Part shown: piece after piece, positions 1 through 64,000 of the stretch
How positions within the stretch are numbered: the first letter of the stretch is position 1
Layout of the letters: the number at the start of each line of letters is the position of its first letter
Assembly: GCF_022230885.1 (NCBI RefSeq)
Contig: NZ_JAKGCT010000004.1
Location: 2,294,001-2,358,000, forward strand
Length of the DNA stretch: 64,000 bases
Reading direction: 5' to 3'
Source of the DNA: Paenalcaligenes niemegkensis
GTDB lineage: Bacteria > Pseudomonadota > Gammaproteobacteria > Burkholderiales > Burkholderiaceae_B
Program-made: the position numbers and the translations under genes
The notes under the pieces: generated by a model
What the model was told of the DNA's origin: nothing
Seen by the model: only the letters and a program-made list of their open reading frames with translations
Databases searched by the model: none

Positions 1-35
1 TGTTTAATAATTAATTCACGATATGGGTTTGTTGA

Positions 36-1208
36 ATGAGTAACTCGCAGCCTGAGCGTCGAATCGCTCATCTGGATATGGACGCTTTTTATGCGTCTGT
101 CGAGTTACTTCGCTATCCGGATTTACGAGGCCATGCTGTAGTCATCGGAGGGCGTAGCACAACAGCTCCGCTAAGCCTGGCCGATGGCACAAGGCGTTAT
201 GCACAGCTGGCCGGCTATACCGGCAGGGGCGTGGTGACCACGTCCACGTATGAAGCTCGTGCCCTCGGGGTTTTTTCTGCAATGGGTTTGATGAAAGCTG
301 CTGAATTGGCCCCCGAGGCCTATTTACTTCCGGCTGACTTTGAAGCCTATCGTCATTATTCCCGTTTATTTAAACAAGCCGTTGCCAGTGTTTCTGAACG
401 AATTGAGAATCGCGGAATTGATGAGATTTATATTGACTTGTCCCATCTGGACTACGACACCGAATATCTGGTCGGTTTATTAAAAGAACGAGTTTTTGAA
501 GCCACGGGTTTGCACTGCTCAATCGGAGTCACCCCTAATAAGCTGCTTTCTAAAATAGCTTCTGATTTAAATAAGCCCAATGGCGTATCGATATTATCAA
601 TGGACGATATCCCCAGCGTTATTTGGCCTTTGGCTGTCAATAAAATTAACGGGGTGGGGCCTAAGGCTTATCAAAAGTTGCAAGCTTTGGGTATCGAACG
701 CATTGGTGATCTGGCGGCGGCCGCGCCGGCTACATTGCAAGAGCACTTTGGCGCGAGCTATGCCTATTGGCTGACGCAAGTAGCCCAAGGCATTGATGAC
801 AGGCCTTTAGATTTCAGCCCGGAACCTAAATCGATTAGTCGTGAGACTACATTTGAGCGCAATATGCATGTGCGGCACGACCGCCATGAGCTATCCGCTT
901 TATTTCTGCGTTTATGCTCTCAGCTCGAGCTCGACCTGCGCAATAAAGCGGTCCGGGCTCAAACCATTGGGGTAAAGGTACGTTTTCACGATTTCTCTAC
1001 GGTCACGCGTGACAGCAGCGTGGATGAACCGGTATTGCTTGCGGCCGATATTCATCAGGCTGCCGGGTTGAGTCTGCGTCGGGTGCCCTTTACGAATCCT
1101 TCAATTCGTTTATTTGGGGTCAAGGCCAGTAATTTGCTGACGGAAGAAGAATGTCAGCGTCTGGATGAGGCGCCAAGGCAGCTTTCACTGTACGACGATC
1201 TTCTGTAA
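36..1208 (+). CDS. dinB: DNA polymerase IV (Y-family translesion polymerase)
   Basis: Error-prone polymerase that extends past DNA lesions. The N-terminal palm motif HLDMDAFYASVE (residues 12-23) supplies metal-binding Asp residues, and a second acidic motif GIDEIYIDLS lies near residue 127-136. It corresponds to the usual SIDE motif, with Ile where Ala is common. A helix-hairpin-helix segment with NGVGPKAYQKL follows near residue 205, then the little-finger region (about 260-375). Length 390 aa is longer than the roughly 350 aa norm because of an extra stretch around residues 40-65 (after VVIGG). The ATG at 36 is the only workable start: an ATG at 23 meets a stop within seven codons. The Shine-Dalgarno is weak. 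It is a single gene on the + strand; upstream sequence lies outside the window. Identification is firm. Confidence 0.95.
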   Translation: MSNSQPERRIAHLDMDAFYASVELLRYPDLRGHAVVIGGRSTTAPLSLADGTRRYAQLAGYTGRGVVTTSTYEARALGVFSAMGLMKAAELAPEAYLLPADFEAYRHYSRLFKQAVASVSERIENRGIDEIYIDLSHLDYDTEYLVGLLKERVFEATGLHCSIGVTPNKLLSKIASDLNKPNGVSILSMDDIPSVIWPLAVNKINGVGPKAYQKLQALGIERIGDLAAAAPATLQEHFGASYAYWLTQVAQGIDDRPLDFSPEPKSISRETTFERNMHVRHDRHELSALFLRLCSQLELDLRNKAVRAQTIGVKVRFHDFSTVTRDSSVDEPVLLAADIHQAAGLSLRRVPFTNPSIRLFGVKASNLLTEEECQRLDEAPRQLSLYDDLL

Positions 1209-1344
1209 ATGTTGCATTTACTATGAACCCTGCCGCGGGACTGGCTGTTTCTGTGTTTTTCCTTGCTTTTGTGTAGTTTAGCGGTAAATTAATAACTAAA
1301 CTTTTGCGATACATTATCAATTTTTTACCTATAAGGTTGCCGTT

Positions 1345-2535
1345 ATGGAATTTAATCGGTCCGGTGCTAATGCGCTTATGGATATTACCTCTCGCCCGGA
1401 GCTGGTTTTTGTTCGAGGTCAAGGATCTTGGCTCGAAGATCACAACGGTAAACGATACCTGGACATGATCCAGGGTTGGGCGGTAAATGCACTGGGACAT
1501 AGCCCACAGGTCGTTGTGGACGCTATCTGTGCGCAATCCAAGCTGGTTTTGAATCCGTCGCCGGGCTTTTATAATGCTCCGGCTATGCGACTGGCCGAGC
1601 TTATCACCGAGTCCTCGTGTTTTGATACCGTGTTTTTTGCGAATAGTGGTGCTGAAGCCAATGAAGGGGCCATTAAGCTGGCTCGTAAATGGGGCCGTGT
1701 ACACCGTCAGGGTGCCTATAAAATCATTACTTTTGAGCACAGCTTTCATGGCCGCACGCTGGCTACCATGTCGGCGTCGGGCAAAGCAGGCTGGGACACC
1801 ATGTTTGCACCTCAGGTCGATGGTTTTCCGAAAGCTATCCTGAACGATATCGAATCGGTTCGTGCACTTGTCGATGATCAAACCGTAGCCATTATGCTCG
1901 AGCCCGTCCAGGGTGAAGCAGGCGTGATGCCTGCAACCCAGGAGTTTATGAACCAGTTGCGCGAATTGACACACGAACGCAATATGCTGTTGATCGTTGA
2001 TGAGGTTCAAACCGGCATGGGTCGCACAGGTACATTGTTTGCCTACGAGCACTTTGGCATCAAACCCGACATCATGACCCTGGGTAAAGGCATTGGGGGC
2101 GGTATTCCCCTGGCAGCGCTGTGCGCGACCGAAGCGGCTTCGTGTTTTGCCCATGGCGAACAAGGAGGAACCTACAACGGTAATCCGGTGATGACAGCAG
2201 CAGGCGTGGCGGTATTCGAAACGCTGACCGCTCCTGGCTTTATGGAAACCGTCAACGAGCGAGCCGAGCAGCTTTCTACAGGTTTGCTGGCACTAAGCAA
2301 GAAGTGGGGCATGAATGGCGAGCGCGGACTGGGCTTGTTGCGCGCTCTTAAGCTAGACCAGCATGATGGTCCGGCCATTGTAGAGGCAGCGCGCAACCGC
2401 AACCCCAATGGCTTGCTGTTGAACTCTCCCCGTCCCGAGTTACTACGTTTTATGCCGGCACTTAATGTGGCCGCAGATGAAATTGATTTAGCGCTAAGCG
2501 AAGTTGATGCCATCATTACGCAAGTTCGCGGCTAG
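1345..2535 (+). CDS. argD: Acetylornithine aminotransferase (class III PLP aminotransferase)
   Basis: Converts N-acetylglutamate semialdehyde and glutamate to N-acetylornithine in arginine synthesis; some homologues also act on succinyl-diaminopimelate. The protein is 396 aa, normal for ArgD. The class-III motifs are present: FFANSGAEANEGAIKLARK for phosphate binding (about residues 93-112), the Asp of VDEVQTGMGRTG that contacts the pyridine ring, and the PLP lysine in TLGKGIGGG (about residue 245). It is followed by a clear hairpin terminator and stands alone. Among class III aminotransferases, substrate cannot be fixed by sequence reading alone, but ArgD is the best fit. Confidence 0.9.
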   Translation: MEFNRSGANALMDITSRPELVFVRGQGSWLEDHNGKRYLDMIQGWAVNALGHSPQVVVDAICAQSKLVLNPSPGFYNAPAMRLAELITESSCFDTVFFANSGAEANEGAIKLARKWGRVHRQGAYKIITFEHSFHGRTLATMSASGKAGWDTMFAPQVDGFPKAILNDIESVRALVDDQTVAIMLEPVQGEAGVMPATQEFMNQLRELTHERNMLLIVDEVQTGMGRTGTLFAYEHFGIKPDIMTLGKGIGGGIPLAALCATEAASCFAHGEQGGTYNGNPVMTAAGVAVFETLTAPGFMETVNERAEQLSTGLLALSKKWGMNGERGLGLLRALKLDQHDGPAIVEAARNRNPNGLLLNSPRPELLRFMPALNVAADEIDLALSEVDAIITQVRG

Positions 2536-2557
2536 ATGCTGTTATTGGCCTAAGGTG

Positions 2558-2598
2558 AGCCCCGTTACGACAACAAAAAGACGTAGTGGGGCTTTTTT
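2558..2598 (+). terminator. Rho-independent terminator of argD
   Basis: Hairpin with arms AGCCCCGTTACG (2558-2569) and CGTAGTGGGGCT (2582-2593), followed immediately by a T run. One G-T pair is needed in the stem. It sits 22 bases after the argD stop. Confidence 0.8.
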
Positions 2599-2760
2599 AT
2601 ACCTGTTTAAAGTGCCAAGCACGCTTTTAAAAGGTTACTGCCAGCCCGGGCTTATCCCGTTTCATCGAGTAGGCGCTTTATAAGATACGGGCGGTAAACA
2701 TTTGGATATGTTTATGATGGTGTGTAATATGAAATCTTATGTTTTTGACCCCTTGGACAG

Positions 2761-3612
2761 TTGATGAACGACAAGACCGAAAGCGCTCCCTTCTTGAGTC
2801 GTGTCTACGATAAATTGCCTACATTGCATCCGGCAGAGAAGCGTTTGGCCGAATTTATTCTCGATTTCCCTGGTGAGTTAGCCAGTTATTCGGCGCTTGA
2901 GCTGGCTCAGCTGTCAGAGGTTTCTACGGCTACAGTATCTCGTTTTGTGCGGCGCTTAGGCTATGAAAATTATGACGCTGCCCGTCGCCATGTCCGTGCA
3001 GAGAAGCAAGGTGGATCTCCTCTGTTTTTAGCGGATCGTACAGTAGAGACTTTCGACGGTTTGTTAGCTGCTCATGCGCAAAAGGCCCAGGAGAATTTAG
3101 AGCGCGCGTATCTACGGCTTGATGAAAAAATGGTAACTGGAATCGTCCGTGCTTTGATTGATGCGCGTATGGTATGGACGACGGGCCTACGAGCTAATCA
3201 ATTTTTAGCCCGTTACTTTCAGTGGCAGCTTTTTCAAGTAAAAGAAAACTCTAAGGCTTTTCCTGATGGTGGTGATAGTTTTGGAGAGTATCTTAGTGCG
3301 ATCCGTCCTGCTGATGTCGTTGTTGTATTTGGTTTACGGCGCAGACCACTTATCTTGTATAAGATGCTCGAGCAACTAAACAAGACCGGTGCACAAGTGT
3401 TGTTTATTACAGATGACCATCATCCGTTGCATTCAGGTGTTAAGTGGCATATACAGTGCCCTTGTGAGTCGGTAGGGCCCTTTGATAGCCATGTATCCGT
3501 TGCTGCCGTGAGCCATTTATTATTAAATGCTGTATTTGAAAGCGCAGGTGCGGCTGGCCGCTCACGATTAGCAGCCAGCGATGCCTATCACAGCGCATTG
3601 GAAGAGTTTTAG
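2761..3612 (+). CDS. MurR/RpiR family transcriptional regulator
   Basis: DNA-binding regulator with an N-terminal HTH_6 domain (about residues 10-85, with the recognition segment VSTATVSRFVRRLGY) and a C-terminal SIS-type sugar-phosphate-binding fold (about 125-270). Length 283 aa is typical. The start could be the TTG at 2761 or the ATG right after it at 2764; ATG is preferred. The stop codon overlaps the stop codon of the convergent solute-binding gene (3609-3612), so the two transcripts run into each other with no terminator between. The likely target is the neighbouring leftward operon 6804-3609, whose promoter carries a TGTAAT-N4-ATTACA palindrome. A TGTAAT half-site at 2723-2728 precedes this gene, so autoregulation is possible. 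The inducer is unknown. Confidence 0.85.
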   Translation: MMNDKTESAPFLSRVYDKLPTLHPAEKRLAEFILDFPGELASYSALELAQLSEVSTATVSRFVRRLGYENYDAARRHVRAEKQGGSPLFLADRTVETFDGLLAAHAQKAQENLERAYLRLDEKMVTGIVRALIDARMVWTTGLRANQFLARYFQWQLFQVKENSKAFPDGGDSFGEYLSAIRPADVVVVFGLRRRPLILYKMLEQLNKTGAQVLFITDDHHPLHSGVKWHIQCPCESVGPFDSHVSVAAVSHLLLNAVFESAGAAGRSRLAASDAYHSALEEF

Positions 3613-4523
3613 CGACGCGTTGCCACTTTTTCAGCCTCATTAGCCACTTGCTCGTTTACCAGCTCATGGTAGTCCAGAGGAGCATCAATTAAATGGCCCT
3701 GAGCCAGGCCTCTTTGCCAACGATCATAAGAGCCTTTTTCAATACGTGCAGTATCCCACATTCCCCATTGCTTGAAGTTTTCCACTAATTCAATCGCGTG
3801 GTCTACATCAAGCCTGGGAAATAAGCGTGACAATAAAGGACGCAGTGTGTCAGTAGGGTTTTTCAGTATCCACTGAATGCCACGATTTAGTGCTCGTACA
3901 AAGCGAATTTGGGTATCGATTTGGTCTCCTGCAGTGCCTTCTTCTGAGTAATAGACACTCCACGGTACAGGACCTCCTGTTTTGGCGAGTGGCGAGACAA
4001 TATGGGCTTGGGTAAGCGTCGTAATGCGAGTGGCGGTTACGGGATCTACTAAAATGTAATCGCCCAAGCCACCGACAAACAACTCTGCAAGCATGGAGCC
4101 CGACAAATTTTGTACGAAGTTTACGTCGGCTTTATCAACTCCGTTTTCGCTCAGTAAAAGCTCTAGGAACAGGCCGGGGCTAGCCCCATTGCTGCCTGCG
4201 ACTAAAATAGTGGTGCCCCGTAAAGCGCTGAACGCTAGTTCTTCCGGTTGCCTGCCCACAATCACCAGGGGGCAGCGAGCAGAAATCTTGGCAAACGAAG
4301 TTAGCTTCTTACCGCGATTATGAAACATGGCGGGAACCCAGATGCCTCCAAGCGCTGCATGCGAATTGCTGCCTCGGATCTCCGTCAGGACCAAATCCCA
4401 TGGATCGGGGACAATTGCATCGACCTGGAGATTTTCTTCTGCAAAGAAACCTTGCTCCGCTGCCACGTATTCGGGAAGGTAATTAACACTATGGCCTGTT
4501 GCTGCGATACGAAATTTAGTCAT
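3609..4523 (-). CDS. NMT1/THI5-like (SsuA/TauA-type) solute-binding protein without signal peptide
   Basis: The 304 aa protein has the fold of nitrate/sulfonate/taurine or thiamine-precursor binding proteins: an opening beta strand followed by YLPEYVAAEQGFFAEENL (residues 15-32), then the usual two-lobe pattern with NLSGSMLAELFVGGLGDYI in the middle. It starts MTKFRIAATG directly with no hydrophobic signal peptide or lipobox. The start is supported by GAGGAG just upstream. There is no ABC permease or ATPase gene nearby; instead it follows an MFS carrier and an Asp/Glu-racemase-fold gene in one operon. It may be a cytoplasmic sensor, a ligand carrier or an enzyme of the THI5-like branch rather than a transporter part; that is inference. 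Fold assignment is good, function open. Confidence 0.75.
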   Translation of the reverse strand: MTKFRIAATGHSVNYLPEYVAAEQGFFAEENLQVDAIVPDPWDLVLTEIRGSNSHAALGGIWVPAMFHNRGKKLTSFAKISARCPLVIVGRQPEELAFSALRGTTILVAGSNGASPGLFLELLLSENGVDKADVNFVQNLSGSMLAELFVGGLGDYILVDPVTATRITTLTQAHIVSPLAKTGGPVPWSVYYSEEGTAGDQIDTQIRFVRALNRGIQWILKNPTDTLRPLLSRLFPRLDVDHAIELVENFKQWGMWDTARIEKGSYDRWQRGLAQGHLIDAPLDYHELVNEQVANEAEKVATRR

Positions 4524-4565
4524 TGAAACTCCTCGTATTAAATGATGTGAGTAAAGATTGAGTGC

Positions 4566-6005
4566 TTAGGCGGCTGTCTCGCTAAGTTCTTCAAGGCTCT
4601 TACCAGCGGTCTCAGGTCCGAACATGGCAGCAATTAACGCCATTAGATAGAGCACAGCGAGGGTTGCGAAGATAGCGACCAGACCCGCTACGTCAAAGAT
4701 CAGACCAGCAATAGGGGTCATAACGACCGCACCCATGGCGCCAACAGACCTGATTACGCCAGTGCCAAATCCGCGAATACGAGTGGGGTATAACTCGGGC
4801 AGCCACGTCCAAAGTGTGGTGTTGAGAAGTAGTACAAAGAATTGGAAAAGCGCGCCTAAAAACAAAATTGAAGCGGTTGACTCTGCAAACAAGCCAAATG
4901 CGATGGCAGAGAGCATAGCGCCGAGAGTACCCATGGCGATGACGGTTTTGCGTTTTAAATGGGCATTAACGATGACCGCCATGAGAGCACCTGCGAGGCT
5001 ACCACTCTGCATGACCGCAGTGAAGCCGACACCGGCAACGATACTGAATCCCTTGGATACCAGAATGACGGGCATTAATGTCAGAATGGATATTTGTCCG
5101 GCTAAGGCCATAAAGTAGGTAGTGGACACAGCTAGGGTTCGTCTGCGCCAAGGCTTGGCAAATATTTCCCCGATACGAATTTTCTCGGTCCGCTTTAAGG
5201 TTACATCTCCGGTTTCGGTGAGAAACTGTTCAACTTCCACTGGATGGCCTCGAGGAATTAAGCGGCCGTGTTTCAGGATGGTCAGGGCGCGGTTGCATTC
5301 ATGGATTTGACCAGTTGCAAGCAGAAAGCGTGGTGTTTCAGGAAGATAGCGCCTAAAAAACGCAATAAAGACGATTGGAAGTACGAGCAGGCCGAAGACC
5401 CAACGCCACGCACTGTCGCCTAAGCCGAAGGCAGGAGCCAGCAGGCCAAGCACGAATACTCCATACAAGGGGGCCGCGAAGTTTCCTAAACCGCCTCCAG
5501 CGAGGTTCAGCGTTGAGACGGCACTGGCGCGATTTTTGGTAGGCGAGAATTCGGCCACCATGATGATTGCTGTTGCAAGTTCGCCTCCTAAACCCAACCC
5601 GACAATGCCGCGAAATAGCACAAGCATTTCATAGTTTGGTGCGATCGAACATAGCAAGGCGCCGATGGAGTAGAGGATCAGGTTAAGCATCAAAATCGGG
5701 CGCCGGCCGTAACGATCGGCCATGAAGCCTGCAATAATGCCGCCTACACTCATGCAAAAGAAGGTGACTGAATTTATAAGACCGATTTGCGCAGCGGAAA
5801 TCCCCCAGTCTGCTTGTAATACCGGTCCAACAATACCGATCGCGTTTTGTTCAATGACATCAAAAAACACCCCTGCAATGACAAGCATAAGAATCAACTT
5901 GTGCGCACGCCCAAAGCCCATGTCATCAATGATCTGTGCAAGCTTCGCAGAGGTGCTGATCTTGGTAGATATTTCTTGTAGGTGTTGCGGTTGTTCGTGG
6001 TGCAT
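4566..6005 (-). CDS. MFS transporter (sugar-porter/aromatic-acid symporter type)
   Basis: Inner-membrane secondary carrier of 479 aa with about 12 hydrophobic segments. The loop 2-3 signature is visible as ADRYGRRPIL (near residue 100), and a matching motif RIRGFGTG occurs in the second half (near residue 408). A charged cytoplasmic loop separates the two halves (about 215-275). The start is supported by AGGAGAAGTGAG directly before the ATG. It lies between the racemase-fold gene upstream and the solute-binding-like gene downstream, all on the minus strand. The substrate is probably an organic acid or amide handled by those neighbours (inference). Confidence 0.85.
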   Translation of the reverse strand: MHHEQPQHLQEISTKISTSAKLAQIIDDMGFGRAHKLILMLVIAGVFFDVIEQNAIGIVGPVLQADWGISAAQIGLINSVTFFCMSVGGIIAGFMADRYGRRPILMLNLILYSIGALLCSIAPNYEMLVLFRGIVGLGLGGELATAIIMVAEFSPTKNRASAVSTLNLAGGGLGNFAAPLYGVFVLGLLAPAFGLGDSAWRWVFGLLVLPIVFIAFFRRYLPETPRFLLATGQIHECNRALTILKHGRLIPRGHPVEVEQFLTETGDVTLKRTEKIRIGEIFAKPWRRRTLAVSTTYFMALAGQISILTLMPVILVSKGFSIVAGVGFTAVMQSGSLAGALMAVIVNAHLKRKTVIAMGTLGAMLSAIAFGLFAESTASILFLGALFQFFVLLLNTTLWTWLPELYPTRIRGFGTGVIRSVGAMGAVVMTPIAGLIFDVAGLVAIFATLAVLYLMALIAAMFGPETAGKSLEELSETAA

Positions 6006-6084
6006 CTCACTTCTCCTATGGCGACGAGCTGAATAGCCGAGAGCGTTTTATTGCTTTTGAGAGTTGCTCTGATGATTGGCGTCT

Positions 6085-6804
6085 TTATCCAAGGGGCCAC
6101 ATTGCGATTTTTTTCTTATGAGGTTGAGCGTAGGTTCTGATTTTTGACGTCTGCAGGCCAAGCTGCACCAGAGATTCAGCGATCTTGACCGCAGCTGTAA
6201 CACCATCAATAACCGGTACGCCAGTCGCTTCTTGCACGCGACGCTGAAGGTCCGACATACCACCACATCCAAGACATATGACCTCTGCCTTATCTTCGTT
6301 AATCGCCCGGAGCGACTCTTGGATAATGGCGTTTATGGCTCGTTCGGAATCGGCCTCAAGCTCTAGCACGCCCAAGCCGGTTGCTCGTACTGATGCGCAG
6401 CGCCTTTCGAATCCAGCCAGCAATAGACGATTCTCGATCAAGGGGACTGCCCGATCTAAGGTGGTGATGACAGAGTATTGATGGCCTAGAAAAATGGCGG
6501 TGCTGGCCGCCGCTTCGGTAATGTCAATGACAGGCACATTGAATAGCTCTTGTAGACCTTCTCGCCCATGTTCGCCATAGCCGGCTTGAATAATGGCGTC
6601 GAAGCTGCCTTGATACTGTTGTACGCAATCCATGACGCCTACAGCAGATAAATAACTTTCAAAATTTCCCTCTACGCTTTCTGCTCCAAATCGGGGAGTA
6701 AGTGGAATGATCTCGGTATTCTCGCTTGCTACCTGACGGGCAGACTGGCCGATTAGATCGGTCATGGCTTGGGTTGTGTTGACGTTGACCACTAACAATT
6801 TCAT
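6085..6804 (-). CDS. Aspartate/glutamate/hydantoin racemase family protein
   Basis: Asp/Glu racemase superfamily member, 239 aa, the family's usual size, with the characteristic opening MKLLVVNVNTTQAMTDLI. Classical racemases use two cysteines in mirrored half-sites. Here the C-terminal half keeps one (ICLGCGGMSDL, near residue 185), while the N-terminal site reads QAGYGEHGREG (near 73-83) with no cysteine. One-cysteine members of the superfamily can be decarboxylases or work with another base, so true racemase activity is uncertain. It is the first gene of the operon with the MFS and solute-binding genes. AGGAGACAACG precedes the ATG, and palindromes in its promoter suggest control by the nearby RpiR regulator. 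Confidence 0.8.
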   Translation of the reverse strand: MKLLVVNVNTTQAMTDLIGQSARQVASENTEIIPLTPRFGAESVEGNFESYLSAVGVMDCVQQYQGSFDAIIQAGYGEHGREGLQELFNVPVIDITEAAASTAIFLGHQYSVITTLDRAVPLIENRLLLAGFERRCASVRATGLGVLELEADSERAINAIIQESLRAINEDKAEVICLGCGGMSDLQRRVQEATGVPVIDGVTAAVKIAESLVQLGLQTSKIRTYAQPHKKKIAMWPLG

Positions 6805-6820
6805 CGTTGTCTCCTAGTTA

Positions 6821-6836
6821 TGTAATTATTATTACA
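6821..6836. promoter_or_regulatory. Candidate operator TGTAAT-N4-ATTACA
   Basis: A perfect 6-4-6 inverted repeat, TGTAATTATTATTACA, lies 16 bases upstream of the racemase-family start codon. A second, degenerate copy (TGTAATTATAATTTTA) occurs at 6852-6867, and a single TGTAAT at 2723-2728 precedes the RpiR-type regulator gene. This is a plausible RpiR binding site; there is no experimental support in the sequence itself. Confidence 0.5.
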
Positions 6837-6994
6837 TCAGTGAGGCATACGTGTAATTATAATTTTATAGGGGCTTACGCTTATAGAGAATCAGAATGCG
6901 GTTGAAGGCGGGGAGAGGCTACGTTCGGTCTGCTCAGCTGGACACCGTGTTTTGATTCTCGGATAGCAGCTAATGCATTGAAAGTAATAGATAA

Positions 6995-7030
6995 AAAAAT
7001 AGCTGCTACGTTTAGGTAGCAGCTATTTTT
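6995..7030. terminator. Bidirectional rho-independent terminator downstream of glcB
   Basis: Perfect 15-bp stem: AAAAATAGCTGCTAC (6995-7009), a 6-base loop, GTAGCAGCTATTTTT (7016-7030). The A run on one side and T run on the other make it work in either direction. It terminates malate synthase transcription 60 bases after its stop. Confidence 0.9.
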
Positions 7031-7089
7031 AGCTAGCGTATGGTTTCAGCTAATTTTATTCAAATAATAAAGTTAACTTGTACCTTTGT

Positions 7090-9252
7090 TTAACCTTCAG
7101 CTTTAAGCTCCAGGCGCCAGTGGTGAAGCAGTGGCTCTGTGTAGCCATTAGGCTGTTCCAGACCTTTAACGATGAGATCACGGGCAGCGATGTATGCTTT
7201 AGAAGTGTCGAAATTACCTGCCATCGTGCGGTATAAAGGATCGCCCGCATTTTGCTGATCAACCACAGCAGCCATGCGCTGCAGCGTTTCTTCAACCTGT
7301 TCTGAAGAAATAATGCCGTGCAACAGCCAGTTGGCGATGTGCTGACTGGAAATACGCAGGGTTGCGCGATCTTCCATCAGCCCGACGTCGTGGATATCCA
7401 GCACTTTAGAGCAGCCTACGCCCTGATCAATCCAGCGTACAACGTAGCCCAGAATGCCCTGAACGTTGTTGTCGAGCTCTTCCTGGATCTCTTTGGCTGA
7501 CCAGTTTGTATTTTCAGCTACGGGGATAGTAAGAATGTCGTCCAGTGTTTCCACTTTTTGACCTTCCATGCCTTTTTGTACTTCTTGCACATCAACCGCG
7601 TGGTAGTGCAATGCGTGCAGCGTAGCGGCTGTAGGAGAAGGAACCCAGGCGGTGTTTCCACCTGCCTTCAAATGGCCGATTTTTTGCTCAAGCATGTCGG
7701 CCATCAGATCAGGCATCGCCCACATGCCTTTACCAATTTGAGCACGGCCACGCAGACCACACTCTAAGCCTGTTTGAACGTTATTGCGTTCGTAGGCAGG
7801 CAACCATTTCTGGTTTTTCATTTCGCCTTTACGGACAACGGGTCCGGCTTGCATGATGGTGTGAATTTCGTCGCCAGTGCGGTCAAGGAAACCGGTGTTG
7901 ATGAAGACCACGCGCTCGCTGGCGGCGGCGATACACGCCTTTAGGTTAACGCTTGTACGGCGCTCTTCGTCCATTACACCCATTTTCAAGGTATTGCGGG
8001 GAATACTCAGGATATCTTCAACACGGGTGAATAGCTCGTTGGCAAAAGCGACTTCGTCAGGGCCATGCATTTTTGGCTTAACAATGTAGATGGAGCCTGT
8101 GCGAGAGTTTTTCTTTAGCTCAAGATCACGCATGGAGATCAAGCTGGTAAGTACTGCATCGAGTATGCCTTCAGGTACTTCACGGCCAGCTTCGTCCAGA
8201 ATGGCGGAGTTAGTCATCAGGTGACCAACGTTACGAGCGAACATCAGTGAACGGCCACCCAATATTTTTTCGTTACCTTGCAGGTCGGTGTAGCTGCGAT
8301 CTGCGTTGAGCTTACGTGTAAACACGCGCCCGTCTTTAGCGATTTCTTCAGTAAGGTCGCCTTTGATCAGCCCAAGCCAGTTGCGGTAGGCCAGGACTTT
8401 ATCGGCAGCGTCTACAGCTGCGATGGAATCTTCGCAGTCCATGATGGTGGTAAGCGCGGATTCAAGCAAGATGTCTTTGATGCCGGCTGCATCTGTTTTG
8501 CCGATGTCATGGTTAGCATCGATTTGAATTTCGAAGTGCAAACCGTTGTGGCCAAAGATGATGGCTTCGGGTGCAGCCGCATCGCCACGGTAGCCCAATA
8601 CGGTGGATGAATCAGCAACGGTTGTTTTACTGCCATCTTTCAGGCTGACTTCCAATGCACCATTAACAATGGCGTATTTGCTTGAGTCTACGTGCGAACC
8701 TGCCGTTAGCGGAATGGCATCATCGAGAAACTTGCGTGCAAAGGCAATAACTTTAGCGCCGCGTACGGGGTTGTAGGCACCGCCTGCTTCTGCACCACCT
8801 TCGTCTGAAATCGCATCGGTGCCATAAAGAGCGTTATATAAGCTGCCCCAGCGTGCGTTTGCTGCGTTTAACGCGTAACGAGCGTTCATGATCGGTACCA
8901 CCAGCTGTGGACCGCCCTGCTCGGTAATTTCAGTGTCGACGTTCGTTGTGTTTACCGTTACAGACTCAGGCGCGTCTTGTAAGTAGCCGATTTCTTTCAA
9001 GAAGCTTTTATAGGCTTCCATGTCTTTGATGGGGCCGGGATTGGCACCGTGCCAGTTATCCAGCTCTTTTTGCAAACGGTCGCGTTCGGCCAGCAGCTCG
9101 CGGTTACGTGGCGCCAGGTCGTGAACCAGTTTGTCTACGCCAGTCCAAAAAGTTTTGGAGTCTACGCCTGTTCCAGGGAGAGCTTCGTTTTCGATGAACT
9201 GATGAAGTAGTTCGGCAACTTGTAGTCGCTCGCAAGAAATACGTTTAGTCAT
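7090..9252 (-). CDS. glcB: Malate synthase G
   Basis: Condenses glyoxylate with acetyl-CoA to malate, completing the glyoxylate shunt or glycolate use. The 720 aa length matches the single-domain G isoform. Visible hallmarks are [15 protein letters not shown] (about residue 236), [14 protein letters not shown] (about 268), and GLNCGM-type sequence [15 protein letters not shown] (about 508-522). The ATG at 9252 ([11 protein letters not shown]) matches the usual family N-terminus better than the upstream TTG at 9267 or ATG at 9261. It stands alone, with a strong terminator downstream and a long (582-base) upstream region holding two GTCTT/AAGAC palindromes. It works with AceK (25141-26991), which switches carbon flow toward the shunt. 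Confidence 0.95.
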
Positions 9253-9834
9253 AATTACCATTGCCAATAGTTAAAAGTAGATCGGGCGCAATTGACCTTG
9301 CGCGATGGTGTTGGAAGGCAGCCGCAAGCCGTCACCCCGCAGAGGTGAGGTGGCTTGATAGCAAGCTTTGAGGTGCGAAGTTTTGGGCGCTGGAGGTACG
9401 CAGCGCATAAAACGTAGAGGGGTGTGCCTCGCAGTGCGGGAGCACGGTAGAAAGCAGTACGTACTTTTTATAAGAGTATTCGGTACTGGAAGTATTGGCT
9501 TGAGCGTTGGAGAAATGACCCATTTATGGGTCGTAAACGCTTTTTGCAGGGATGGGGCCATTGAGTCATGGATGCCTTCACCTAATCGTTCGCCAATAAA
9601 TTTGCAGCAATAACGCCAGAAAGTGTGAATTCCAGTATGAAACCCGCAGCGGGTTGCGGTACGAATGTCTACGTTGTCTTCTATAAGACCTTCCTGTCTT
9701 GTATAAGACTATACCTGTGATTGCGATGTTTTTATAGGGGATCCCCGTAAAGCGTTCTACTGCCGGACATATACACCCACTTGATTTGTCATATGAGCGG
9801 TCTACACTAGTCTTTTGTCATTGCGTAGATAACT
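9253..9834. other. Long divergent intergenic region, glcB/amn
   Basis: 582 bases between the divergent malate synthase and AMP nucleosidase genes. It holds two tandem palindromes (9676-9709) and a short hairpin AACCCG-CAG-CGGGTT at 9641-9655. The minus-strand open stretch 9271-9561 has no recognisable protein pattern and I do not call it a gene. I compared the region with the glycine-aptamer core by eye and do not see it. A long glcB leader RNA remains possible. Confidence 0.5.
9676..9709. promoter_or_regulatory. Tandem palindromes GTCTT-N4-AAGAC, candidate operator
   Basis: Two 14-bp inverted repeats, GTCTTCTATAAGAC (9676-9689) and GTCTTGTATAAGAC (9696-9709), sit 20 bases apart centre to centre, close to two helical turns on one DNA face. 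They lie about 125 bases before the amn start and 424 before the glcB start. I have a recollection of TCTTATATAAGA-like sites upstream of methylcitrate or acetate-metabolism genes in proteobacteria but cannot verify it here. Confidence 0.55.
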
Positions 9835-11328
9835 ATGCTTGAATCTGAGAACTCGGTACAAAACCTTAGACTACCTCCCTCAATTGCCTACGAGGGGTTT
9901 AATGATGAGGTAGCAGCAACTCAACGCCTGGTTGAGATCTATAACCGCAACACGACTTTTATTCGTGAGCAGTTCAAAGCGTGCCTGCGTGACGGCTTTG
10001 AGCCCAAGGTGCGTTATCGTGCGTGCTATCCGGCGATACGTATTCGTGTACATACTCACCAGGAAGTAGATAGCCGATTATCCTACGGTCATGTGGTTGA
10101 GCCCGGAACCTACGCGACTACCGTCACGCAGCCCGAGCTTTATTTTGACTATTTACGTGAGCAAATTCGTTTACTGCTAAAAAACCATGGTGTACCGGTC
10201 GAAATCGGTGAGTCCAGCCTGCCTATCCCTTTGCATTTTTGCCTGGGTGATGGTCATTCCGTAGAGGCCGTCTACCCGGAATCGCCAGGAGACACCTTAC
10301 GTGACCATTTTGATGTTCCCAATCTCGAGCACATGGATGATGCCATCGTGAACGGAACCTGGGTTGCGCCTCATGGTGAGGCACGGCCCCTGGCCCCTTT
10401 TACTGCACCTCGTATCGACTACTCCTTGCACCGCCTGCAGCATTACACGGCGACCCGCCCCGAGTATTTCCAAAACTTTGTGCTGTTTACCAACTACCAG
10501 TTTTATGTGGACGAGTTTTGTAAATGGGCACAACTGGAGCTCGAGCAAGAAGGTAGCGAATACACGGCTTTGGTCGAACCGGGCAATATGCTCACGCGTA
10601 AAGGCGGTATCACCGAAGGCGTCAGAGCGTCTCGTACCCCCCAAATGCCTTCCTACCATTTGGTGCGGGGAAATCACAGCGGCATTACGCTGATCAACAT
10701 TGGCGTGGGGCCATCAAACGCTAAAACCATTACCGATCACGTTGCGGTGCTGCGCCCTTCTGCCTGGATCATGCTGGGCCATTGTGCTGGCTTACGTACC
10801 ACGCAGCGTCTCGGCGATTACGTCCTGGCCCATGGTTATGTACGCCAGGATCATGTGTTGGATGATGACTTGCCGCTGTGGGTACCCATTCCACCTCTGG
10901 CCGAAATTCAGGTTCCTCTTGAGCAGGCTGTGGCAGAGGTCGCGGGCCTGTCTGGTTGGGAACTCAAGAAAATCATGCGTACGGGTACGGTGGCTTCCAT
11001 TGATAACCGCAACTGGGAACTTCGCGACCATCACGAGCCGGTGCAGCGCTTGTCGCAGTCGCGCGCCATTGCACTCGATATGGAGTCCGCTACCATTGCG
11101 GCCAATGGCTTCAGGTTTCGTGTGCCGTATGGCACCTTATTGTGCGTTTCGGATAAACCGTTGCACGGCGAACTTAAGCTACCGGGAATGGCGAACTCTT
11201 TTTATAGCAAGCAGGTAGGCCAGCATCTGCATATCGGAATACGTGCCCTCGAGCTGGTTCGCGAGATGCCGGCTGAACGCTTGCATTCACGAAAACTGCG
11301 CAGCTTTATCGAGACCGCGTTTCAATAA
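9835..11328 (+). CDS. amn: AMP nucleosidase
   Basis: Hydrolyses AMP to adenine and ribose 5-phosphate, controlling the adenylate pool. At 497 aa it has the two-part Amn architecture: an N-terminal AMP-nucleosidase-specific domain (about 1-190) with RYRACYPAIRIRV near residue 61, and a C-terminal nucleoside-phosphorylase-type domain (about 270-490) with NIGVGPSNAKTITDH and the purine/ribose-binding LDMESATIAANG near residue 413. It is monocistronic and followed by a strong hairpin. The identification rests on the whole-length match to the family pattern. Confidence 0.95.
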   Translation: MLESENSVQNLRLPPSIAYEGFNDEVAATQRLVEIYNRNTTFIREQFKACLRDGFEPKVRYRACYPAIRIRVHTHQEVDSRLSYGHVVEPGTYATTVTQPELYFDYLREQIRLLLKNHGVPVEIGESSLPIPLHFCLGDGHSVEAVYPESPGDTLRDHFDVPNLEHMDDAIVNGTWVAPHGEARPLAPFTAPRIDYSLHRLQHYTATRPEYFQNFVLFTNYQFYVDEFCKWAQLELEQEGSEYTALVEPGNMLTRKGGITEGVRASRTPQMPSYHLVRGNHSGITLINIGVGPSNAKTITDHVAVLRPSAWIMLGHCAGLRTTQRLGDYVLAHGYVRQDHVLDDDLPLWVPIPPLAEIQVPLEQAVAEVAGLSGWELKKIMRTGTVASIDNRNWELRDHHEPVQRLSQSRAIALDMESATIAANGFRFRVPYGTLLCVSDKPLHGELKLPGMANSFYSKQVGQHLHIGIRALELVREMPAERLHSRKLRSFIETAFQ

Positions 11329-11332
11329 ATCA

Positions 11333-11374
11333 AAGCTCAAGGCAAGGGCGCTTGCGCCCTGCCTTGAAGCTAAG
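11333..11374. terminator. GC-rich hairpin terminator between amn and the SET gene
   Basis: Long stem TCAAGGCAAGGGCG / CGCCCTGCCTTGA around a CTTG loop, within 20 bases of the amn stop and 33 bases beyond the SET gene stop. There is no strong T run, so it may be a convergent-transcript stopper rather than a canonical terminator. Confidence 0.65.
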
Positions 11375-11406
11375 TTCGCAGTGAACTTTGGACATCTGAT
11401 ACTAGT

Positions 11407-12024
11407 CTAACGTTTGGGGTCATCCAGCAAGTCGATAAGCCGATCGATTTTCTTTTCAAGTTTACGCATGCGCTTTTTTAGCTTGCGCAAGCGTTTTGCC
11501 TGCTTCTTTTCGCACTCGTCGCTGCTGACCTTTTCTATATCAGCGTCTTCAGAGGCTTCGGCATCGGGCAAGGCCAGCATTGTGCCACGACATGATTCTG
11601 CACCGCACAGGCAGGCATACTGGCTTTTCAGGGTGGCTGTGATCTCATCGTCAATGGTCAGCGCGTAGTCGTATAGCAGTTCTTCACCTTCATCAATATT
11701 GCGCAAGGCAACGATATAAACGCGTGTGCCCTGGGCGTTTTCATGACCCTCGCAGTTAGGCTCACAGGAATGGTTGATAAACCTGGAGTCATTTCCACCG
11801 TTTCCACCGTCAATGATCTTTCCGTTGGTTAAGGAAAAGAAGAAGGTGTGATAGGGATCGTTCGGGTCAGAAGGTTCCATTTCATCGGCGGCCTGAGCAC
11901 TAATGCGCTTACCCTCGTATTCCATGATGTAAGTGCCCGCTGGAATGTGCCTGGCCGCAAAGACGCCAGTGCCATGTAAGGATGATTGCTTTAATTCGTG
12001 CCAGGGGTGAGCATTAAGTGCCAT
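11407..12024 (-). CDS. SET-domain protein-lysine N-methyltransferase
   Basis: 205 aa protein with a complete SET domain (about residues 8-125). It opens with HGTGVFAARHIPAGTYIMEYEG, and its substrate/AdoMet pseudoknot motif RFINHSCEPNC is at 81-91, with GEELLYDYAL near 113-122. A post-SET zinc site is visible as CLCGAESC (about 138-145). The C-terminal 50 residues are highly charged, alternating Lys/Arg and Glu/Asp, and probably form a coiled coil. SET enzymes are typically eukaryotic but occur scattered in bacteria. It is divergent from the acetolactate synthase gene (66 bases between starts) and may share a promoter region. The substrate protein is unknown; histone-like proteins or ribosomal proteins are candidates by inference only. 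Confidence 0.9.
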   Translation of the reverse strand: MALNAHPWHELKQSSLHGTGVFAARHIPAGTYIMEYEGKRISAQAADEMEPSDPNDPYHTFFFSLTNGKIIDGGNGGNDSRFINHSCEPNCEGHENAQGTRVYIVALRNIDEGEELLYDYALTIDDEITATLKSQYACLCGAESCRGTMLALPDAEASEDADIEKVSSDECEKKQAKRLRKLKKRMRKLEKKIDRLIDLLDDPKR

Positions 12025-12090
12025 GAAGTGGAATTAACCTTGTGAGAGGAATATGAAACTTTTTAGGGTAAGCTAACTATCTTACGCAAA

Positions 12091-13857
12091 ATGAGTCCGA
12101 TGTCTATGTCTGAGAATACCGAGCATCGCAATGGTGCACAAAATTTACTTGATGCCTTAGTCGAACTAGGGGTGGATACCATTTTTGGCTATCCGGGTGG
12201 TGCGGTCTTGCCGCTGTATGATGCGTTGCACGCCGAGCCACGAATTCGTCACGTATTGGTGCGCCACGAGCAAGGGGCGGTGCATGCTGCCGAAGGCTAT
12301 GCCCGTACAACGGGTAAAGTAGGCGTGGTACTGGTCACGTCGGGCCCTGGCATGGCGAATACCACCAGCGGCCTGCTGGATGCGCTGTGCGACTCTATAC
12401 CGATTCTGTGCATTAGCGGACAGGTTGCCACCACAGCTATTGGTACGGATGCCTTCCAAGAGTGCGATGCGGTGGGCATATCGCGTCCCGTAACCAAATG
12501 GAATGCGCAAATACAACATGTAGATGACGTCCACGATTCGGTTTATCAAGCCTATCAGCAGGCCAGCCAGGGGCGTCCTGGGCCAGTGCTGTTGGATGTG
12601 CCTAAAGACGTGCAGCTTAGCTTGGGCCGTGCGCCTGAACAACGCTATGTGGCCTCTGCTGCAAAGGCTGACGCCCCCTTGCCTATGGCTGCAATCGAGC
12701 AGGCAGCTGCGCTTATTGCGGATGCAAAACAGCCTGTGTTTTATGGCGGTGGTGGTCTGATTAATTCGGGTGAGCAAGCCTGCCAGCGCTTCACACAATT
12801 AGTAAAACGCAGCGCGGCACCCTGTACCCTTACCTTAATGGGCTTGGGGGCTTTCCCTGCTTCTGAGCCCCAGTTTATTGGCATGTTAGGCATGCACGGT
12901 ACGCTGGAGGCAAATCTGGCCATGCACAATGCGGATGTCATTGTTTGTGTAGGCGCCCGGTTCGATGATCGCATTACAGGCCGTATCAGTGATTTTGCTC
13001 CGCATGCCAAGAAAATACATATTGATATCGACCCTAAATCCATAGGCAAAGTCGTCGAGACACAAATTTCTTTAGTGGGTGATTGCGGAGCCATACTCGG
13101 AGCACTCGCCGAGGCTTTGGCCAGGTATACCCGCGATGTTGAAGCCTTGCAGCCGTGGTGGTCACTTATACAGACATGGCGTGAGCAAGACTCCTTGGGT
13201 TACAGGCCGGATGCTGAACGCATTTTGCCTCAGCATCTGCTTGATCGCCTAAACCATGCCCTTGCGGACCAAGACGCGATTGTGTCTACCGATGTGGGCC
13301 AGCACCAGATGTGGGCAGCGCAGTACTTGCGTTTTGATCGCCCGATGCGCTGGTTGACCTCAGGTGGCGCGGGCACGATGGGGTATGGGATTCCAGCTGC
13401 GATCGGCGCACAAATCGCCCATCCTGACAAACCGGTAATTTGCGTAAGTGGTGATGCCTCGGTATTGATGAATATCCAAGAGCTGGCTACTGCCACACAG
13501 CACCGTACACCGATTAAAGTTGTGCTGTGCAACAACGGCTATATGGGGATGGTGCGCCAATGGCAGGAACTGATCCACGGCGGACGCTACAGCCACAGCT
13601 ACAACGAGTCACTTCCTGATTTCGTGGCCTTGGCCAAGGCTTTTGGCTGGCAGGCGGCTCAGGTTAGCCACCCGGACCAGCTTGATGCGGCATTGGCTGA
13701 ATGCCTGAACTCAGATGCCCCTTACTTTTTAGATGTGGTGGTTGAGGCTCAGGAAAATTGCTTTCCTATGATTCCGGCGGGACGTGGCCATCATGAAATC
13801 ATGCTGGCTGCCAGTAAATGGTATCTGGAGGATGATGCGGTTCTAAGCGATTCGTAA
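12091..13857 (+). CDS. ilvB: Acetolactate synthase, large (catalytic) subunit
   Basis: ThDP- and FAD-dependent enzyme joining two pyruvates (or pyruvate and 2-oxobutyrate) in branched-chain amino acid synthesis. At 588 aa it shows the three ThDP-fold domains: the activating Glu in RHEQGAVHAAEGYAR (about 59-73), the FAD/central domain (about 200-340), and the ThDP/Mg motif GDASVLMNIQEL ending in CNNGYMG (about 453-484). ATG codons at 12091 and 12103 are both possible starts. No regulatory small subunit (ilvH/ilvN) follows; the next element is a terminator and then topB on the other strand. It may pair with a small subunit encoded elsewhere or work unregulated. Assignment to the ALS family is firm; the isoform symbol is less so. 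Confidence 0.88.
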   Translation: MSPMSMSENTEHRNGAQNLLDALVELGVDTIFGYPGGAVLPLYDALHAEPRIRHVLVRHEQGAVHAAEGYARTTGKVGVVLVTSGPGMANTTSGLLDALCDSIPILCISGQVATTAIGTDAFQECDAVGISRPVTKWNAQIQHVDDVHDSVYQAYQQASQGRPGPVLLDVPKDVQLSLGRAPEQRYVASAAKADAPLPMAAIEQAAALIADAKQPVFYGGGGLINSGEQACQRFTQLVKRSAAPCTLTLMGLGAFPASEPQFIGMLGMHGTLEANLAMHNADVIVCVGARFDDRITGRISDFAPHAKKIHIDIDPKSIGKVVETQISLVGDCGAILGALAEALARYTRDVEALQPWWSLIQTWREQDSLGYRPDAERILPQHLLDRLNHALADQDAIVSTDVGQHQMWAAQYLRFDRPMRWLTSGGAGTMGYGIPAAIGAQIAHPDKPVICVSGDASVLMNIQELATATQHRTPIKVVLCNNGYMGMVRQWQELIHGGRYSHSYNESLPDFVALAKAFGWQAAQVSHPDQLDAALAECLNSDAPYFLDVVVEAQENCFPMIPAGRGHHEIMLAASKWYLEDDAVLSDS

Positions 13858-13876
13858 CTCGTTTTCAGCTGCAAAG

Positions 13877-13910
13877 AAAAACGGCTTCATCGAATGATGA
13901 AGCCGTTTTT
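13877..13910. terminator. Bidirectional terminator between ilvB and topB
   Basis: Perfect 14-bp stem: AAAAACGGCTTCAT (13877-13890), a 6-base loop, ATGAAGCCGTTTTT (13897-13910). Placed 19 bases after the ilvB stop and 53 bases beyond the topB stop, it serves both convergent genes. Confidence 0.92.
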
Positions 13911-13963
13911 TATTGAGCTATGGGCCACGGTGCCTGCCATGGTTAGCGCAGTTAAATCGCTGC

Positions 13964-16602
13964 TTAAGTTTCGTCGCTGGTGTCTGCGACCGTTTTTGCC
14001 GCTTTTTTGGCCACTTTCTTAACAGCCTTTTTGGCTGCAACTTTTTTAGCGGCCGTTTTCTTGGCGGCTGCTGTGGTTTTGCTGGCCGCTTTTTTGGCCG
14101 CGGCCGTGGTTTTGCTCGTTGCTTTCTTTGCCCCTTTCTTTGCTGCCTTGGCCGGGCGGGGTTCGAATTCGAAGCTGACTTTGCCCTTCGCATCGCGCGT
14201 CAGGAAGGCCTTGAACTTGCGGTTGGTGCGATTGGATACGAAGTTTTCCAGTAAGTCGGTTTTGCCTTCAACTAGCAGCTTTCGCATTTGTTCTTCAGTG
14301 ATTTCTTGCTGCAAAATCACTTTGCCACTGCGGAAATCGCAAGTTTTGTCTTTGCCTACCGATTTTTCACAAACGTAGCGGATGCCCTGATCGTAAACGT
14401 TTGATTGGCACTTGGGGCAAGGGCCGATGGGCGTTTTTTCGCTAAAATCAATTTCTTCGTCGCTGTCTTCATCATTTTGACCGAAATCGAACTCAAGCTT
14501 GTTTTCGTCTGTAATGCGCAAGATAGCGGCAAATGGCCTGCCCATTTTGCTAATGAAACCGGTTAAGGGGCCAATCTCTTTTTTCTGCAATAGCTCTTCG
14601 ACTTCAGGAAGCTCGAAGGTGCGTCCGCCTGGATGCTTGCCAAAGGAAAACTCACATGCTGTGCAGGCGTAACGGCGGTAGTTTTCTTTGACTACACTGC
14701 CGCATGCCGGACACGGTGTTTGCAATGTAGCGTAATCGCCGGGCACGGTGTCGCGTTCGTATTCTTTGGCACGTTTAACAATGACCTGAGTCATTTGTTC
14801 GATTTTGGTCATGAAGGCTTCGCGGCCCAGCTGACCTTGTTCGATTTGTTTTAAACGGTGCTCCCATTCGCCGGTAAGCTCGGGCGAGGTCAGCTCGTTG
14901 ACCCCCAGGCCCGAGAGCAGCGTCATGAGCTGACGAGCCTTGGCGCTGGGTACCAGTTCACGGCCTTCACGACGCAGGTAGGCCTCGTTAAGCAAGCCCT
15001 CGATAATCGAAGCGCGGGTGGCTGGTGTACCCAGACCACGCTCGGACATGGCTTCACGCAGCGATTCATCGTCGATCAGTTTGCCTGCCCCTTCCATGGC
15101 TGAAAGCAAAGTAGCTTCGGTGTATCGCGCCGGAGGCTTGGTCGCTAAGGGACGGGCTTCTATGTCTTCAGTCAGGACGTCTTCGTTGGGCTTCACGGCC
15201 ACCAGGTTATCATCAGTACCTTGAGCCTCGCGCCCATAAATGGCGAGCCATCCGGGATTAACCAACACTTTACCGTCAGTTTTGAATAAGTTGCCCGTTA
15301 CTTTTGTAATGCGGGTAGTGACACGGAATTCGGCCGCCGGAAAGAAAATAGCTAAAAAGCGCCGCGTGACGAGCTCGTAAATTTTAAATTCGGCATCGCT
15401 TAGTTCGCGAGGAACTTGCAAGGTAGGAATGATTGCAAAGTGATCAGAAACCTTTTTGTTATCAAAAACGCGGCGAGTCGCCTTAACCCACTGGTTTTCA
15501 ACCACTTGCCTGGCGAATGGCTGCACGCTGCTGGAGGCTGGCGTACCGGCTTCAGCCAGGGCACGCATGGTGTCCTTGACGGTAGGCACGTAATCTTCAG
15601 GCAAATAGCGAGAGTCGGTACGTGGGTACGTTAAGGCTTTATGGCGCTCGTACAGCGTTTGGGCCAGAGACAGGGTGGTTTTGGCTGAAAAGCCAAAGCG
15701 CGAGTTGGCTTCACGCTGCAGCGACGTAAGGTCGAACAAGGCGGGTGACTGCTGTGTGGAGGGTTTGGATTCTTCACTGACCACGCCAGGCTTATCGCGG
15801 CAGGCAGACACAATAGTCTTGGCGGCTGTCTCAGACCACAAGCGTGAATCACGCTTTTCGTTGTCGGACTCGTCTTTTTTGAACTCAGGGTCGAACCATC
15901 GGCCTGTATACAGGCCTGCAGCGGCGACGAAGGTGGCGTGAACTTCCCAGTAGTCGCGCGACTTAAAACTCCGGATGGCTTCTTCACGAGCGGATACAAT
16001 CGCCAGGGTAGGGGTCTGTACACGGCCTACGGGTGTTTTGAAAAAGCCTCCGTCTTTGCTGTTGAAGGCGGTCATCGCACGAGTGCCGTTAATGCCTACA
16101 AGCCAGTCGGCTTCAGCGCGTGAGCGGGCTGCTGCTTCCAGCGGTTTAAGATCGCTGTCGTCACGCAGATTAGCGAAGGCCTCGCGGATGGCATCCTGAG
16201 TCATGGAACGTAGCCACAAGCGCTTAATGGGCTTCTTTACCCCTGCGTATTGCACGATGTAGCGGAAAATCAGTTCGCCCTCACGCCCGGCATCACAAGC
16301 GTTAATGATGCGGTCTACATCTTTGCGCTTTAGTAACTTCATCAACAGCTTCAGGCGCTCCGTTGAGCGCTTGTCGGTGGGGTTCAGTTCAAATTGCGGG
16401 GGATGACCGGAAGATGAGTAAAACTCCATTTGCCACGCTTGGGGTCGTTAGGCGCAATAAGGCTCAACAGGTGCCCAATGCTGGATGCCAGTACGTAATC
16501 TTCGCTTTCGAAGTAATCGCCCTCTCGGGTAAAGCCCCCTAATGCACGGGAAATATCCAGTGCGACAGAGGGTTTCTCGGCAATAATGAGTGTTTTATTC
16601 AT
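13964..16602 (-). pseudogene. topB: DNA topoisomerase III, frame broken by one missing base
   Basis: Type IA topoisomerase that decatenates DNA. The N-terminal piece (from 16602) starts MNKTLIIAEKPSVALDIS, the Toprim signature; the rest follows in another frame. Adding one G to the five-G run at 16398-16402 (C on the coding strand) restores LPVIPPQFELNP and a protein of about 879 aa. Downstream are NACDAGREGELIFR, the catalytic tyrosine in LTYPRTDSRYL, and two zinc-binding segments (CPACG...CTAC and CPKCQ...CEK...C). The last 60 residues are an Ala/Lys-rich, histone-H1-like tail with near repeats of SKTTAAAKKA, as known in Burkholderiales TopB. As the sequence stands the gene would give only 72 residues; I think the gene is intact in the organism. 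Confidence 0.9.
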
Positions 16603-16995
16603 GTGTTTCCAATGACAGCAATTCCGCAGCAGTAGCGCGGATAATACGAGCAGCGCTACGTATTATGCAAGTTCAGAGGGTTAATTTCCGCTCTTGGCAA
16701 CAAGAGTGGGCGTGTTTTGTGGCCCGAGTAGCTTAGCACTGTAGCAAGTTTTAAAGTTGTACTCGTTTCAGGTCATAGGCAGTTTCGGGTTTTCGTGCTT
16801 TACGATAGCAGACTTATGCGCAAAGTATAGAGGCAGGTTGGCCTGGCAACGATGAGTTACTTCGTTCTTGCCTGGATCTGTCACCCTTGGTCAGGACAAG
16901 GCCTGCTTTGGCAGAAAGAGATTTTCCGGGCTTCTTCAGATCTTTAGCACTTCAAGAAACGTGACCTTTTATGCATAACAATTACGCTCTCCATC
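16603..16995. other. Divergent intergenic region, topB/GDYXXLXY gene
   Basis: 393 bases with no credible gene. Near its topB end there are two interleaved inverted repeats: GTAGCGC (16632-16638) with GCGCTAC (16653-16659), and ATAATACG (16641-16648) with CGTATTAT (16659-16666). They could be a regulator site or leader RNA structure for topB. Nothing else stands out. Confidence 0.4.
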
Positions 16996-19611
16996 ATGTC
17001 TACTTCAATTGAGAATAACCACTTTCCCGCACCGACGGCCTGGATGCAATTCTTATTGCGAGCAGGATTCGTCCTGGGCTTGCTGCTGTGTGCCAGTGCG
17101 GTAATTACCCTCATTGCTGCCAATTGGTCGCATCTGGATAAAACGTGGCGTATAGGTGGAGTTCAAGTGCTGATCGTGGCGTTAACCGCGATAAGTGTAT
17201 GGCTGGGCAAGCGCAACCCGATGGCATGGGAGCACGAGTACTCACCGTCAGTACTGCTTATGGGGGGCGCGGGCGCCGTTGTTGGAGGTCTTTTTGCCCT
17301 GCTTGGGCAAACGTATCAAACGGGTGCCGATCCCTGGCAATTGTTTGCGCTCTGGGCCGGCGTGCTCCTTCCGTGGCTCTGGGCAAGCCGCTCTTTGTTT
17401 TTGGCAGTGCTATGGATGGTATTGCTCAATGTCAGCGTCGCGCTGTGGATAGGCATTCACGTTGGCACTGATGCGTTTTTATGGTCTTACGGAGTAAAAA
17501 GCTGGTGGCCGATGCTGCTGAATGCAGGGTTGCTATTAACCGCTGAGCAAGCAGGGCCTTATTTCTCGGATCGCCTCCGGGTGCTTCCCCGTACGGCTTT
17601 ATTGTTGACTGCCTACGCAACTGGTATGGCTGTGCTGGCTACAGTGGGGCTGGAGACCACCTTTGTGCTGACTTTGGCGATCGCTGCCGCAATTAGCGGC
17701 ACAGTGCTGTATTGGTATTTGTACAGGAAAGACTCTTTTGACCTGTTGATGGGAAGCCTGGGTTATGCCTTGGTATTTATATTGACTATTGCAGTGCTAG
17801 GGCATGCTGGTCTGTATGAGTTCGAGAATTTGTTTTTACTGATAGTTTTGCATTCGTTAACAGCAATCGTAATTATCCGGGAATTAAGTCGACGTTGGCG
17901 TGCGAAAAAATATTCGGCTCCGGATACTATTGATGACGCTCCTCTTAGCGCCATTGATTCCGGTCACACTGCTGGCAATGTTGAAGAATCACATGTTGCC
18001 CACCCTTGGTTTCTCCGATTGTTCCGCTTTGCTATCGCGGTTTTTATTGGTGGCTTGCTGAGTTTCTTTTTGGGCGCACATTTTTGGTCCGGATCCGCCT
18101 ACATGGGTGAATTCCTGATGGCCATTGGTTTTATTTCGTCGGTGATTCTGTCGCGTGCAAATAAGAGCTTGCTGCTTCAGGATATGGCGGCAGTAGCCTT
18201 GGTTTCAGGCATGGTGTTTGGTGTGGTCAGCCATTTCTCGGGTGATTTTGACGTCCACCGTCTGAAGCTCTTTATCTTTGCCCTGATAGGCATTGTGCTC
18301 TATGTGGCCAGTGTCTCATGGCCCATGCGGATTTTAAGCAGTCTCTGGACTGTAGGCCACATTTTTGCGTGGCTACTGGTTGCCCATACACGCGTCTTTT
18401 GGTTTGAGGGTGACTTCTCGTCTCTTCCCTTCGCCATTGAGCTTTATGCAGTGATGTTTACCGTGTTGGCGTTGGTGCTGGCGGGTGTGGCGCACCAGCA
18501 TAAGCGTTATTACGAGTTTTGGGCACCCGCCATGTGGGTGAGTTTCTTTGCCAGTTTTATAGCAGTTTCACAATTACCCAGCTTATTGATTGTGAGTGAC
18601 GGGGGCGGATGGGAAATTCAATGGCATATTTCGTCGATCCTGTTGATGTTGCTGCCCGCTTTAGCCTTGTGCTTTAGTTTGAAGCGCTCCCATGCTGCCA
18701 GCCGTGTCAGCGCCATAGCTGTAGCGACGGTATTTGTCGCGAGTGTGGCCTGGACCGGTTTTCCGTTGTTGACACTGGCATTGGCCTGGGGGTTTCTCGC
18801 ATTTTTATGGCGAAATAAGGCGATGAGAGTGTTGGCAGGTCTGGCTGTGCTGGTTGCCCTGAGCCTGCTCTATTACTCAGTTGAACTGAGCCTCAATCAA
18901 AAGGCGCTGATGCTTGGAGTAACCGGCCTGTGGTTATTGATCATCGTGGTGCTGTTGCCTAAGCCGGCGCCTTTGTTGAGCGGTAGTGAAAACGCGACGG
19001 CGACGGTCCGTGGTGTCCGTTATCGTCATTACGGCTTGGCCGTTGGGTTAATTATTTGTCTTGGTGTGGCTAACGTTGATATTTGGTCTAAAGAGCGCCT
19101 CTTGCGCGAGGGACAACGTGTCGTACTTGAATTAGCGCCCGTTGATCCCCGGTCATTGATGCAGGGTGACTATATGGCGCTGCGTTACCAAATCAGCGCG
19201 GTGGTATCTCAAGGGTTGTACGATAAGAAGCTGGCTTCCGAGTACAAGCAGGGCCATTTGTGGCTGTGGCTGGAAGCTGATGACGATACGGTGGCATGGA
19301 AGGTGCGTGGCATACAGACCTCCAGCTCATCAGAAAATATTTTTTGGTTATACGAGGCAGCCCAGGGCGATGAGCGTGAAGCTAGCCATTGGAGTCTGCA
19401 GAAACCCGACTCTATACATCAGGAAAACCTGGTGCGCATGCGAGTGCGGCAGGGCAGTTTGGGCTGGACACCGGGTACAAATGCCTGGTTTTTTGCAGAA
19501 GGGCAGGCGCAGCTTTACGAGAACGCCAAATATGGTGAATTTGCTGTAGATACCAAGGGAGTAGCCCTATTGCGGTCATTGCTAGATGAACAAGGGCACG
19601 CTATACCGTGA
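16996..19611 (+). CDS. Large membrane protein: DUF2157 + DUF4401 + GDYXXLXY domains
   Basis: 871 aa inner-membrane protein of unknown function. Many hydrophobic segments run from about residue 20 to 690. The N-terminal third resembles DUF2157 (one helix pair, then WRIGGVQVLIVALTAISVW), the middle resembles DUF4401, and the C-terminal soluble part carries the naming motif GDYMALRY (about residue 724-731) followed by a beta-rich domain. In many bacteria these parts are separate adjacent genes; here they form one polypeptide. The ATG at 16996 follows a poor Shine-Dalgarno. It is inserted on the opposite strand between smg and topB, which are often neighbours in beta-proteobacteria. No function can be given; the fold may be extracytoplasmic beta-sandwich by inference. 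Confidence 0.85.
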   Translation: MSTSIENNHFPAPTAWMQFLLRAGFVLGLLLCASAVITLIAANWSHLDKTWRIGGVQVLIVALTAISVWLGKRNPMAWEHEYSPSVLLMGGAGAVVGGLFALLGQTYQTGADPWQLFALWAGVLLPWLWASRSLFLAVLWMVLLNVSVALWIGIHVGTDAFLWSYGVKSWWPMLLNAGLLLTAEQAGPYFSDRLRVLPRTALLLTAYATGMAVLATVGLETTFVLTLAIAAAISGTVLYWYLYRKDSFDLLMGSLGYALVFILTIAVLGHAGLYEFENLFLLIVLHSLTAIVIIRELSRRWRAKKYSAPDTIDDAPLSAIDSGHTAGNVEESHVAHPWFLRLFRFAIAVFIGGLLSFFLGAHFWSGSAYMGEFLMAIGFISSVILSRANKSLLLQDMAAVALVSGMVFGVVSHFSGDFDVHRLKLFIFALIGIVLYVASVSWPMRILSSLWTVGHIFAWLLVAHTRVFWFEGDFSSLPFAIELYAVMFTVLALVLAGVAHQHKRYYEFWAPAMWVSFFASFIAVSQLPSLLIVSDGGGWEIQWHISSILLMLLPALALCFSLKRSHAASRVSAIAVATVFVASVAWTGFPLLTLALAWGFLAFLWRNKAMRVLAGLAVLVALSLLYYSVELSLNQKALMLGVTGLWLLIIVVLLPKPAPLLSGSENATATVRGVRYRHYGLAVGLIICLGVANVDIWSKERLLREGQRVVLELAPVDPRSLMQGDYMALRYQISAVVSQGLYDKKLASEYKQGHLWLWLEADDDTVAWKVRGIQTSSSSENIFWLYEAAQGDEREASHWSLQKPDSIHQENLVRMRVRQGSLGWTPGTNAWFFAEGQAQLYENAKYGEFAVDTKGVALLRSLLDEQGHAIP

Positions 19612-19614
19612 CGT

Positions 19615-19647
19615 AAAAAAGCCAAGCAATTTACGCTTGGCTTTTTT
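19615..19647. terminator. Bidirectional terminator between the GDYXXLXY gene and smg
   Basis: Perfect 13-bp stem: AAAAAAGCCAAGC (19615-19627), 7-base loop, GCTTGGCTTTTTT (19635-19647), lying between two convergent stop codons. Confidence 0.92.
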
Positions 19648-19662
19648 ATGGCAAATGAAGAG

Positions 19663-20123
19663 TTAGTGACACAATCTGTCGTTATCGTCCGTGATCAGTT
19701 CTTCGAAAATAAGGTGATCGATTTCGGCATCGTGACTCCATAAAACCATGAGTGCAACAATTTTGATTTTTTCGATGGGTACAGGCGATTCGTCTATAGC
19801 CTGTGCCCGTTCGATAATCACTTCCCGCAGAGCGGGGGCAACACACCTGAGTTCTCAAGAAAACGAATAAAACCCGTGGCTTCTTGCCCGATCAGACGGT
19901 ATTCCTGATCGGTAAAAATACGCTGACTGGTACTTTCGCGCTGAGGCAATATGGGTTGATGTTGCTCTGAAGATTCACGCAGCCCATGTAACCAGCTAAG
20001 GGCGTCGTTGATCTCGTCGTCTTCGAAACCTATTGCGGCTAACTTATGAGCCAGTATGTCGGCCTTAGGGCAGGCCTGAGGGGTGTAATAGGTTTCAAAC
20101 AGGTAAACCAAAATATCAAACAT
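19663..20123 (-). pseudogene. smg: Smg family protein (DUF494), frame broken by one missing base
   Basis: Small conserved proteobacterial protein of unknown function, usually near dprA and topoisomerase genes. The open frame gives only 101 aa (MFDILVYLFETYY ... ENSGVLPPLCGK). Adding one base to the five-G run at 19834-19838 continues it as ALREVIIERAQAIDESPVP... through LMVLWSHDAEIDHLIFEEL to a stop at 19663, giving 153 aa, the normal family length. So the gene is intact apart from one homopolymer base. The downstream neighbour (in its own direction) is the terminator shared with the GDYXXLXY gene. Confidence 0.88.
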
Positions 20124-20218
20124 AAGTATGGGTCGCCGTCCAAAAAATTACGAAAAGGCTCGGATGAGCGGTAACCTCCAGATCAACTTTACGCTGAAAT
20201 CAGTGTCGGGGCAAATAG

Positions 20219-22228
20219 CTATTTCTCCGTCTGTTCAAGGGCTAAAAGCTCTGCTCCCTCGTCTACCTGATCGCCGACACTGTAGAAAAGCTCGGCTACG
20301 CGGCCTTCATGCGGCGATTGAATGGCGTGTTCCATTTTCATGGCTTCCAAAATCAGAAGTATTTGTCCACTTTTCACCACATCGCCAGCCTTGATGGCGA
20401 TAGATAATACCTTGCCAGGCATAGGCGCCGTGAGGCTGCCAGTCTCTGTTTCACGGTGGTGATGCGATTGCTGCACGGGATCATCGAAGGTCAGTTCGTA
20501 GTGTTTATCCAGCAATTCGAAATGGTACTGATGATGGTCGACATAGACCCGCGCGTTGAGCAGATGTTGGGCTAACTGCAAGTGGATCAGGTACCCATAA
20601 GTAGTGAGGTGAGTTTGCCATTGCAAGGGACGGTCTTCGCACTGCCAGCGCCCGTCTTGATGATGAAGCGTGACCGGATACGACTGATCACCGGCGGAAA
20701 ACTGCAGTTGCTGCTTCCAGCGGCCGCTTAAACGCCAGCCATCTGTGTTGTCCCAAGGGTCTTCCACCCAGCTTTCAGTGTGCTGATTGCTGTAGAAGCC
20801 CTGTTCAGCCAGACGGGTGAGGGCGGCGATAGCCAGAGCTTCTGGAGTAAGTTTAGGTGTATCTGGAAACAGCTGGCTTTCGCGACGGGCAATCAGCCCG
20901 GTGTCGAGGTCAGCCTCAGCAAAAGCGGTGTCGTTCGCCAGCCGCTGCAAAAAACGTACATTTGTATGCAGACCTTGAATATGGGTTTGGCCCAAGGCAT
21001 TGGACAGCGCTGCCAGGGCACTGTCCCTGTCGGGGCCATGAACAATAAGCTTGGCGATCATGGGGTCGTAAAAAGGGCTGATAACATCGCCCTCGCGTAT
21101 GCCGCTGTCAACACGCACCTCGCCATGAGTAAAGCGTTCATGAAGTGGAAAAACCAGTTGGCGAATCATGCCGATAGAAGGCAAAAACTGATTATCGGGG
21201 TTTTCGGCATAAATACGTGCCTCGAAAGCGTGGCCGTTTACCGCGATTTGCTTTTGAGTCAGGGGCAGGGGAAAACCGGCGGCTACGCGCAATTGCCACT
21301 CGACCAGATCCAGACCGGTAATTTGCTCAGTCACCGGATGTTCAACCTGCAGGCGTGTATTCATTTCCATGAAATAAAAACTGCCGTCCGATTCGCAGAT
21401 GAACTCGACGGTGCCTGCTCCTACGTAGTTGACGGCGCGTGCAGCGGCAATAGCGGCGGCCCCCATGGCCTCACGTTGGGTGTGCGAGATTCCTGGTGCA
21501 GGAGCCTCTTCGATAACTTTCTGGTGGCGGCGCTGAACCGAACAGTCGCGCTCGTGCAAGTGCACGATATTGCCATGCTCATCGGCGAACACCTGTATTT
21601 CAATATGGCGAGGTTTGGCAAGGTAGCGCTCGAGTAAGACGTGATCATTGCCAAAACTGCTTTGTGCTTCGCGTTGACACGACAATAAAGCATCGTTAAA
21701 GGTGTCCACATCCTCAACAATACGCATGCCTTTGCCACCGCCTCCTGAGCTGGCTTTAATCAGCACGGGAAAGCCAATTTCAACAGCTGCCCGGGAAAGG
21801 AAATCAGGGTGTTGCTCGTTACCGTGATAGCCGGGTACCAGGGGCACACCTGCTTCTTCCATCAGTGCCTTTGCCGCTGACTTATTACCCATTGCAGCGA
21901 TGGCACTTGCGGGAGGGCCAATAAACACCAACTGGGATTCGGCGCAGGCCAGGGCGAAGGCTTCACTTTCTGCCAGAAAGCCATAGCCTGGGTGTATGGC
22001 CTGCGCGCCAGTGGCTTTGGCGGCCTGAATAATAGCGCTGATGTTTAAATAGCTCTTTTCGGGTTCGGCTTCACCTATATTCACGGCCTCGTCGGCCAGT
22101 TGCACATGCAGGGCGCTGGCGTCCACGTCTGAAAACACGGCGACACTCCGTATGCCCAGCTGTTTGCAGGTCGAAATGATGCGGCAGGCGATTTCGCCCC
22201 GGTTGGCGATCAAGATTGTGTGGAACAT
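20219..22228 (-). CDS. liuD: Acyl-CoA carboxylase biotin-carrying (alpha) subunit, methylcrotonyl-CoA type
   Basis: Carboxylates its own biotin with bicarbonate and ATP, then hands CO2 to the carboxyltransferase encoded upstream. The 669 aa protein has a biotin carboxylase domain (about 1-450; GYGFLAESEAFALAC near 83, glycine-rich ATP-grasp loop KASSGGGGKGMR near 158-169, EMNTRLQVEHPVTE near 286-299), a linker/BT-like domain, and a C-terminal biotinyl domain with the biotin lysine in EAMKMEHAI (about residue 630). Its place after isovaleryl-CoA dehydrogenase and a carboxyltransferase suggests 3-methylcrotonyl-CoA as substrate (leucine degradation), but geranyl- or propionyl-CoA cannot be excluded. 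It is the last gene of the leftward operon. Confidence 0.88.
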   Translation of the reverse strand: MFHTILIANRGEIACRIISTCKQLGIRSVAVFSDVDASALHVQLADEAVNIGEAEPEKSYLNISAIIQAAKATGAQAIHPGYGFLAESEAFALACAESQLVFIGPPASAIAAMGNKSAAKALMEEAGVPLVPGYHGNEQHPDFLSRAAVEIGFPVLIKASSGGGGKGMRIVEDVDTFNDALLSCQREAQSSFGNDHVLLERYLAKPRHIEIQVFADEHGNIVHLHERDCSVQRRHQKVIEEAPAPGISHTQREAMGAAAIAAARAVNYVGAGTVEFICESDGSFYFMEMNTRLQVEHPVTEQITGLDLVEWQLRVAAGFPLPLTQKQIAVNGHAFEARIYAENPDNQFLPSIGMIRQLVFPLHERFTHGEVRVDSGIREGDVISPFYDPMIAKLIVHGPDRDSALAALSNALGQTHIQGLHTNVRFLQRLANDTAFAEADLDTGLIARRESQLFPDTPKLTPEALAIAALTRLAEQGFYSNQHTESWVEDPWDNTDGWRLSGRWKQQLQFSAGDQSYPVTLHHQDGRWQCEDRPLQWQTHLTTYGYLIHLQLAQHLLNARVYVDHHQYHFELLDKHYELTFDDPVQQSHHHRETETGSLTAPMPGKVLSIAIKAGDVVKSGQILLILEAMKMEHAIQSPHEGRVAELFYSVGDQVDEGAELLALEQTEK

Positions 22229-22244
22229 AATTATCCCCTTGGCC

Positions 22245-23851
22245 TTACATGCGGAAGAGGCCGAAACGCGTCTCGGCTATGGGTGCGTTCAATGCGGCAG
22301 ACAAGGCCAGCGCCAATACGCGGCGTGAGTCGGTGGGCTCAATGATGCCGTCGTCCCAGAGCCTTGCCGTAGCATAAAAGGGATGTCCTTCGTTTTCGTA
22401 TTGCTGCCGAATGGGTGTTTTGAAGGCCTCTTCGTCTTCCTCAGACCAGGTTTCGCCTGCCGCTTCGAGATTGTCGCGTTTAAGGGTAGAGAGCACACTG
22501 GCGGCCTGTTCTCCGCCCATGACGGAAATACGGGCATTTGGCCACATGAACAAAAAGCGTGGTCCAAATGCGCGTCCGCACATGCCGTAATTACCCGCCC
22601 CAAATGAGCCGCCAATAATCAGGGTTATCTTGGGCACAGCTGCGGTAGACACGGCGGTTACCATTTTGGCGCCATGACGTGCGATGCCTTCGTTCTCGTA
22701 TTTGCGGCCTACCATGAAGCCGCTGATATTCTGCAGAAAAATCAGCGGAATCTTGCGCTGGCAGCAAAGTTCAATAAAGTGCGTGCCCTTTTGGGCCGCC
22801 TCAGAAAACAGAATACCGTTATTAGCGATAATGCCCACCGGCATACCATGCAGGTGGGCAAAGCCTGTTACCAGGGTCGTTCCAAAACGGGCTTTGAACT
22901 CTTCAAAATTTGAACCATCAACAATGCGGGCGATAATTTCACGCACATCGTAGGATTTGCGTGAATCGGCAGGAACGATACCGTTCAGCTCTTGGGGAGA
23001 ATAGATAGGCTCAATGGCATCGCGCAGCGGCCACGGCCAGATTTTTTCATGAGTTAACCTGCCTACCGCTTCGCGTGCCAATTGCAGCGCGTGGTCGTCG
23101 TTCTCGGCCAGGTGATCAGCGACGCCGGACAAGCGGGTGTGCACATCGCCGCCGCCCAGGTCTTCTGCACTGACGATTTCGCCAGTGGCCGCCTTGACCA
23201 AAGGGGGGCCGGCTAAAAATATGGTGCCCTGGTTACGCACGATGATGGATTCGTCGCTCATGGCTGGCACATAGGCGCCCCCGCCGTGCAGGAGCCCATT
23301 ACCACCGCGATCTGGGCAATAGCCAAGGCAGACATCTGTGCCTGATTATAAAAAATGCGGCCGAAGTGGTCCCGGTCTGCAAAGACTTCATCTTGATTCG
23401 GTAAGTTGGCACCGCCGGAATCCACCAGATAGACGCAGGGCAGGCGGTTTTGCTGCGCAATTTCCTGGGCGCGCAAGTGTTTTTTGACGGTTAAGGGGTA
23501 GTAGGTGCCCCCTTTAACCGTGGCGTCGTTGCAGATGACCATGCATTCGATACCGGCTATGCGTCCAATACCGGTGATGATTCCTGCCCCGGGGGCTTCG
23601 TTGCCGTAGATGTTGCAGGCCGCCAGGGGCGAGAGCTCGAGGAAGGGACTGCCGGTGTCAAGCAGGCGTTGCACGCGTTCGCGGGGCAGAAGTTTTCCGC
23701 GATCAGTATGGCGTTGCTTGGCAGATTCGCTGCCACCCTGGGCATAGCGTTTCAGATGATCTCGCAGGGCCGCGACCTGTTCTTGCATGGCGCTGGCATT
23801 TTCAGCGAAACCAGCTGAGCGGGTTTGAATCGTAGAGTGTATTTGAGACAT
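22245..23851 (-). pseudogene. liuB: Acyl-CoA carboxyltransferase (beta) subunit, methylcrotonyl-CoA type; one-base frameshift
   Basis: Transfers CO2 from carboxybiotin to the acyl-CoA. Two adjacent open frames (197 aa and 341 aa) are halves of one roughly 535 aa protein. The break is a five-C run at 23278-23282; one more base turns the terminal [11 protein letters not shown] into [16 protein letters not shown], the conserved glycine-rich carboxyltransferase motif. Upstream motifs include [18 protein letters not shown] and [19 protein letters not shown]; downstream [18 protein letters not shown]. It lies 16 bases before the biotin-carrying subunit, clearly co-transcribed. The methylcrotonyl type is inferred from context. 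Probably functional in the organism. Confidence 0.88.
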
Positions 23852-23929
23852 GAGCGTGCTGGCACCTTTTTGGTTTTAAGGCCCAGCGGGAATACCCGCC
23901 GGGTAAGTGGCACGTACAGCCTTTGGCAA

Positions 23930-25110
23930 CTACAACATTTCGACTGCCATGGCTACGGCTTCCCCGCCACCTATGCATAAGGTGGCAACGCCTTTCTTAA
24001 GGTTTTTTGCTTCAGTGCCGCCACAAGAGTAGCGATCAAGCGCGCACCCGATGCACCGATAGGATGGCCCAGGGCGGTGGCACCACCGTGCACGTTAACT
24101 TTTTCGTGAGGGATGTTGAGGTCTTTCATCGCGGCCATGGTGACCACGGCAAAGGCTTCGTTAATTTCGAAAAGATCGACGTCTTCGATGCTCCATCCCG
24201 CTTTTTCCAGCAGTTTCCTGACGGCGCCAACAGGAGCCGTAGTAAACCATTCGGGCTCGTGTGAATGTCCAGTATGGGCCACAATTTTGGCCAATGGCTG
24301 GCAGCCGAGTTCTTTGGCTTTGGAAGCGCGCATTAATACCAAAGCCGCTGCGCCGTCAGAAATGGAAGAGGCATTGGCTGCGGTAACTGTGCCGTCTTTT
24401 TTAAATGCCGGGCGCAAGCCAGGAATTTTTTCGGGCATGGCTTTTTGCGGGGACTCGTCGGTATCGACTACGGTATCGCCTTTGCGGCCCGCGATGGTAA
24501 CGGGAGCGATTTCAAACTTAAAGCTGCCATCTTCAGTCGCAGCACGAGCGCGGCGCAGGGACTCCAGGGCGAAGGCGTCTTGCTCCTCACGACTGAAACT
24601 GTATTTGTCGGCACAGTTTTCGGCAAATACGCCCATGGGAGTGTTGCTTTGGTAGGCGTCCTCAAGGCCATCGAGCGCCATGTGGTCGTATACCGTTGAA
24701 TGACCATAGCGATACCCTTCACGGCCACGCAAAAGCAGATAGGGGGCCTTGCTCATGCTCTCCTGGCCACCAGCCACGATGATGTCAGCGCTGCCGCCCA
24801 GGATCATGTCGTGCGCAAACATGGCGGCCTTCATGCCAGAGCCACATACTTTATGCACGGTCGTGGCGCCGACTTTCTGAGGCAGACCTGCGCCCAGGGT
24901 GGCCTGACGGGCTGGAGCCTGCCCTTGACCCGCCTGCAGGACATTGCCCATGATGACTTCATCAATTTGGTCGGGCTTAAGACCTGCACGCTCGACAGCA
25001 GCCTTAATGGCAACAGCACCCAGCTGGTGGGCGGCCTGTGATGACAAACTTCCTAGCATGGCCCCCATCGGGGTGCGAGCAACAGAAACGATTACTACAG
25101 GATCTGACAT
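23930..25110 (-). pseudogene. Acetyl-CoA C-acetyltransferase (thiolase); one-base frameshift near the C-terminus
   Basis: Thiolase joining or cleaving acetyl-CoA/acetoacetyl-CoA, fitting acetoacetate handling at the end of leucine breakdown. The nucleophilic cysteine is in VHKVCGSGMKA (about 84-94), and the His loop is GGATALGHPIGASGAR (near 340). As given the frame ends ALKQKTLRKALPPYA at 23971. One extra A in the six-T run at 24003-24008 gives NLKKGVATLCIGGGEAVAM and a stop at 23930, a 393 aa enzyme of normal length. The second catalytic cysteine (CIGGG) lies in that restored tail, so the literal product would be dead. It sits between aceK and the carboxyltransferase. Confidence 0.9.
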
Positions 25111-25140
25111 GGGTAAAGCTCCTACATAAATAAGAAGAAG

Positions 25141-26991
25141 TTAGGCGTCAGAGCTTAGCCGACGAGCGGATAATCGCTTTGACACGTGATAGGGATAAAT
25201 GTTCTCCAGGCGACCTTGTGCAACACGCTCACGGCATTGATTCCACCACGCAGCATCAAGTAGATCAGCATGATGTTTCAGGAATGCTTTGCGTATTTGG
25301 GGGTTGCCCAATAAGAACCATTGAAACTCTTCGGGAAACACATCATTTTTAGCGACGGGATACCACGGCTCGCTTGCCATTTCCGCCTCTTCGTTGGGGG
25401 CGGGTGGAATACGGCGAAACGTCATTTCGGTCATGCGCTGTATTTCATCGTAATCGTAAAAAACCAGGCGGCCCAGCCGGGTGATGCCGAAGTTCTTATA
25501 GAGCATGTCACCAGGGAAAATATTGTTGGCGGCCAGTTCGCGGATCGCATCTCCGTATTGCCGGATGGCTGAGGCAACCGCCTTGTCGCCGGAGCGGCTT
25601 AAGTAAATATTCAAGGGCAGCATGCGGCGTTCGATATAAACATGGCGCAACACAATGGTGTGCTCGTTTTCCTCGATCAGGCTAGGAATTTCCCGGCGCA
25701 GCTCATTTAGCAGCGAGTCGGAAAACCGTTGTTTGGGCAAGGCGACCTGGGAATACTCCCAGGTGTCGGCCATTCGGCCAGCCCTATCGTGTTTTTTGAC
25801 CAGCAGGTAGCGGCTTTTGACGGTGGCGTGATCCATGCCATCTTTGCGTATGTGGTCACGAATCACCTTGAACACATAAGGATAGGAGGGCAAGGTGAAC
25901 ACACACATCACCATGCCTTCAATACCTGGGGAAAGTTCGAACAGATCACTGGAATGGCTTAAGTGGTACAGAAAGTCACGGTAAAACAGCGTTTTTCCCT
26001 GCTTTTGCAAGCCAATGGCGTTGTAGAACTCGGCTTTGGATTTACGGGGCAATAACGAGTTCAAAAAGCTGACGAAAGCCGAGGGAGTTTCCATATCGAC
26101 CAGAAAATAAGCCCGGGTAAAGCTGAATAAGGTACTGATGTCGTCACTGCTATCAAGAAGCGCATCAATTTCTACTTCGCCTGCTACGCTGTGTGTCAGT
26201 GCGATGGCAAAGGGATAAATGCTGCCATGGTTGATAAAGCGCCCCACAATATAGGCACCTTTATTCCTGAAGAACAGGGAATGCAAAACGTGAAACTGGC
26301 AGTCGGATCCAATGCGATGGCCGGGGTCATCGGATAAGCGCTTGCGCAAGGTAGTGATAATCCGTCGGGCCAGGCGGCGAACATCAGTGGGCAGGTCGGC
26401 AAAGGGCGCTGCGAGCCCGAAGTCGGCGATCATCTGCTGCAGCGCGGGCATCAAGCCATGTGTTGTGGGATAGTAGGTTCGATACGAGGGCCGGCTGCCA
26501 CCCAGGTAGTCGGTAGCAATGGCAGGTCGTACGAACAAAAAATCGTTGTTGAAATAGTTGCGGTGCAGGACTCGGCACGATACTGAATTAAAAAATGTTT
26601 CGGCACATTCTGGCTGCGGGTGTGTACGCAGCAATTCGATCACATCCTTTTTAACTTGATGCCAAAAGAGCCGTTGGTGATCGTCGAGTTCGTTCTGTCT
26701 GGTATCGTCGAAAGGGCTGGCGGCGATGCGGCTGCCTTTTAGTGCTGCAGCCAGCACCGCAGCGCATTCGCGTACACGAATATCGTAGTATTCGATGCGC
26801 TCCCGGGAAAGTTGTTGAATGCCATGCCAGTTACCCGACTCGAACAGTACTTTTGCTCGTTGTGCACTATAGCGAAACAAGGCGTAGTGACGATTAAAGC
26901 CGTCAATGATAGTTCGGGCAATGTCTTGTGCCGACGGCCCGCTCAGAGGCAGGGGCACAATGCTGGGAGAGTCGGACAAATGCAAAGGCAT
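25141..26991 (-). CDS. aceK: Isocitrate dehydrogenase kinase/phosphatase
   Basis: Bifunctional switch that phosphorylates and dephosphorylates isocitrate dehydrogenase, sending carbon to the TCA cycle or glyoxylate shunt. The 616 aa length is right for AceK. The kinase region shows [21 protein letters not shown] (near 346-366) with the ATP-site lysine in VFKVIRDH, and a catalytic loop [14 protein letters not shown] (near 489-502) leading into [12 protein letters not shown]. Unusually it is not beside aceA/aceB but between isovaleryl-CoA dehydrogenase (15 bases upstream) and thiolase (30 bases downstream), so it is probably co-transcribed with leucine-degradation genes. Confidence 0.95.
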
Positions 26992-27006
26992 GTCAGGATA
27001 TTTACC

Positions 27007-28184
27007 TTAAGCCGTTTCGTTGAACAATTCGCGTCCGATGAGCATACGTCGAATTTCGCTGGTTCCGGCACCAATTTCGTAAAGTTTGGCATCACGCCAC
27101 AGACGTCCTGTACTGTAATCGTTAATGTAGCCGTTGCCCCCAGAATCTGGATGGCTTCACCGGCCATCCAGGTGGCTTTTTCGGCGCTGTACAAAATGGC
27201 CGCTGCGCAGTCTTTACGCACACTGCGCTGGTGGTTGCCTGAGTGTTTATCCAGCGTTTTTGCAACGCTATAACAGAGCGCCCGGCTTGCCTGGTGCGTG
27301 GTGTACAAATCAGCTATTTTCGCTTGAATTAACTGGAATTCGCCGATGGCCTGGCCGAACTGCTTGCGGTCGTGGACATAAGGGATCACAACGTCCATTA
27401 CCGCTTGCATGATGCCTAGAGGCCCGCCTGCGAGTACCGCCCGCTCGTAATCCAGGCCGCTCATTAGCACGCGTACGCCGCCGTTGAGTTTGCCCAGAAT
27501 GTTTGCTTCGGGGACCTTGCAGTCTTCAAATACCAGCTCACCGGTGTGGCTACCTCGCATGCCTAGCTTGTCGAGCTTTTGCGCTACTGAAAAACCGGCA
27601 AAGCCTTTTTCAACGATAAACGCGGTGATGCCATGCTGTTTTGCTTCAGGCTCGGTTTTGGCATACACAATCAGGGTGTCGGCATCGGGGCCGTTAGTGA
27701 TCCACATCTTGTGGCCGTTAAGTACATAGTGATCACCCTGTTTTTCGGCGCGCAGGCGCATGCTGACGACATCGGAGCCGGCCCCGGTTTCGCTCATGGC
27801 CAGGGCACCGATTGCGGTTCCTGAGATCAGATCAGGCAGATACCTGGCCTTTTGCTCGGCGGTGCCATTTCTGAACAGCTGATTCACGCATAAATTAGAG
27901 TGCGCTCCATATGACAGCCCTATTGAAGCACTCGCACGTGAAATTTCCTCCATGGCAATCATGTGCGCCAAATAGCCCATGTTGCTGCCGCCATATTCTT
28001 CGCTAACCGTCAAGCCCAATACGCCTAACTTACCCAGTTTGGGCCAAAGCCCCATCGGGAATTGATCACTTCTATCCACATCATGGGCTAAGGGAGCAAT
28101 CTCTTTTTCGGAAAATTGGCGCACGGTGTCGCGCAGCATATCGAGTTCTTCGTCGAGGTCGAAATTCAGGCCGGGCAGATGCAT
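27007..28184 (-). pseudogene. liuA: Isovaleryl-CoA dehydrogenase; one-base frameshift near the C-terminus
   Basis: FAD enzyme oxidising isovaleryl-CoA to 3-methylcrotonyl-CoA, step three of leucine catabolism. Acyl-CoA dehydrogenase motifs include [16 protein letters not shown] (about 130-145) and [16 protein letters not shown] (near 161-176). The helix-G sequence [15 protein letters not shown] carries the glutamate position typical of isovaleryl-CoA dehydrogenases. The frame goes wrong after AIQILGA; one base added to the five-C run at 27137-27141 restores [19 protein letters not shown], the standard C-terminus, stopping at 27007 for 392 aa. It is the first gene of the leftward operon; the promoter lies in the 126-base gap facing the MBL hydrolase. 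Confidence 0.9.
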
Positions 28185-28310
28185 GGATTGTCTCCAGAGT
28201 GACAGGGGTGTATACCGCGCGATTGGAGTAAGCTTGGTGCTTAGTTATAAGGTTTTAACTACGCTATCATGCGGTACTAGCCATGGTAAAGCCAATTGGA
28301 GACACTACTG

Positions 28311-29381
28311 ATGTCGGAAAATGAAAAGAAGCTCACCTACCCTTGGGGTGACACCTTGCCCGAGTCGGGGCACCTGATGAATGTGGCCGATGGAATTCAA
28401 TGGCTGCGCATGCCGCTGCCCTTTGCCCTGGACCATGTGAATTTGTGGATGTTGCGTGACGAAATTGAAGGGCAGGCGGGCTGGACCATCATCGACACCG
28501 GTGTGGCTCGCGATGAACTTAAAGGTTATTGGGAACGTATTTTTGCCGAGGAGCTGCAAGGCTTGCCTATCTTGCGTGTCATCGTGACTCATATGCACCC
28601 CGACCATGTAGGCTTGGCAGGGTGGATCTGTGACAAGTGGCAAGTGCCACTGTACATGACCATGACCGATTACATTGTGGCGCGCTACTGGACCCAGCCC
28701 GACCCAAGCGGGGAAAATACAGGCGGGCCCAACGGCAAGGCAGCCGCCGATCACTTTGCCAGCCATGGCCTGACTGATCCAGAATCACAAGAGAAAATTG
28801 CACAGCGTGCCAATTACTATCCTGGTCTGGTTTCGCCTTTACCGCGCCGTTTTAACCGCTTGGTGCATGGTGAGTGTGTACGTATAGGCGGACGCGAATG
28901 GCGGATTATTGTGGGATACGGTCATGCCCCTGAGCATGCTTCGCTGTATTGTGACGATATACAGGTTCTGATTTCCGGCGACATGGTGTTGCCCCGTATC
29001 TCAACTAACATCAGCGTGTTTGACTCAGAACCAGAGGCGAATCCGCTGCCGCTGTTTTTGAATTCCCTGGCAGCCTATCATGATCTTCCTGACGATACGC
29101 TGGTTTTACCTTCCCATGGCCGGCCTTTTAAGGGGCTGCACGAGCGTATCGGGCAACTATTGAGCCATCACAGCGATCGCCTGGACGATACCTATAGCGC
29201 CTGTGTTAATGGCCTGACTGCGGCTGATCTGGTGCCTGTCTTATTTAAGCGCAAGCTGGATTTGCACCAGCTTAGTTTTGCAATGGGTGAAGCATTGGCT
29301 CATTTGCATGCGCTTTGGTACGACGGAAAGTTACGCCGCGAACGGGGCACGGATGGTGTGTTTCGCTTCTACGCTATTTAA
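28311..29381 (+). CDS. MBL-fold metallo-hydrolase
   Basis: Metallo-beta-lactamase-fold hydrolase, 356 aa, with the zinc motif THMHPDHVG (HxHxDH), then HAPEHAS, GDMVLPRIS and PSHGRPF supplying the remaining ligands. The C-terminal hundred residues form a helical domain like those of glyoxalase II-like or lactonase-like members. The ATG at 28311 is chosen over an upstream in-frame TTG (28296) because GGAGA lies 8 bases before it. It is divergent from isovaleryl-CoA dehydrogenase, suggesting a link to acyl-CoA metabolism, but the substrate is unknown. Confidence 0.85.
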   Translation: MSENEKKLTYPWGDTLPESGHLMNVADGIQWLRMPLPFALDHVNLWMLRDEIEGQAGWTIIDTGVARDELKGYWERIFAEELQGLPILRVIVTHMHPDHVGLAGWICDKWQVPLYMTMTDYIVARYWTQPDPSGENTGGPNGKAAADHFASHGLTDPESQEKIAQRANYYPGLVSPLPRRFNRLVHGECVRIGGREWRIIVGYGHAPEHASLYCDDIQVLISGDMVLPRISTNISVFDSEPEANPLPLFLNSLAAYHDLPDDTLVLPSHGRPFKGLHERIGQLLSHHSDRLDDTYSACVNGLTAADLVPVLFKRKLDLHQLSFAMGEALAHLHALWYDGKLRRERGTDGVFRFYAI

Positions 29382-29556
29382 GCGGTTGGCTTTCTGTCTT
29401 AAATACCCGTGAGGGCATGTTTGATGTACTGATTCAGGCATTTACACCCGGTACTTTTGCTATGTACTTATTACGCCGCGCCTGCCGCTGTTTGTGATAG
29501 CTTATGTGTTTACACTCTTTTCATTTTTACTTCTTGCCTTTGCCGTCTACCACCCT

Positions 29557-30756
29557 ATGAGTTCCTCACGTTCATCGCAGCTCGATACGCTCTTACAACA
29601 CACCGGACTTGCGGAGTTTGACCCGCAAACAGGGGCCGCGCCTGTGGCCATTCCTTCCATGCGTACAAGCACGGTACGGTTTAAATCATTAGCCCATCTG
29701 GACCGGGCCCATCAGGCGTTGATGGCGGGTAAACGTTCGCCGGTGTATGGCCGCGGCGGCATGGATACCCATGCCGCGCTGGAGCAGGTGTTCTGTGAGC
29801 TTGAAAACGGTGAGCGCACCTATCTTGTGCCCTCGGGCATGGCCGCCATCGTGTTGGGCATCAGCGCTTTTGTCCAGCACGGTGATCATGTAGTGGTTAC
29901 TGATTCGGCCTATGCACCTGTACGTGCCTACGATAGCGGCCTGGCAAAGCGTATGGGGGTAGAGATCAGCTATGTGGCGCCCGATGTAGAGTCCGTGAAG
30001 GCTGCCATCAAACCCAACACCAAAGTACTCTACATGGAGTCTCCGGGTTCATTGCTGATGGAAATGCTGGATACGCCAGCCTTGGTGCAGGTTGCGCGTG
30101 ATCACGGCCTTGTTTCCGTGATGGATAATACCTGGGGCTCGGGTTATGCGTATCGTCCTCTTGATTTAGGCGTACAGGTGTCGGTGGTGGCGGGTACCAA
30201 GTATGTGGCGGGCCATTCTGACTTATTGTTGGGGGCGGTGGTAACGAATGATGCCGCCTTGATTCCTGCCTTGAACGAAGTGCATTACGCCATGGGCTAT
30301 TCGGTAAGTGCTGACGATGTATGGCTGGCATTGCGCGGTGTCCGTACTTTGCCCATACGCATGCGCGAGTGTGCGGCGAATGCGCTTCAGCTAAGTGAGT
30401 TTCTGGCGACGCTGCCGCAGGTTAAACGTATCTTCCATCCCGCCTTAAGTAGCGACCCCGGACACGCCTTGTGGAAGCGTGACGCCTTGGGATCTAACGG
30501 TATGCTGGCCTTTACACTGGATGTACCGGCCGAGACTGCTCGTCGCTTTGTCGATAAGCTGAACCTGTTCGGAATCGGCTTTTCTTGGGGTGGCTTCGAG
30601 AGCCTGGTGCAATATGTTGATCACAGCACTGTTGCGCCACATTCGTACTGGAATAACGACACCCTTTCGCTGATTCGCATGCATACAGGGCTGGAGAACA
30701 TCGAGGACCTAATTGCTGATGTAAAACAAGCACTGAGTGCCGCGCTGGCGGGTTAA
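29557..30756 (+). CDS. metC: Cystathionine beta-lyase-like PLP enzyme (Cys/Met metabolism family)
   Basis: Gamma-family PLP enzyme of sulfur amino acid metabolism, 399 aa from the ATG at 29557 (MSSSRSSQLDTLLQ). The frame is open further upstream and would add a hydrophobic 21-residue stretch, but that does not resemble the family N-terminus. Motifs: SPVYGRGGMDTHAALE near the start, GMAAIVLGISAF for phosphate binding, MDNTWGSGYAYRPLDLGV with the PLP aspartate, and GTKYVAGHSDLL with the PLP lysine (about residue 206). MetC-type beta-lyase is the best guess, from motifs such as WGGFESL near the C-terminus; gamma-synthase or lyase activity cannot be excluded. It converges on the FMN reductase gene with a 6-base gap. 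Confidence 0.85.
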   Translation: MSSSRSSQLDTLLQHTGLAEFDPQTGAAPVAIPSMRTSTVRFKSLAHLDRAHQALMAGKRSPVYGRGGMDTHAALEQVFCELENGERTYLVPSGMAAIVLGISAFVQHGDHVVVTDSAYAPVRAYDSGLAKRMGVEISYVAPDVESVKAAIKPNTKVLYMESPGSLLMEMLDTPALVQVARDHGLVSVMDNTWGSGYAYRPLDLGVQVSVVAGTKYVAGHSDLLLGAVVTNDAALIPALNEVHYAMGYSVSADDVWLALRGVRTLPIRMRECAANALQLSEFLATLPQVKRIFHPALSSDPGHALWKRDALGSNGMLAFTLDVPAETARRFVDKLNLFGIGFSWGGFESLVQYVDHSTVAPHSYWNNDTLSLIRMHTGLENIEDLIADVKQALSAALAG

Positions 30757-30762
30757 GCACGA

Positions 30763-31350
30763 TCAGTCGATTTTATTTGGCTTTGAGCTTTCCTGCAGGT
30801 GAAGGGTCCAGATGTACAAGGCATCAAGTTGCTTGCGCAAATAGGCTTCAGTGGTGTCATCCCGCATCTCACCGTCAGGACCGATCAGATTTTGTGCGGT
30901 CGGAATCATGATCTCAGGCTGATTTAAAGGGTGTACATTCAAGAACACCAATACCTGACGAAGGTGGTACTGGGCCCTTGCTGTGGCAAAGCGGCCCGCA
31001 CTGGCCCCCATGATGGCTGCGGGCTTGTGGGCAAAGGGCTGGTCTGCGCCACGCGAGGCCCAGTCAAGTGCATTCTTCAGCAAGCCCGGTATAGAGTAGT
31101 TGTACTCGGGAGTAACAAAAAGCAGGGCGTCTGCACTCGCAACTTGCCGACGAAATCGCTCTACCGAGGGCGGGAACCCAAGGTCGTTGACGTCTTGGTT
31201 ATAGGGAGGAATGTCTGAGATATCAGCCGTGCTGAAGCGGATGGTATTAGGGGCCGCGCGTTGTGCACATCTAAGTAGTGCGCCGTTTAGGGAAGCCTTG
31301 CGCAAGCTGCCGCAAATTCCCAATACGTTAATGGGGCTGGATGAATTCAT
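30763..31350 (-). CDS. NADPH-dependent FMN reductase family protein
   Basis: Flavodoxin-like FMN-binding oxidoreductase (azoreductase, quinone or chromate reductase type), 195 aa. The FMN phosphate loop is ICGSLRKASLNGALLR (near 10-25), and the second flavin motif is TPEYNYSIPGLLKNALDWAS (near 77-96). The ATG at 31350 is preferred over 31386 since GGAG precedes it at proper distance and the family begins right there. The physiological electron acceptor is unknown. Confidence 0.88.
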   Translation of the reverse strand: MNSSSPINVLGICGSLRKASLNGALLRCAQRAAPNTIRFSTADISDIPPYNQDVNDLGFPPSVERFRRQVASADALLFVTPEYNYSIPGLLKNALDWASRGADQPFAHKPAAIMGASAGRFATARAQYHLRQVLVFLNVHPLNQPEIMIPTAQNLIGPDGEMRDDTTEAYLRKQLDALYIWTLHLQESSKPNKID

Positions 31351-31466
31351 CTCTTGCACTCCGTCCTTAATGTATCGTTGAAACACAAACCACTGCTTAG
31401 CTGTTGCCGGAGTAACGCTGATCCGTGTGGCACCATCGTAATCAGCAGCGGTTTGATAATACGTGG

Positions 31467-31540
31467 AATAGTGCCTGCGTGCATAGCAAGCTTGCGCTTG
31501 TTCACAATGTATACAGCTGCTTGCTTATGCAGGCACTATT
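31467..31540. repeat. Long imperfect inverted repeat downstream of the paraslipin gene
   Basis: Outer arms AATAGTGCCTGC (31467-31478) and GCAGGCACTATT (31529-31540) match perfectly over 12 bp; the pairing continues inward with small bulges (GCAT-AGCAAG against CTTGCT-TATGC). The total is about 27 bp per arm around a 20-base centre containing GCAAGCTTGC. It begins 24 bases beyond the paraslipin stop. No T run follows on either side, so it is not a canonical terminator; a small palindromic mobile-type repeat or RNA-end stabiliser is possible. Confidence 0.6.
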
Positions 31541-31563
31541 TGAATTGCTCAGACGTTGTGTGT

Positions 31564-32507
31564 TCAGGCCTCAGGCTTCTTACGGGCTGTTTCAATCACG
31601 GTCATGGCAGAGGCAATAAGTCCGCCCATATCAGCCATGTTAGAGGGAAGGATCAAGGTATTACCTTTTTTGGCGACTTCAGCAAACGCATCCACGTAGC
31701 GTTCCGCTACTTGCAGGTTAACGGCATCACGGCCCCCTCCTTAACAATTGCCGAAGCGACTTTCTCAATGGAGGTGGCCGTGGCATCTGCAATTTCGCGA
31801 ATCGCGGCAGCTTCACCCTGAGCGTTATTGATTTGTGCCTGCTTCTCACCTTCAGAGCGGGCGATATCGGCTTCACGCTGACCGGTGGCAATGTTGATTT
31901 GCTCTTGGCGACGGCCTTCAGAAGCCGCGATCAGTGCCCGTTTTTCTCGCTCAGCGGTAATTTGAGCCTGCATGGCACGCAAAATTTCGTTGGGAGGTGT
32001 TAAGTCTTTGATTTCGTAGCGTAAAACTTTTACGCCCCAGTTAAGAGCCGCCTCGTCCAAGGCCGCTATGACCGTGGCGTTGATGAGGGAACGCTCTTCA
32101 AAGGTCTTGTCGAGCTCCATGCGTCCGATAGCTGAACGCAAAGCTGTTTGTGCGAGTTGGGTAACCGCTTCAATATAGTTGAACGAACCGTAGGAGGCGA
32201 GTTTGGGGTCGGTTACCTGAAAATACAGCACGCCGTCGACTTGCAGCTGGGTGTTATCGCGGGTGATACAAATCTGGCTGGGCACGTCCAGTGCGAATTC
32301 TTTCAAGTTGTGTTTATAGGCGACGCGATCAATAAAAGGAATGACAAAACCAGGTCCGGCGCTTAATACACGGTCAAATTTGCCTAATCGCTCGATAACC
32401 CAGGCACTTTGTTGAGGCACAATGCAAATTGACTTGAACAGTATCAGTATGACTACCAGTCCGACGACCAACAGCGTTATAGAAGATGAATCCAGGTTGT
32501 AAAACAT
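31564..32507 (-). pseudogene. Paraslipin / SPFH-domain protein (stomatin family); one-base frameshift
   Basis: Membrane-anchored SPFH/band-7 scaffold, QmcA/SLP-2 type. One N-terminal membrane segment (about 8-28) is followed by IVPQQSAWVIERLGKFDRVL and the SPFH domain (to about 200), then an Ala/Glu/Arg-rich coiled coil with repeated EREKRALIAASEGRRQEQ-type sequence. The frame breaks after IVKEGA; one base added to the five-C run at 31733-31737 gives EGGRDAVNLQVAERYVDAF through FAEVAKKGNTLILPSN to a stop at 31564, 314 aa, matching family length. It is paired with an NfeD gene just upstream, the classic partner. Confidence 0.9.
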
Positions 32508-32602
32508 ACATGTTTCCTCGGTGGACTAATTAGAACGTAGCGCTCTGGTTTTCAGCACAAGTTCTGTACGGACGTAGCAAGGCGCATGTTCAAAAGTGGA
32601 TG

Positions 32603-33022
32603 TTAATCAGTGGACTGTACGGATTTAACAATTAGTGTATTGGCTCGTATCGCAGTAATTTGGTAACGACCGGGGACAAGCTCCTGGGTGGAATCCTCAA
32701 GTTCAACGTCCCACATCGCACCCCGGTAGCTGGCTCGTCTGCCGCTTTGTAAAATTTCTACGACATTACCGATGTCCAGCGACTGCTCACTTTCGGTGTC
32801 CCTGAACCGCATTCTTTTCTTGGAGCGAATGTAGAATACCAGCCCGAGCAGCAAGCCAGCGCTAAACAGCAGTAGTTGCCCCGCGATACTGAAATCAGGC
32901 TTAAGCCATAAGGTGATGCCGGGCAATAGCAGGCCAGCACTGATGAACAACAAGAAAATCGTACCGGAAAGCAATTCGGTAATGAGCACCAGCATCGCAA
33001 GCACAATCCATATCCAAGCCAT
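32603..33022 (-). CDS. NfeD family membrane protein
   Basis: Short NfeD protein (139 aa): two or three membrane helices in the first 75 residues (MAWIWIVLAMLVLITELLSG onward), then a small OB-fold (about 80-139) with GNVVEILQSGRRASYRG. Members assist stomatin/paraslipin proteins in membrane quality control. The ATG at 33022 is chosen (AAAGGA before it); the upstream in-frame start at 33097 would add a non-family extension. It is transcribed with the paraslipin gene, 95 bases apart. Confidence 0.85.
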   Translation of the reverse strand: MAWIWIVLAMLVLITELLSGTIFLLFISAGLLLPGITLWLKPDFSIAGQLLLFSAGLLLGLVFYIRSKKRMRFRDTESEQSLDIGNVVEILQSGRRASYRGAMWDVELEDSTQELVPGRYQITAIRANTLIVKSVQSTD

Positions 33023-33235
33023 AGTGAATCCTTTGTTCGCACTGCAATACAACACGCTTTGATTAACCTTCCGAAAATATAACCTGTAGTGCGGCAAGGC
33101 GTAGCTTTAAATCCTCCGGCGCATGATGACAGCCCGCAGGCTGGCTATGTTCCCGGTTGGTCTATATAGGACTTATCAAGCTGGGCTTTAGTTTCAAATC
33201 ACCGAGCTCGCGCATGGCGTTGAGGCGACGAAGAC

Positions 33236-33616
33236 TTAGTCTTCCCAAATTCTCTGAATTTGTCTGCGGTCGCGTTTGGTAGGACGGCCTGTGCTAATGC
33301 TGTGTGCTGGCTCAGGGGCCAGGCGGCGCTGTTCGGCAGCATGCTCGCGCGCGGCAATGCTGTCGGCAGTCTCGGCATAGAGGGCCTGGGCTACCGGCGC
33401 AGGGCCCCGTACGCCGCTGAGCGCCATCACCGTAACGACCGTAGTGGACATGTTTTTTTGCAGACTGAGGGTGTCGCCTACGCTGAGTTCGCGTGCAGGT
33501 TTGGCCCGTTGGCCGTTAACCAGGACCCTTCCTTTGTTGATCTCGTCAACAGCGAGGCTACGCGTCTTGTAAAAGCGAGCTGCCCACAACCATTTATCAA
33601 GACGAAGTTTATCCAT
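33236..33616 (-). CDS. hslR: Heat-shock protein 15 (S4-domain RNA-binding protein)
   Basis: Small basic protein of 126 aa with an S4 RNA-binding domain at residues 4-60 (RLDKWLWAARFYKTRSLAVD, then GRVLVNGQRAKPARELSVGD), followed by a charged tail. HslR binds 50S subunits carrying stalled nascent chains and helps recycling. The length and whole pattern match. It is a single gene; nothing notable in the surroundings. Confidence 0.92.
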   Translation of the reverse strand: MDKLRLDKWLWAARFYKTRSLAVDEINKGRVLVNGQRAKPARELSVGDTLSLQKNMSTTVVTVMALSGVRGPAPVAQALYAETADSIAAREHAAEQRRLAPEPAHSISTGRPTKRDRRQIQRIWED

Positions 33617-33711
33617 AGGACTAACGTTACTGTTTAAGAGTTAGATTTTTATATCTTACTATGAACAAACCTCTGTGCCTTTGTTAGCTAAAGCAGATAG
33701 TCATGCTCGTG

Positions 33712-34692
33712 CTACATCCATGGAAACAGCTGTCGCCATTGAGCATAGTCGGCAAAGGCCTCGGGCAACAAGAAACGCGGACTATAGCCAAACTCGTTTT
33801 TTAAGCGATCGATAGCAAATGGCGGGCGAGCCGTTGGCGCGGGGATCCCCACATTTGCTTTGTTTTCCTGGTCTACTTGCTCGTACCTAAAGTTTGGAAA
33901 CTGTCTGTGCAGTGCCTCACACCAGTCTGTGGCTGCCCAGCTTTGGCCAGTGGCAACTTGATATGTGCTGTGTTGACAGTGGTCAGCAGCAAGTAGCAAG
34001 GTAACTGCTTGGGCCACATCAGTGCCGTATACCCAGTCTGTGGGCAATTGCTTAGTAAAGGCGGCTTGATGGCCTTGTTCTGCCAGACGCCACAGCGTGT
34101 AAGGAATACTGAGCGTGTCGCGTACGCCTGTGTCGTGTTCCCACCGGCCAAAAGTGACTCCCAGCCGCAGCACAACCACATCCAGGTTTCGTGTGCGGCG
34201 ATAGCGCAAGGCGCAACGCTCGGCAGCGTATTTGCTGATTGCATACAGGCTTTCGGGGACCGGGATATCAACATCCTCGTGCAACTGCCCCGTTGTTTTG
34301 ACTGTGCTGCCGAAAATGGCGCCACTGCTTAAACACACGACGCGCTGTATATCGCAACTGATAGCAGCTTCCAGAACAGCGAGGGTACCCAAGAGATTCA
34401 CGTCGAGGATGGTGTGGGCTTTGCTACGCTCGGTGTCAAGAGCCGCCGTAATCGCCGCGCCATGGACTACCTGCGTTACGCCATGCGTTCGCATACTTTG
34501 TATGAGCTGCTGACTGTCTCGTATATCACCCAGTTCTATAGAAAGCATGGCCGGGTATGAGGCAAATGCTGCGGTTATCGAAGGGTGAGGTTCTTCCAAG
34601 CCATAGAGCACCACATGTTGCCCACGACGCAGTAAATCTTCGGCAATGTTCAGGCCACAGAAGCCCCCACCGCCCGTAATTAGCACAGCCAT
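33712..34692 (-). CDS. NAD(P)-dependent epimerase/dehydratase (extended SDR)
   Basis: 326 aa extended short-chain dehydrogenase. The nucleotide-binding loop TGGGGFCGLNIAEDL is at 6-20, the catalytic serine in CLSSGAIFGS (near 121-130), and the YxxxK pair in YAISKYAAER (near 154-163). It follows the hydantoin-racemase-like gene by 15 bases and closes the TRAP-1 operon, so it probably acts on the imported compound or its product. The substrate is unknown; the family includes nucleotide-sugar epimerases and small-molecule dehydrogenases. Confidence 0.85.
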   Translation of the reverse strand: MAVLITGGGGFCGLNIAEDLLRRGQHVVLYGLEEPHPSITAAFASYPAMLSIELGDIRDSQQLIQSMRTHGVTQVVHGAAITAALDTERSKAHTILDVNLLGTLAVLEAAISCDIQRVVCLSSGAIFGSTVKTTGQLHEDVDIPVPESLYAISKYAAERCALRYRRTRNLDVVVLRLGVTFGRWEHDTGVRDTLSIPYTLWRLAEQGHQAAFTKQLPTDWVYGTDVAQAVTLLLAADHCQHSTYQVATGQSWAATDWCEALHRQFPNFRYEQVDQENKANVGIPAPTARPPFAIDRLKNEFGYSPRFLLPEAFADYAQWRQLFPWM

Positions 34693-34707
34693 GCGTTCGG
34701 GCCTCGT

Positions 34708-35457
34708 TTAAAGAGGTTGACGGCCAATCAGGGCCATCAGCGCAGGTGATAAGCCTGCAACGGGTTTATCCGGAGGTGGGGCGTAACTGCCGGCCTGAGA
34801 ACTGCGGGTGTTAATACCGACTATTGCCTCTGCCTGTCGCACAGCGCAACTCACCCCATCCACGAGCGGCACCGGAATACGGTCTGCAACGGTCCGGGCC
34901 AAGCCAGCCAACGGTGCGCCAGCAATAATGATGACGTCTGCTCCATCCTCTTCTACAGCCTGTTTGCACAGTGTAATCAGCTGTTCGCCATGGTCGTCCT
35001 GAATGGTAGCGATATTACGTAAGGAATTCTCCAGACAGCGGATGCTGGCTAAGCGGCTGCTCATACCATAGCGTGCTACGGTTTCTTCATACCAGGTACG
35101 GATACGACGCGAAATGGCTACGATGGAAATCTTGCCGCCCAGCATAGAGGCCGTCATCAGGGCAGACTCGGTCATACCCATTACCGGAATAGGCAGGATT
35201 TCACGAGCCGCCAAGAGCCCGGGATCTCCAAAGGCTGCCACAATGGCTGCGTCGTAGTCTGAGTAATGCTCGGCCAGGGCGGTGAGTGTTGCATAACCGC
35301 CCACGGCCGCCTCGGCGCGAGTTTCTATATAGGCTACGCCGAAAGGTGCAGTCACGACATTAATTTCGACCTGTGGAGACGCGACTCGACGCGCTTCTTT
35401 TTCGATGAGCTCCGACACGCTGGTCGAAATATTTGGATTAACAATTAATAAACGCAT
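34708..35457 (-). CDS. Hydantoin racemase-like protein lacking the usual catalytic cysteines
   Basis: Asp/Glu/hydantoin racemase superfamily, 249 aa, starting MRLLIVNPNISTSVSELI. The two active-site positions are recognisable but without cysteine: AAFGDPGLLAARE (near 74-86) on the N-terminal side and IIAGAPLAGLARTVAD (near 177-192), where IILGCAGM-type sequence is expected. The remaining cysteines (in RCLEN, LCKQ and VSCAVR) are not at these sites. It is encoded directly after TRAP system 1, upstream of the epimerase, in a cluster with a dihydropyrimidinase, so a hydantoin or carbamoyl-amino-acid role fits; however a two-cysteine racemase mechanism is not possible as written. The product may be a different isomerase or lyase. 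Confidence 0.8.
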   Translation of the reverse strand: MRLLIVNPNISTSVSELIEKEARRVASPQVEINVVTAPFGVAYIETRAEAAVGGYATLTALAEHYSDYDAAIVAAFGDPGLLAAREILPIPVMGMTESALMTASMLGGKISIVAISRRIRTWYEETVARYGMSSRLASIRCLENSLRNIATIQDDHGEQLITLCKQAVEEDGADVIIIAGAPLAGLARTVADRIPVPLVDGVSCAVRQAEAIVGINTRSSQAGSYAPPPDKPVAGLSPALMALIGRQPL

Positions 35458-35516
35458 TGTTTCCTCGATAGCATAATAATGGGGCTTGCCCAGTCACGGG
35501 CGAGCCAGGCAAAACC

Positions 35517-36796
35517 TTAGAACCCCATTGCACGCGGTAGTGCCGTTACCAAATCTGGGAAGGCAATACATAGGCCCAGAACAGCAAATTGCACTAGCAC
35601 AAAGGGAAATGACTCACGGATTAATGGGCCCAAAGGTACCTTGCTGATTCCGCTGACGACAAAATATAAGACACCTACCGGTGGAGTCATCATGCCGATG
35701 ATCAGGTTAAATACGAACAAGAAGCCAAAATAGAGAGGATCAATGCCATAGGTCAGGGCCAATGGGGCGAACAGAGGCACCAACATAATGTAGGCAGCGT
35801 TTGATTCAAGGAACATGCCCAGTACGATCAGCAAGGCCATGACCAGCAGCAAGAATGCTAGCGGGTTTTGGGTCAGGCCCTGAATGAAACCCGATAGTTG
35901 TGCGGGCACCATTTCAATGGTGAAAATAAACGTTACTGCTGCGGCAAAGGCAATAAGGGCCCCCACCATTGCCGACGTGACGGCTGCACGGTATAAACAC
36001 CCGGGCAGGTCCTTGAGTTTTAATGTCCTGGTAATAAAGAAACCAATAATCGCCGAGTAAACGACGGCAATTGCAGCGCCCTCAGTTGCAGTAAAAGCAC
36101 CAAATACAATGCCGCCTACTACGATGATCGGCATTAACAAGATCACTAACGCACGTCGGCCCTGCGTCAGCATGTTTCGGAAGTTAAAGGCAGCGCCCGT
36201 AAAAGCATAGCCTCTGCGTTTAGAAATAATTCCGGCTAACACCATAAAGCAGCCGACCAAAAGGAAGCCAGGAACGACGCCGGCCATAAACAAGCCGCCG
36301 ACGGAAACGGATGAGCCGGCCATCAGGGCGTAGACAATCATGGCGTTGCTAGGAGGGAAAATGGCGCCCAGGTTAGCCGCTGAACAAATCACCGCTCCCG
36401 AGTAATCATCAGGGTAGTACTTACGCAGAGACGGCACCAATGTGCTTCCCAGCGCACTTGCACTGGCCACAGCCGCACCGGACACGGAGGAAAAAATGGT
36501 GCCTGAAATAATGGTGACCTGTGCCAGCCCCCGTGAACTCGCCCCACCATGCTGTTTGCGAAGGCGATCAGGCGTTCCATGATGTGAGCCCGCACCATCA
36601 ATTCACCCGCAAGAATAAATAGCGGAATCGCCATCAGGGGAAAACTGTTGACTGCGTGCATCATGCGCTGCGGCATAACCACCAATTCAAAGTCGAGCAT
36701 GTAGACTGCCGCCACCGAAGCCATGCCCAATGCAAAGGCTAGGGGCATACCGGTAAGCGCCAGGCCAAGGAACATTAATATTAAGTAAACGGTCAT
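35517..36796 (-). pseudogene. dctM: TRAP transporter large permease (system 1); one-base frameshift
   Basis: DctM-type membrane subunit moving organic acids with sodium. Two overlapping frames (36796-36389 and 36485-35517) form one 426 aa protein of about 12 membrane helices when one base is added to the five-C run at 36538-36542. The junction then reads MVGRVHGGLAQVTIISG and continues TIFSSVSGAAVASASALG, a family hallmark. The second half includes GMMTPPVGVLYFVVSG. The start overlaps the DctQ stop by four bases (ATGA), showing translational coupling. Confidence 0.9.
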
Positions 36797-37314
36797 AGGT
36801 TTTCACCTAACCAGGTTTTTGAACCGCAGCGCAGCAATAGCAGCAAGTGCAAGAAGCTATGCCCGGCACAGATTAACAGCGGTATATAGAACACGGCCGA
36901 ACTGATTGGCAGGGTTGGCATGAGTTCTGGCCAGCGCTCGATCACCGCAGTCCACGCGCCCAAGAACACCAGCGCCATCAGTAGCAGGCTGACTACGCAG
37001 GTAAGGCGAAAAATAACTTCGCGGGCCGCACTGGGAAGCAGCGAGACAAACACGTCGATGCCCACGTGTACACCGTGTCGCACACCGTGCGGAATGGCGA
37101 TAAAAATAGACCAGACAAAAAGTAGTCGGGAAAGCTCGTCCGCCGAATCAATGGACGTGCCGAAGAAGTAGCGCAAGATCACCTGGAGGGCGACTAGAAT
37201 TGTCATCCCTCCGATCATTGCCACAATGATCCAGTAGGTGAATTGATCCAGGCGTTTCAAAAACTGTTTCAGCGCTGCAAATCCAGCCGGCGTGGCAGGG
37301 TTGAGTTCGCTCAT
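36793..37314 (-). CDS. dctQ: TRAP transporter small permease (system 1)
   Basis: DctQ-type subunit, 173 aa, four membrane helices. The family signature is visible as VILRYFFGTSIDSADELSR (near 46-64). It overlaps DctP's stop by four bases and DctM's start by four bases. It couples the binding protein to the large permease. Confidence 0.9.
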   Translation of the reverse strand: MSELNPATPAGFAALKQFLKRLDQFTYWIIVAMIGGMTILVALQVILRYFFGTSIDSADELSRLLFVWSIFIAIPHGVRHGVHVGIDVFVSLLPSAAREVIFRLTCVVSLLLMALVFLGAWTAVIERWPELMPTLPISSAVFYIPLLICAGHSFLHLLLLLRCGSKTWLGENL

Positions 37315-38312
37315 TGTGCCGTTGCCTCTGAGACCACTAAATTCACAAAGTCAGGATCCACCCGTTTTTTGACTTGTTCAACTACGCCAGCCGTAGCGGT
37401 ACGCAGTTCTTCTCGTGTCTCAGGCGATATGGAGGTGAAAGTCATGCCCGCCTTGATGAGTTTTTCACGGTAGCCATTGTCTTCCTCTTCAGCTGTATCC
37501 CGTTGCCATTGCATGGCCTCATTCATTGCCGTTTTAACAATCTCCTGGTGTTCTGGCGATAATCTTTCGTAGCGGCGCTTATTGGCCATTACTACCAATA
37601 GATCGTAGAAGTGTGAACTGTCGGAAAGATGGCCCTGCACTTCATTAAAGCGGCGGCTGTCGATGGTGCTGTATGGGTTTTCCTGCGCGTCCAGCACCTT
37701 TTGTTGCAAGGCAGAGTAGAGTTCAGATACATCCATTGAGACGGGGTTGGAGCCGAGGGCACGGAACGTCTGTAAATGCACTTCATTGGGTTGTAAACGT
37801 ACACGCAAGCCCTGGAAGTCAGCGGTGTTTTCCAAGGGGCGCAAGCTGTTGGTAACATGTCTGAAGCCAATTTCACCGTAGCTTAAGACTTCAAAGCCTT
37901 GTTTCGCCATTTTGTCATGCAGGGCTGTGCCCACTTTACCTTCCACAACGTTAAAGGCCTGTTCGCGATTATCAAACAAGAATGGGAGGCTCAGCGCTTC
38001 ATACTCCGGGACGAGCCGGGTCAGGTAGGCAGAGGAGATCAAGGTTGCAAATAGCGTTCCGGAGCGAACCTGATCAACGTTTTCGGTAGCACCTCCCAAT
38101 TGCATGGCTGGAAATAGGTCAACTTGAATTTCTCCATTAGAGCGCTCCTCAACCAGCTTCTTAAAAACCTCCATCGAGCGAGATACAGCATCTTCCACAG
38201 GATGGTTGCCAGCGACTCGCAAACGCTCTACTGCCTGAGCAGAAGCACCGAAAGCAAACATCGCTACGCCAAGCGCCGAAGCCGTTAATAACTTATATAG
38301 CTTTTTAGACAT
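37311..38312 (-). CDS. dctP: TRAP transporter substrate-binding protein (system 1)
   Basis: Periplasmic DctP protein of 333 aa. A Sec signal peptide (MSKKLYKLLTASALGVAMF...ASAQA) is cleaved near residue 27, followed by RLRVAGNHPVEDAVSRSME. The helix region LRVRLQPNEVHLQTFRALG (near 158-176) includes the arginine that usually salt-bridges the ligand carboxylate, followed by SELYSALQQKVLDAQENP. The ligand is unknown; downstream hydantoin/epimerase genes suggest an organic acid derived from amide or pyrimidine metabolism. It has its own leader region and starts a five-gene operon. Confidence 0.92.
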   Translation of the reverse strand: MSKKLYKLLTASALGVAMFAFGASAQAVERLRVAGNHPVEDAVSRSMEVFKKLVEERSNGEIQVDLFPAMQLGGATENVDQVRSGTLFATLISSAYLTRLVPEYEALSLPFLFDNREQAFNVVEGKVGTALHDKMAKQGFEVLSYGEIGFRHVTNSLRPLENTADFQGLRVRLQPNEVHLQTFRALGSNPVSMDVSELYSALQQKVLDAQENPYSTIDSRRFNEVQGHLSDSSHFYDLLVVMANKRRYERLSPEHQEIVKTAMNEAMQWQRDTAEEEDNGYREKLIKAGMTFTSISPETREELRTATAGVVEQVKKRVDPDFVNLVVSEATAQ

Positions 38313-38483
38313 ATCTACACCTCGATTGTGGACAAAGTTTTATTGTTTAGCGTAATCATTGCATTCTTGGAATTAAACAAAAATACTTATAAACCCTATC
38401 CTTGAAACAAAAAAACCGACTAATTTCCTTAAAAAGCAGTTTTTATGCGCTTTTTAGGCAGAGGTGTTGTTTGCGGGTTATAA

Positions 38484-38511
38484 AAAAATCGCCACATTTA
38501 TGGCGATTTTT
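38484..38511. terminator. Terminator after the dihydropyrimidinase gene
   Basis: Perfect 11-bp stem AAAAATCGCCA (38484-38494) / TGGCGATTTTT (38501-38511) with a 6-base loop, 26 bases past the hydA stop. It separates hydA from the TRAP-1 operon, which therefore needs its own promoter in 38313-38483. Confidence 0.88.
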
Positions 38512-38536
38512 GTACACAATATAGGCTACGCCTGTC

Positions 38537-39953
38537 TCAACGCAAGCGGCCCTCCAGGGTGGGTTTATCACAGGCTATAAACTGACCGGCATGCTCGTCT
38601 CCAACAAAAGCAAAGTCTTTGCTCACCATCTTGCCTCGAGAAAAGGTCATGACGGGCCAACCTTTTACTTCGATGCCTTCATATGGGGTGTAATCTACGT
38701 TGTGATGCAATTGACTATTGGTGATCGTGACTTTTCTCTCTACATCCCACAACACAATATCAGCGTCGCCCCCTACAACAATCGACCCTTTACGTGGATA
38801 CATGCCGTACAGCTTCGCGGGGTTTGTTGCAGTGAGAGCCACAAACTGATTCACACTAAGCCGACCTTCAGCTACGCCGCCGGAAAAGAGCAGGGGCAGG
38901 CGTGTTTCCAGCCCCGGGATTCCATTGGGAATGTATTGAAAAGGCTGTTCAGTTCCACCGAGCTTTTTGCCGCAGGGATCCTCAAAGTTGAAGGGTGCAT
39001 GATCAGAAGAAAAAATAGTAAAAAGATTTTTTCAAGGCCATTCCATACCGATGCCTGGTTTTTTTATCACGTGGCGGCGGGCTGCATACAAACTTTGCAC
39101 CATGAAAATGGGGCTCTTCCAAATGGTCCTCTGTCAGGAATAAATACTGAGGACATGTCTCAGCATAGATTTTTAGTCCTTTGCCCTGGGCCCAATGAAT
39201 TTGTTCAATAGCCTCTTTCCCGGACACATGCACGATCAGTATGGGCACATCGACCAATTCGGAAAACGTGATGGCACGATGGGTGGCTTCGCGTTCAACT
39301 GCGCTTGGACGCGATACGGCATGGTACTGCGGTGCGGTTAAACCGGCATCGTTAAGCTTTTCAGTTAACCATGTAATGCAGTCAGCGCTCTCCGCGTGAA
39401 TCATCACCAGGGCGCCCTCGGCCCTGGCAACGTCAAGTACCCGTAAGACCTCGAGATCACTGATTTTAAGATCGTCATAGGTCATGTAGATCTTGAAAGA
39501 GGTGTATCCCTGCCGAATAAGCTGTGGCAACTCGTCTGTTAAGACGGTGTCGGTGGCGTCGGAAACAATCAGGTGGAAAGCATAGTCAATTACGGCTTTA
39601 TCGCCAGCACGGTGATGATAATCGTCAACCGCAGCTTTTAGCGACTGACCTTTTTCCTGTGCGGCGAAGGGAATAATGGTAGTCGTACCGCCACATGCAG
39701 CAGAAATCGTCCCGCTTCTGAAATCATCGGCCATTTTTACGCCTTCGGGCATGGGCTGATCCAGATGGCAATGTGCGTCGACCCCACCAGGAAGTACCAA
39801 ATAACCAGTAGCATCCACGATATCGCGAGCGCCTGACAAGCCCGTAGCCAAAGCTGCGATCTTTCCGTCTTTTATACCGATATCGCAGACAAAGCGGTCT
39901 GAGGCTGTTGCGACATCGGCATTTTTTATAATTAGATCGAAGGACGAACTCAT
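38537..39953 (-). pseudogene. hydA: Dihydropyrimidinase / D-hydantoinase; two one-base frameshifts
   Basis: Zinc amidohydrolase opening dihydropyrimidine or hydantoin rings. The N-terminal frame (from the ATG at 39953, preceded by GAGGAG) has the metal motif GGVDAHCHLDQPM (near 60-72), ligand residues in SFKIYMTYDDL (metal-bridging lysine) and the later histidines. Two bases must be added to recover the rest: one in the seven-T run 39059-39065 and one in the six-T run 39027-39032. Then RDKKNQASVWNGLEKNLF and SSDHAPFNFEDPCG join to NQFVALTATNPAKLYGMYP, a 472 aa protein of normal length; SDHAP holds the fourth metal aspartate. ATTGT-NN-ACAAT sites near its promoter and that of the GntR gene suggest shared control. 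Confidence 0.9.
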
Positions 39954-40053
39954 GTATTGCTCCTCAAAACTTTGTAGTGTTTTTCTAAGACTTAGCGCAA
40001 CACTACCGCTTGCCTGAAATTTAATCAAGCTTTTGAGGACAAACTATAAAGCT

Positions 40054-40065
40054 ATTGTAGACAAT
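40054..40065. promoter_or_regulatory. Candidate GntR operator, site 1 (hydA promoter)
   Basis: ATTGTAGACAAT, a 5-2-5 inverted repeat, lies 101 bases upstream of the hydA start and directly abuts the stop of the GntR gene. Its exact reverse complement recurs at 40839-40850. Confidence 0.6.
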
Positions 40066-40743
40066 TCAGCTAAAGATTTCCTCGAAATCAGGTAGCTCGT
40101 CGTCAGAGCTGGAGAGATCCAGGGCGTACTCGATACTTAGCAAATGATCGTGCATGATTTTTTGGGCGGTATCGGCATCGCTCCGCTTGAAACAGGCCAC
40201 CAGATCGGCGTGCTCATGGTCGGAACATGCAGAAACGTTTGGTTTATCGTAGAGCGTAATAATTAAGCACGTGAACGATGTCAGTTCGCGCATAATCCGC
40301 AGCAACATGCGTGAGGCGACCATCTCGGCAATATGCATATGGAATTCGCCAGACAGACGAATGATGGCCCGGCTGTCGCGTTGTGCACGAGCCTGTTTCT
40401 CGAGAGCTACATGTTGCTGTAGCTGCTTAAGCTGTGCTGGCGTAATGTTTTTGGCCAGCGTAGCCGCCATGCCAGGCTCAAGTAGACGGCGGGTATAGAA
40501 CAGTTCTTGGGCTTCTTCAACCGTGGGGCTGGCAATACACGCTCCCTTGTTGGGAATCAATGTGACCAGCTGCTCGTGCGCGAGCCGCCCCAATACCTGG
40601 CGAATACGGGTACGGCTGGCACCCGTGACTTCGACCAGCCGCTCTTCGACCAAGCGGGCACCGGGCAGCAATCGGCGCTCTGTAATGGCCAATAAGATGC
40701 GGCTATAAATTTCTTCTACGCTTAATACCTGATTTTTCGCCAT
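40066..40743 (-). CDS. GntR family transcriptional regulator (FCD subfamily)
   Basis: Repressor-type regulator, about 225 aa from the ATG at 40743 (MAKNQVLSVEEIYS); a GTG start at 40773 is possible but gives an unlikely extension. The N-terminal winged helix (about 8-70) has LVEERLVEVTGASRTRIRQVL, and the C-terminal all-helical FCD ligand domain (about 85-215) has metal-binding-type histidines (EFHMHIAEM, DHEHADLV). It is divergent from the M20 gene and downstream of hydA's promoter; identical palindromes flank both, so it most likely controls hydA and the M20 gene. The effector is unknown. Confidence 0.88.
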   Translation of the reverse strand: MAKNQVLSVEEIYSRILLAITERRLLPGARLVEERLVEVTGASRTRIRQVLGRLAHEQLVTLIPNKGACIASPTVEEAQELFYTRRLLEPGMAATLAKNITPAQLKQLQQHVALEKQARAQRDSRAIIRLSGEFHMHIAEMVASRMLLRIMRELTSFTCLIITLYDKPNVSACSDHEHADLVACFKRSDADTAQKIMHDHLLSIEYALDLSSSDDELPDFEEIFS

Positions 40744-40838
40744 AGTTATTGCCCGGACGTGTGTTGACGTCACTCACTCTTGTTATCAATCAATTAAATA
40801 GATAATTGTCGTATACTATATCTACGATTTTAGATTAA

Positions 40839-40850
40839 ATTGTCTACAAT
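40839..40850. promoter_or_regulatory. Candidate GntR operator, site 2 (gntR/M20 divergent promoter)
   Basis: ATTGTCTACAAT, the reverse complement of the site at 40054-40065. Half-sites (ATTGTCGT near 40804 and ATTGTAG at 40911) lie on each side. It sits in the 241-base gap between the divergent GntR and M20 genes. Confidence 0.6.
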
Positions 40851-40984
40851 CAGTATGGTTTTCTTGTGTTGAAATTTTAACACTAGCTGTATCAACCTTG
40901 TGTTTTGACGATTGTAGCTAAAAAACCAGTAAATCCTTTGAGCATTCCATAGGCCCAGGCGACGCACAACGACAGGAGTCAGCC

Positions 40985-42235
40985 TTGAACCACTTTGCCA
41001 CAATTAAACAAAAAATATCCGATCAGATAGAAGCGACTTCTTGCCTGGCTATTGCCCATGTTATTGAGCTCGTACAAATGCCGTCTGACAACCCTCCTGG
41101 AAATTGTGCACCTATCGCCGAACTGGCCTACAGGCAATTACGTACATTAGGGTTTGAAGTAGAGCGCTATGAGGTACCCGCCGAAACTGTGGGCGCTGCA
41201 GGAATGCAAAGCGTTACGAATCTTGTTGTTCGCGAGCGTTTTGGCGAAGGCCCTACAATTGCGCTCAATGCCCATGGAGATGTTGTGCCGCCAGGTAGCG
41301 GCTGGACGGTTGATCCGTACAAGGGTGAGATCATTGAGGGCTGGTTATATGGACGCGGCGCGGCCGTTTCAAAATCGGACCTGGTCTCCTACGCTTATGC
41401 CTTGAAGGCCCTGAAAGAGTCGGGCATAGAGTTGGCGGGCACCGTTGAGCTACATTACACCTTTGACGAAGAGACGGGAGGCTTGCTCGGGCCGGGATGG
41501 CTACTGGAGCAAGGCATCGTCAGGCCGGACTACGTAATCTGTGCTGCTTTTTCCTATGATGTCATTGTGGCGCACAACGGCTGCCTGCACCTGGAGATCA
41601 CCTTAAAAGGCAAATCGGCTCATGCCGCAGTGCCTTCTACGGGCGTCGATGCTATTGAAGCCTTGGTGCCCGTGCTGCAGGCTTTATATGCCTATCGCGA
41701 CTCATTGCGTACGGTGCGGGCAACAACCTCAGGCATTGACGCACCTACCTTTGTTGTAGGCTTGGTAAAAGGCGGCATCAATACGAATGTGGTGGCTGAT
41801 GAGGTGGTACTGCGTGTTGACCGCAGAGTTATTCCTGACGAAGACCCTTATCGTGTTGAGCAACAGATGCATGAGGTTATTGCAGCAGCGCTGACGCAAA
41901 CGCCAGGCATTACTGCCGATATTAAGCGCGTGCTGCTGGCCAACCCCATGAAGCCAACCAAAGCATCCCTGGACTTTGCGCAGCGGCTAGCTAAACATGC
42001 GCAAGCCGTGATGGGTGAAGCCATAAATCCTGCTGCAGGCATTCCGCTTTATACCGATGCGCGGCTCTATGCCGAGAAGGGGATTCCTACCATTATGTAC
42101 GGCGCCGGACCGCGTTCAGTACTGGAGGCCAACGGCCATAGAGCCGATGAGCGGCTGCCAGTAGACACGCTGGCCAAGGCAACCACGGTTATTGCCCACA
42201 CTATTGCCGATATGCTGGGTGTTAACCATAAATAA
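40985..42235 (+). CDS. M20 family metallopeptidase/amidohydrolase (ArgE/DapE type)
   Basis: Zinc-dependent amidohydrolase, 416 aa. The first metal motif is IALNAHGDVVPPGSGW (about 92-107), the catalytic/metal Glu pair in FDEETGG (near 161-167), a dimerisation 'lid' domain starts at LEITLKGKSAHAAVPS (near 202-217), and the terminal His is in LEANGHRADE. The start is a TTG with AGGAG seven bases before it. With dihydropyrimidinase and a racemase-like gene nearby, an N-carbamoyl or N-acyl amino acid hydrolase role is reasonable but inferred; the sequence itself says only ArgE/DapE-like deacylase. Confidence 0.85.
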   Translation: MNHFATIKQKISDQIEATSCLAIAHVIELVQMPSDNPPGNCAPIAELAYRQLRTLGFEVERYEVPAETVGAAGMQSVTNLVVRERFGEGPTIALNAHGDVVPPGSGWTVDPYKGEIIEGWLYGRGAAVSKSDLVSYAYALKALKESGIELAGTVELHYTFDEETGGLLGPGWLLEQGIVRPDYVICAAFSYDVIVAHNGCLHLEITLKGKSAHAAVPSTGVDAIEALVPVLQALYAYRDSLRTVRATTSGIDAPTFVVGLVKGGINTNVVADEVVLRVDRRVIPDEDPYRVEQQMHEVIAAALTQTPGITADIKRVLLANPMKPTKASLDFAQRLAKHAQAVMGEAINPAAGIPLYTDARLYAEKGIPTIMYGAGPRSVLEANGHRADERLPVDTLAKATTVIAHTIADMLGVNHK

Positions 42236-42281
42236 GAGACTCTTTGACGTTATTTCTCAGGCCTTCGAACCGTTTTTTCGC

Positions 42282-43000
42282 CTAGCTTGTGACATGAATT
42301 AAACCCGTTACAACGGCTTTGCCTGTGTTTTTCATATGTTCGCGCATAGCAAAAACCAAACGACTTCGGTCCCTACGTTGTAAGGCGTCCATGATCTGGC
42401 CATGTTCGTCAACTGACTCCAGCCAGCGATCTGGATTCATATTAGCCATGTATCTCGCTCTGGCGATTTTTATACCAAGCTGTTCTTCTAGCTTAGCTAG
42501 TACGTGATTACCGGCTAAGCGTGTCAACTCCCGGTGTACGCGTTGATTTAACACGAAATATTCATCACGATTACCGGATTCTGCTGCTGCTGTCATTTGG
42601 GTATGAAGCTTTGACAAATTTTCAATATCGTCGTCTGTGACTCGCTCTAACACTTGTTCGGCGATTAACTCCTGCAGGTTGGTCATCACCTGAAAGATCT
42701 CTTTGAGTTCATTCACATCCACGTCAGTGATACGAGCCCCCTTGTTTGGAAGCAGCTCAATTAAGCCCTCTTTGGCGATTACCTTAAGCGCTTCACGTAG
42801 GGGGTCCGGGAAACCTCGAACAGCTCGGACAGCTGTTGCTCATGCACGCGGCTACCAGGCTTGAGCTCCGCTTTAAGAATAAGGCTGCGCAACTGATTTG
42901 CAATAACAAGGTATAGCGGTTCGCGCTTCAGACTTAATTTAACTGGTAGGGCTTGGTCTCCAAGACCACGCTCTTTCTTGCCTATTTCGTGCGGCATCAT
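42282..43000 (-). pseudogene. GntR family regulator (FCD subfamily); one-base frameshift
   Basis: Second GntR/FadR-type regulator. The winged-helix part (from 43000, start supported by GGAG) reads LYLVIANQLRSLILKAELKP and ends prematurely after SRTPYVKRLR. One base added to the five-G run at 42800-42804 gives SRTPLREALKVIAKEGLIE, the normal end of the HTH, and continues into the FCD domain (VNELKEIFQVMTNLQELI) for 239 aa in total. It is divergent from the maleate-isomerase-like gene, and the gap carries inverted repeats that could be its operator. It likely controls that gene and TRAP system 2. Confidence 0.87.
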
Positions 43001-43098
43001 GACTCCAAACCTTTAATGAATGTAAGAACATACCCTATATATCGACAGGAAAGCTTGTTCAAAGATAGTTAATTCTATAGGATGTTTGAACCATTACA

Positions 43099-43125
43099 TT
43101 TTGCATACAAAATTATAAATGCAAA
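43099..43125. promoter_or_regulatory. Candidate operator in the gntR2/isomerase divergent gap
   Basis: Overlapping inverted repeats: TTTTG-CATA-CAAAA (43099-43112) and TTTGCAT (43100-43106) with ATGCAAA (43119-43125). It lies 43-69 bases before the isomerase-like start codon and 99-125 bases before the regulator start, a usual operator position. Confidence 0.45.
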
Positions 43126-43167
43126 GTACAATAAAAATAATTCAGCAGGAAAAGGAGACCTCGTGCT

Positions 43168-43905
43168 ATGAGCCGTACTTTACTGGGAATGATCACCCCT
43201 TCCTCAAACACAGTACTGGAGCCCTATACCAGTGCCATTCTGGCTTCTTTATTTCCACGGGTTAGTGCACACTTTCAGCGTTTTACTGTTCGAGAGATCT
43301 CGCTATCGACCAGCGCGTTAGCGCAATTCGAAACAGAGCCGCTGTTAGAGGCGGCTGAGTTGCTGAGCGATGCCAGAATGGATGCAATCGCCTGGAGTGG
43401 AACGGCTGCAAGTTGGCTAGGGTTTCAGGTGGATGAACGGTTGTGTAAAGCCATTATGGAACGCACCGCTATTCCCGCTACGACTAGTGTCTTGGCTCTT
43501 AATGAAATTTTAGAGCGCACAAATGTGGCACGGCTGGGACTGGTGACGCCGTACTTAAGTGATGTGCAATCGGCAATTATCAATAATTACAACGCGGCTG
43601 GTCATGAAGTTGTTGCCGAACAGCATTTAGGTGACAAAGGAAATTTTTCGTTTTCTGAATACGATGAAAATACGCTGCGCAAGATGATTCGTAGGGTTGC
43701 GGAATCAAAGCCTGAGGCCATCACCATTTTGTGCACCAACTTACGTGGAGCCGAAATTGTGGAGGAGCTTGAGGCCGAAACAGGTATCCCGATTTACGAC
43801 TCAGTCAGTGTCACCGTGTGGAAATCGTTGTTGTTGGCAGGACAGCGTCCCGACCAAATCAAGGGGTGGGGCAAACTATTTAATGATCCAAAACTTGGCA
43901 TGTAA
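43168..43905 (+). CDS. Maleate isomerase / arylmalonate decarboxylase-like protein
   Basis: Asp/Glu racemase superfamily, maleate cis-trans isomerase/AMDase branch, 245 aa, with the branch signature GMITPSSNTVLEPYT at 7-21. The second catalytic cysteine is present (ILCTNLRGAEIVEELE, near residue 191-206), but the first site reads AWSGTAASWLGF (near 76-87) with Ser/Gly/Thr rather than cysteine. That one-cysteine arrangement is the one known for arylmalonate decarboxylase, whereas maleate isomerase uses two. The gene has a good Shine-Dalgarno (AAAGGAGA) and precedes TRAP system 2, so it probably acts on the imported dicarboxylate-like compound. Decarboxylase versus isomerase is not settled. Confidence 0.8.
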   Translation: MSRTLLGMITPSSNTVLEPYTSAILASLFPRVSAHFQRFTVREISLSTSALAQFETEPLLEAAELLSDARMDAIAWSGTAASWLGFQVDERLCKAIMERTAIPATTSVLALNEILERTNVARLGLVTPYLSDVQSAIINNYNAAGHEVVAEQHLGDKGNFSFSEYDENTLRKMIRRVAESKPEAITILCTNLRGAEIVEELEAETGIPIYDSVSVTVWKSLLLAGQRPDQIKGWGKLFNDPKLGM

Positions 43906-43970
43906 CGCGTAAAAACAAAGTAGCTCCGCCAAGAAATAATGATCAGGTACTCACGCAAGGAGGAGACACC

Positions 43971-45023
43971 ATGCAATCCCTGAAACTTAAGCAGTGGGCA
44001 ACAAGCGTCGCCATTGGCGCCAGTTTAATGATTAGCGCCACCGCGATAGCGCAAACTCCGTTACGGGTCGTCGGCAATTTTTCGGGAAATAAAATTCACG
44101 TTGAGGAGATTGAGCGTCCGTTCTTTGAGGCGTTAGGACCAAAAGTTGGTGTGCCCGTGGTCTATAACACCATGGATGCCATTGGCGTAAATGCTGCCGA
44201 CGCACTGCGCATGATCCGCTCAGGTTCGTTTGACATCATGTCAGTACAGATTGGCATGGCCGCACGGGACGACCCTTTCTTTGAGGGCATAGATCTGGCA
44301 GGCGTAGCCTCAGATCTTGGTGCGCAGCGCAAAGCAATTAACGCCGTCAAAGATAGCATTGATGAGCGTCTTCAAACCCGCTTTAACGCCAAGTTAATGA
44401 CCTTATGGCCCTTTGGCGAGCAAGTGCTTTTTTGTACGGGAGACATCAACTCGGTCGACGACTTAAAAGGCAAAAAAGTTCGGGTATTCACTTCTTCAAT
44501 GTCACGTCTGGTAGAGGGCTTGGGTGCTACCCCAGTCACGCTGCAATTCAGTGAGGTTTATCTTGCATTACAGCGCGGTGTGGCCGACTGCGGAGTAACG
44601 GCCCCCAGCGCAGGAAACAGCGGAAAATGGCCAGAGGTTACCGACGTGTTTTTACCTTTGCCCTTGTCTTATTCAGTGCAAGGCCATTTCATGAACCTGG
44701 ATCGCTGGAACGCGATGTCATCTGAGCAGCAAAGTACACTGCAGGCCGAGTTCGCCGCTATGGATGACCGCATGTGGGATCTGGCCGATACCTACAATAA
44801 AGACGCTGCACGCTGCAACACAGGTCAGGATGATTGTAAACACCACACCAAGTACACCATGCGCGAAGTGCCTATAGACGCTAAAAACCGCGAGCGTGTC
44901 GTTGAACTGACCAATGCCGCTGTTCTGCCTTCTTGGGGAGCCAGTTGCACTCGAGGCTTTAAAGAGTGCATTCCGGTCTGGAACGAAACAGTGGGCAACG
45001 CCACTGGCTTTGAAATTAAATAA
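43971..45023 (+). CDS. dctP: TRAP transporter substrate-binding protein (system 2)
   Basis: Periplasmic DctP protein, 350 aa, with signal peptide ending ...SATAIAQ (about residue 28) and mature start TPLRVVGNFSGNKIHVEEIE. The ligand-helix region is GKKVRVFTSSMSRLVEGLG (near 168-186), followed by TLQFSEVYLALQRGVADCGV. Four cysteines in the C-terminal part (CNTGQDDC, CTRGFKEC) look like two disulfides, which is not usual for DctP. It has an AGGAGG-type ribosome site and follows the isomerase-like gene by 65 bases. Confidence 0.92.
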   Translation: MQSLKLKQWATSVAIGASLMISATAIAQTPLRVVGNFSGNKIHVEEIERPFFEALGPKVGVPVVYNTMDAIGVNAADALRMIRSGSFDIMSVQIGMAARDDPFFEGIDLAGVASDLGAQRKAINAVKDSIDERLQTRFNAKLMTLWPFGEQVLFCTGDINSVDDLKGKKVRVFTSSMSRLVEGLGATPVTLQFSEVYLALQRGVADCGVTAPSAGNSGKWPEVTDVFLPLPLSYSVQGHFMNLDRWNAMSSEQQSTLQAEFAAMDDRMWDLADTYNKDAARCNTGQDDCKHHTKYTMREVPIDAKNRERVVELTNAAVLPSWGASCTRGFKECIPVWNETVGNATGFEIK

Positions 45024-45087
45024 TTCTAAATAAGCTTTTAGCCTGGATGTGTCTACACGCTTCCAGGCTAATTTCAGGAGACCTGCT

Positions 45088-45708
45088 ATGTCTGAGCAAG
45101 GACCCCGTGTGCCAAACATAATCATTCGGGCCGGTGCGCTCGTTACCGGTTACGTCACCTTTTTGCTTTCTGTCATGATTACGATCGAGGTTATTGGTCG
45201 AAAGTTTTTTAATTTTTCTTTTCAGGGTGTGGATGAAGTGGGGGGCTATGTTCTCGCCATTGGCGTGAGCTTTAGCCTGGCTTATGCGTTAATCATGCGT
45301 GCGCACACCCGCGTGGATGTGTTGGTTAACCTGTTGCCTAAAAGCGCACGGGCCTTGCTGAATCTTTTTGCGGCGCTTTTGATAGCTGCCCTGGCGTGTT
45401 TTTTATGCTGGCAAAGTATCGATACCCTAAGAGAAACCCTTGAGTTTGATAGCCACGCTTCGACCCCACTAGAGACGCCTCTTTGGATTCCACAAATTAT
45501 TTGGGCAGCTGGTTTTGTGTTGTTTTCCATTGTGGCCGTTTGGCAGGCGGTACGTGGATTGCAATTGCTGACGGTAGGGAATATAGCTCAGCTTAATAAG
45601 GAGCTGGGGCCTCGAACCACAGATGATGAGCTCAACGAAGCACTTGAAGAGATTCAAAACCAGCAGATCGAGCCTGGGCAAGAACTTAAGCTAGGGGCGC
45701 AATCATGA
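45088..45708 (+). CDS. dctQ: TRAP transporter small permease (system 2)
   Basis: DctQ-type subunit, 206 aa, four helices; signature EVIGRKFFNFSFQGVDEVGG. The ATG at 45088 is chosen since AGGAG stands 7 bases before it; the longer frame from 45049 is not family-like. A hydrophilic acidic tail (about 170-206) is longer than usual. It overlaps the next gene by four bases. Confidence 0.88.
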   Translation: MSEQGPRVPNIIIRAGALVTGYVTFLLSVMITIEVIGRKFFNFSFQGVDEVGGYVLAIGVSFSLAYALIMRAHTRVDVLVNLLPKSARALLNLFAALLIAALACFLCWQSIDTLRETLEFDSHASTPLETPLWIPQIIWAAGFVLFSIVAVWQAVRGLQLLTVGNIAQLNKELGPRTTDDELNEALEEIQNQQIEPGQELKLGAQS

Positions 45709-47008
45709 TAACGATTCTAGGAATTGCAGGTGGCTTCGTTCTGCTACTGGCCCTTCTGGCAGTTGGCGTACACGTCGCCGTAGCCATTTTTTCTGTGGCC
45801 ACCACAGGCGTACTGCTGTATTTGAATACGTCACTGCTCTTTAATTTCGGAAATAACCTTTGGGCCACGCTAAACGATTTTTTACTGACGGCGATCCCCT
45901 TATTTATTTTACTTGGCGAGATTTTGCTACGCAGTGGGATCACAGAGCGAATGTACGGTGCATTGTCGGTTTGGTTACAGCGTTTGCCCGGCGGTTTGCT
46001 GCACACCAATATTGGTGCGTCCACGGTGTTTTCAGCCATGTCCGGTTCTTCAGTGGCTACCGCCGCGACGATTGGAACCGTTGCCCTGCCAGCGTTTAAA
46101 CAACGAGGGTATAACGAGCGTATAGCACTTGGGTCGCTTGCAGCCGGAGCGACCTTAGGCATATTGATTCCTCCAAGTATCAATATGATTATCTATGGAG
46201 CCATTACCAACACCTCAATCGGTAAGTTATTTATTGCGGGAATATTGCCAGGCTTGGCGCTTGCAGCGGCTTTTATGGCAACCATTTATATTTGCGCAAT
46301 CCTAAAACCAGACATCGTGGGTATTAAAGAAGCGCCTACGTCGTGGGCGGAAAAGCTGGCGGCTCTAAAAGACTTACTTCCACCCGCCTTCGTGTTTTTT
46401 ATTGTGATGGGCAGTATTTATAGCGGATGGGCCACCCCGACTGAAGCGGCAGCTTTAGGCGTGGTGGCATCGCTGGTTATTGCGGCCAGCCGTCGTAAGC
46501 TATCTTTCTCGATGCTGCATGAGTGTTTTTGTCGATGGCGCGCACGACCGCGATGCTGATGCTGATTATTATCGGCGCCTACTTCATGAATTATGTGGTC
46601 GGCATCTTGGGGATTCCTTCGGCCTTATCGCGTTGGGTTTCCGATTTGGGTCTTAGCCCATTGGGACTGATTCTATCGTTGGTGGTTTTCTATCTGGTAT
46701 TAGGCTGCTTTCTGGAAACCTTGTCGATGATGATTGCCACGGTACCAATTGTTGTTCCGCTTGTGATGCAGTTCGGTTTTGACCCTGTATGGTTCGGAAT
46801 TTTCCTGGTGTTGATGATGGAAATTTCGCTGATTACACCACCTGTGGGTATGAACCTGTTCGTGGTTCAGGGCGTACGAGGGCACGGCTCGGTAGTTGAC
46901 GTCATTATCGGTAGCTTGCCTTTCTTGCTGGTCATGCTGGCTTTTGTACTGGCTATTATTATTTGGCCTGCGTCGATAATGTGGTTACCGAATCTTATGA
47001 TGTCCTAA
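45705..47008 (+). pseudogene. dctM: TRAP transporter large permease (system 2); one-base frameshift
   Basis: DctM-type subunit; two overlapping frames make one 434 aa protein when one T is added to the five-T run at 46526-46530, giving SMLHECFLSMARTTAMLML. Family motifs before the break: MSGSSVATAATIGTVALPAF and GILIPPSINMIIYGAIT; after it: LGCFLETLSMMIATVPIVVP and ISLITPPVGMNLFVVQGV. It is translationally coupled to DctQ (ATGA). Confidence 0.9.
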
Positions 47009-47033
47009 AGCGTTACTGCAATACCAAGAAGCC

Positions 47034-47070
47034 ATCCCCCTCCTGGAAAAACGGCTTCCAGGCGGGGGAT
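47034..47070. terminator. Hairpin between TRAP system 2 and the porin gene
   Basis: Stem ATCCCCCTCCTGGA / TCCAGGCGGGGGAT with one mismatch and a 9-base loop, between convergent stop codons (47008 and 47081). There is no T run, so termination is probable but not canonical. Confidence 0.55.
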
Positions 47071-47080
47071 TGGTCACCCC

Positions 47081-48079
47081 TCAAAAAGCATGCCGTACAC
47101 CCACGGCAAAGGTTGGCGTCACGCTATAGCCAGCCTTTTTATCGGCCATGAGCATAGAGTAAAGGTCGGTGCGCGCCGACAGTGTATGGCTGTAGCCCAG
47201 GCTTAAGAACTCACGACGTTCAGTGAAGGCCCCTGTTGTACGGGCCTGGCTGTACGAGAACATGAGCAGATCTTGATTGACAGGCACTGATACACCAGCT
47301 TGATAGATATGGTCTTTGGTGTTGGCATTCACGGTTGCGGTGGATTTCTCGCGCGATTCGCCATACTGGGCAAAAAACTTCATCCAGTCTATATCGTAGC
47401 TGGCACCCACTTGCCAAGTGTCTTCGCTGCCTTCATTGAAGACAGAACGTACTTTTTGAACGACGATGCCTGCGGCCAGACGGTCGCCGGTATAGTTCAA
47501 GGCGGCACTCTGGTTTGCTCGCTGGTCGTTATCTTTAAATTGGTGATGCAGGGTAAGGACGACGCCTCCTGCACTTGGGGTTGTATAGTTAATCGAGTTG
47601 CTCCAGCCTGTGTCTCCCGAGATTCTGCCGATACCTCCCTGAAAGTTATTGCGTAGCATGGGGGAGAAACCGAATGAGTCGGCGAAAGGGTTGTAAGTTG
47701 CTGTATTGATGAACATCGAGGTGCCCATGCGACCTATGCGCAGCATTCCCCATTTATCTCCTTTCAGACCCACGAGCGAGTTGCGGGCATACATGACATC
47801 GCCTTCAAAACGTCCAGCGGCTCCTTCATCAGCTCTAAAAAAACCTTCCAGCATGAAGAAGCTGCTCAGGTTATCGTTGATTTTGTCTTCGCCCTTAATG
47901 CCCCAGAAACTGGTCTTGAATCTGCCGGAAGCGACGTCGTTTTCACGGGTGCCGCCGCTTTCCTTATATGAGCCGACGTTAAGGTCTATAAGTCCGTACA
48001 TGCTTAGGTTCGCGTTGGCTGTGCCAGTCAGGCCCAGCATGAGGCTGCCAATCAGCAAGGTTCCTAGTGATTTATTCAT
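47081..48079 (-). CDS. General diffusion porin (Gram-negative, beta-proteobacterial type)
   Basis: Outer-membrane trimeric porin, 332 aa. Signal peptide MNKSLGTLLIGSLMLGLTGT cleaved near residue 23 (ANA|N), mature start NLSMYGLIDLNVGSY, alternating hydrophobic beta strands throughout (SFWGIKGEDKINDNLSSFF, GMLRIGRMGTSMFINT), and the required C-terminal phenylalanine in FAVGVRHAF. It sits between two TRAP systems and may supply their substrates across the outer membrane (inference). A 291-base upstream region carries strong inverted repeats. Confidence 0.93.
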   Translation of the reverse strand: MNKSLGTLLIGSLMLGLTGTANANLSMYGLIDLNVGSYKESGGTRENDVASGRFKTSFWGIKGEDKINDNLSSFFMLEGFFRADEGAAGRFEGDVMYARNSLVGLKGDKWGMLRIGRMGTSMFINTATYNPFADSFGFSPMLRNNFQGGIGRISGDTGWSNSINYTTPSAGGVVLTLHHQFKDNDQRANQSAALNYTGDRLAAGIVVQKVRSVFNEGSEDTWQVGASYDIDWMKFFAQYGESREKSTATVNANTKDHIYQAGVSVPVNQDLLMFSYSQARTTGAFTERREFLSLGYSHTLSARTDLYSMLMADKKAGYSVTPTFAVGVRHAF

Positions 48080-48206
48080 GATCTCCTCGTTTTTGTCTTG
48101 TTGTTGCGTTAATTGTTTGTAGAAAGGCCAGTGAAGTGGCCCGGGGTTTTAGCGTTAAAAAGCAAAGAAAATCTTAGATTTTCAATGTGTAGACGAAGCG
48201 TCTCCC

Positions 48207-48232
48207 TGCCTGAAACGCGTGGCGTTCAGGCA
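48207..48232. promoter_or_regulatory. Inverted repeat in porin upstream region
   Basis: TGCCTGAA ... TTCAGGCA, eight perfect pairs extended inward by CGC/GCG past single-base bulges, at 128-153 bases before the porin start. It could be an operator or leader hairpin. Confidence 0.35.
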
Positions 48233-48289
48233 TGTGGAGCTGTTTGAACAGAAGACTGTGGTGGTGCTGCGTTTTAGCCTGGGCCGGTT

Positions 48290-48322
48290 CTGTGGATAAC
48301 AATGGGTGTTAGTTATCCACAG
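48290..48322. repeat. Inverted pair of DnaA-box sequences / hairpin
   Basis: CTGTGGATAAC (48290-48300) and GTTATCCACAG (48312-48322) are a perfect 11-bp inverted repeat separated by 11 bases. Each arm contains a perfect TTATCCACA DnaA box in opposite orientation. It lies 49 bases after the TRAP-3 large-permease stop, so it may instead act as that operon's terminator stem, although no T run follows. Confidence 0.6.
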
Positions 48323-48370
48323 CTCGGTTGAGACTTAAGCTAAAACCAGATGCTTGAAGACATAGACTGT

Positions 48371-49684
48371 TTAGCCTCCAAGTAGAACGCCAGGCAGCCA
48401 GGTGGCAATCGACGGCACGGCATAGATTAGCCAGGCAACAAATAGAATCAGTATCCAGTACGGTGCAGAGCCCATGAATATCTCGCTGACTTTAATGTTT
48501 TTATCCGGAACGGCGGCTTTGACAACAAGCACTCCAATGCCAAACGGAGGGGTCAGCACACCAGCCTCGATTACCAAAATACCGATTAGCGCGAACATGA
48601 TGGGGTCAAAACCCAGCGCCATCGCAATGGGCCAGAAAATAGGCACAGTCAGCAGCATGATCGAAATGCTGTCGACAACTGCTCCCAACAAGAACCACGT
48701 AATGGCCATGAACAACAGGGTGCCGCCGGGGCCTAAGCCCATACTTTCGAGAAGCTCCTGAACCTGTTGAGGAACGCCATTCAGAGCGATGAGTTTGCTG
48801 TAGACAACAGCACTCATCAACAGCAGCATAATGGGGGTAACAGTGCGGCCAGCTTCAATGAACGATTGGTACATCGCCTGTGGACGCATACCTTTGGAAA
48901 CAGCCAGGATGCCAGCGCCTACCAGCCCAACTGCGCTGCCTTCTGTGGGCGTAAAGTACCCCATCCAGATACCGCCAAGCGTGACAGCAATCAGGATACC
49001 CACGCCTATCGCACTCTGGATTTCGCCTTTTGATAGCTTGCTTAGCTCTGCATGATCGGCTGAGTCTGGAGCTGAGGCTGGCCAGAATTTAGCGTGGAGT
49101 ATGCAGTACGAGGCATAGAGCAGGGCGAGAATCAGACCTGGAATCACACCGGCGGCAAACAGCATCCCTACCGACTGTTCGGTAAGAATGGCCCAGACAA
49201 TCATAAATACGGAAGGAGGTATCAACAGACCCAATACCGAACTTCCGGCAATACAGCCCATGGCATAGCTGCGGCTGTAGTTATGTTTACGCATGATGGG
49301 ATAGGCAACATGACTGAAGGCAGCTGCTGCGGCGACACCTACGCCAGTGACGGCGGCAAAGACGGCATTTCCTCCTACCGTAGCGACGGCTAAACGTCCT
49401 GGAACGCCTTTTAAGGCCCGGTTTACTACATTGAATAAGTCAGTTGCAGCACCGCTGTGCGCGATGAGCATACCCATAACGGTGAACAGTGGAATAACTA
49501 CAAAGTTGTATTCACGAATCCCCGATATAGCAGTTTGCTGCAGCAAACTGATCATGGGTTCAAAACCGCCCAACACTATGTATAAACCAATTCCGGCAGC
49601 AGTAGCGAAAGCAAAAACCACCGGTACGCCCATTAAAACGAGCACGAATAAGGCAATTAAACCTGCCCAAATTTCGAAATCCAT
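48371..49684 (-). CDS. dctM: TRAP transporter large permease (system 3)
   Basis: Intact DctM-type subunit, 437 aa, about 12 helices. Hallmarks: VPVVFAFATAAGIGLYIVLG near 20, AVFAAVTGVGVAAAAAFSHV in the first repeat, GLLIPPSVFMIVWAILTEQS, and ILTPPFGIGVLVVKAAV-type sequence (VLTPPFGIGV) in the second. It overlaps the small-permease gene by 28 bases. Confidence 0.93.
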   Translation of the reverse strand: MDFEIWAGLIALFVLVLMGVPVVFAFATAAGIGLYIVLGGFEPMISLLQQTAISGIREYNFVVIPLFTVMGMLIAHSGAATDLFNVVNRALKGVPGRLAVATVGGNAVFAAVTGVGVAAAAAFSHVAYPIMRKHNYSRSYAMGCIAGSSVLGLLIPPSVFMIVWAILTEQSVGMLFAAGVIPGLILALLYASYCILHAKFWPASAPDSADHAELSKLSKGEIQSAIGVGILIAVTLGGIWMGYFTPTEGSAVGLVGAGILAVSKGMRPQAMYQSFIEAGRTVTPIMLLLMSAVVYSKLIALNGVPQQVQELLESMGLGPGGTLLFMAITWFLLGAVVDSISIMLLTVPIFWPIAMALGFDPIMFALIGILVIEAGVLTPPFGIGVLVVKAAVPDKNIKVSEIFMGSAPYWILILFVAWLIYAVPSIATWLPGVLLGG

Positions 49685-50202
49685 GCGAGCTTCCTAATCG
49701 TTATGGTGTTCAGCAGTTGCTGCGGAACAGGGGAGGGGACGGCGTGAATGCTGAGTCCTAAGCACACCAGGCCAGACACAATCCAGAGCAGGAGTGTGAA
49801 AAGGCGCAACGGCCACGCGGGGACGCGGAAGGCATCGCTGCCAAAAAACTCGGCCGTTGCAAAGGCCTCCTGTAAAGGTGCCCACGAGGCTGACGTAATG
49901 CCGAAAAAGAAAAGAGCTCCGAGCGCATAGGCTACGGCGGTCAGTAGCCGGCGCCCCAGGGCGGGAAGCCGATCCACAAGGATGGTGACCCGCAGCAATT
50001 TACCTTCACGAATAGAGTGCGGCGTTTGCATGTACGTCAGAAGTACCAGCGCGACGCCTGCGACTTCAGCCGTGCCTGCAAATGGACGGTTAAAGAAGAG
50101 TCTGCCAATGACGTCGTAGACGATGAGCACGGCTAGAGCAGCGCTGATAATTGCCCCGACAACGTGTAGACCCAGTAAGGCCTTGTCTACCCAGCTTTTC
50201 AT
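49657..50202 (-). CDS. dctQ: TRAP transporter small permease (system 3)
   Basis: DctQ-type subunit, 181 aa, four hydrophobic helices; signature IVYDVIGRLFFNRPFAGTAE (near 25-44). The C-terminal 28 bases overlap the DctM start. AAAGGGAA precedes the ATG. Confidence 0.88.
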   Translation of the reverse strand: MKSWVDKALLGLHVVGAIISAALAVLIVYDVIGRLFFNRPFAGTAEVAGVALVLLTYMQTPHSIREGKLLRVTILVDRLPALGRRLLTAVAYALGALFFFGITSASWAPLQEAFATAEFFGSDAFRVPAWPLRLFTLLLWIVSGLVCLGLSIHAVPSPVPQQLLNTITIRKLAWISKFGQV

Positions 50203-50247
50203 GTGTTTTCCCTTTCTTTGAGTTTTGATTGTTGTTGAGCTAAAGCC

Positions 50248-51305
50248 TTAGAGCAGGGAGGTGTAATCGATAGGGAAGGTGTAGCCTTCTTCTTGTAAAA
50301 ACTGGATGTAGGTTTTAAATACGTCGGTAGCAGGAAAACCTTTTCCGTCCAGTTCTGCGGCGGCGGTAACCGGAATGTTACTAAGCTGTTCAGCCCAGCG
50401 TTGCTGTTCGGAAAGTGGTAAATCGTTAACTTTGATGCCTTGCGCTATAAGCTTGGCCTTCATATCGATATCGCGCTGCTTGCTAAGTTCGGCGACTCGC
50501 AGCGAGGCTTCCAGCGCGACTTCGTCAATAATCTCCAGTACGTCGGCTGGCAGCTTATTGCGCGTATCCAGATTCATGAAAGCTACCAATGTGCTCAATG
50601 AGCCCAGGCTAGTCGTGTTGAAGTACTTGCTGGGTTCCGACAGTTTGAAGGCATCCATACCAGACAGATAGAACAGGCTGCCTTCGACCAGGCCAGTTTG
50701 CAGGGCTTGATAATGTTCACCTATACCCAGAGTAACGGGAACGGCTTCAATAGGAATGAAGAGGGGGCGTTGGTGCCAGCCATGGCAATACGTTTCCCCT
50801 TAAGTGTGTCGATATCGTTCCAGTCGAAGGTGGAGGCCACGCCGTAGGCTTCGGAGACCATGGCACTGAGTACATAGCTGTTGTAGCGAGCCATGCTGTC
50901 TTGCAGAGCCGGCACCTCTTTTAGCATACGATTAGAGACTTTTTGCTGCAGCACAGGATCGGACGAGGTGAAGGGCAGGTAAGCGCTGTAGTTGAGCAAG
51001 GCGGCGCGTGATTGTTCAAAGCCTATAGGCACGAGGCCAATGTCCAGGGTGCCTTTTTGTACAGCCTCAATGGTTCCGTCTACTTTGGCTACGCTGCCAC
51101 CCCACGCCTTGATAAAGCGCACCTTGTGTTCGGTACGTTCGGCGACGCGTTCGCTGACCTCTTTGGCAAAGAACGTGTCATAGGTATTGACGTAGGTCAG
51201 GCCGGTGGTGTGGCCTCCACCCATGCGCAGGCTGAAGTTCTTGGCTTGGGTGGTAAATGAAAGGGTGACGAGTAGTGTGGCTGCTGCGAGCTTAAGTAGT
51301 TTCAT
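50248..51305 (-). pseudogene. dctP: TRAP transporter substrate-binding protein (system 3); one-base frameshift
   Basis: DctP protein. The first piece (from the ATG at 51305, with GGAGAGAG upstream) has a signal peptide MKLLKLAAATLLVTLSFTTQ and mature start KNFSLRMGGGHTTGLTYVN. The frame is lost after AMAGTNAP; one base added to the five-G run at 50763-50767 restores LFIPIEAVPVTLGIGEHY and QALQTGLVEGSLFYLSGMDA, the ligand-helix region, and joins the C-terminal piece for 352 aa in total. The ligand is unknown. Confidence 0.88.
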
Positions 51306-51337
51306 GGTTGTCTCTCTCCGCGGTGGAGTCATTTTTT

Positions 51338-52144
51338 CTATTTGGAGCACTCTAAAATAAAGCGCTCGTATGGCTTGGGACTGAGTAGGTGGGGGTAGTG
51401 CCCGCCATTTTCAAAGCTGACGTGCTGTGCCCCCGGGTAGCGTTGCCGAAGTTTTTTCTGGGCAACGGCCGGTATGAGCGGGTCGTCCGGGCAATCAATG
51501 ACCACGATACGATCATCAGTCAAAGAAAGCGGCGGGCAGGGCTCAGCGCGTGCCACCCCCAGTAACCGGGCATGCAGGTTTTTCGGGCTTTGGCGCTCGC
51601 TAAGCAGCTTGAGCAAGTAACCCTGCAATGGTTGGTGGGACAGTGGTATGAGGCGCTCACGCCATTCAGCATGAAGCGTCTCAGCATCAATTTTTTCGAG
51701 GGTTTCACGATCAAATAAAGGATTATCCGCTAAATCGCTGCCTTCGATAAAGCCATTGCCCAAAACCAGTTTGGCGACACGTTCCGGATAATGCAGCGCA
51801 AAGAACTGAATCCAGTAGGCGGCAAATGAGGAACCCACCACCACAGCACGCTCTAAATCCAGCGTATCCATAAGTTGAGCCAGCCCATGAGCCAGAGCAT
51901 GGGCATCAGCCAAGGCTGGATAGGTGATTGCAATAAGGCGACGCTGCGTTCCCAGGCTAAGCAGGGTCTTGACGAATACGGCGCTATCGCCTACGGAGCC
52001 TGGCAATAAAAGAACGGGTACTCCATCGCCACCTGTGTCCAGATAGTCCCACTCATGGCCATCGCACTGTGTGGCAGTCCATTGGTGGCGTTGTTCAAGC
52101 TGAGCCAGTTCGTCGTGCAAAACACTGTGACCCTTAGTTTGCAT
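51338..52144 (-). CDS. Alpha/beta hydrolase, maspardin-like
   Basis: Alpha/beta-hydrolase fold, 268 aa. The nucleophile elbow reads VVVGSSFAAYWIQFFAL (near 113-129), GSSFA instead of the usual GHSMG, as in maspardin-type members; the acid is in VIDCPDDPLIP and the histidine in FENGGHYPHLLSP. It overlaps the cupin gene upstream by 11 bases and precedes TRAP system 3, so all five genes are likely co-transcribed. Hydrolysis of an ester, or C-C bond cleavage in the imported compound's pathway, is inferred. Confidence 0.85.
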   Translation of the reverse strand: MQTKGHSVLHDELAQLEQRHQWTATQCDGHEWDYLDTGGDGVPVLLLPGSVGDSAVFVKTLLSLGTQRRLIAITYPALADAHALAHGLAQLMDTLDLERAVVVGSSFAAYWIQFFALHYPERVAKLVLGNGFIEGSDLADNPLFDRETLEKIDAETLHAEWRERLIPLSHQPLQGYLLKLLSERQSPKNLHARLLGVARAEPCPPLSLTDDRIVVIDCPDDPLIPAVAQKKLRQRYPGAQHVSFENGGHYPHLLSPKPYERFILECSK

Positions 52145-52688
52145 CGAGGTAGCCCTGTTCTTTTAGTTCTGCCATGGCGCCCTCAGAGAACTCAGCTTTG
52201 GGGCCGTTACCGCTAATAACGAAGAGCAAGCGGTGTGTAGCGTCTGGCTCATCGTGTGTGATGTTCTCAAAGCGGCGGACAACACCAGCGGGAAATGAGA
52301 TGACATCGCAAGGACCCAGATCGAAAGACTCGACCTTATCGTCCACTTCCCAAGAACAGCGCCAACGGCCAGTGATGGGCATAAAGGTTTCGTTGGTATC
52401 GTGATTGTGCATCATGGGGCCTTTGCCCGGACTTGCTTCACAGAAACCCAGATTGAATCCTTCACTGATTTTAATGGCCGCATTTTTAGCGGCATGATCG
52501 CCAACCGGGGAGGTTACGGCATCTTTGCTATCGGCAGGAGGCTGAAAACCCAGTACGTTGTACAGAGTGCGTTCGGCGCTTGGGTAATTGCTATCGGGCA
52601 GGCCGCCGCCGAAACCTTTGACTTCACTGAAAAGTGCGACGCGTTTACGCATTTCCTCTCGTGTTACTCGAATAGATGGGATGCCCAT
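52134..52688 (-). CDS. Cupin-domain protein (putative dioxygenase)
   Basis: 184 aa single-domain cupin. Motif 1 is MMHNHDTNETFMPITGRW (near 91-108), with the metal set His-x-His...Glu; motif 2 is GPCDVISFPAGVVRRFEN (near 127-144), where the usual second-motif histidine is replaced by arginine. The first gene of the leftward operon with the alpha/beta hydrolase and TRAP system 3. Because cupin plus hydrolase suggests ring-cleavage chemistry, the substrate may be aromatic or a diketone (inference). Confidence 0.82.
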   Translation of the reverse strand: MGIPSIRVTREEMRKRVALFSEVKGFGGGLPDSNYPSAERTLYNVLGFQPPADSKDAVTSPVGDHAAKNAAIKISEGFNLGFCEASPGKGPMMHNHDTNETFMPITGRWRCSWEVDDKVESFDLGPCDVISFPAGVVRRFENITHDEPDATHRLLFVISGNGPKAEFSEGAMAELKEQGYLDAN

Positions 52689-52941
52689 TAAAGTCTCTCC
52701 TGGAGTGTGCTTAGTTGTTAATATTACGTATCTATAAAGCCGTGCCGTGTTTGCCTTGCCAGGGCAATGCCATGTCGCGTTAGCGCGTCATCGGACAGCG
52801 GCCGGTGCAGTATTTATGCAAATTTATTTAACCTTAAAGGGGTTGGCGATCGCAATTTTCCTCAGCGATAGTCACTATTCACCTCATCGATACCCCCACA
52901 ACCGAATGCTTTTGGCAGCCTGTTGTACCTAGGAAAGAACC

Positions 52942-53850
52942 ATGCGATTACGCGATGTCGATCTCAACCTGTTGATCTTGTTCGATGCGTTAATTAAAGA
53001 ATGTCATGTGACCAGAGCCGCACAGCGTATGGATATCAGCCAATCGTCAATGAGCGGGGCGCTGGCCAAATTACGCACTATCTTTGATGATCCATTGCTC
53101 GTCAGGTCACAGAAAGGGCTGGTCGCAACCCCCAGGGCAAAAGAGCTGGCTTTACGCGTAGAGCAGTTACTAGGGGAAATCGATAGCTTGATTAACGAGC
53201 ATCGAACCTTCGAGCCGCTGGGTATCAATGACACCATTTCAATGATCGTGATTGACTACATTGATTTTGTGGTGATTCCCAATCTGATTCAGGTTATTGA
53301 GGAACGCGCGCCTGGACTGTCGCTGCGGGTATTGAACCCGAACCCACGCCGTCTCAGTGAAATCATGAGTACCGGTGAAGCCGACATGGCTTTGACCTAC
53401 TTTCCTGCTCCGCCCGAGAACGTGCGGACACGACGCCTGTTTAACGACAGACTGGTAGGCATGGCCCGTGCTGATCATCCGATTTTTGATCAGCCACTGG
53501 ATCTGGACCGATTTTGCCAGTTTGACCATGTGGCTCTGGAGCCGGGCGAAGGGGCCACCATGTATAACGAGATTATTGATGGCGCCATCGAGCGCCAGGG
53601 GCATCAGCGTAGAGTGGCTTTATCCAAGCCCACTTTTATGGGTGTTCCTTTTCTGGTGTCGCAGACGAATTTAATAGCGACGCTGCCGGAGCGGATAGCA
53701 GAACGGTTTACCGACTTCGCGCCTATCCGTTTGTTCGAAATACCACTGGAACTGGAACCCATTAACGTGGTGCTGATGTGGCACGATCGTACACATACCA
53801 ATCCGGTGCATCGATGGTTACGGGAACAGATTATTGAAGTGACGAAGTAA
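52942..53850 (+). CDS. LysR family transcriptional regulator (NodD/PcpR-like)
   Basis: 302 aa regulator. The winged HTH at 1-65 begins MRLRDVDLNLLILFDALIKE and contains HVTRAAQRMDISQSSMSGAL; the effector domain spans about 90-300. It is divergent from the cupin-hydrolase-TRAP-3 operon (253-base gap), the usual LysR arrangement, so it is the probable activator of that operon. Co-inducer unknown. Confidence 0.9.
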   Translation: MRLRDVDLNLLILFDALIKECHVTRAAQRMDISQSSMSGALAKLRTIFDDPLLVRSQKGLVATPRAKELALRVEQLLGEIDSLINEHRTFEPLGINDTISMIVIDYIDFVVIPNLIQVIEERAPGLSLRVLNPNPRRLSEIMSTGEADMALTYFPAPPENVRTRRLFNDRLVGMARADHPIFDQPLDLDRFCQFDHVALEPGEGATMYNEIIDGAIERQGHQRRVALSKPTFMGVPFLVSQTNLIATLPERIAERFTDFAPIRLFEIPLELEPINVVLMWHDRTHTNPVHRWLREQIIEVTK

Positions 53851-54397
53851 GGCGTATCCAGCTTCACTACAGACGTTGCGAATATTTGCAGATCAGGTTG
53901 AATACACCCACAGCCTCTTGAAAGGGGTCAATCCCCGTCAATCAGGCCCCGATCCTGCAAGATTCTGAATGCGTAGCTTCCTTTTTCTTCGTCGTCCGGC
54001 AAAAAAGCATACAAGGCCAGCACTGTAAAAGGCGTTTATCTCAGTTTGGTTACAGCTTTATTTTGTTACTTTTTGGGCAGTAAGGCGTAGCGCTTTAGGA
54101 ATATAAAGAAGTAGTTTAGTAGCAGCGGCAATGTGAGGAAGTCGGTCTGGTGGAAGCGATGGCTTGATAGCGCTGCCATTGGAACCTTGGCGATTACTGT
54201 GCTGTCCAATGCGTTAAATGTGCTTCAGATAAGCGGGTATCTGCAGCAGATCATTCTTGGAGCCGTCTTCATTATTGCCGTCGCGCCCGACAAGGGCTGA
54301 GGGGATAGAACGTAGCCGTCATAAGACAAAGCGCTCGTCGGCTGCTGTTTCTTTGAAGCGGTATCAATCAACCTTGAATTATCGGAGCTTTTCACTC
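53851..54397. other. Gene-poor stretch with gene debris
   Basis: 547 bases between the LysR gene and acs. The right half holds a C-terminal remnant of a ribose-type ABC permease (54133-54300). On the minus strand near 53930-54035 a short open stretch (containing ALYAFLPDDEEKGSYAFRIL, then QDRGLID) looks more protein-like than random but I do not recognise it; it could be the end of another decayed gene. No promoter or repeat stands out. Confidence 0.45.
54133..54300 (+). pseudogene. Remnant: C-terminus of an RbsC-type ABC sugar permease
   Basis: In one frame the DNA encodes AAIGTLAITVLSNALNVLQ followed by [19 protein letters not shown] and a stop at 54300. This is the pattern of the last 40 residues of ribose/xylose ABC permeases (GT-x-IGVLSNGLNLLG...WQQ-x-IKG-x-x-IILAV). 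The upstream portion is absent: no start, no other permease motifs. It is a decayed end-fragment, suggesting that a sugar ABC operon was deleted here. Confidence 0.6.
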
Positions 54398-56371
54398 ATG
54401 GACTCAACTCCTCATCAAGAGCAGGGGATTCAGCCTGGCTCGGATACAGACGTCGCGATATCGATACCCAGCATGGAGGCCTATTATGCGTTTTGCAAAG
54501 AAGCTGAAGAGGATTACGAGGGTTTTTGGGAGCGCTATGCTCGCCAGTTGCTGCACTGGACCCAGCCCTTTACGAAGGTTCTGAACGAAAGCGACGCTCC
54601 GTTCTACAAGTGGTTTGAGGATGGCAAGTTAAATGCTTCGTACAACTGTCTGGACCGTCACTTGCTTAATGGCAATGCAGACAAGATCGCCATCCGGTTT
54701 GAGTCTGATCGAGGCGAGGTAACTCATTGCAGCTATCGTGAATTACATGCACAGGTCTGCAGGTTCGCCAATGGTCTGAAGTCACTTGGATTAAAAAAGG
54801 GTGACCGAGCGGTGATCTATATGCCCATGTCGGTTGAAGGCGTAGTGGCGATGCAAGCGTGTGCTCGCCTGGGAATAATGCATTCCGTGGTCTTTGCCGG
54901 TTTTTCGGCTAAGTCGCTGCACGAGCGGTTGGTGGATGTCGAAGCGAAAGTAGTGATTACCGCTGATGAGCAAATGCGTGGCGGTAGGATTTTGCCAGTT
55001 AAAGCGATTGTAGACGAGGCTCTCGGGCTAGCGGATAGCCAGACAGTAGAGAACGTCATTGTCTACCGCCGCACGGGTGGCGATATCGCCTGGACGCCGG
55101 GGCGTGATCGCTGGATGGATGAAGTGTCCATCGGTCAGCCAGACTCTTGCCCAGCCGAGCCGGTGAGTGCTGAGCATCCGCTGTTCGTGCTGTATACATC
55201 AGGGTCAACGGGCAAGCCCAAGGGTGTGCAGCACAGCACGGCCGGGTATCTGCTGTGGGCCTTGATGACGATGAGGTGGACCTTCGACCTTAAGCCGGAT
55301 GATGTGTTCTGGTGCACCGCTGACATAGGCTGGGTGACGGGACACACTTATATCGCTTACGGCCCGCTGATTGCGGGTGCTACTCAAGTCATGTACGAAG
55401 GTGTGCCTAGCTATCCAAATTCAGGCCGCTTTTGGGACATCATTCAATCCCATAAGGTCAGTATTTTTTATACCGCACCGACGGCGATACGTTCGTTGAT
55501 CAAAAGCTCTGAAGCAGACGGGCAAATACACCCAAGACAATATGACTTGTCTTCCCTGCGCCTGCTAGGTTCAGTTGGCGAGCCGATTAATCCTGAGGCC
55601 TGGAGGTGGTATCACAAGCATGTTGGCAAGGAACGCTGCCCGATTGTCGATACTTTCTGGCAAACAGAGACTGGCGGACACATGATCACGCCGCTACCTG
55701 TAACAACACCTTTGGTGCCGGGGTCGTGCATGCTGCCACTGCCCGGCATCATGGCCGCTGTCGTGGATGAGGCCGGACACGAAGTCCCCAATGGACAAGC
55801 CGGTTTGCTGGTGATCACGCGCCCATGGCCGTCCCTGGCTCGCACTATTTGGCGCGACCCCGAGCGCTTCCGGACGAGTTATTTTCCGCAGGCGCTTGGC
55901 GGCAAACTGTACTTGGCTGGCGATGGTTGTGTACGCGACAAGGAGACCGGCTACTTCACCATTACGGGTCGTGTCGATGATGTCTTGAATGTGTCAGGGC
56001 ACCGGATGGGTTCGACGGAAATCGAGTCTGCCCTGGTGGCTAATTCACTGGTAGCCGAAGCCGCGGTGGTAGGCCGCCCGGATGCGGTCACGGGAGAGGC
56101 AATTTGTGCGTTTGTTGTGTTAAAGGGGCCTAGACCAGGCGCAGAAGACGCTGCCAGGATTGCCGCTGAACTGAGCAGCTGGGTTGGGAGAGAAATCGGT
56201 CCGATTGCCAAACCCAAAGATATTCGCTTTGGCGACAATTTGCCCAAGACACGTTCAGGAAAAATCATGAGACGTCTGCTGCGCTCGCTGGCCGAGGGCA
56301 AGGAGATTACGCAGGATACGTCGGCGCTAGAGAACCCTGCGATTCTTGAGCAACTGAAGTCCACGAAGTGA
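54398..56371 (+). CDS. acsA: Acetyl-CoA synthetase (acetate-CoA ligase)
   Basis: AMP-forming ligase activating acetate, 657 aa from the ATG at 54398 (GGAG 10 bases before); the frame is open to 54257 but the extension overlaps permease debris and is not family-like. Core motifs: [14 protein letters not shown] (near 266-279), [15 protein letters not shown] (near 412-426) with the tryptophan that restricts the pocket to acetate, [19 protein letters not shown], and the acetylation-site motif [15 protein letters not shown] near 622-636. It is beside alcohol and aldehyde dehydrogenases, completing an alcohol to acetyl-CoA path. Confidence 0.92.
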
Positions 56372-56504
56372 CGGCCGGCCGTGATTGTTTAGATGCCTGC
56401 CGTGTGGGCGGTGCAAAAACAAAGGTTGGCTCTATTGCAGCAAGCGCTTAGTAATGCTGACGTCTGAGCAGTCTTGAGTCGTTTTTGACTCGTTTGATGC
56501 CCAT

Positions 56505-57845
56505 CTACAGAACTTTGGGTAACCATAAAACGATGGCGGGAAACAGGGCGATAATCAGAACCCCAAATAGTTGCATGCCCACGATGGGGACTACGCCTTT
56601 ATAAATATCCATGGTGCTGATATTGCTCGGAGCGATGCCTTTAAGGTAGAAAACCGCGTATCCAAATGGAGGAGTTAAAAAAGAAGTCTGCAGGTTCACG
56701 GCGACCAGAACGGCAAACCATATCAGTACGTCGCCCTGGCTGGCAAAACTGTCTCCGAAGTCCAGCCCCGCGACGACGGGCGCAAAAAGGGGCAAGACCA
56801 GAAAAGATATTTCGATCCATTCCAGGAAGAAACCCAGAACAAAAATTAATACCATAATGCCCAACACCACCATATATGGACTCACGCCAAATGAGGCCAC
56901 AATATCTTCGATCATCGACTGTCCACCCAGTCGTTTGAATATCAAGCTGTAGGCGGTGGCTCCGATTGCAAGAAAAAGAATCATGCCGGTCGTGCGTGCT
57001 GTAGAGCGCAAGCTGTCGAGCAATGTAGATAAGGATAGTTTGCGTTTGGCCAAAGCCAGCAACAGTGCAAAGCCTGCACCAATTGCAGCCCCTTCAGTGG
57101 GTGTCGCAATACCTAGCACAATAGACAACAGCACACTGGAGATCAGCAGCGCAGGCACGACCAGATCTCGTAACACCCGCAATAACACTCCTTTCATTGG
57201 TGGCGCATCCCCTGCTTCATTGGCAGGCACTTTATGTGGATGAAAGAGAGCGTTATAGATGATGTACAGCACATAAAATGATGCCAACATCATGCCAGGT
57301 ACCAGCGTGGCGGCAAATAAATCACCGACTGGAACCTGCATTACGTCACCAAATACGACCAGCATAATACTGGGTGGCAGCAAGATACCTAGCGTACCTG
57401 ATCCTAATATGGTTCCTATTGCCACCGTCTTGTCATAGTTTCGTTTCAGCATCAGCGGCAGTGCCAATGTTCCCATCAGTACCACGGATGCCCCGATGAT
57501 TCCGGTGCTGGCAGCCATGACCAGACCAATGATGATGACGGCGAGACCCAGCCCGCCGGGCCTGCCCCTGAATAGCTTTTCCAGCTCAAGCAACAAGTTA
57601 TCGGCAATCTTGGACTTGTCGAGCATAACTCCCATAAAAACAAATAATGGGATGGCAGCCAAGATCCAGTTTTCCAGTACGGAACCAAATACCCTATTGG
57701 TTACCAGCGAAAATGAGGCCAATGGCACATCGCCAAGAAACATGAAAAGAACAGAGAGACCGCCCAGTAAGAAGGCTACGGGATAACCAGAAAAAATGCC
57801 GACGATCAATGTAATCAGCATGAGCGATGGCAGTAAATACGTCAT
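56505..57845 (-). CDS. dctM: TRAP transporter large permease (system 4)
   Basis: Intact DctM-type subunit, 446 aa. Hallmarks: IFSGYPVAFLLGGLSVLFMF, AASTGIIGASVVLMGTLALP, GTLGILLPPSIMLVVFGDVM, and SFLTPPFGYAVFYLKGIAP in the second repeat. The start overlaps the DctQ stop by four bases. Confidence 0.93.
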   Translation of the reverse strand: MTYLLPSLMLITLIVGIFSGYPVAFLLGGLSVLFMFLGDVPLASFSLVTNRVFGSVLENWILAAIPLFVFMGVMLDKSKIADNLLLELEKLFRGRPGGLGLAVIIIGLVMAASTGIIGASVVLMGTLALPLMLKRNYDKTVAIGTILGSGTLGILLPPSIMLVVFGDVMQVPVGDLFAATLVPGMMLASFYVLYIIYNALFHPHKVPANEAGDAPPMKGVLLRVLRDLVVPALLISSVLLSIVLGIATPTEGAAIGAGFALLLALAKRKLSLSTLLDSLRSTARTTGMILFLAIGATAYSLIFKRLGGQSMIEDIVASFGVSPYMVVLGIMVLIFVLGFFLEWIEISFLVLPLFAPVVAGLDFGDSFASQGDVLIWFAVLVAVNLQTSFLTPPFGYAVFYLKGIAPSNISTMDIYKGVVPIVGMQLFGVLIIALFPAIVLWLPKVL

Positions 57846-58468
57846 GGTTTTTCCTTTCCCTGATTATCCTGTGTGCAAGAGAGGCTCTGTGCCCCGATTC
57901 CGGGATCCATCAACCAGGCCACGTTACGCAATGCGCGCCCGACTGCACACAGCAGCATGAGCAGGCTGCCTAAAGGCAAAACAGCTTTAACCAGATAACG
58001 GTCGATAAGTCCGCCGCTATTGGACTGCTCAGCAAAGCCGTAGGACATGCTGACGAAATCAATGGAAAACCAGAGCAACAGTCCGAAAAATGGGACTAAT
58101 AGAAATACATCACCAACAATATCTACGAGCAGCTTGGTGCGTGCCGAAAACCGTGCGGCAACGACATCAACGCGAATATGCTGATCTACTGACATCGTAT
58201 AGGCCCCGGCCAGCATGATCAGAAGAGCAAATAAATGCCATTGGAGCTCTGCAACGCCAGTCATATTAAGACGATCCCCAAACAAGGGGATTGATGTCTC
58301 CCAGCTCAGCAAATGGCTCCAGCCCAGCTGAGCTCCGATGATGGTAAATACCACGACTAGGGTAAGGGTGAGAATAATCCATGCGCCATACTGGCCCGGC
58401 AAGGCGCTGATTTTCATCAGCCCCTCACCGAATGTTGCTAAGGCGCGAGCGCTTGATCGCTGACGCAT
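57842..58468 (-). CDS. dctQ: TRAP transporter small permease (system 4)
   Basis: DctQ-type subunit, 208 aa, longer than the 160-180 aa norm with an N-terminal extension. Four helices; MSVDQHIRVDVVAARFSA is the conserved cytoplasmic-loop region. Larger, DctQ-like subunits of this kind accompany the 'mannitol/chloroaromatic' TRAP branch. It is 12 bases after the DctP stop. Confidence 0.88.
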   Translation of the reverse strand: MRQRSSARALATFGEGLMKISALPGQYGAWIILTLTLVVVFTIIGAQLGWSHLLSWETSIPLFGDRLNMTGVAELQWHLFALLIMLAGAYTMSVDQHIRVDVVAARFSARTKLLVDIVGDVFLLVPFFGLLLWFSIDFVSMSYGFAEQSNSGGLIDRYLVKAVLPLGSLLMLLCAVGRALRNVAWLMDPGIGAQSLSCTQDNQGKEKP

Positions 58469-58480
58469 TGCGGCAACTCC

Positions 58481-59512
58481 TTAATTCATTTGCTGCAGTT
58501 TTTGCCAGCGGTCAGAACGATCCATGTGAACTTGCATGGACTCATGTGCCTCTTTGAAAATAGCGTCTTTGGCTGACTCTTCTGCAACCACTTCGTCTGC
58601 CGCTTTACGCAAGCCCACCAGCACGTCTTCAGGCAGACGCTTGATTTGCACCCCTTGCTCTTCCAGGCGCTGCAAGGCATCGATCTGATCCTGAACGCCG
58701 TTGGATAAAGACCAGAACACGGTTGAGCGACATGCTGCGACAACCTGGTTTTGCTGCGCTTCGCTAAAACCGTCCCATACTTTTTTATTTATGATTACGG
58801 AATTGACGCTGGAGGGTTGGTGCCATCCGGGAAAATAATAGTTTTGAGCGGCTTTCTGAAGCTGAATTGTTTCGTCAATGCTAGGGAGAGAGAATTCAGC
58901 GGCATCAATACGCCCCCGATCTAGTGATACGTAGACTTCGCCCCCGGGGATCATCTGTGGGGTGACACCGACTTTGCTGAGCGCTCGCCCTGCCAGGCCT
59001 CCGATACGCATTCTGAGTCCGTTCAGGTCATCCATGGATTCAATATCCTTGCGAAACCAGCCAGCTGGCTCAGGCGGTGTAAATGAGCATGGCAAGAACT
59101 TCAGGTTGTGGGCATCGTAGGCTTTTTGGATGATTTCCATACCACCCCCTTCCCACATCCACTCAGCCAATAGTTCAGGGGTGGGGCCAAACGGTAAGGC
59201 GCCAGCAAGGTTGGCGACAGGGATGCTGCCACCCCAATAACCGACCCAGTCGTAGCCGGCATCCACAGCCCCGCTGCTGACTGCGGAAAGCACTTCTAGA
59301 GGCGGAACCAGTTCACCCGCACCGTGAATGCTGCCGGTCAGCTCCCCATCACTGATTTCGCTCAGGGTCTTTACAAAATGCTTAAGCCCTTCACCCAAAA
59401 AAGGCATGTCCTTTGGGTAGGTGCTGGCAATTTCAATGGACTTTGCCGCAACCAGGGGGGCCGACAGGGCAAGGCCTGCCGCGACAGCCGTCGCCAATAT
59501 CATTTTTTTCAT
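58481..59512 (-). CDS. dctP: TRAP transporter substrate-binding protein (system 4)
   Basis: Periplasmic DctP protein, 343 aa from the ATG at 59512, where AGGAGACGAAG stands directly upstream; the longer frame to 59548 is not a signal peptide. Signal sequence MKKMILATAVAAGLALSAPL, mature start near KSIEIASTYPKDMPFLGEG. Ligand region GLRMRIGGLAGRALSKVGV (near 163-181), then PGGEVYVSLDRGRIDAAEFS; this is the TRAP branch that binds 2-oxo acids or lactate-type ligands, often as calcium salts. Ligand not determined. Confidence 0.92.
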   Translation of the reverse strand: MKKMILATAVAAGLALSAPLVAAKSIEIASTYPKDMPFLGEGLKHFVKTLSEISDGELTGSIHGAGELVPPLEVLSAVSSGAVDAGYDWVGYWGGSIPVANLAGALPFGPTPELLAEWMWEGGGMEIIQKAYDAHNLKFLPCSFTPPEPAGWFRKDIESMDDLNGLRMRIGGLAGRALSKVGVTPQMIPGGEVYVSLDRGRIDAAEFSLPSIDETIQLQKAAQNYYFPGWHQPSSVNSVIINKKVWDGFSEAQQNQVVAACRSTVFWSLSNGVQDQIDALQRLEEQGVQIKRLPEDVLVGLRKAADEVVAEESAKDAIFKEAHESMQVHMDRSDRWQKLQQMN

Positions 59513-59600
59513 CTTCGTCTCCTGTCCAAGGTGGATTCCTGAAAGCATGTGCGTTATTTTCTTTATGTACGCACATAAAAAACGGTGTTATGTCAGCCAG

Positions 59601-60760
59601 TTAATATGCCTGGCGAAACAAACCCCTGAAGTCTTCTTCTGTAGTGTGGCGAGGATTCCAGCGGTTATAGTCAGCGGCATAGCTCATTCTGGCCAGCTCA
59701 TCAAGGGCATCTTCCTCTACCCCGATATCGCGCAGGCGTGAAGGTATGCCAAGGTCGTTACACATGTCGCGTATGGCTGTTACCGCACAGCGGGCATGGT
59801 GAATCTCTGACTGGCCATGGGCATCAATGCCCAGAATTTCAGCAACGTGCGCATAGCGTGCCGGATTGGCAATTAAATTGAACTCAGCTACGGTAGGCAA
59901 GCAAACTGCATTTGCCAACCCATGTGGAACATGAAAAAGCGCCCCTAGAGGTAGTGCCATGCAGTGCACATTACCCAGGCCGGTTACGCCAAAGGACAGG
60001 GCAGCCATTGACGAGCCAGAGAGCATGTCCAACGCTGCCTGCGTATTATTCCGATTGGCGACAAACTGACGGATACTGCCCGAAATCAGTTTCATGGCAT
60101 GAAGATTCACTGCATCGGAAAAGGGGTTTGCCAGCTTGGACAGATACGATTCAAAAGCATGCACAAAAGCGTCAATCCCCGCATGCGCTGCCACATGGGC
60201 AGGCATTGAGCTAAGTGCCAAAGGGTCAAGGATGGCAACCTGCGCAGGGCAGTAGTTGGCATGGCGAATCGCCATTTTCACATTTCTGGCGGTATCGGTA
60301 ATAACGCAGGCCCCCGAAACCTCAGAGCCGGTTCCCGCTGTGGTCGGAACGGCAAACAAGGGAAGAGGGCGAATATCAAACTTATCCACACCCTCATAAT
60401 CGGCGATGTTTCCCCCGTTCGTCATCAGGAGGGCAACCGCTTTGGCAAGATCGATGGTGCTTCCGCCACCAACGGCAATAATGACCTCAGCTTTGTGTGC
60501 CTCACAGCGATCCAGGGCAGCTCGTACTGTTACATCGTCCGGGTCAGGGCTTACTTCTGTAAAGCATTCGAAAGGTGTTGTGTTCTCATTGAGCCGTGCA
60601 ATGATGGCATTGACGATCTGACTTTCAATCAAAGCCGGGTCGACGACGAGAAAAACACGAGACGCCCCCATTCCGTGATGATGGCAGGTAGCTGTAAATG
60701 TGCATCAATACCAAAAACCACTTTGGTTGGGCATGAAAAAGAAAGTCTGGATTTAGCCAT
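59601..60760 (-). pseudogene. Iron-containing alcohol dehydrogenase; one-base frameshift near the N-terminus
   Basis: Group III (Fe) alcohol dehydrogenase. The N-terminus is cut off by one missing base: from the ATG at 60760 the frame reads MAKSRLSFSCPTKVVFGIDA, and adding a base to the five-C run at 60665-60669 joins ITEWGASRVFLVVDPALI. The restored protein is 386 aa, normal length. Motifs: VGGGSTIDLAKAVALL (NAD-binding GGGSxxD), PTTAGTGSEVSGACVI, and metal histidines in HAGIDAFVHAFESY and FHVPHGLANAV. It precedes TRAP system 4 and follows aldehyde dehydrogenase. Confidence 0.9.
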
Positions 60761-60790
60761 CAGTGTTCACCTTCACATACAGCATTAAGC

Positions 60791-62236
60791 TTAGGGTTCG
60801 ATACGGATACAAATATTTTTGACCTGGGTATAGGACAGCAGCGCATCCAAGCCTTTTTCACGGCCGAACCCTGATTTTCTGTATCCCCCAAATGGCAGCT
60901 CAACGCCACCACCCGCTCCATAGCAGTTCACGAAGACTTGTCCCGCCTGAATGCGCTGCGCGAGTCGATGCGTGACGCTGACATCCTTACCCCAGACGCC
61001 AGCAACCAGCCCGTACTCGGTGGCATTGGCGATCTCTGCTGCCTCGTTAACGTCATCAAAGGCCACGATGCTCAATACAGGACCAAAGATCTCTTCCTGG
61101 TGCACTCGCATGTCCACTCTCACCTTGTCCAGCAACGTTGGCATCACAAAGCTGCCGGATTCCAGGTCGGTACCATCAAGTAGCGTTCCCCCTGTATTGC
61201 CGTGGCTCCTTCCTGCGTACCTATATCGATATAGTCTTGTACTTTGCGTTGCTGATCACGACTGACCAGCGCGCCAATATCAGGGCTTTGAAGTCCAGGC
61301 CCCACTTTTAATTCCTTGATCAGCGTACTTAGCTGCTCGACCAGGCTGTGATGCAAACTCCGGTGCACCAGTACCCGAGTGCCCGCCGAGCAGGTTTGCC
61401 CAGCATGGGGAAATGCCGCTTTTACCAACAATGGGGCGACGGTTTCCAGAGCCACATCAGGCAAGACGATATTCGGTGACTTGCCCCTAGCTCTAGCAGA
61501 ACCGGTACGATATTTTCAGCAGCTGCACGCATGACATTGCGGCCTGTTTGTACAGAACCGGTAAACACGACCAGATTAATGTCCGGGTGCGACGCCAGTG
61601 CTGCGCCCGCTTCATGTCCGAGACCGGTGACTATATTCAATACGCCAGAAGGCAATCCTTCTTCGTGACAAATTCGTCCTATTTCAAGAACACTCAGGCA
61701 CGCAAGCTCCGCTGGCTTCATAACCACTGTGTTTCCCGTCGCCAGAGCAGGGGCAAGCCCACGGCAGGCAATCTGCAATGGGTAATTCCAGGGCACAATC
61801 TGGGCGGTTACCCCCAGAGGCTCACGAACGGTGAAGTCAAAATATTCAGGTCCAATGGGAATGGATGCGCCCTGAATCTTGTCGGCAATACCTGCGTAGT
61901 ACTCAAAAAACGGGCGGCGGCGATCGCATCCGCCTGTGCTTGCTGTAATGGCTTGCCTGTATCCTGCGACTCGAGCCTCGCCAGTCGATCCTGCTCTTGC
62001 AGAATCCGTCTGCTAATTGCTGCAAGTATGCGAGCCCGTTCTACGGGAAGACTATTAGCCCACGACGGCAGTGCTTTCCTGGCAGATTCCACGGCCGCGT
62101 TCACATCGGCCTCTACGCCTCTGGCTATTTCCGCCATGGGACGCCCGGTTGCGGGATCAAGCACTTCTATATAGGCGCCTGAACTGGCAGGCCCCCAGTT
62201 GCCATCGATAAAGCAGCCATATTGTGGTTGTTGCAT
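60791..62236 (-). pseudogene. Aldehyde dehydrogenase (NAD(P)-dependent); three one-base frameshifts
   Basis: Four frame fragments together cover a whole ALDH of about 482 aa. Missing bases: one in the six-A run 61915-61920 (restores ARFFEYYAGIADKIQGAS), one in the four-C run 61484-61487 (restores LLELGGKSPNIVLPDV, the GGKSP motif with the catalytic glutamate), and one in the five-C run 61188-61192 (restores QGGTLLDGTDLESGSFVMP). Other motifs: VPWNYPLQIACRGLAPAL, FTGSVQTGRNVM, and the catalytic cysteine in HAGQTCSAGTRVLVH; C-terminal EEIFGPVLS and GVELPFGGYRKSGFGRE. It probably oxidises the aldehyde made by the neighbouring Fe-alcohol dehydrogenase. Confidence 0.88.
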
Positions 62237-62263
62237 GCTGTTTTTACTCCGAAATCAAAACTA

Positions 62264-62656
62264 TTAGTTCACTTCGTTGCTGGTTGTAGTCCTGATGTCC
62301 CGCAGGGTATCGAGCATTTCTTTAGGGACGGTCACTGGCATATCAAGCAAGTGAAACGACAGACCTTTACCGTGCGTATCAAGGTTGAGCGCATGATTCA
62401 CGCCACCATCCAGCACTCCTTCCAGCACCAGATTAAAGGCTTGCAGACCCGGTAATTCATAACGTGAAACACGCATCGGTTTACGGTCGGCAAACCATGC
62501 TGCTACGCGTTCTTCAGTAAGCTCTTTCAGCAAAATCAAATAGCAGTCTGTGTCCCACGCTATTACGCTAATACTTGAAACATCGCCTTTGTCACCGGTG
62601 CGGCTATGGGCAAGCCGATACAAGGGAACATCCAAACACAGATCTGAGCCGCTCAT
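62264..62656 (-). CDS. AtuA-like ferredoxin-fold domain protein
   Basis: Small protein of 130 aa resembling the AtuA-like domain usually fused to, or encoded beside, DUF1446/AtuA proteins. It contains the signature LAHSRTGDKGDVSSISVIAW near 14-33. The ATG at 62656 overlaps the stop of the AtuA gene (ATGA), so the two are translationally coupled and presumably form a complex. The longer open frame upstream (to 62773) is the shifted tail of AtuA and is not part of this protein. Confidence 0.8.
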   Translation of the reverse strand: MSGSDLCLDVPLYRLAHSRTGDKGDVSSISVIAWDTDCYLILLKELTEERVAAWFADRKPMRVSRYELPGLQAFNLVLEGVLDGGVNHALNLDTHGKGLSFHLLDMPVTVPKEMLDTLRDIRTTTSNEVN

Positions 62657-64000
62657 TCCAACCCCTTCATCCAGTACCAACCTGTTTTGACGAGCGCGCG
62701 GGGAATGGTGCAAGACATCAGATGCAACCGAGGCTGTAAACTGGTTCTCACACCCCTCCGCCTGCAGGCCCACAAGTATAAAGAGCCAGCACCTCCCGCG
62801 TTACTAACTTCGCTATGGATTCTTCCGCATGGACCGCTGCAATACGCAGGCGTATGTCACGGCGTTGCTGTTCAGGCTCTTTAGCCAAGCGGCAGCCCGC
62901 ATCATCACCAAGAATGCTCACCGCACCAATCAAATCAATACGCAAGTTAAGCCGCTTGCCTATGCGGCGGCGCACAATATCTGCAGCCAGACGCGCCCTG
63001 GCTTCAGCTTGTAGGCCGGCATATGAAATTTCGGCTTCTGCCAGCCATCCCCCGCGGTAGCACACATTTACTTTAAGTTCGTCCGGACGTTGGTGACCGA
63101 TGGCACCATGTACCGCAACCTGATCCGGGCCGACCTCTTCCACATGTATTGCACTCAGGTCAGCCACCACATCGGGCGTCAGGTAACGGGCAGGGTCATG
63201 TACCTCGTACAGCAACTGCTCCTTAACGGTCCGTGCATTAACATAGCCGCCCGTATCCGCTGCTTTAGAAACGGTGAAGCTTCCATCTGCCTGAATTTCG
63301 ACAATGGGCAAACCCACCGCATGTAAATCGGGTACATCTTTTAAACCAGGAATTGCAAAATAGCCGCCGGTAACCTGGGCTCCGCACTCCAGTAAATGTC
63401 CTGCAACTGTTGCTCGCCCCAGTTGCGTCCAGTCATCGACAGCCCAACCGTGGTGAGCCAGTGCGGGTCCCAGTACCAAGGAGGGGTCGGCCACACGCCC
63501 GGTCACCACAATTTGAGCGCCGAAGTTCAAGGCATCTGCAATATCCAGTGCGCCTATGTAGGCGTTGGCGCTAACCACATCTACCTGATCCAGCTTTATC
63601 CCCAAGCGTTCCCGAAGAACAAGGCGCTGTTCGGGGGTATCTAGCCGATCACCAAAAACCACTGCAACTCGGGGTGCTGGCAAGCCTTGCTGATGGGCCA
63701 GTTCGAGAATACGCCGTGCCGCTGCAGGTGGGTTTGCGGCCCCGAAATTACCCACAATAGGGATGTTATGTTGTAGACAGTCAGCCAGCACAGGAGAGAT
63801 CAGCTCATCAAGCTGGGTTTCATACCCAGCTTCAGGGTCACGTTCCAGCTCTAGCTGTGCCAGCGCCAATGTCCGTTCGGCAAGTGTTTCAAAGACAAGT
63901 GTGCCGCCCCCTGAGCGATCAGTGTACGAACCAAGGGGGCAGCCCCATCTGTTCGGTCTCCGGAGAAGCCGCTCGCACACCCGACTCGGCAAACAGTGCT
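62653..64000 (-). pseudogene. AtuA family (DUF1446) protein, partial at window edge; two one-base frameshifts
   Basis: Acyclic terpene utilisation-type protein; the exact reaction is not established for most members. The N-terminal start lies just beyond 64000. Two missing bases break the frame: one in the five-C run 63907-63911 (restores CASGFSGDRTDGAAPLVRTL then IAQGGGTLVFETLAERTLAL) and one in the four-C run 62753-62756 (restores CGPAGGGGVRTSLQPRLHLM and the end at 62653). Core sequence IPIVGNFGAANPPAAARRIL, VVTGRVADPSLVLGPALAHH and VTGGYFAIPGLKDVP is typical. It is followed by its AtuA-like partner, then the dehydrogenases, suggesting a branched-acid or terpene-type degradation route. Confidence 0.85.

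Follow-up and report, generated by a model that had tools for sequence, protein, structure and literature searches.

Introduction

The nearest relatives of known structure for the gene product analyzed here are two allantoin racemases. That of Pseudomonas fluorescens (PfAllR; structures 5lfd and 5lg5) was reportedly shown by Cendron in 2016 to be active and to use Glu78, three residues after a lost cysteine. In that of Klebsiella pneumoniae (KpAllR; structures 3qvj and 3qvk), the catalytic pair is Cys79/Cys184 and the substrate contacts are N12, T118, and T119, according to the sections of PMC12661438 covered here. For the related NozR, the available part of PMC10156859 describes C75A, C179A, and double mutants that all fail. 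Near true arylmalonate decarboxylases (AMDases), the portion consulted of PMC4996985 places mandelate-racemase relatives and TTT, TRAP, and ABC transporters, with no mention there of hydantoinases as neighbors. No racemase-family protein lacking both cysteines was found in the open-licence literature searched, as far as those texts were in view, and the accessible parts of PMC5333837 (cyanide proteome) and PMC9304392 (nicotinate) held nothing bearing on the racemase-like gene described below. Here, we compare with these systems a hydantoin/allantoin-racemase-like gene carried by a 64,000-nucleotide stretch of DNA from Paenalcaligenes niemegkensis, hereafter the window.

Results

The racemase-like gene (Table 1) has an intact frame with an ATG start, 249 codons for amino acids, and no internal stop; directly 5′ of its ATG lies GAGGAAACA. 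Its product belongs to the PF01177 superfamily both by profile search (149 bits against a cut-off of 31, covering positions 1 to 211 of 211) and by the two-domain, pseudo-symmetric fold of its model. A phmmer search against solved structures gave 116 bits for 3qvk, 115 for 3qvj, and 114 for 5lfd, the nearest solved relatives being the allantoin racemases 3qvk/3qvj and 5lfd/5lg5 at 31 to 33% identity. The AF2 model (mean pLDDT, 92.5; pTM, 0.90) found 3qvk as its top match in a structure comparison (Z, 31.3; rmsd, 2.0; 241 aligned). A search of ten further genomes from the window's genus gave no match above 34% identity, and the gene is thus accessory there. Orthologues were found in Paraburkholderia xenovorans LB400 and Cupriavidus metallidurans CH34. 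Three distant matches (27 to 32% identity) occur in phage records, two annotated as hydantoin racemase and one unannotated.

Table 1. Positions in the window of the racemase-like gene, its two catalytic sites, and neighboring genes
Feature	Position	Strand	Basis
Hydantoin/allantoin-racemase-like protein (PF01177), A75 and G180 in the catalytic Cys columns	34708..35457	-	Profile, alignment, model
Site 1, codons 74-80 (AAFGDPG): A75 in the KpAllR Cys79 column, D78 three residues further	35218..35238	-	
Site 2, codons 179-187 (AGAPLAGLA): G180 in the KpAllR Cys184 column	34897..34923	-	
Dihydropyrimidinase/D-hydantoinase (NF009941-like), one frameshift near 39,009-39,025 at A and T runs	38537..40028	-	
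GntR/FCD regulator	40066..40773	-	Profile search
TRAP solute-binding protein DctP (a)	37311..38312	-	Profile search
TRAP small permease DctQ (a)	36793..37314	-	Fused permease ORF of locus L064 matches across
TRAP large permease DctM (a), frame broken once near 36,53x, where a GGGGG run lies	35517..36796	-	
NAD-dependent epimerase/dehydratase, separated by 15 bases from the racemase-like gene upstream of it	33712..34692	-	
Arylmalonate-decarboxylase/EutA-like protein (PF17645, PF01177), Gly/Cys in the AMDase G74/C188 columns	43168..43905	+	
Second TRAP system DctP, DctQ, DctM; DctM frameshifted near 46,52x at a TTTTT run	43971..47008	+	

A sequence-only reading of this DNA had described a well-kept fold in which both catalytic cysteines are replaced. 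The model and its match to 3qvk agree with the first point, and alignment to 3qvj bears out the second: the query has Ala75 opposite the cysteine of the chain's ACFGDPG at site 1 and Gly180 opposite that of LGCGGM at site 2, so that the cysteine of a two-thiol racemase is absent from each site. The same reading had named cysteines in RCLEN (C141) and VSCAVR (C204) as possible occupants of the catalytic positions; both fall outside the two columns. Its more general claim, that classical racemases need two cysteines, holds for the KpAllR pair and fails for 5lfd, which has Gly at site 1.

Conservation of the two replacements was followed in two sets of relatives. A scan of GTDB species genomes with two patterns gave at least 535 confirmed relatives (598 stretches), of which the best 80, at 57 to 72% identity, were retained. 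A75 and G180 were present in 81 of 81 sequences (the query and these best 80 of at least 535), a count that is partly selected since one of the two patterns, IVAAFGDP, includes A75. Across the same 81 sequences cysteine was variable elsewhere, occurring in 20 in the C141 column, 34 in the C204 column, and 44 in the C164 column; a displaced catalytic cysteine was rejected, as no column held an invariant one. The second set, found by whole-protein comparison, comprised 118 rows (115 of 116 fetched loci, the query, and two references), 114 of them distinct, since four were duplicates from overlapping fetched loci (three T/S rows, together with L197, which repeats part of L045). Writing the residues at sites 1 and 2 as a pair (A/G for Ala/Gly, C/C for Cys/Cys), the 118 rows divided into 71 C/C, 15 A/G, 10 C/G, 8 G/C, and 14 others, namely 6 T/S (three distinct places), 2 N/G, and six singles, one of which, a partial copy, is gapped at site 1. 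The A/G pair thus appeared in 14 loci and the query within a set found without the A75 pattern, with an overlap of at least one locus (L006/L141) between the two sets. Of 398 genomes in a phylum sample, at least 13, counting that of the window, encoded an A/G protein, a lower bound because at most six candidates per genome were scored. More distant family members also stand in tandem pairs in three genomes (L025/L031, L026/L032, and L015/L023), the member read in each being of the T/S type.

Beyond the two sites, 39 of 61 invariant columns in 46 aligned sequences fall within 79 of the 249 residues assigned to the active face, the stretches of which we picked from predicted strand ends. Majority residues that separate A/G from C/C proteins include Y43, R47, E49, G107, W122, Y123, P182, L183, and G185. 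Y43, G107, L183, G185, and in part R47 are common to the C/G group and E49 to the G/C group; W122, Y123, and P182 differ from the residues of the other three groups. The D78 column holds Asp in 15/15 A/G and 66/66 C/C rows and Glu in 8/8 G/C rows. Counted on the 3qvj alignment, one of the three KpAllR substrate contacts is kept: N12 corresponds to N9, and T118/T119 correspond to A114/I115. The counterpart of T118 (position 114) is still Thr in an alphaproteobacterial A/G sub-branch (rows L037-L045), and loss of Thr at this position is therefore not general.

Phylogenetic analysis, in quick builds with SH-aLRT support only, set the Gly-180 proteins apart. In a tree of 125 rows, built after 12 distant or duplicate rows had been dropped, 46 rows carried Gly at site 2 and together formed one side of a branch with a support of 90. 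When the site columns and four further rows were also removed, 40 Gly-site-2 rows split from 78 Cys-site-2 rows with a support of 100, and the C/G, A/G, and G/C groups had supports of 99, 81, and 99, respectively. A single origin of the A/G group is only moderately supported (81 without the site columns, 31 in the 125-row tree). Because long branches join the G/C group and the Gly-180 clade, how the two are placed relative to each other is unsure. These trees suggest that the second cysteine may have been lost, or never gained, once for the Gly-180 clade, and that the first-site residue differs between C/G and A/G proteins within it. The replacements at sites 1 and 2 are separable in the sequences compared, because Gly at site 2 is also found in the C/G sister group (rows L143, L046, L047, L049, L051, L054, L008, L012, L156, and L177).

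In the window, the minus-strand order is GntR regulator, hydantoinase, DctP, DctQ, DctM, racemase-like gene, and NAD-dependent epimerase, adjacent genes being no more than about 225 bases apart. The AMDase-like gene lies 7.7 kb from the racemase-like gene, in divergent orientation. Its product matches PF17645 at 68 bits, with Gly and Cys aligned to the AMDase pair, and reaches neither the AMDase nor the EutA cut-off of NCBIfam. A hydantoinase stands near a racemase-family gene, its own frame being split, and this setting is like that of a hyu cluster. Neither transport system is decisive for the substrate: DctP (a) matches numerous TRAP receptors (79 distinct chains at E ≤ 1e-15), and the second DctP is nearest, weakly, to 2pfz (E, 1e-13), which we take to be a pyroglutamate receptor. 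The DctQ of the second system was named by eye from position and sequence. The window's M20 protein, which fits the NCBIfam family TIGR01910 (DapE-ArgE), gained no support as a carbamoylase of the module, relatives being present in 0 of the 80 loci (best 80 of at least 535). The window contains three PF01177 proteins, i.e., a G/C type at 6085, the A/G type at 34708, and the Gly/Cys AMDase-like type at 43168. The first (6085-6804, minus strand) is related to allantoin racemases and clusters with PfAllR in the tree, and an ORF at 7090-9267, taken by eye for a malate synthase, lies about 285 bases from it.

The hydantoinase and both DctM genes, otherwise well kept, are each broken once, breaks that the sequence-only reading did not mention, and a fourth gene at 22245-23851, taken by eye for a carboxyltransferase, appears from its ORF arrangement to be split near 23,28x. 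All four breaks read, this one and the three in Table 1, lie in or beside runs of at least five identical bases, and for this reason they look like sequencing error, real slippage being the alternative. The racemase-like gene itself is free of frameshifts. Two other ORFs named by eye may be further cases: a short DctP-like ORF at 50721-51350 and an acyl-CoA-dehydrogenase-like ORF at 26943-28184 with an odd C terminus.

The hydantoinase recurs beside A/G genes in other genomes. Of 13 A/G places, the window included, 11 have an NF009941-type hydantoinase (E ≤ 1e-60) no more than 10 kb away, versus 3 of 76 others (Fisher p, 7e-10; 89 of 93 places compared, from non-independent lineages). By group, the latter count was 1/8 for C/G, 1/61 for C/C, and 0/6 for G/C, with 1/1 for a single I/G place. 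Among the best 80 of at least 535 loci, 49 have a hydantoinase within 2 kb and 55 have one within 5 kb. In the 59 of these 80 with full flanks (at least 8 kb on both sides), tblastn found a hydantoinase in 56, an AMDase-like gene in 54, and both in 53, along with a GntR relative in 50, a TRZ-type deaminase in 20, and an amidase in 16; many loci are from Halomonadaceae and Burkholderiales, so that these counts are non-independent. Codon-scored gene calls failed to recover the racemase-like gene in 13 of the 80 loci, and neighbor counts are for this reason taken from tblastn, except those of the purine-breakdown genes below. By tblastn, the hydantoinase was absent from 3 of the 59 and the AMDase-like gene from 5, and neither was found in the DNA read for L064 and L074, which are tree rows near the query. 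Gly and Cys were present in all 57 AMDase-like proteins aligned (the window's and 56 called in the 80 loci), and all 57 had Tyr in the column of the AMDase TAY Tyr. Relatives of the NAD-dependent epimerase/dehydratase occurred in 10 of the best 80 of at least 535 loci. The transporters near the A/G gene vary, with TRAP, NMT1-type ABC, MFS, and TTT systems represented. The transport/dihydropyrimidinase cluster pointed out in the sequence-only reading is thus present in the window, and its hydantoinase link recurs; likewise, the view that the gene is not decaying is supported by a variant common to a clade (81/81, partly selected).

Plasmid records from Klebsiella, Paraburkholderia, Diaphorobacter, Methylobacterium, and Salipiger place both partners with the A/G gene. 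The trio is also found on a conjugative plasmid of Arthrobacter, whose hydantoinase has only 30% identity to the probe. In eight stretches (seven from plasmids and L202), the A/G pair was present in 8/8, the hydantoinase in 8/8, and the AMDase-like gene in 6/8; in the stretches read for L202 and L205, an amidase adjoins the Cys-less gene, and an AMDase-like gene was not detected. On plasmid pZXY21 of Arthrobacter sp. ZXY-2 (L203), typed as conjugative, transposases and an integrase lie within about 9 kb of the module. A conjugative plasmid in an actinobacterium, with transposases and an integrase near the module, suggests horizontal transfer of the module.

Other neighbors were less frequent. 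Among the best 80 of at least 535 loci, a ureidoglycolate lyase was present in 10 and a polysaccharide-deacetylase-like protein, taken for PuuE, in 13; these purine-breakdown genes occur near the module mainly in Halomonadaceae and are treated as a local feature. In 7 of the same 80 loci, a DUF3830 protein is encoded no further than 2 kb from the Cys-less gene, and in Paraburkholderia largidicola the two are adjacent (examples, L066:10696-11199 and L207:9862-10281). An identity as OHCU decarboxylase was rejected for this recurring neighbor family, which Pfam assigns to DUF3830; no convincing solved relative was found, and DUF3830 was not named in the open-licence literature searched.

Discussion

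We consider it somewhat probable that the racemase-like gene encodes a functional enzyme of a hydantoinase-initiated catabolic module, from a Cys-less branch beside the hydantoin/allantoin racemases that works without two-thiol proton transfer. Because proton transfer by the two-thiol route needs both cysteines, racemization by that route is unavailable, and we infer a changed chemistry from the residues at the two sites. The link of the clade to the hydantoinase suggests a so far undescribed step in the degradation of small nitrogen-containing rings. More tentatively, the A/G clade could represent a new thiol-free enzyme for an undescribed lyase, isomerase, or hydrolase step in a horizontally moved pathway of hydantoinase, Cys-less protein, and AMDase-like decarboxylase that would degrade a natural cyclic ureide or imide.

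In the proposed mechanism, a transporter would bring in a small ring compound (a cyclic ureide, imide, or dihydropyrimidine), the hydantoinase would then open the ring, and the A/G protein would act on the substrate or product of the hydantoinase, often together with the Gly/Cys AMDase-like protein. D78, in the column of the PfAllR Glu, is the likeliest remaining acid-base group and would supply that function, while Y43, R47, E49, W122, Y123, and P182, with the empty G180 site, may shape a new pocket serving an isomerase, lyase, or hydrolase step. D78 is invariant in A/G proteins, yet this does not point to a new role, since Asp equally occupies the column in 66/66 C/C rows. With moderate confidence, we favor a chemistry that acts from one side on the substrate or product of the hydantoinase, rather than racemization, because D78 is a candidate base and the opposite face offers none.

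A rather unlikely alternative is that the protein still racemizes or epimerizes its substrate, D78 acting as a single base on an unusually acidic C-H, as E78 of PfAllR is said to do. The fold is nearest to 3qvk and 5lfd, and 5lfd itself has Gly at site 1 with Glu in the D78 column; 5lfd, however, retains the second cysteine, whereas Gly180 of the query has no side chain for reprotonation from the opposite face. Likewise, the hydantoinase is the commonest partner, and racemase and hydantoinase act in series elsewhere (PMC3546935, in the part covered), but the Thr-Thr substrate contacts of KpAllR are gone in the query and the clade is separate from both racemase groups in the tree.

That the protein is a pseudoenzyme with a binding or regulatory role toward the hydantoinase or a pathway intermediate appears quite unlikely. 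Loss of both catalytic groups with no invariant cysteine elsewhere would fit this role, as would the recurring hydantoinase link. The invariant columns, however, gather on the active face, which points to a small ligand, and the racemase-like and hydantoinase genes are up to 8 kb apart in some genomes. A decaying or misread racemase gene is most improbable, for although the neighboring hydantoinase and DctM frames are broken, the four breaks read sit at homopolymer runs, the gene is intact, and the Ala/Gly pair in 80/80 relatives (best 80 of at least 535, partly selected), or 81/81 with the query, rules out decay or sequencing error at the two sites.

The loss of both cysteines bears on annotation. 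Where plasmid records annotate A/G proteins, they are named "aspartate/glutamate racemase family protein" or "Asp/Glu/hydantoin racemase," names that imply a chemistry impossible by the known two-thiol route. The recurring partners offer a route to the substrate: since a similar small gene set recurs with different transporters across lineages, the hydantoinase, the AMDase-like protein, and the A/G protein are assayable as a unit.

In comparison with known systems, the protein is a PF01177 superfamily member outside the two-thiol racemases, the PfAllR type, and the AMDases, as the defining residues of each were compared and found to differ. It shares with KpAllR the fold (31% identity), the N12 column, and the FGDPG loop, whereas Cys79, Cys184, and T118/T119 of KpAllR are replaced by Ala75, Gly180, and A114/I115. 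With PfAllR it shares the fold (Z, 30.5 for 5lg5 and 30.3 for 5lfd), a site 1 without cysteine, and an acid residue in the D78 column. The PfAllR type combines a site-2 Cys with Glu three residues after site 1, whereas the query has Gly180 and D78, and PfAllR belongs to the separate G/C group along with the window's 6085-6804 paralogue. AMDase and EutA have the same superfamily fold (3dg9; Z, 18.9), and AMDase resembles the query in its incomplete cysteine pair, having one of the two (G74/C188). AMDase keeps Cys188, however, whereas the query has neither cysteine; membership in AMDase or EutA was rejected, for AMDase on the lack of a site-2 Cys and on a score of 22.7 bits against the NCBIfam arylmal_decarb cut-off of 225, and the AMDase pair is carried by the AMDase-like neighbor instead. 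The C/G sister group (ACFGDPG ... LGGAxLAGLA) shares Gly at site 2, Y43, and the same side of the tree with the query, but keeps the site-1 Cys, has M122/L123 where the query has W122/Y123, and has a hydantoinase nearby in one of the eight places compared (of 10 rows).
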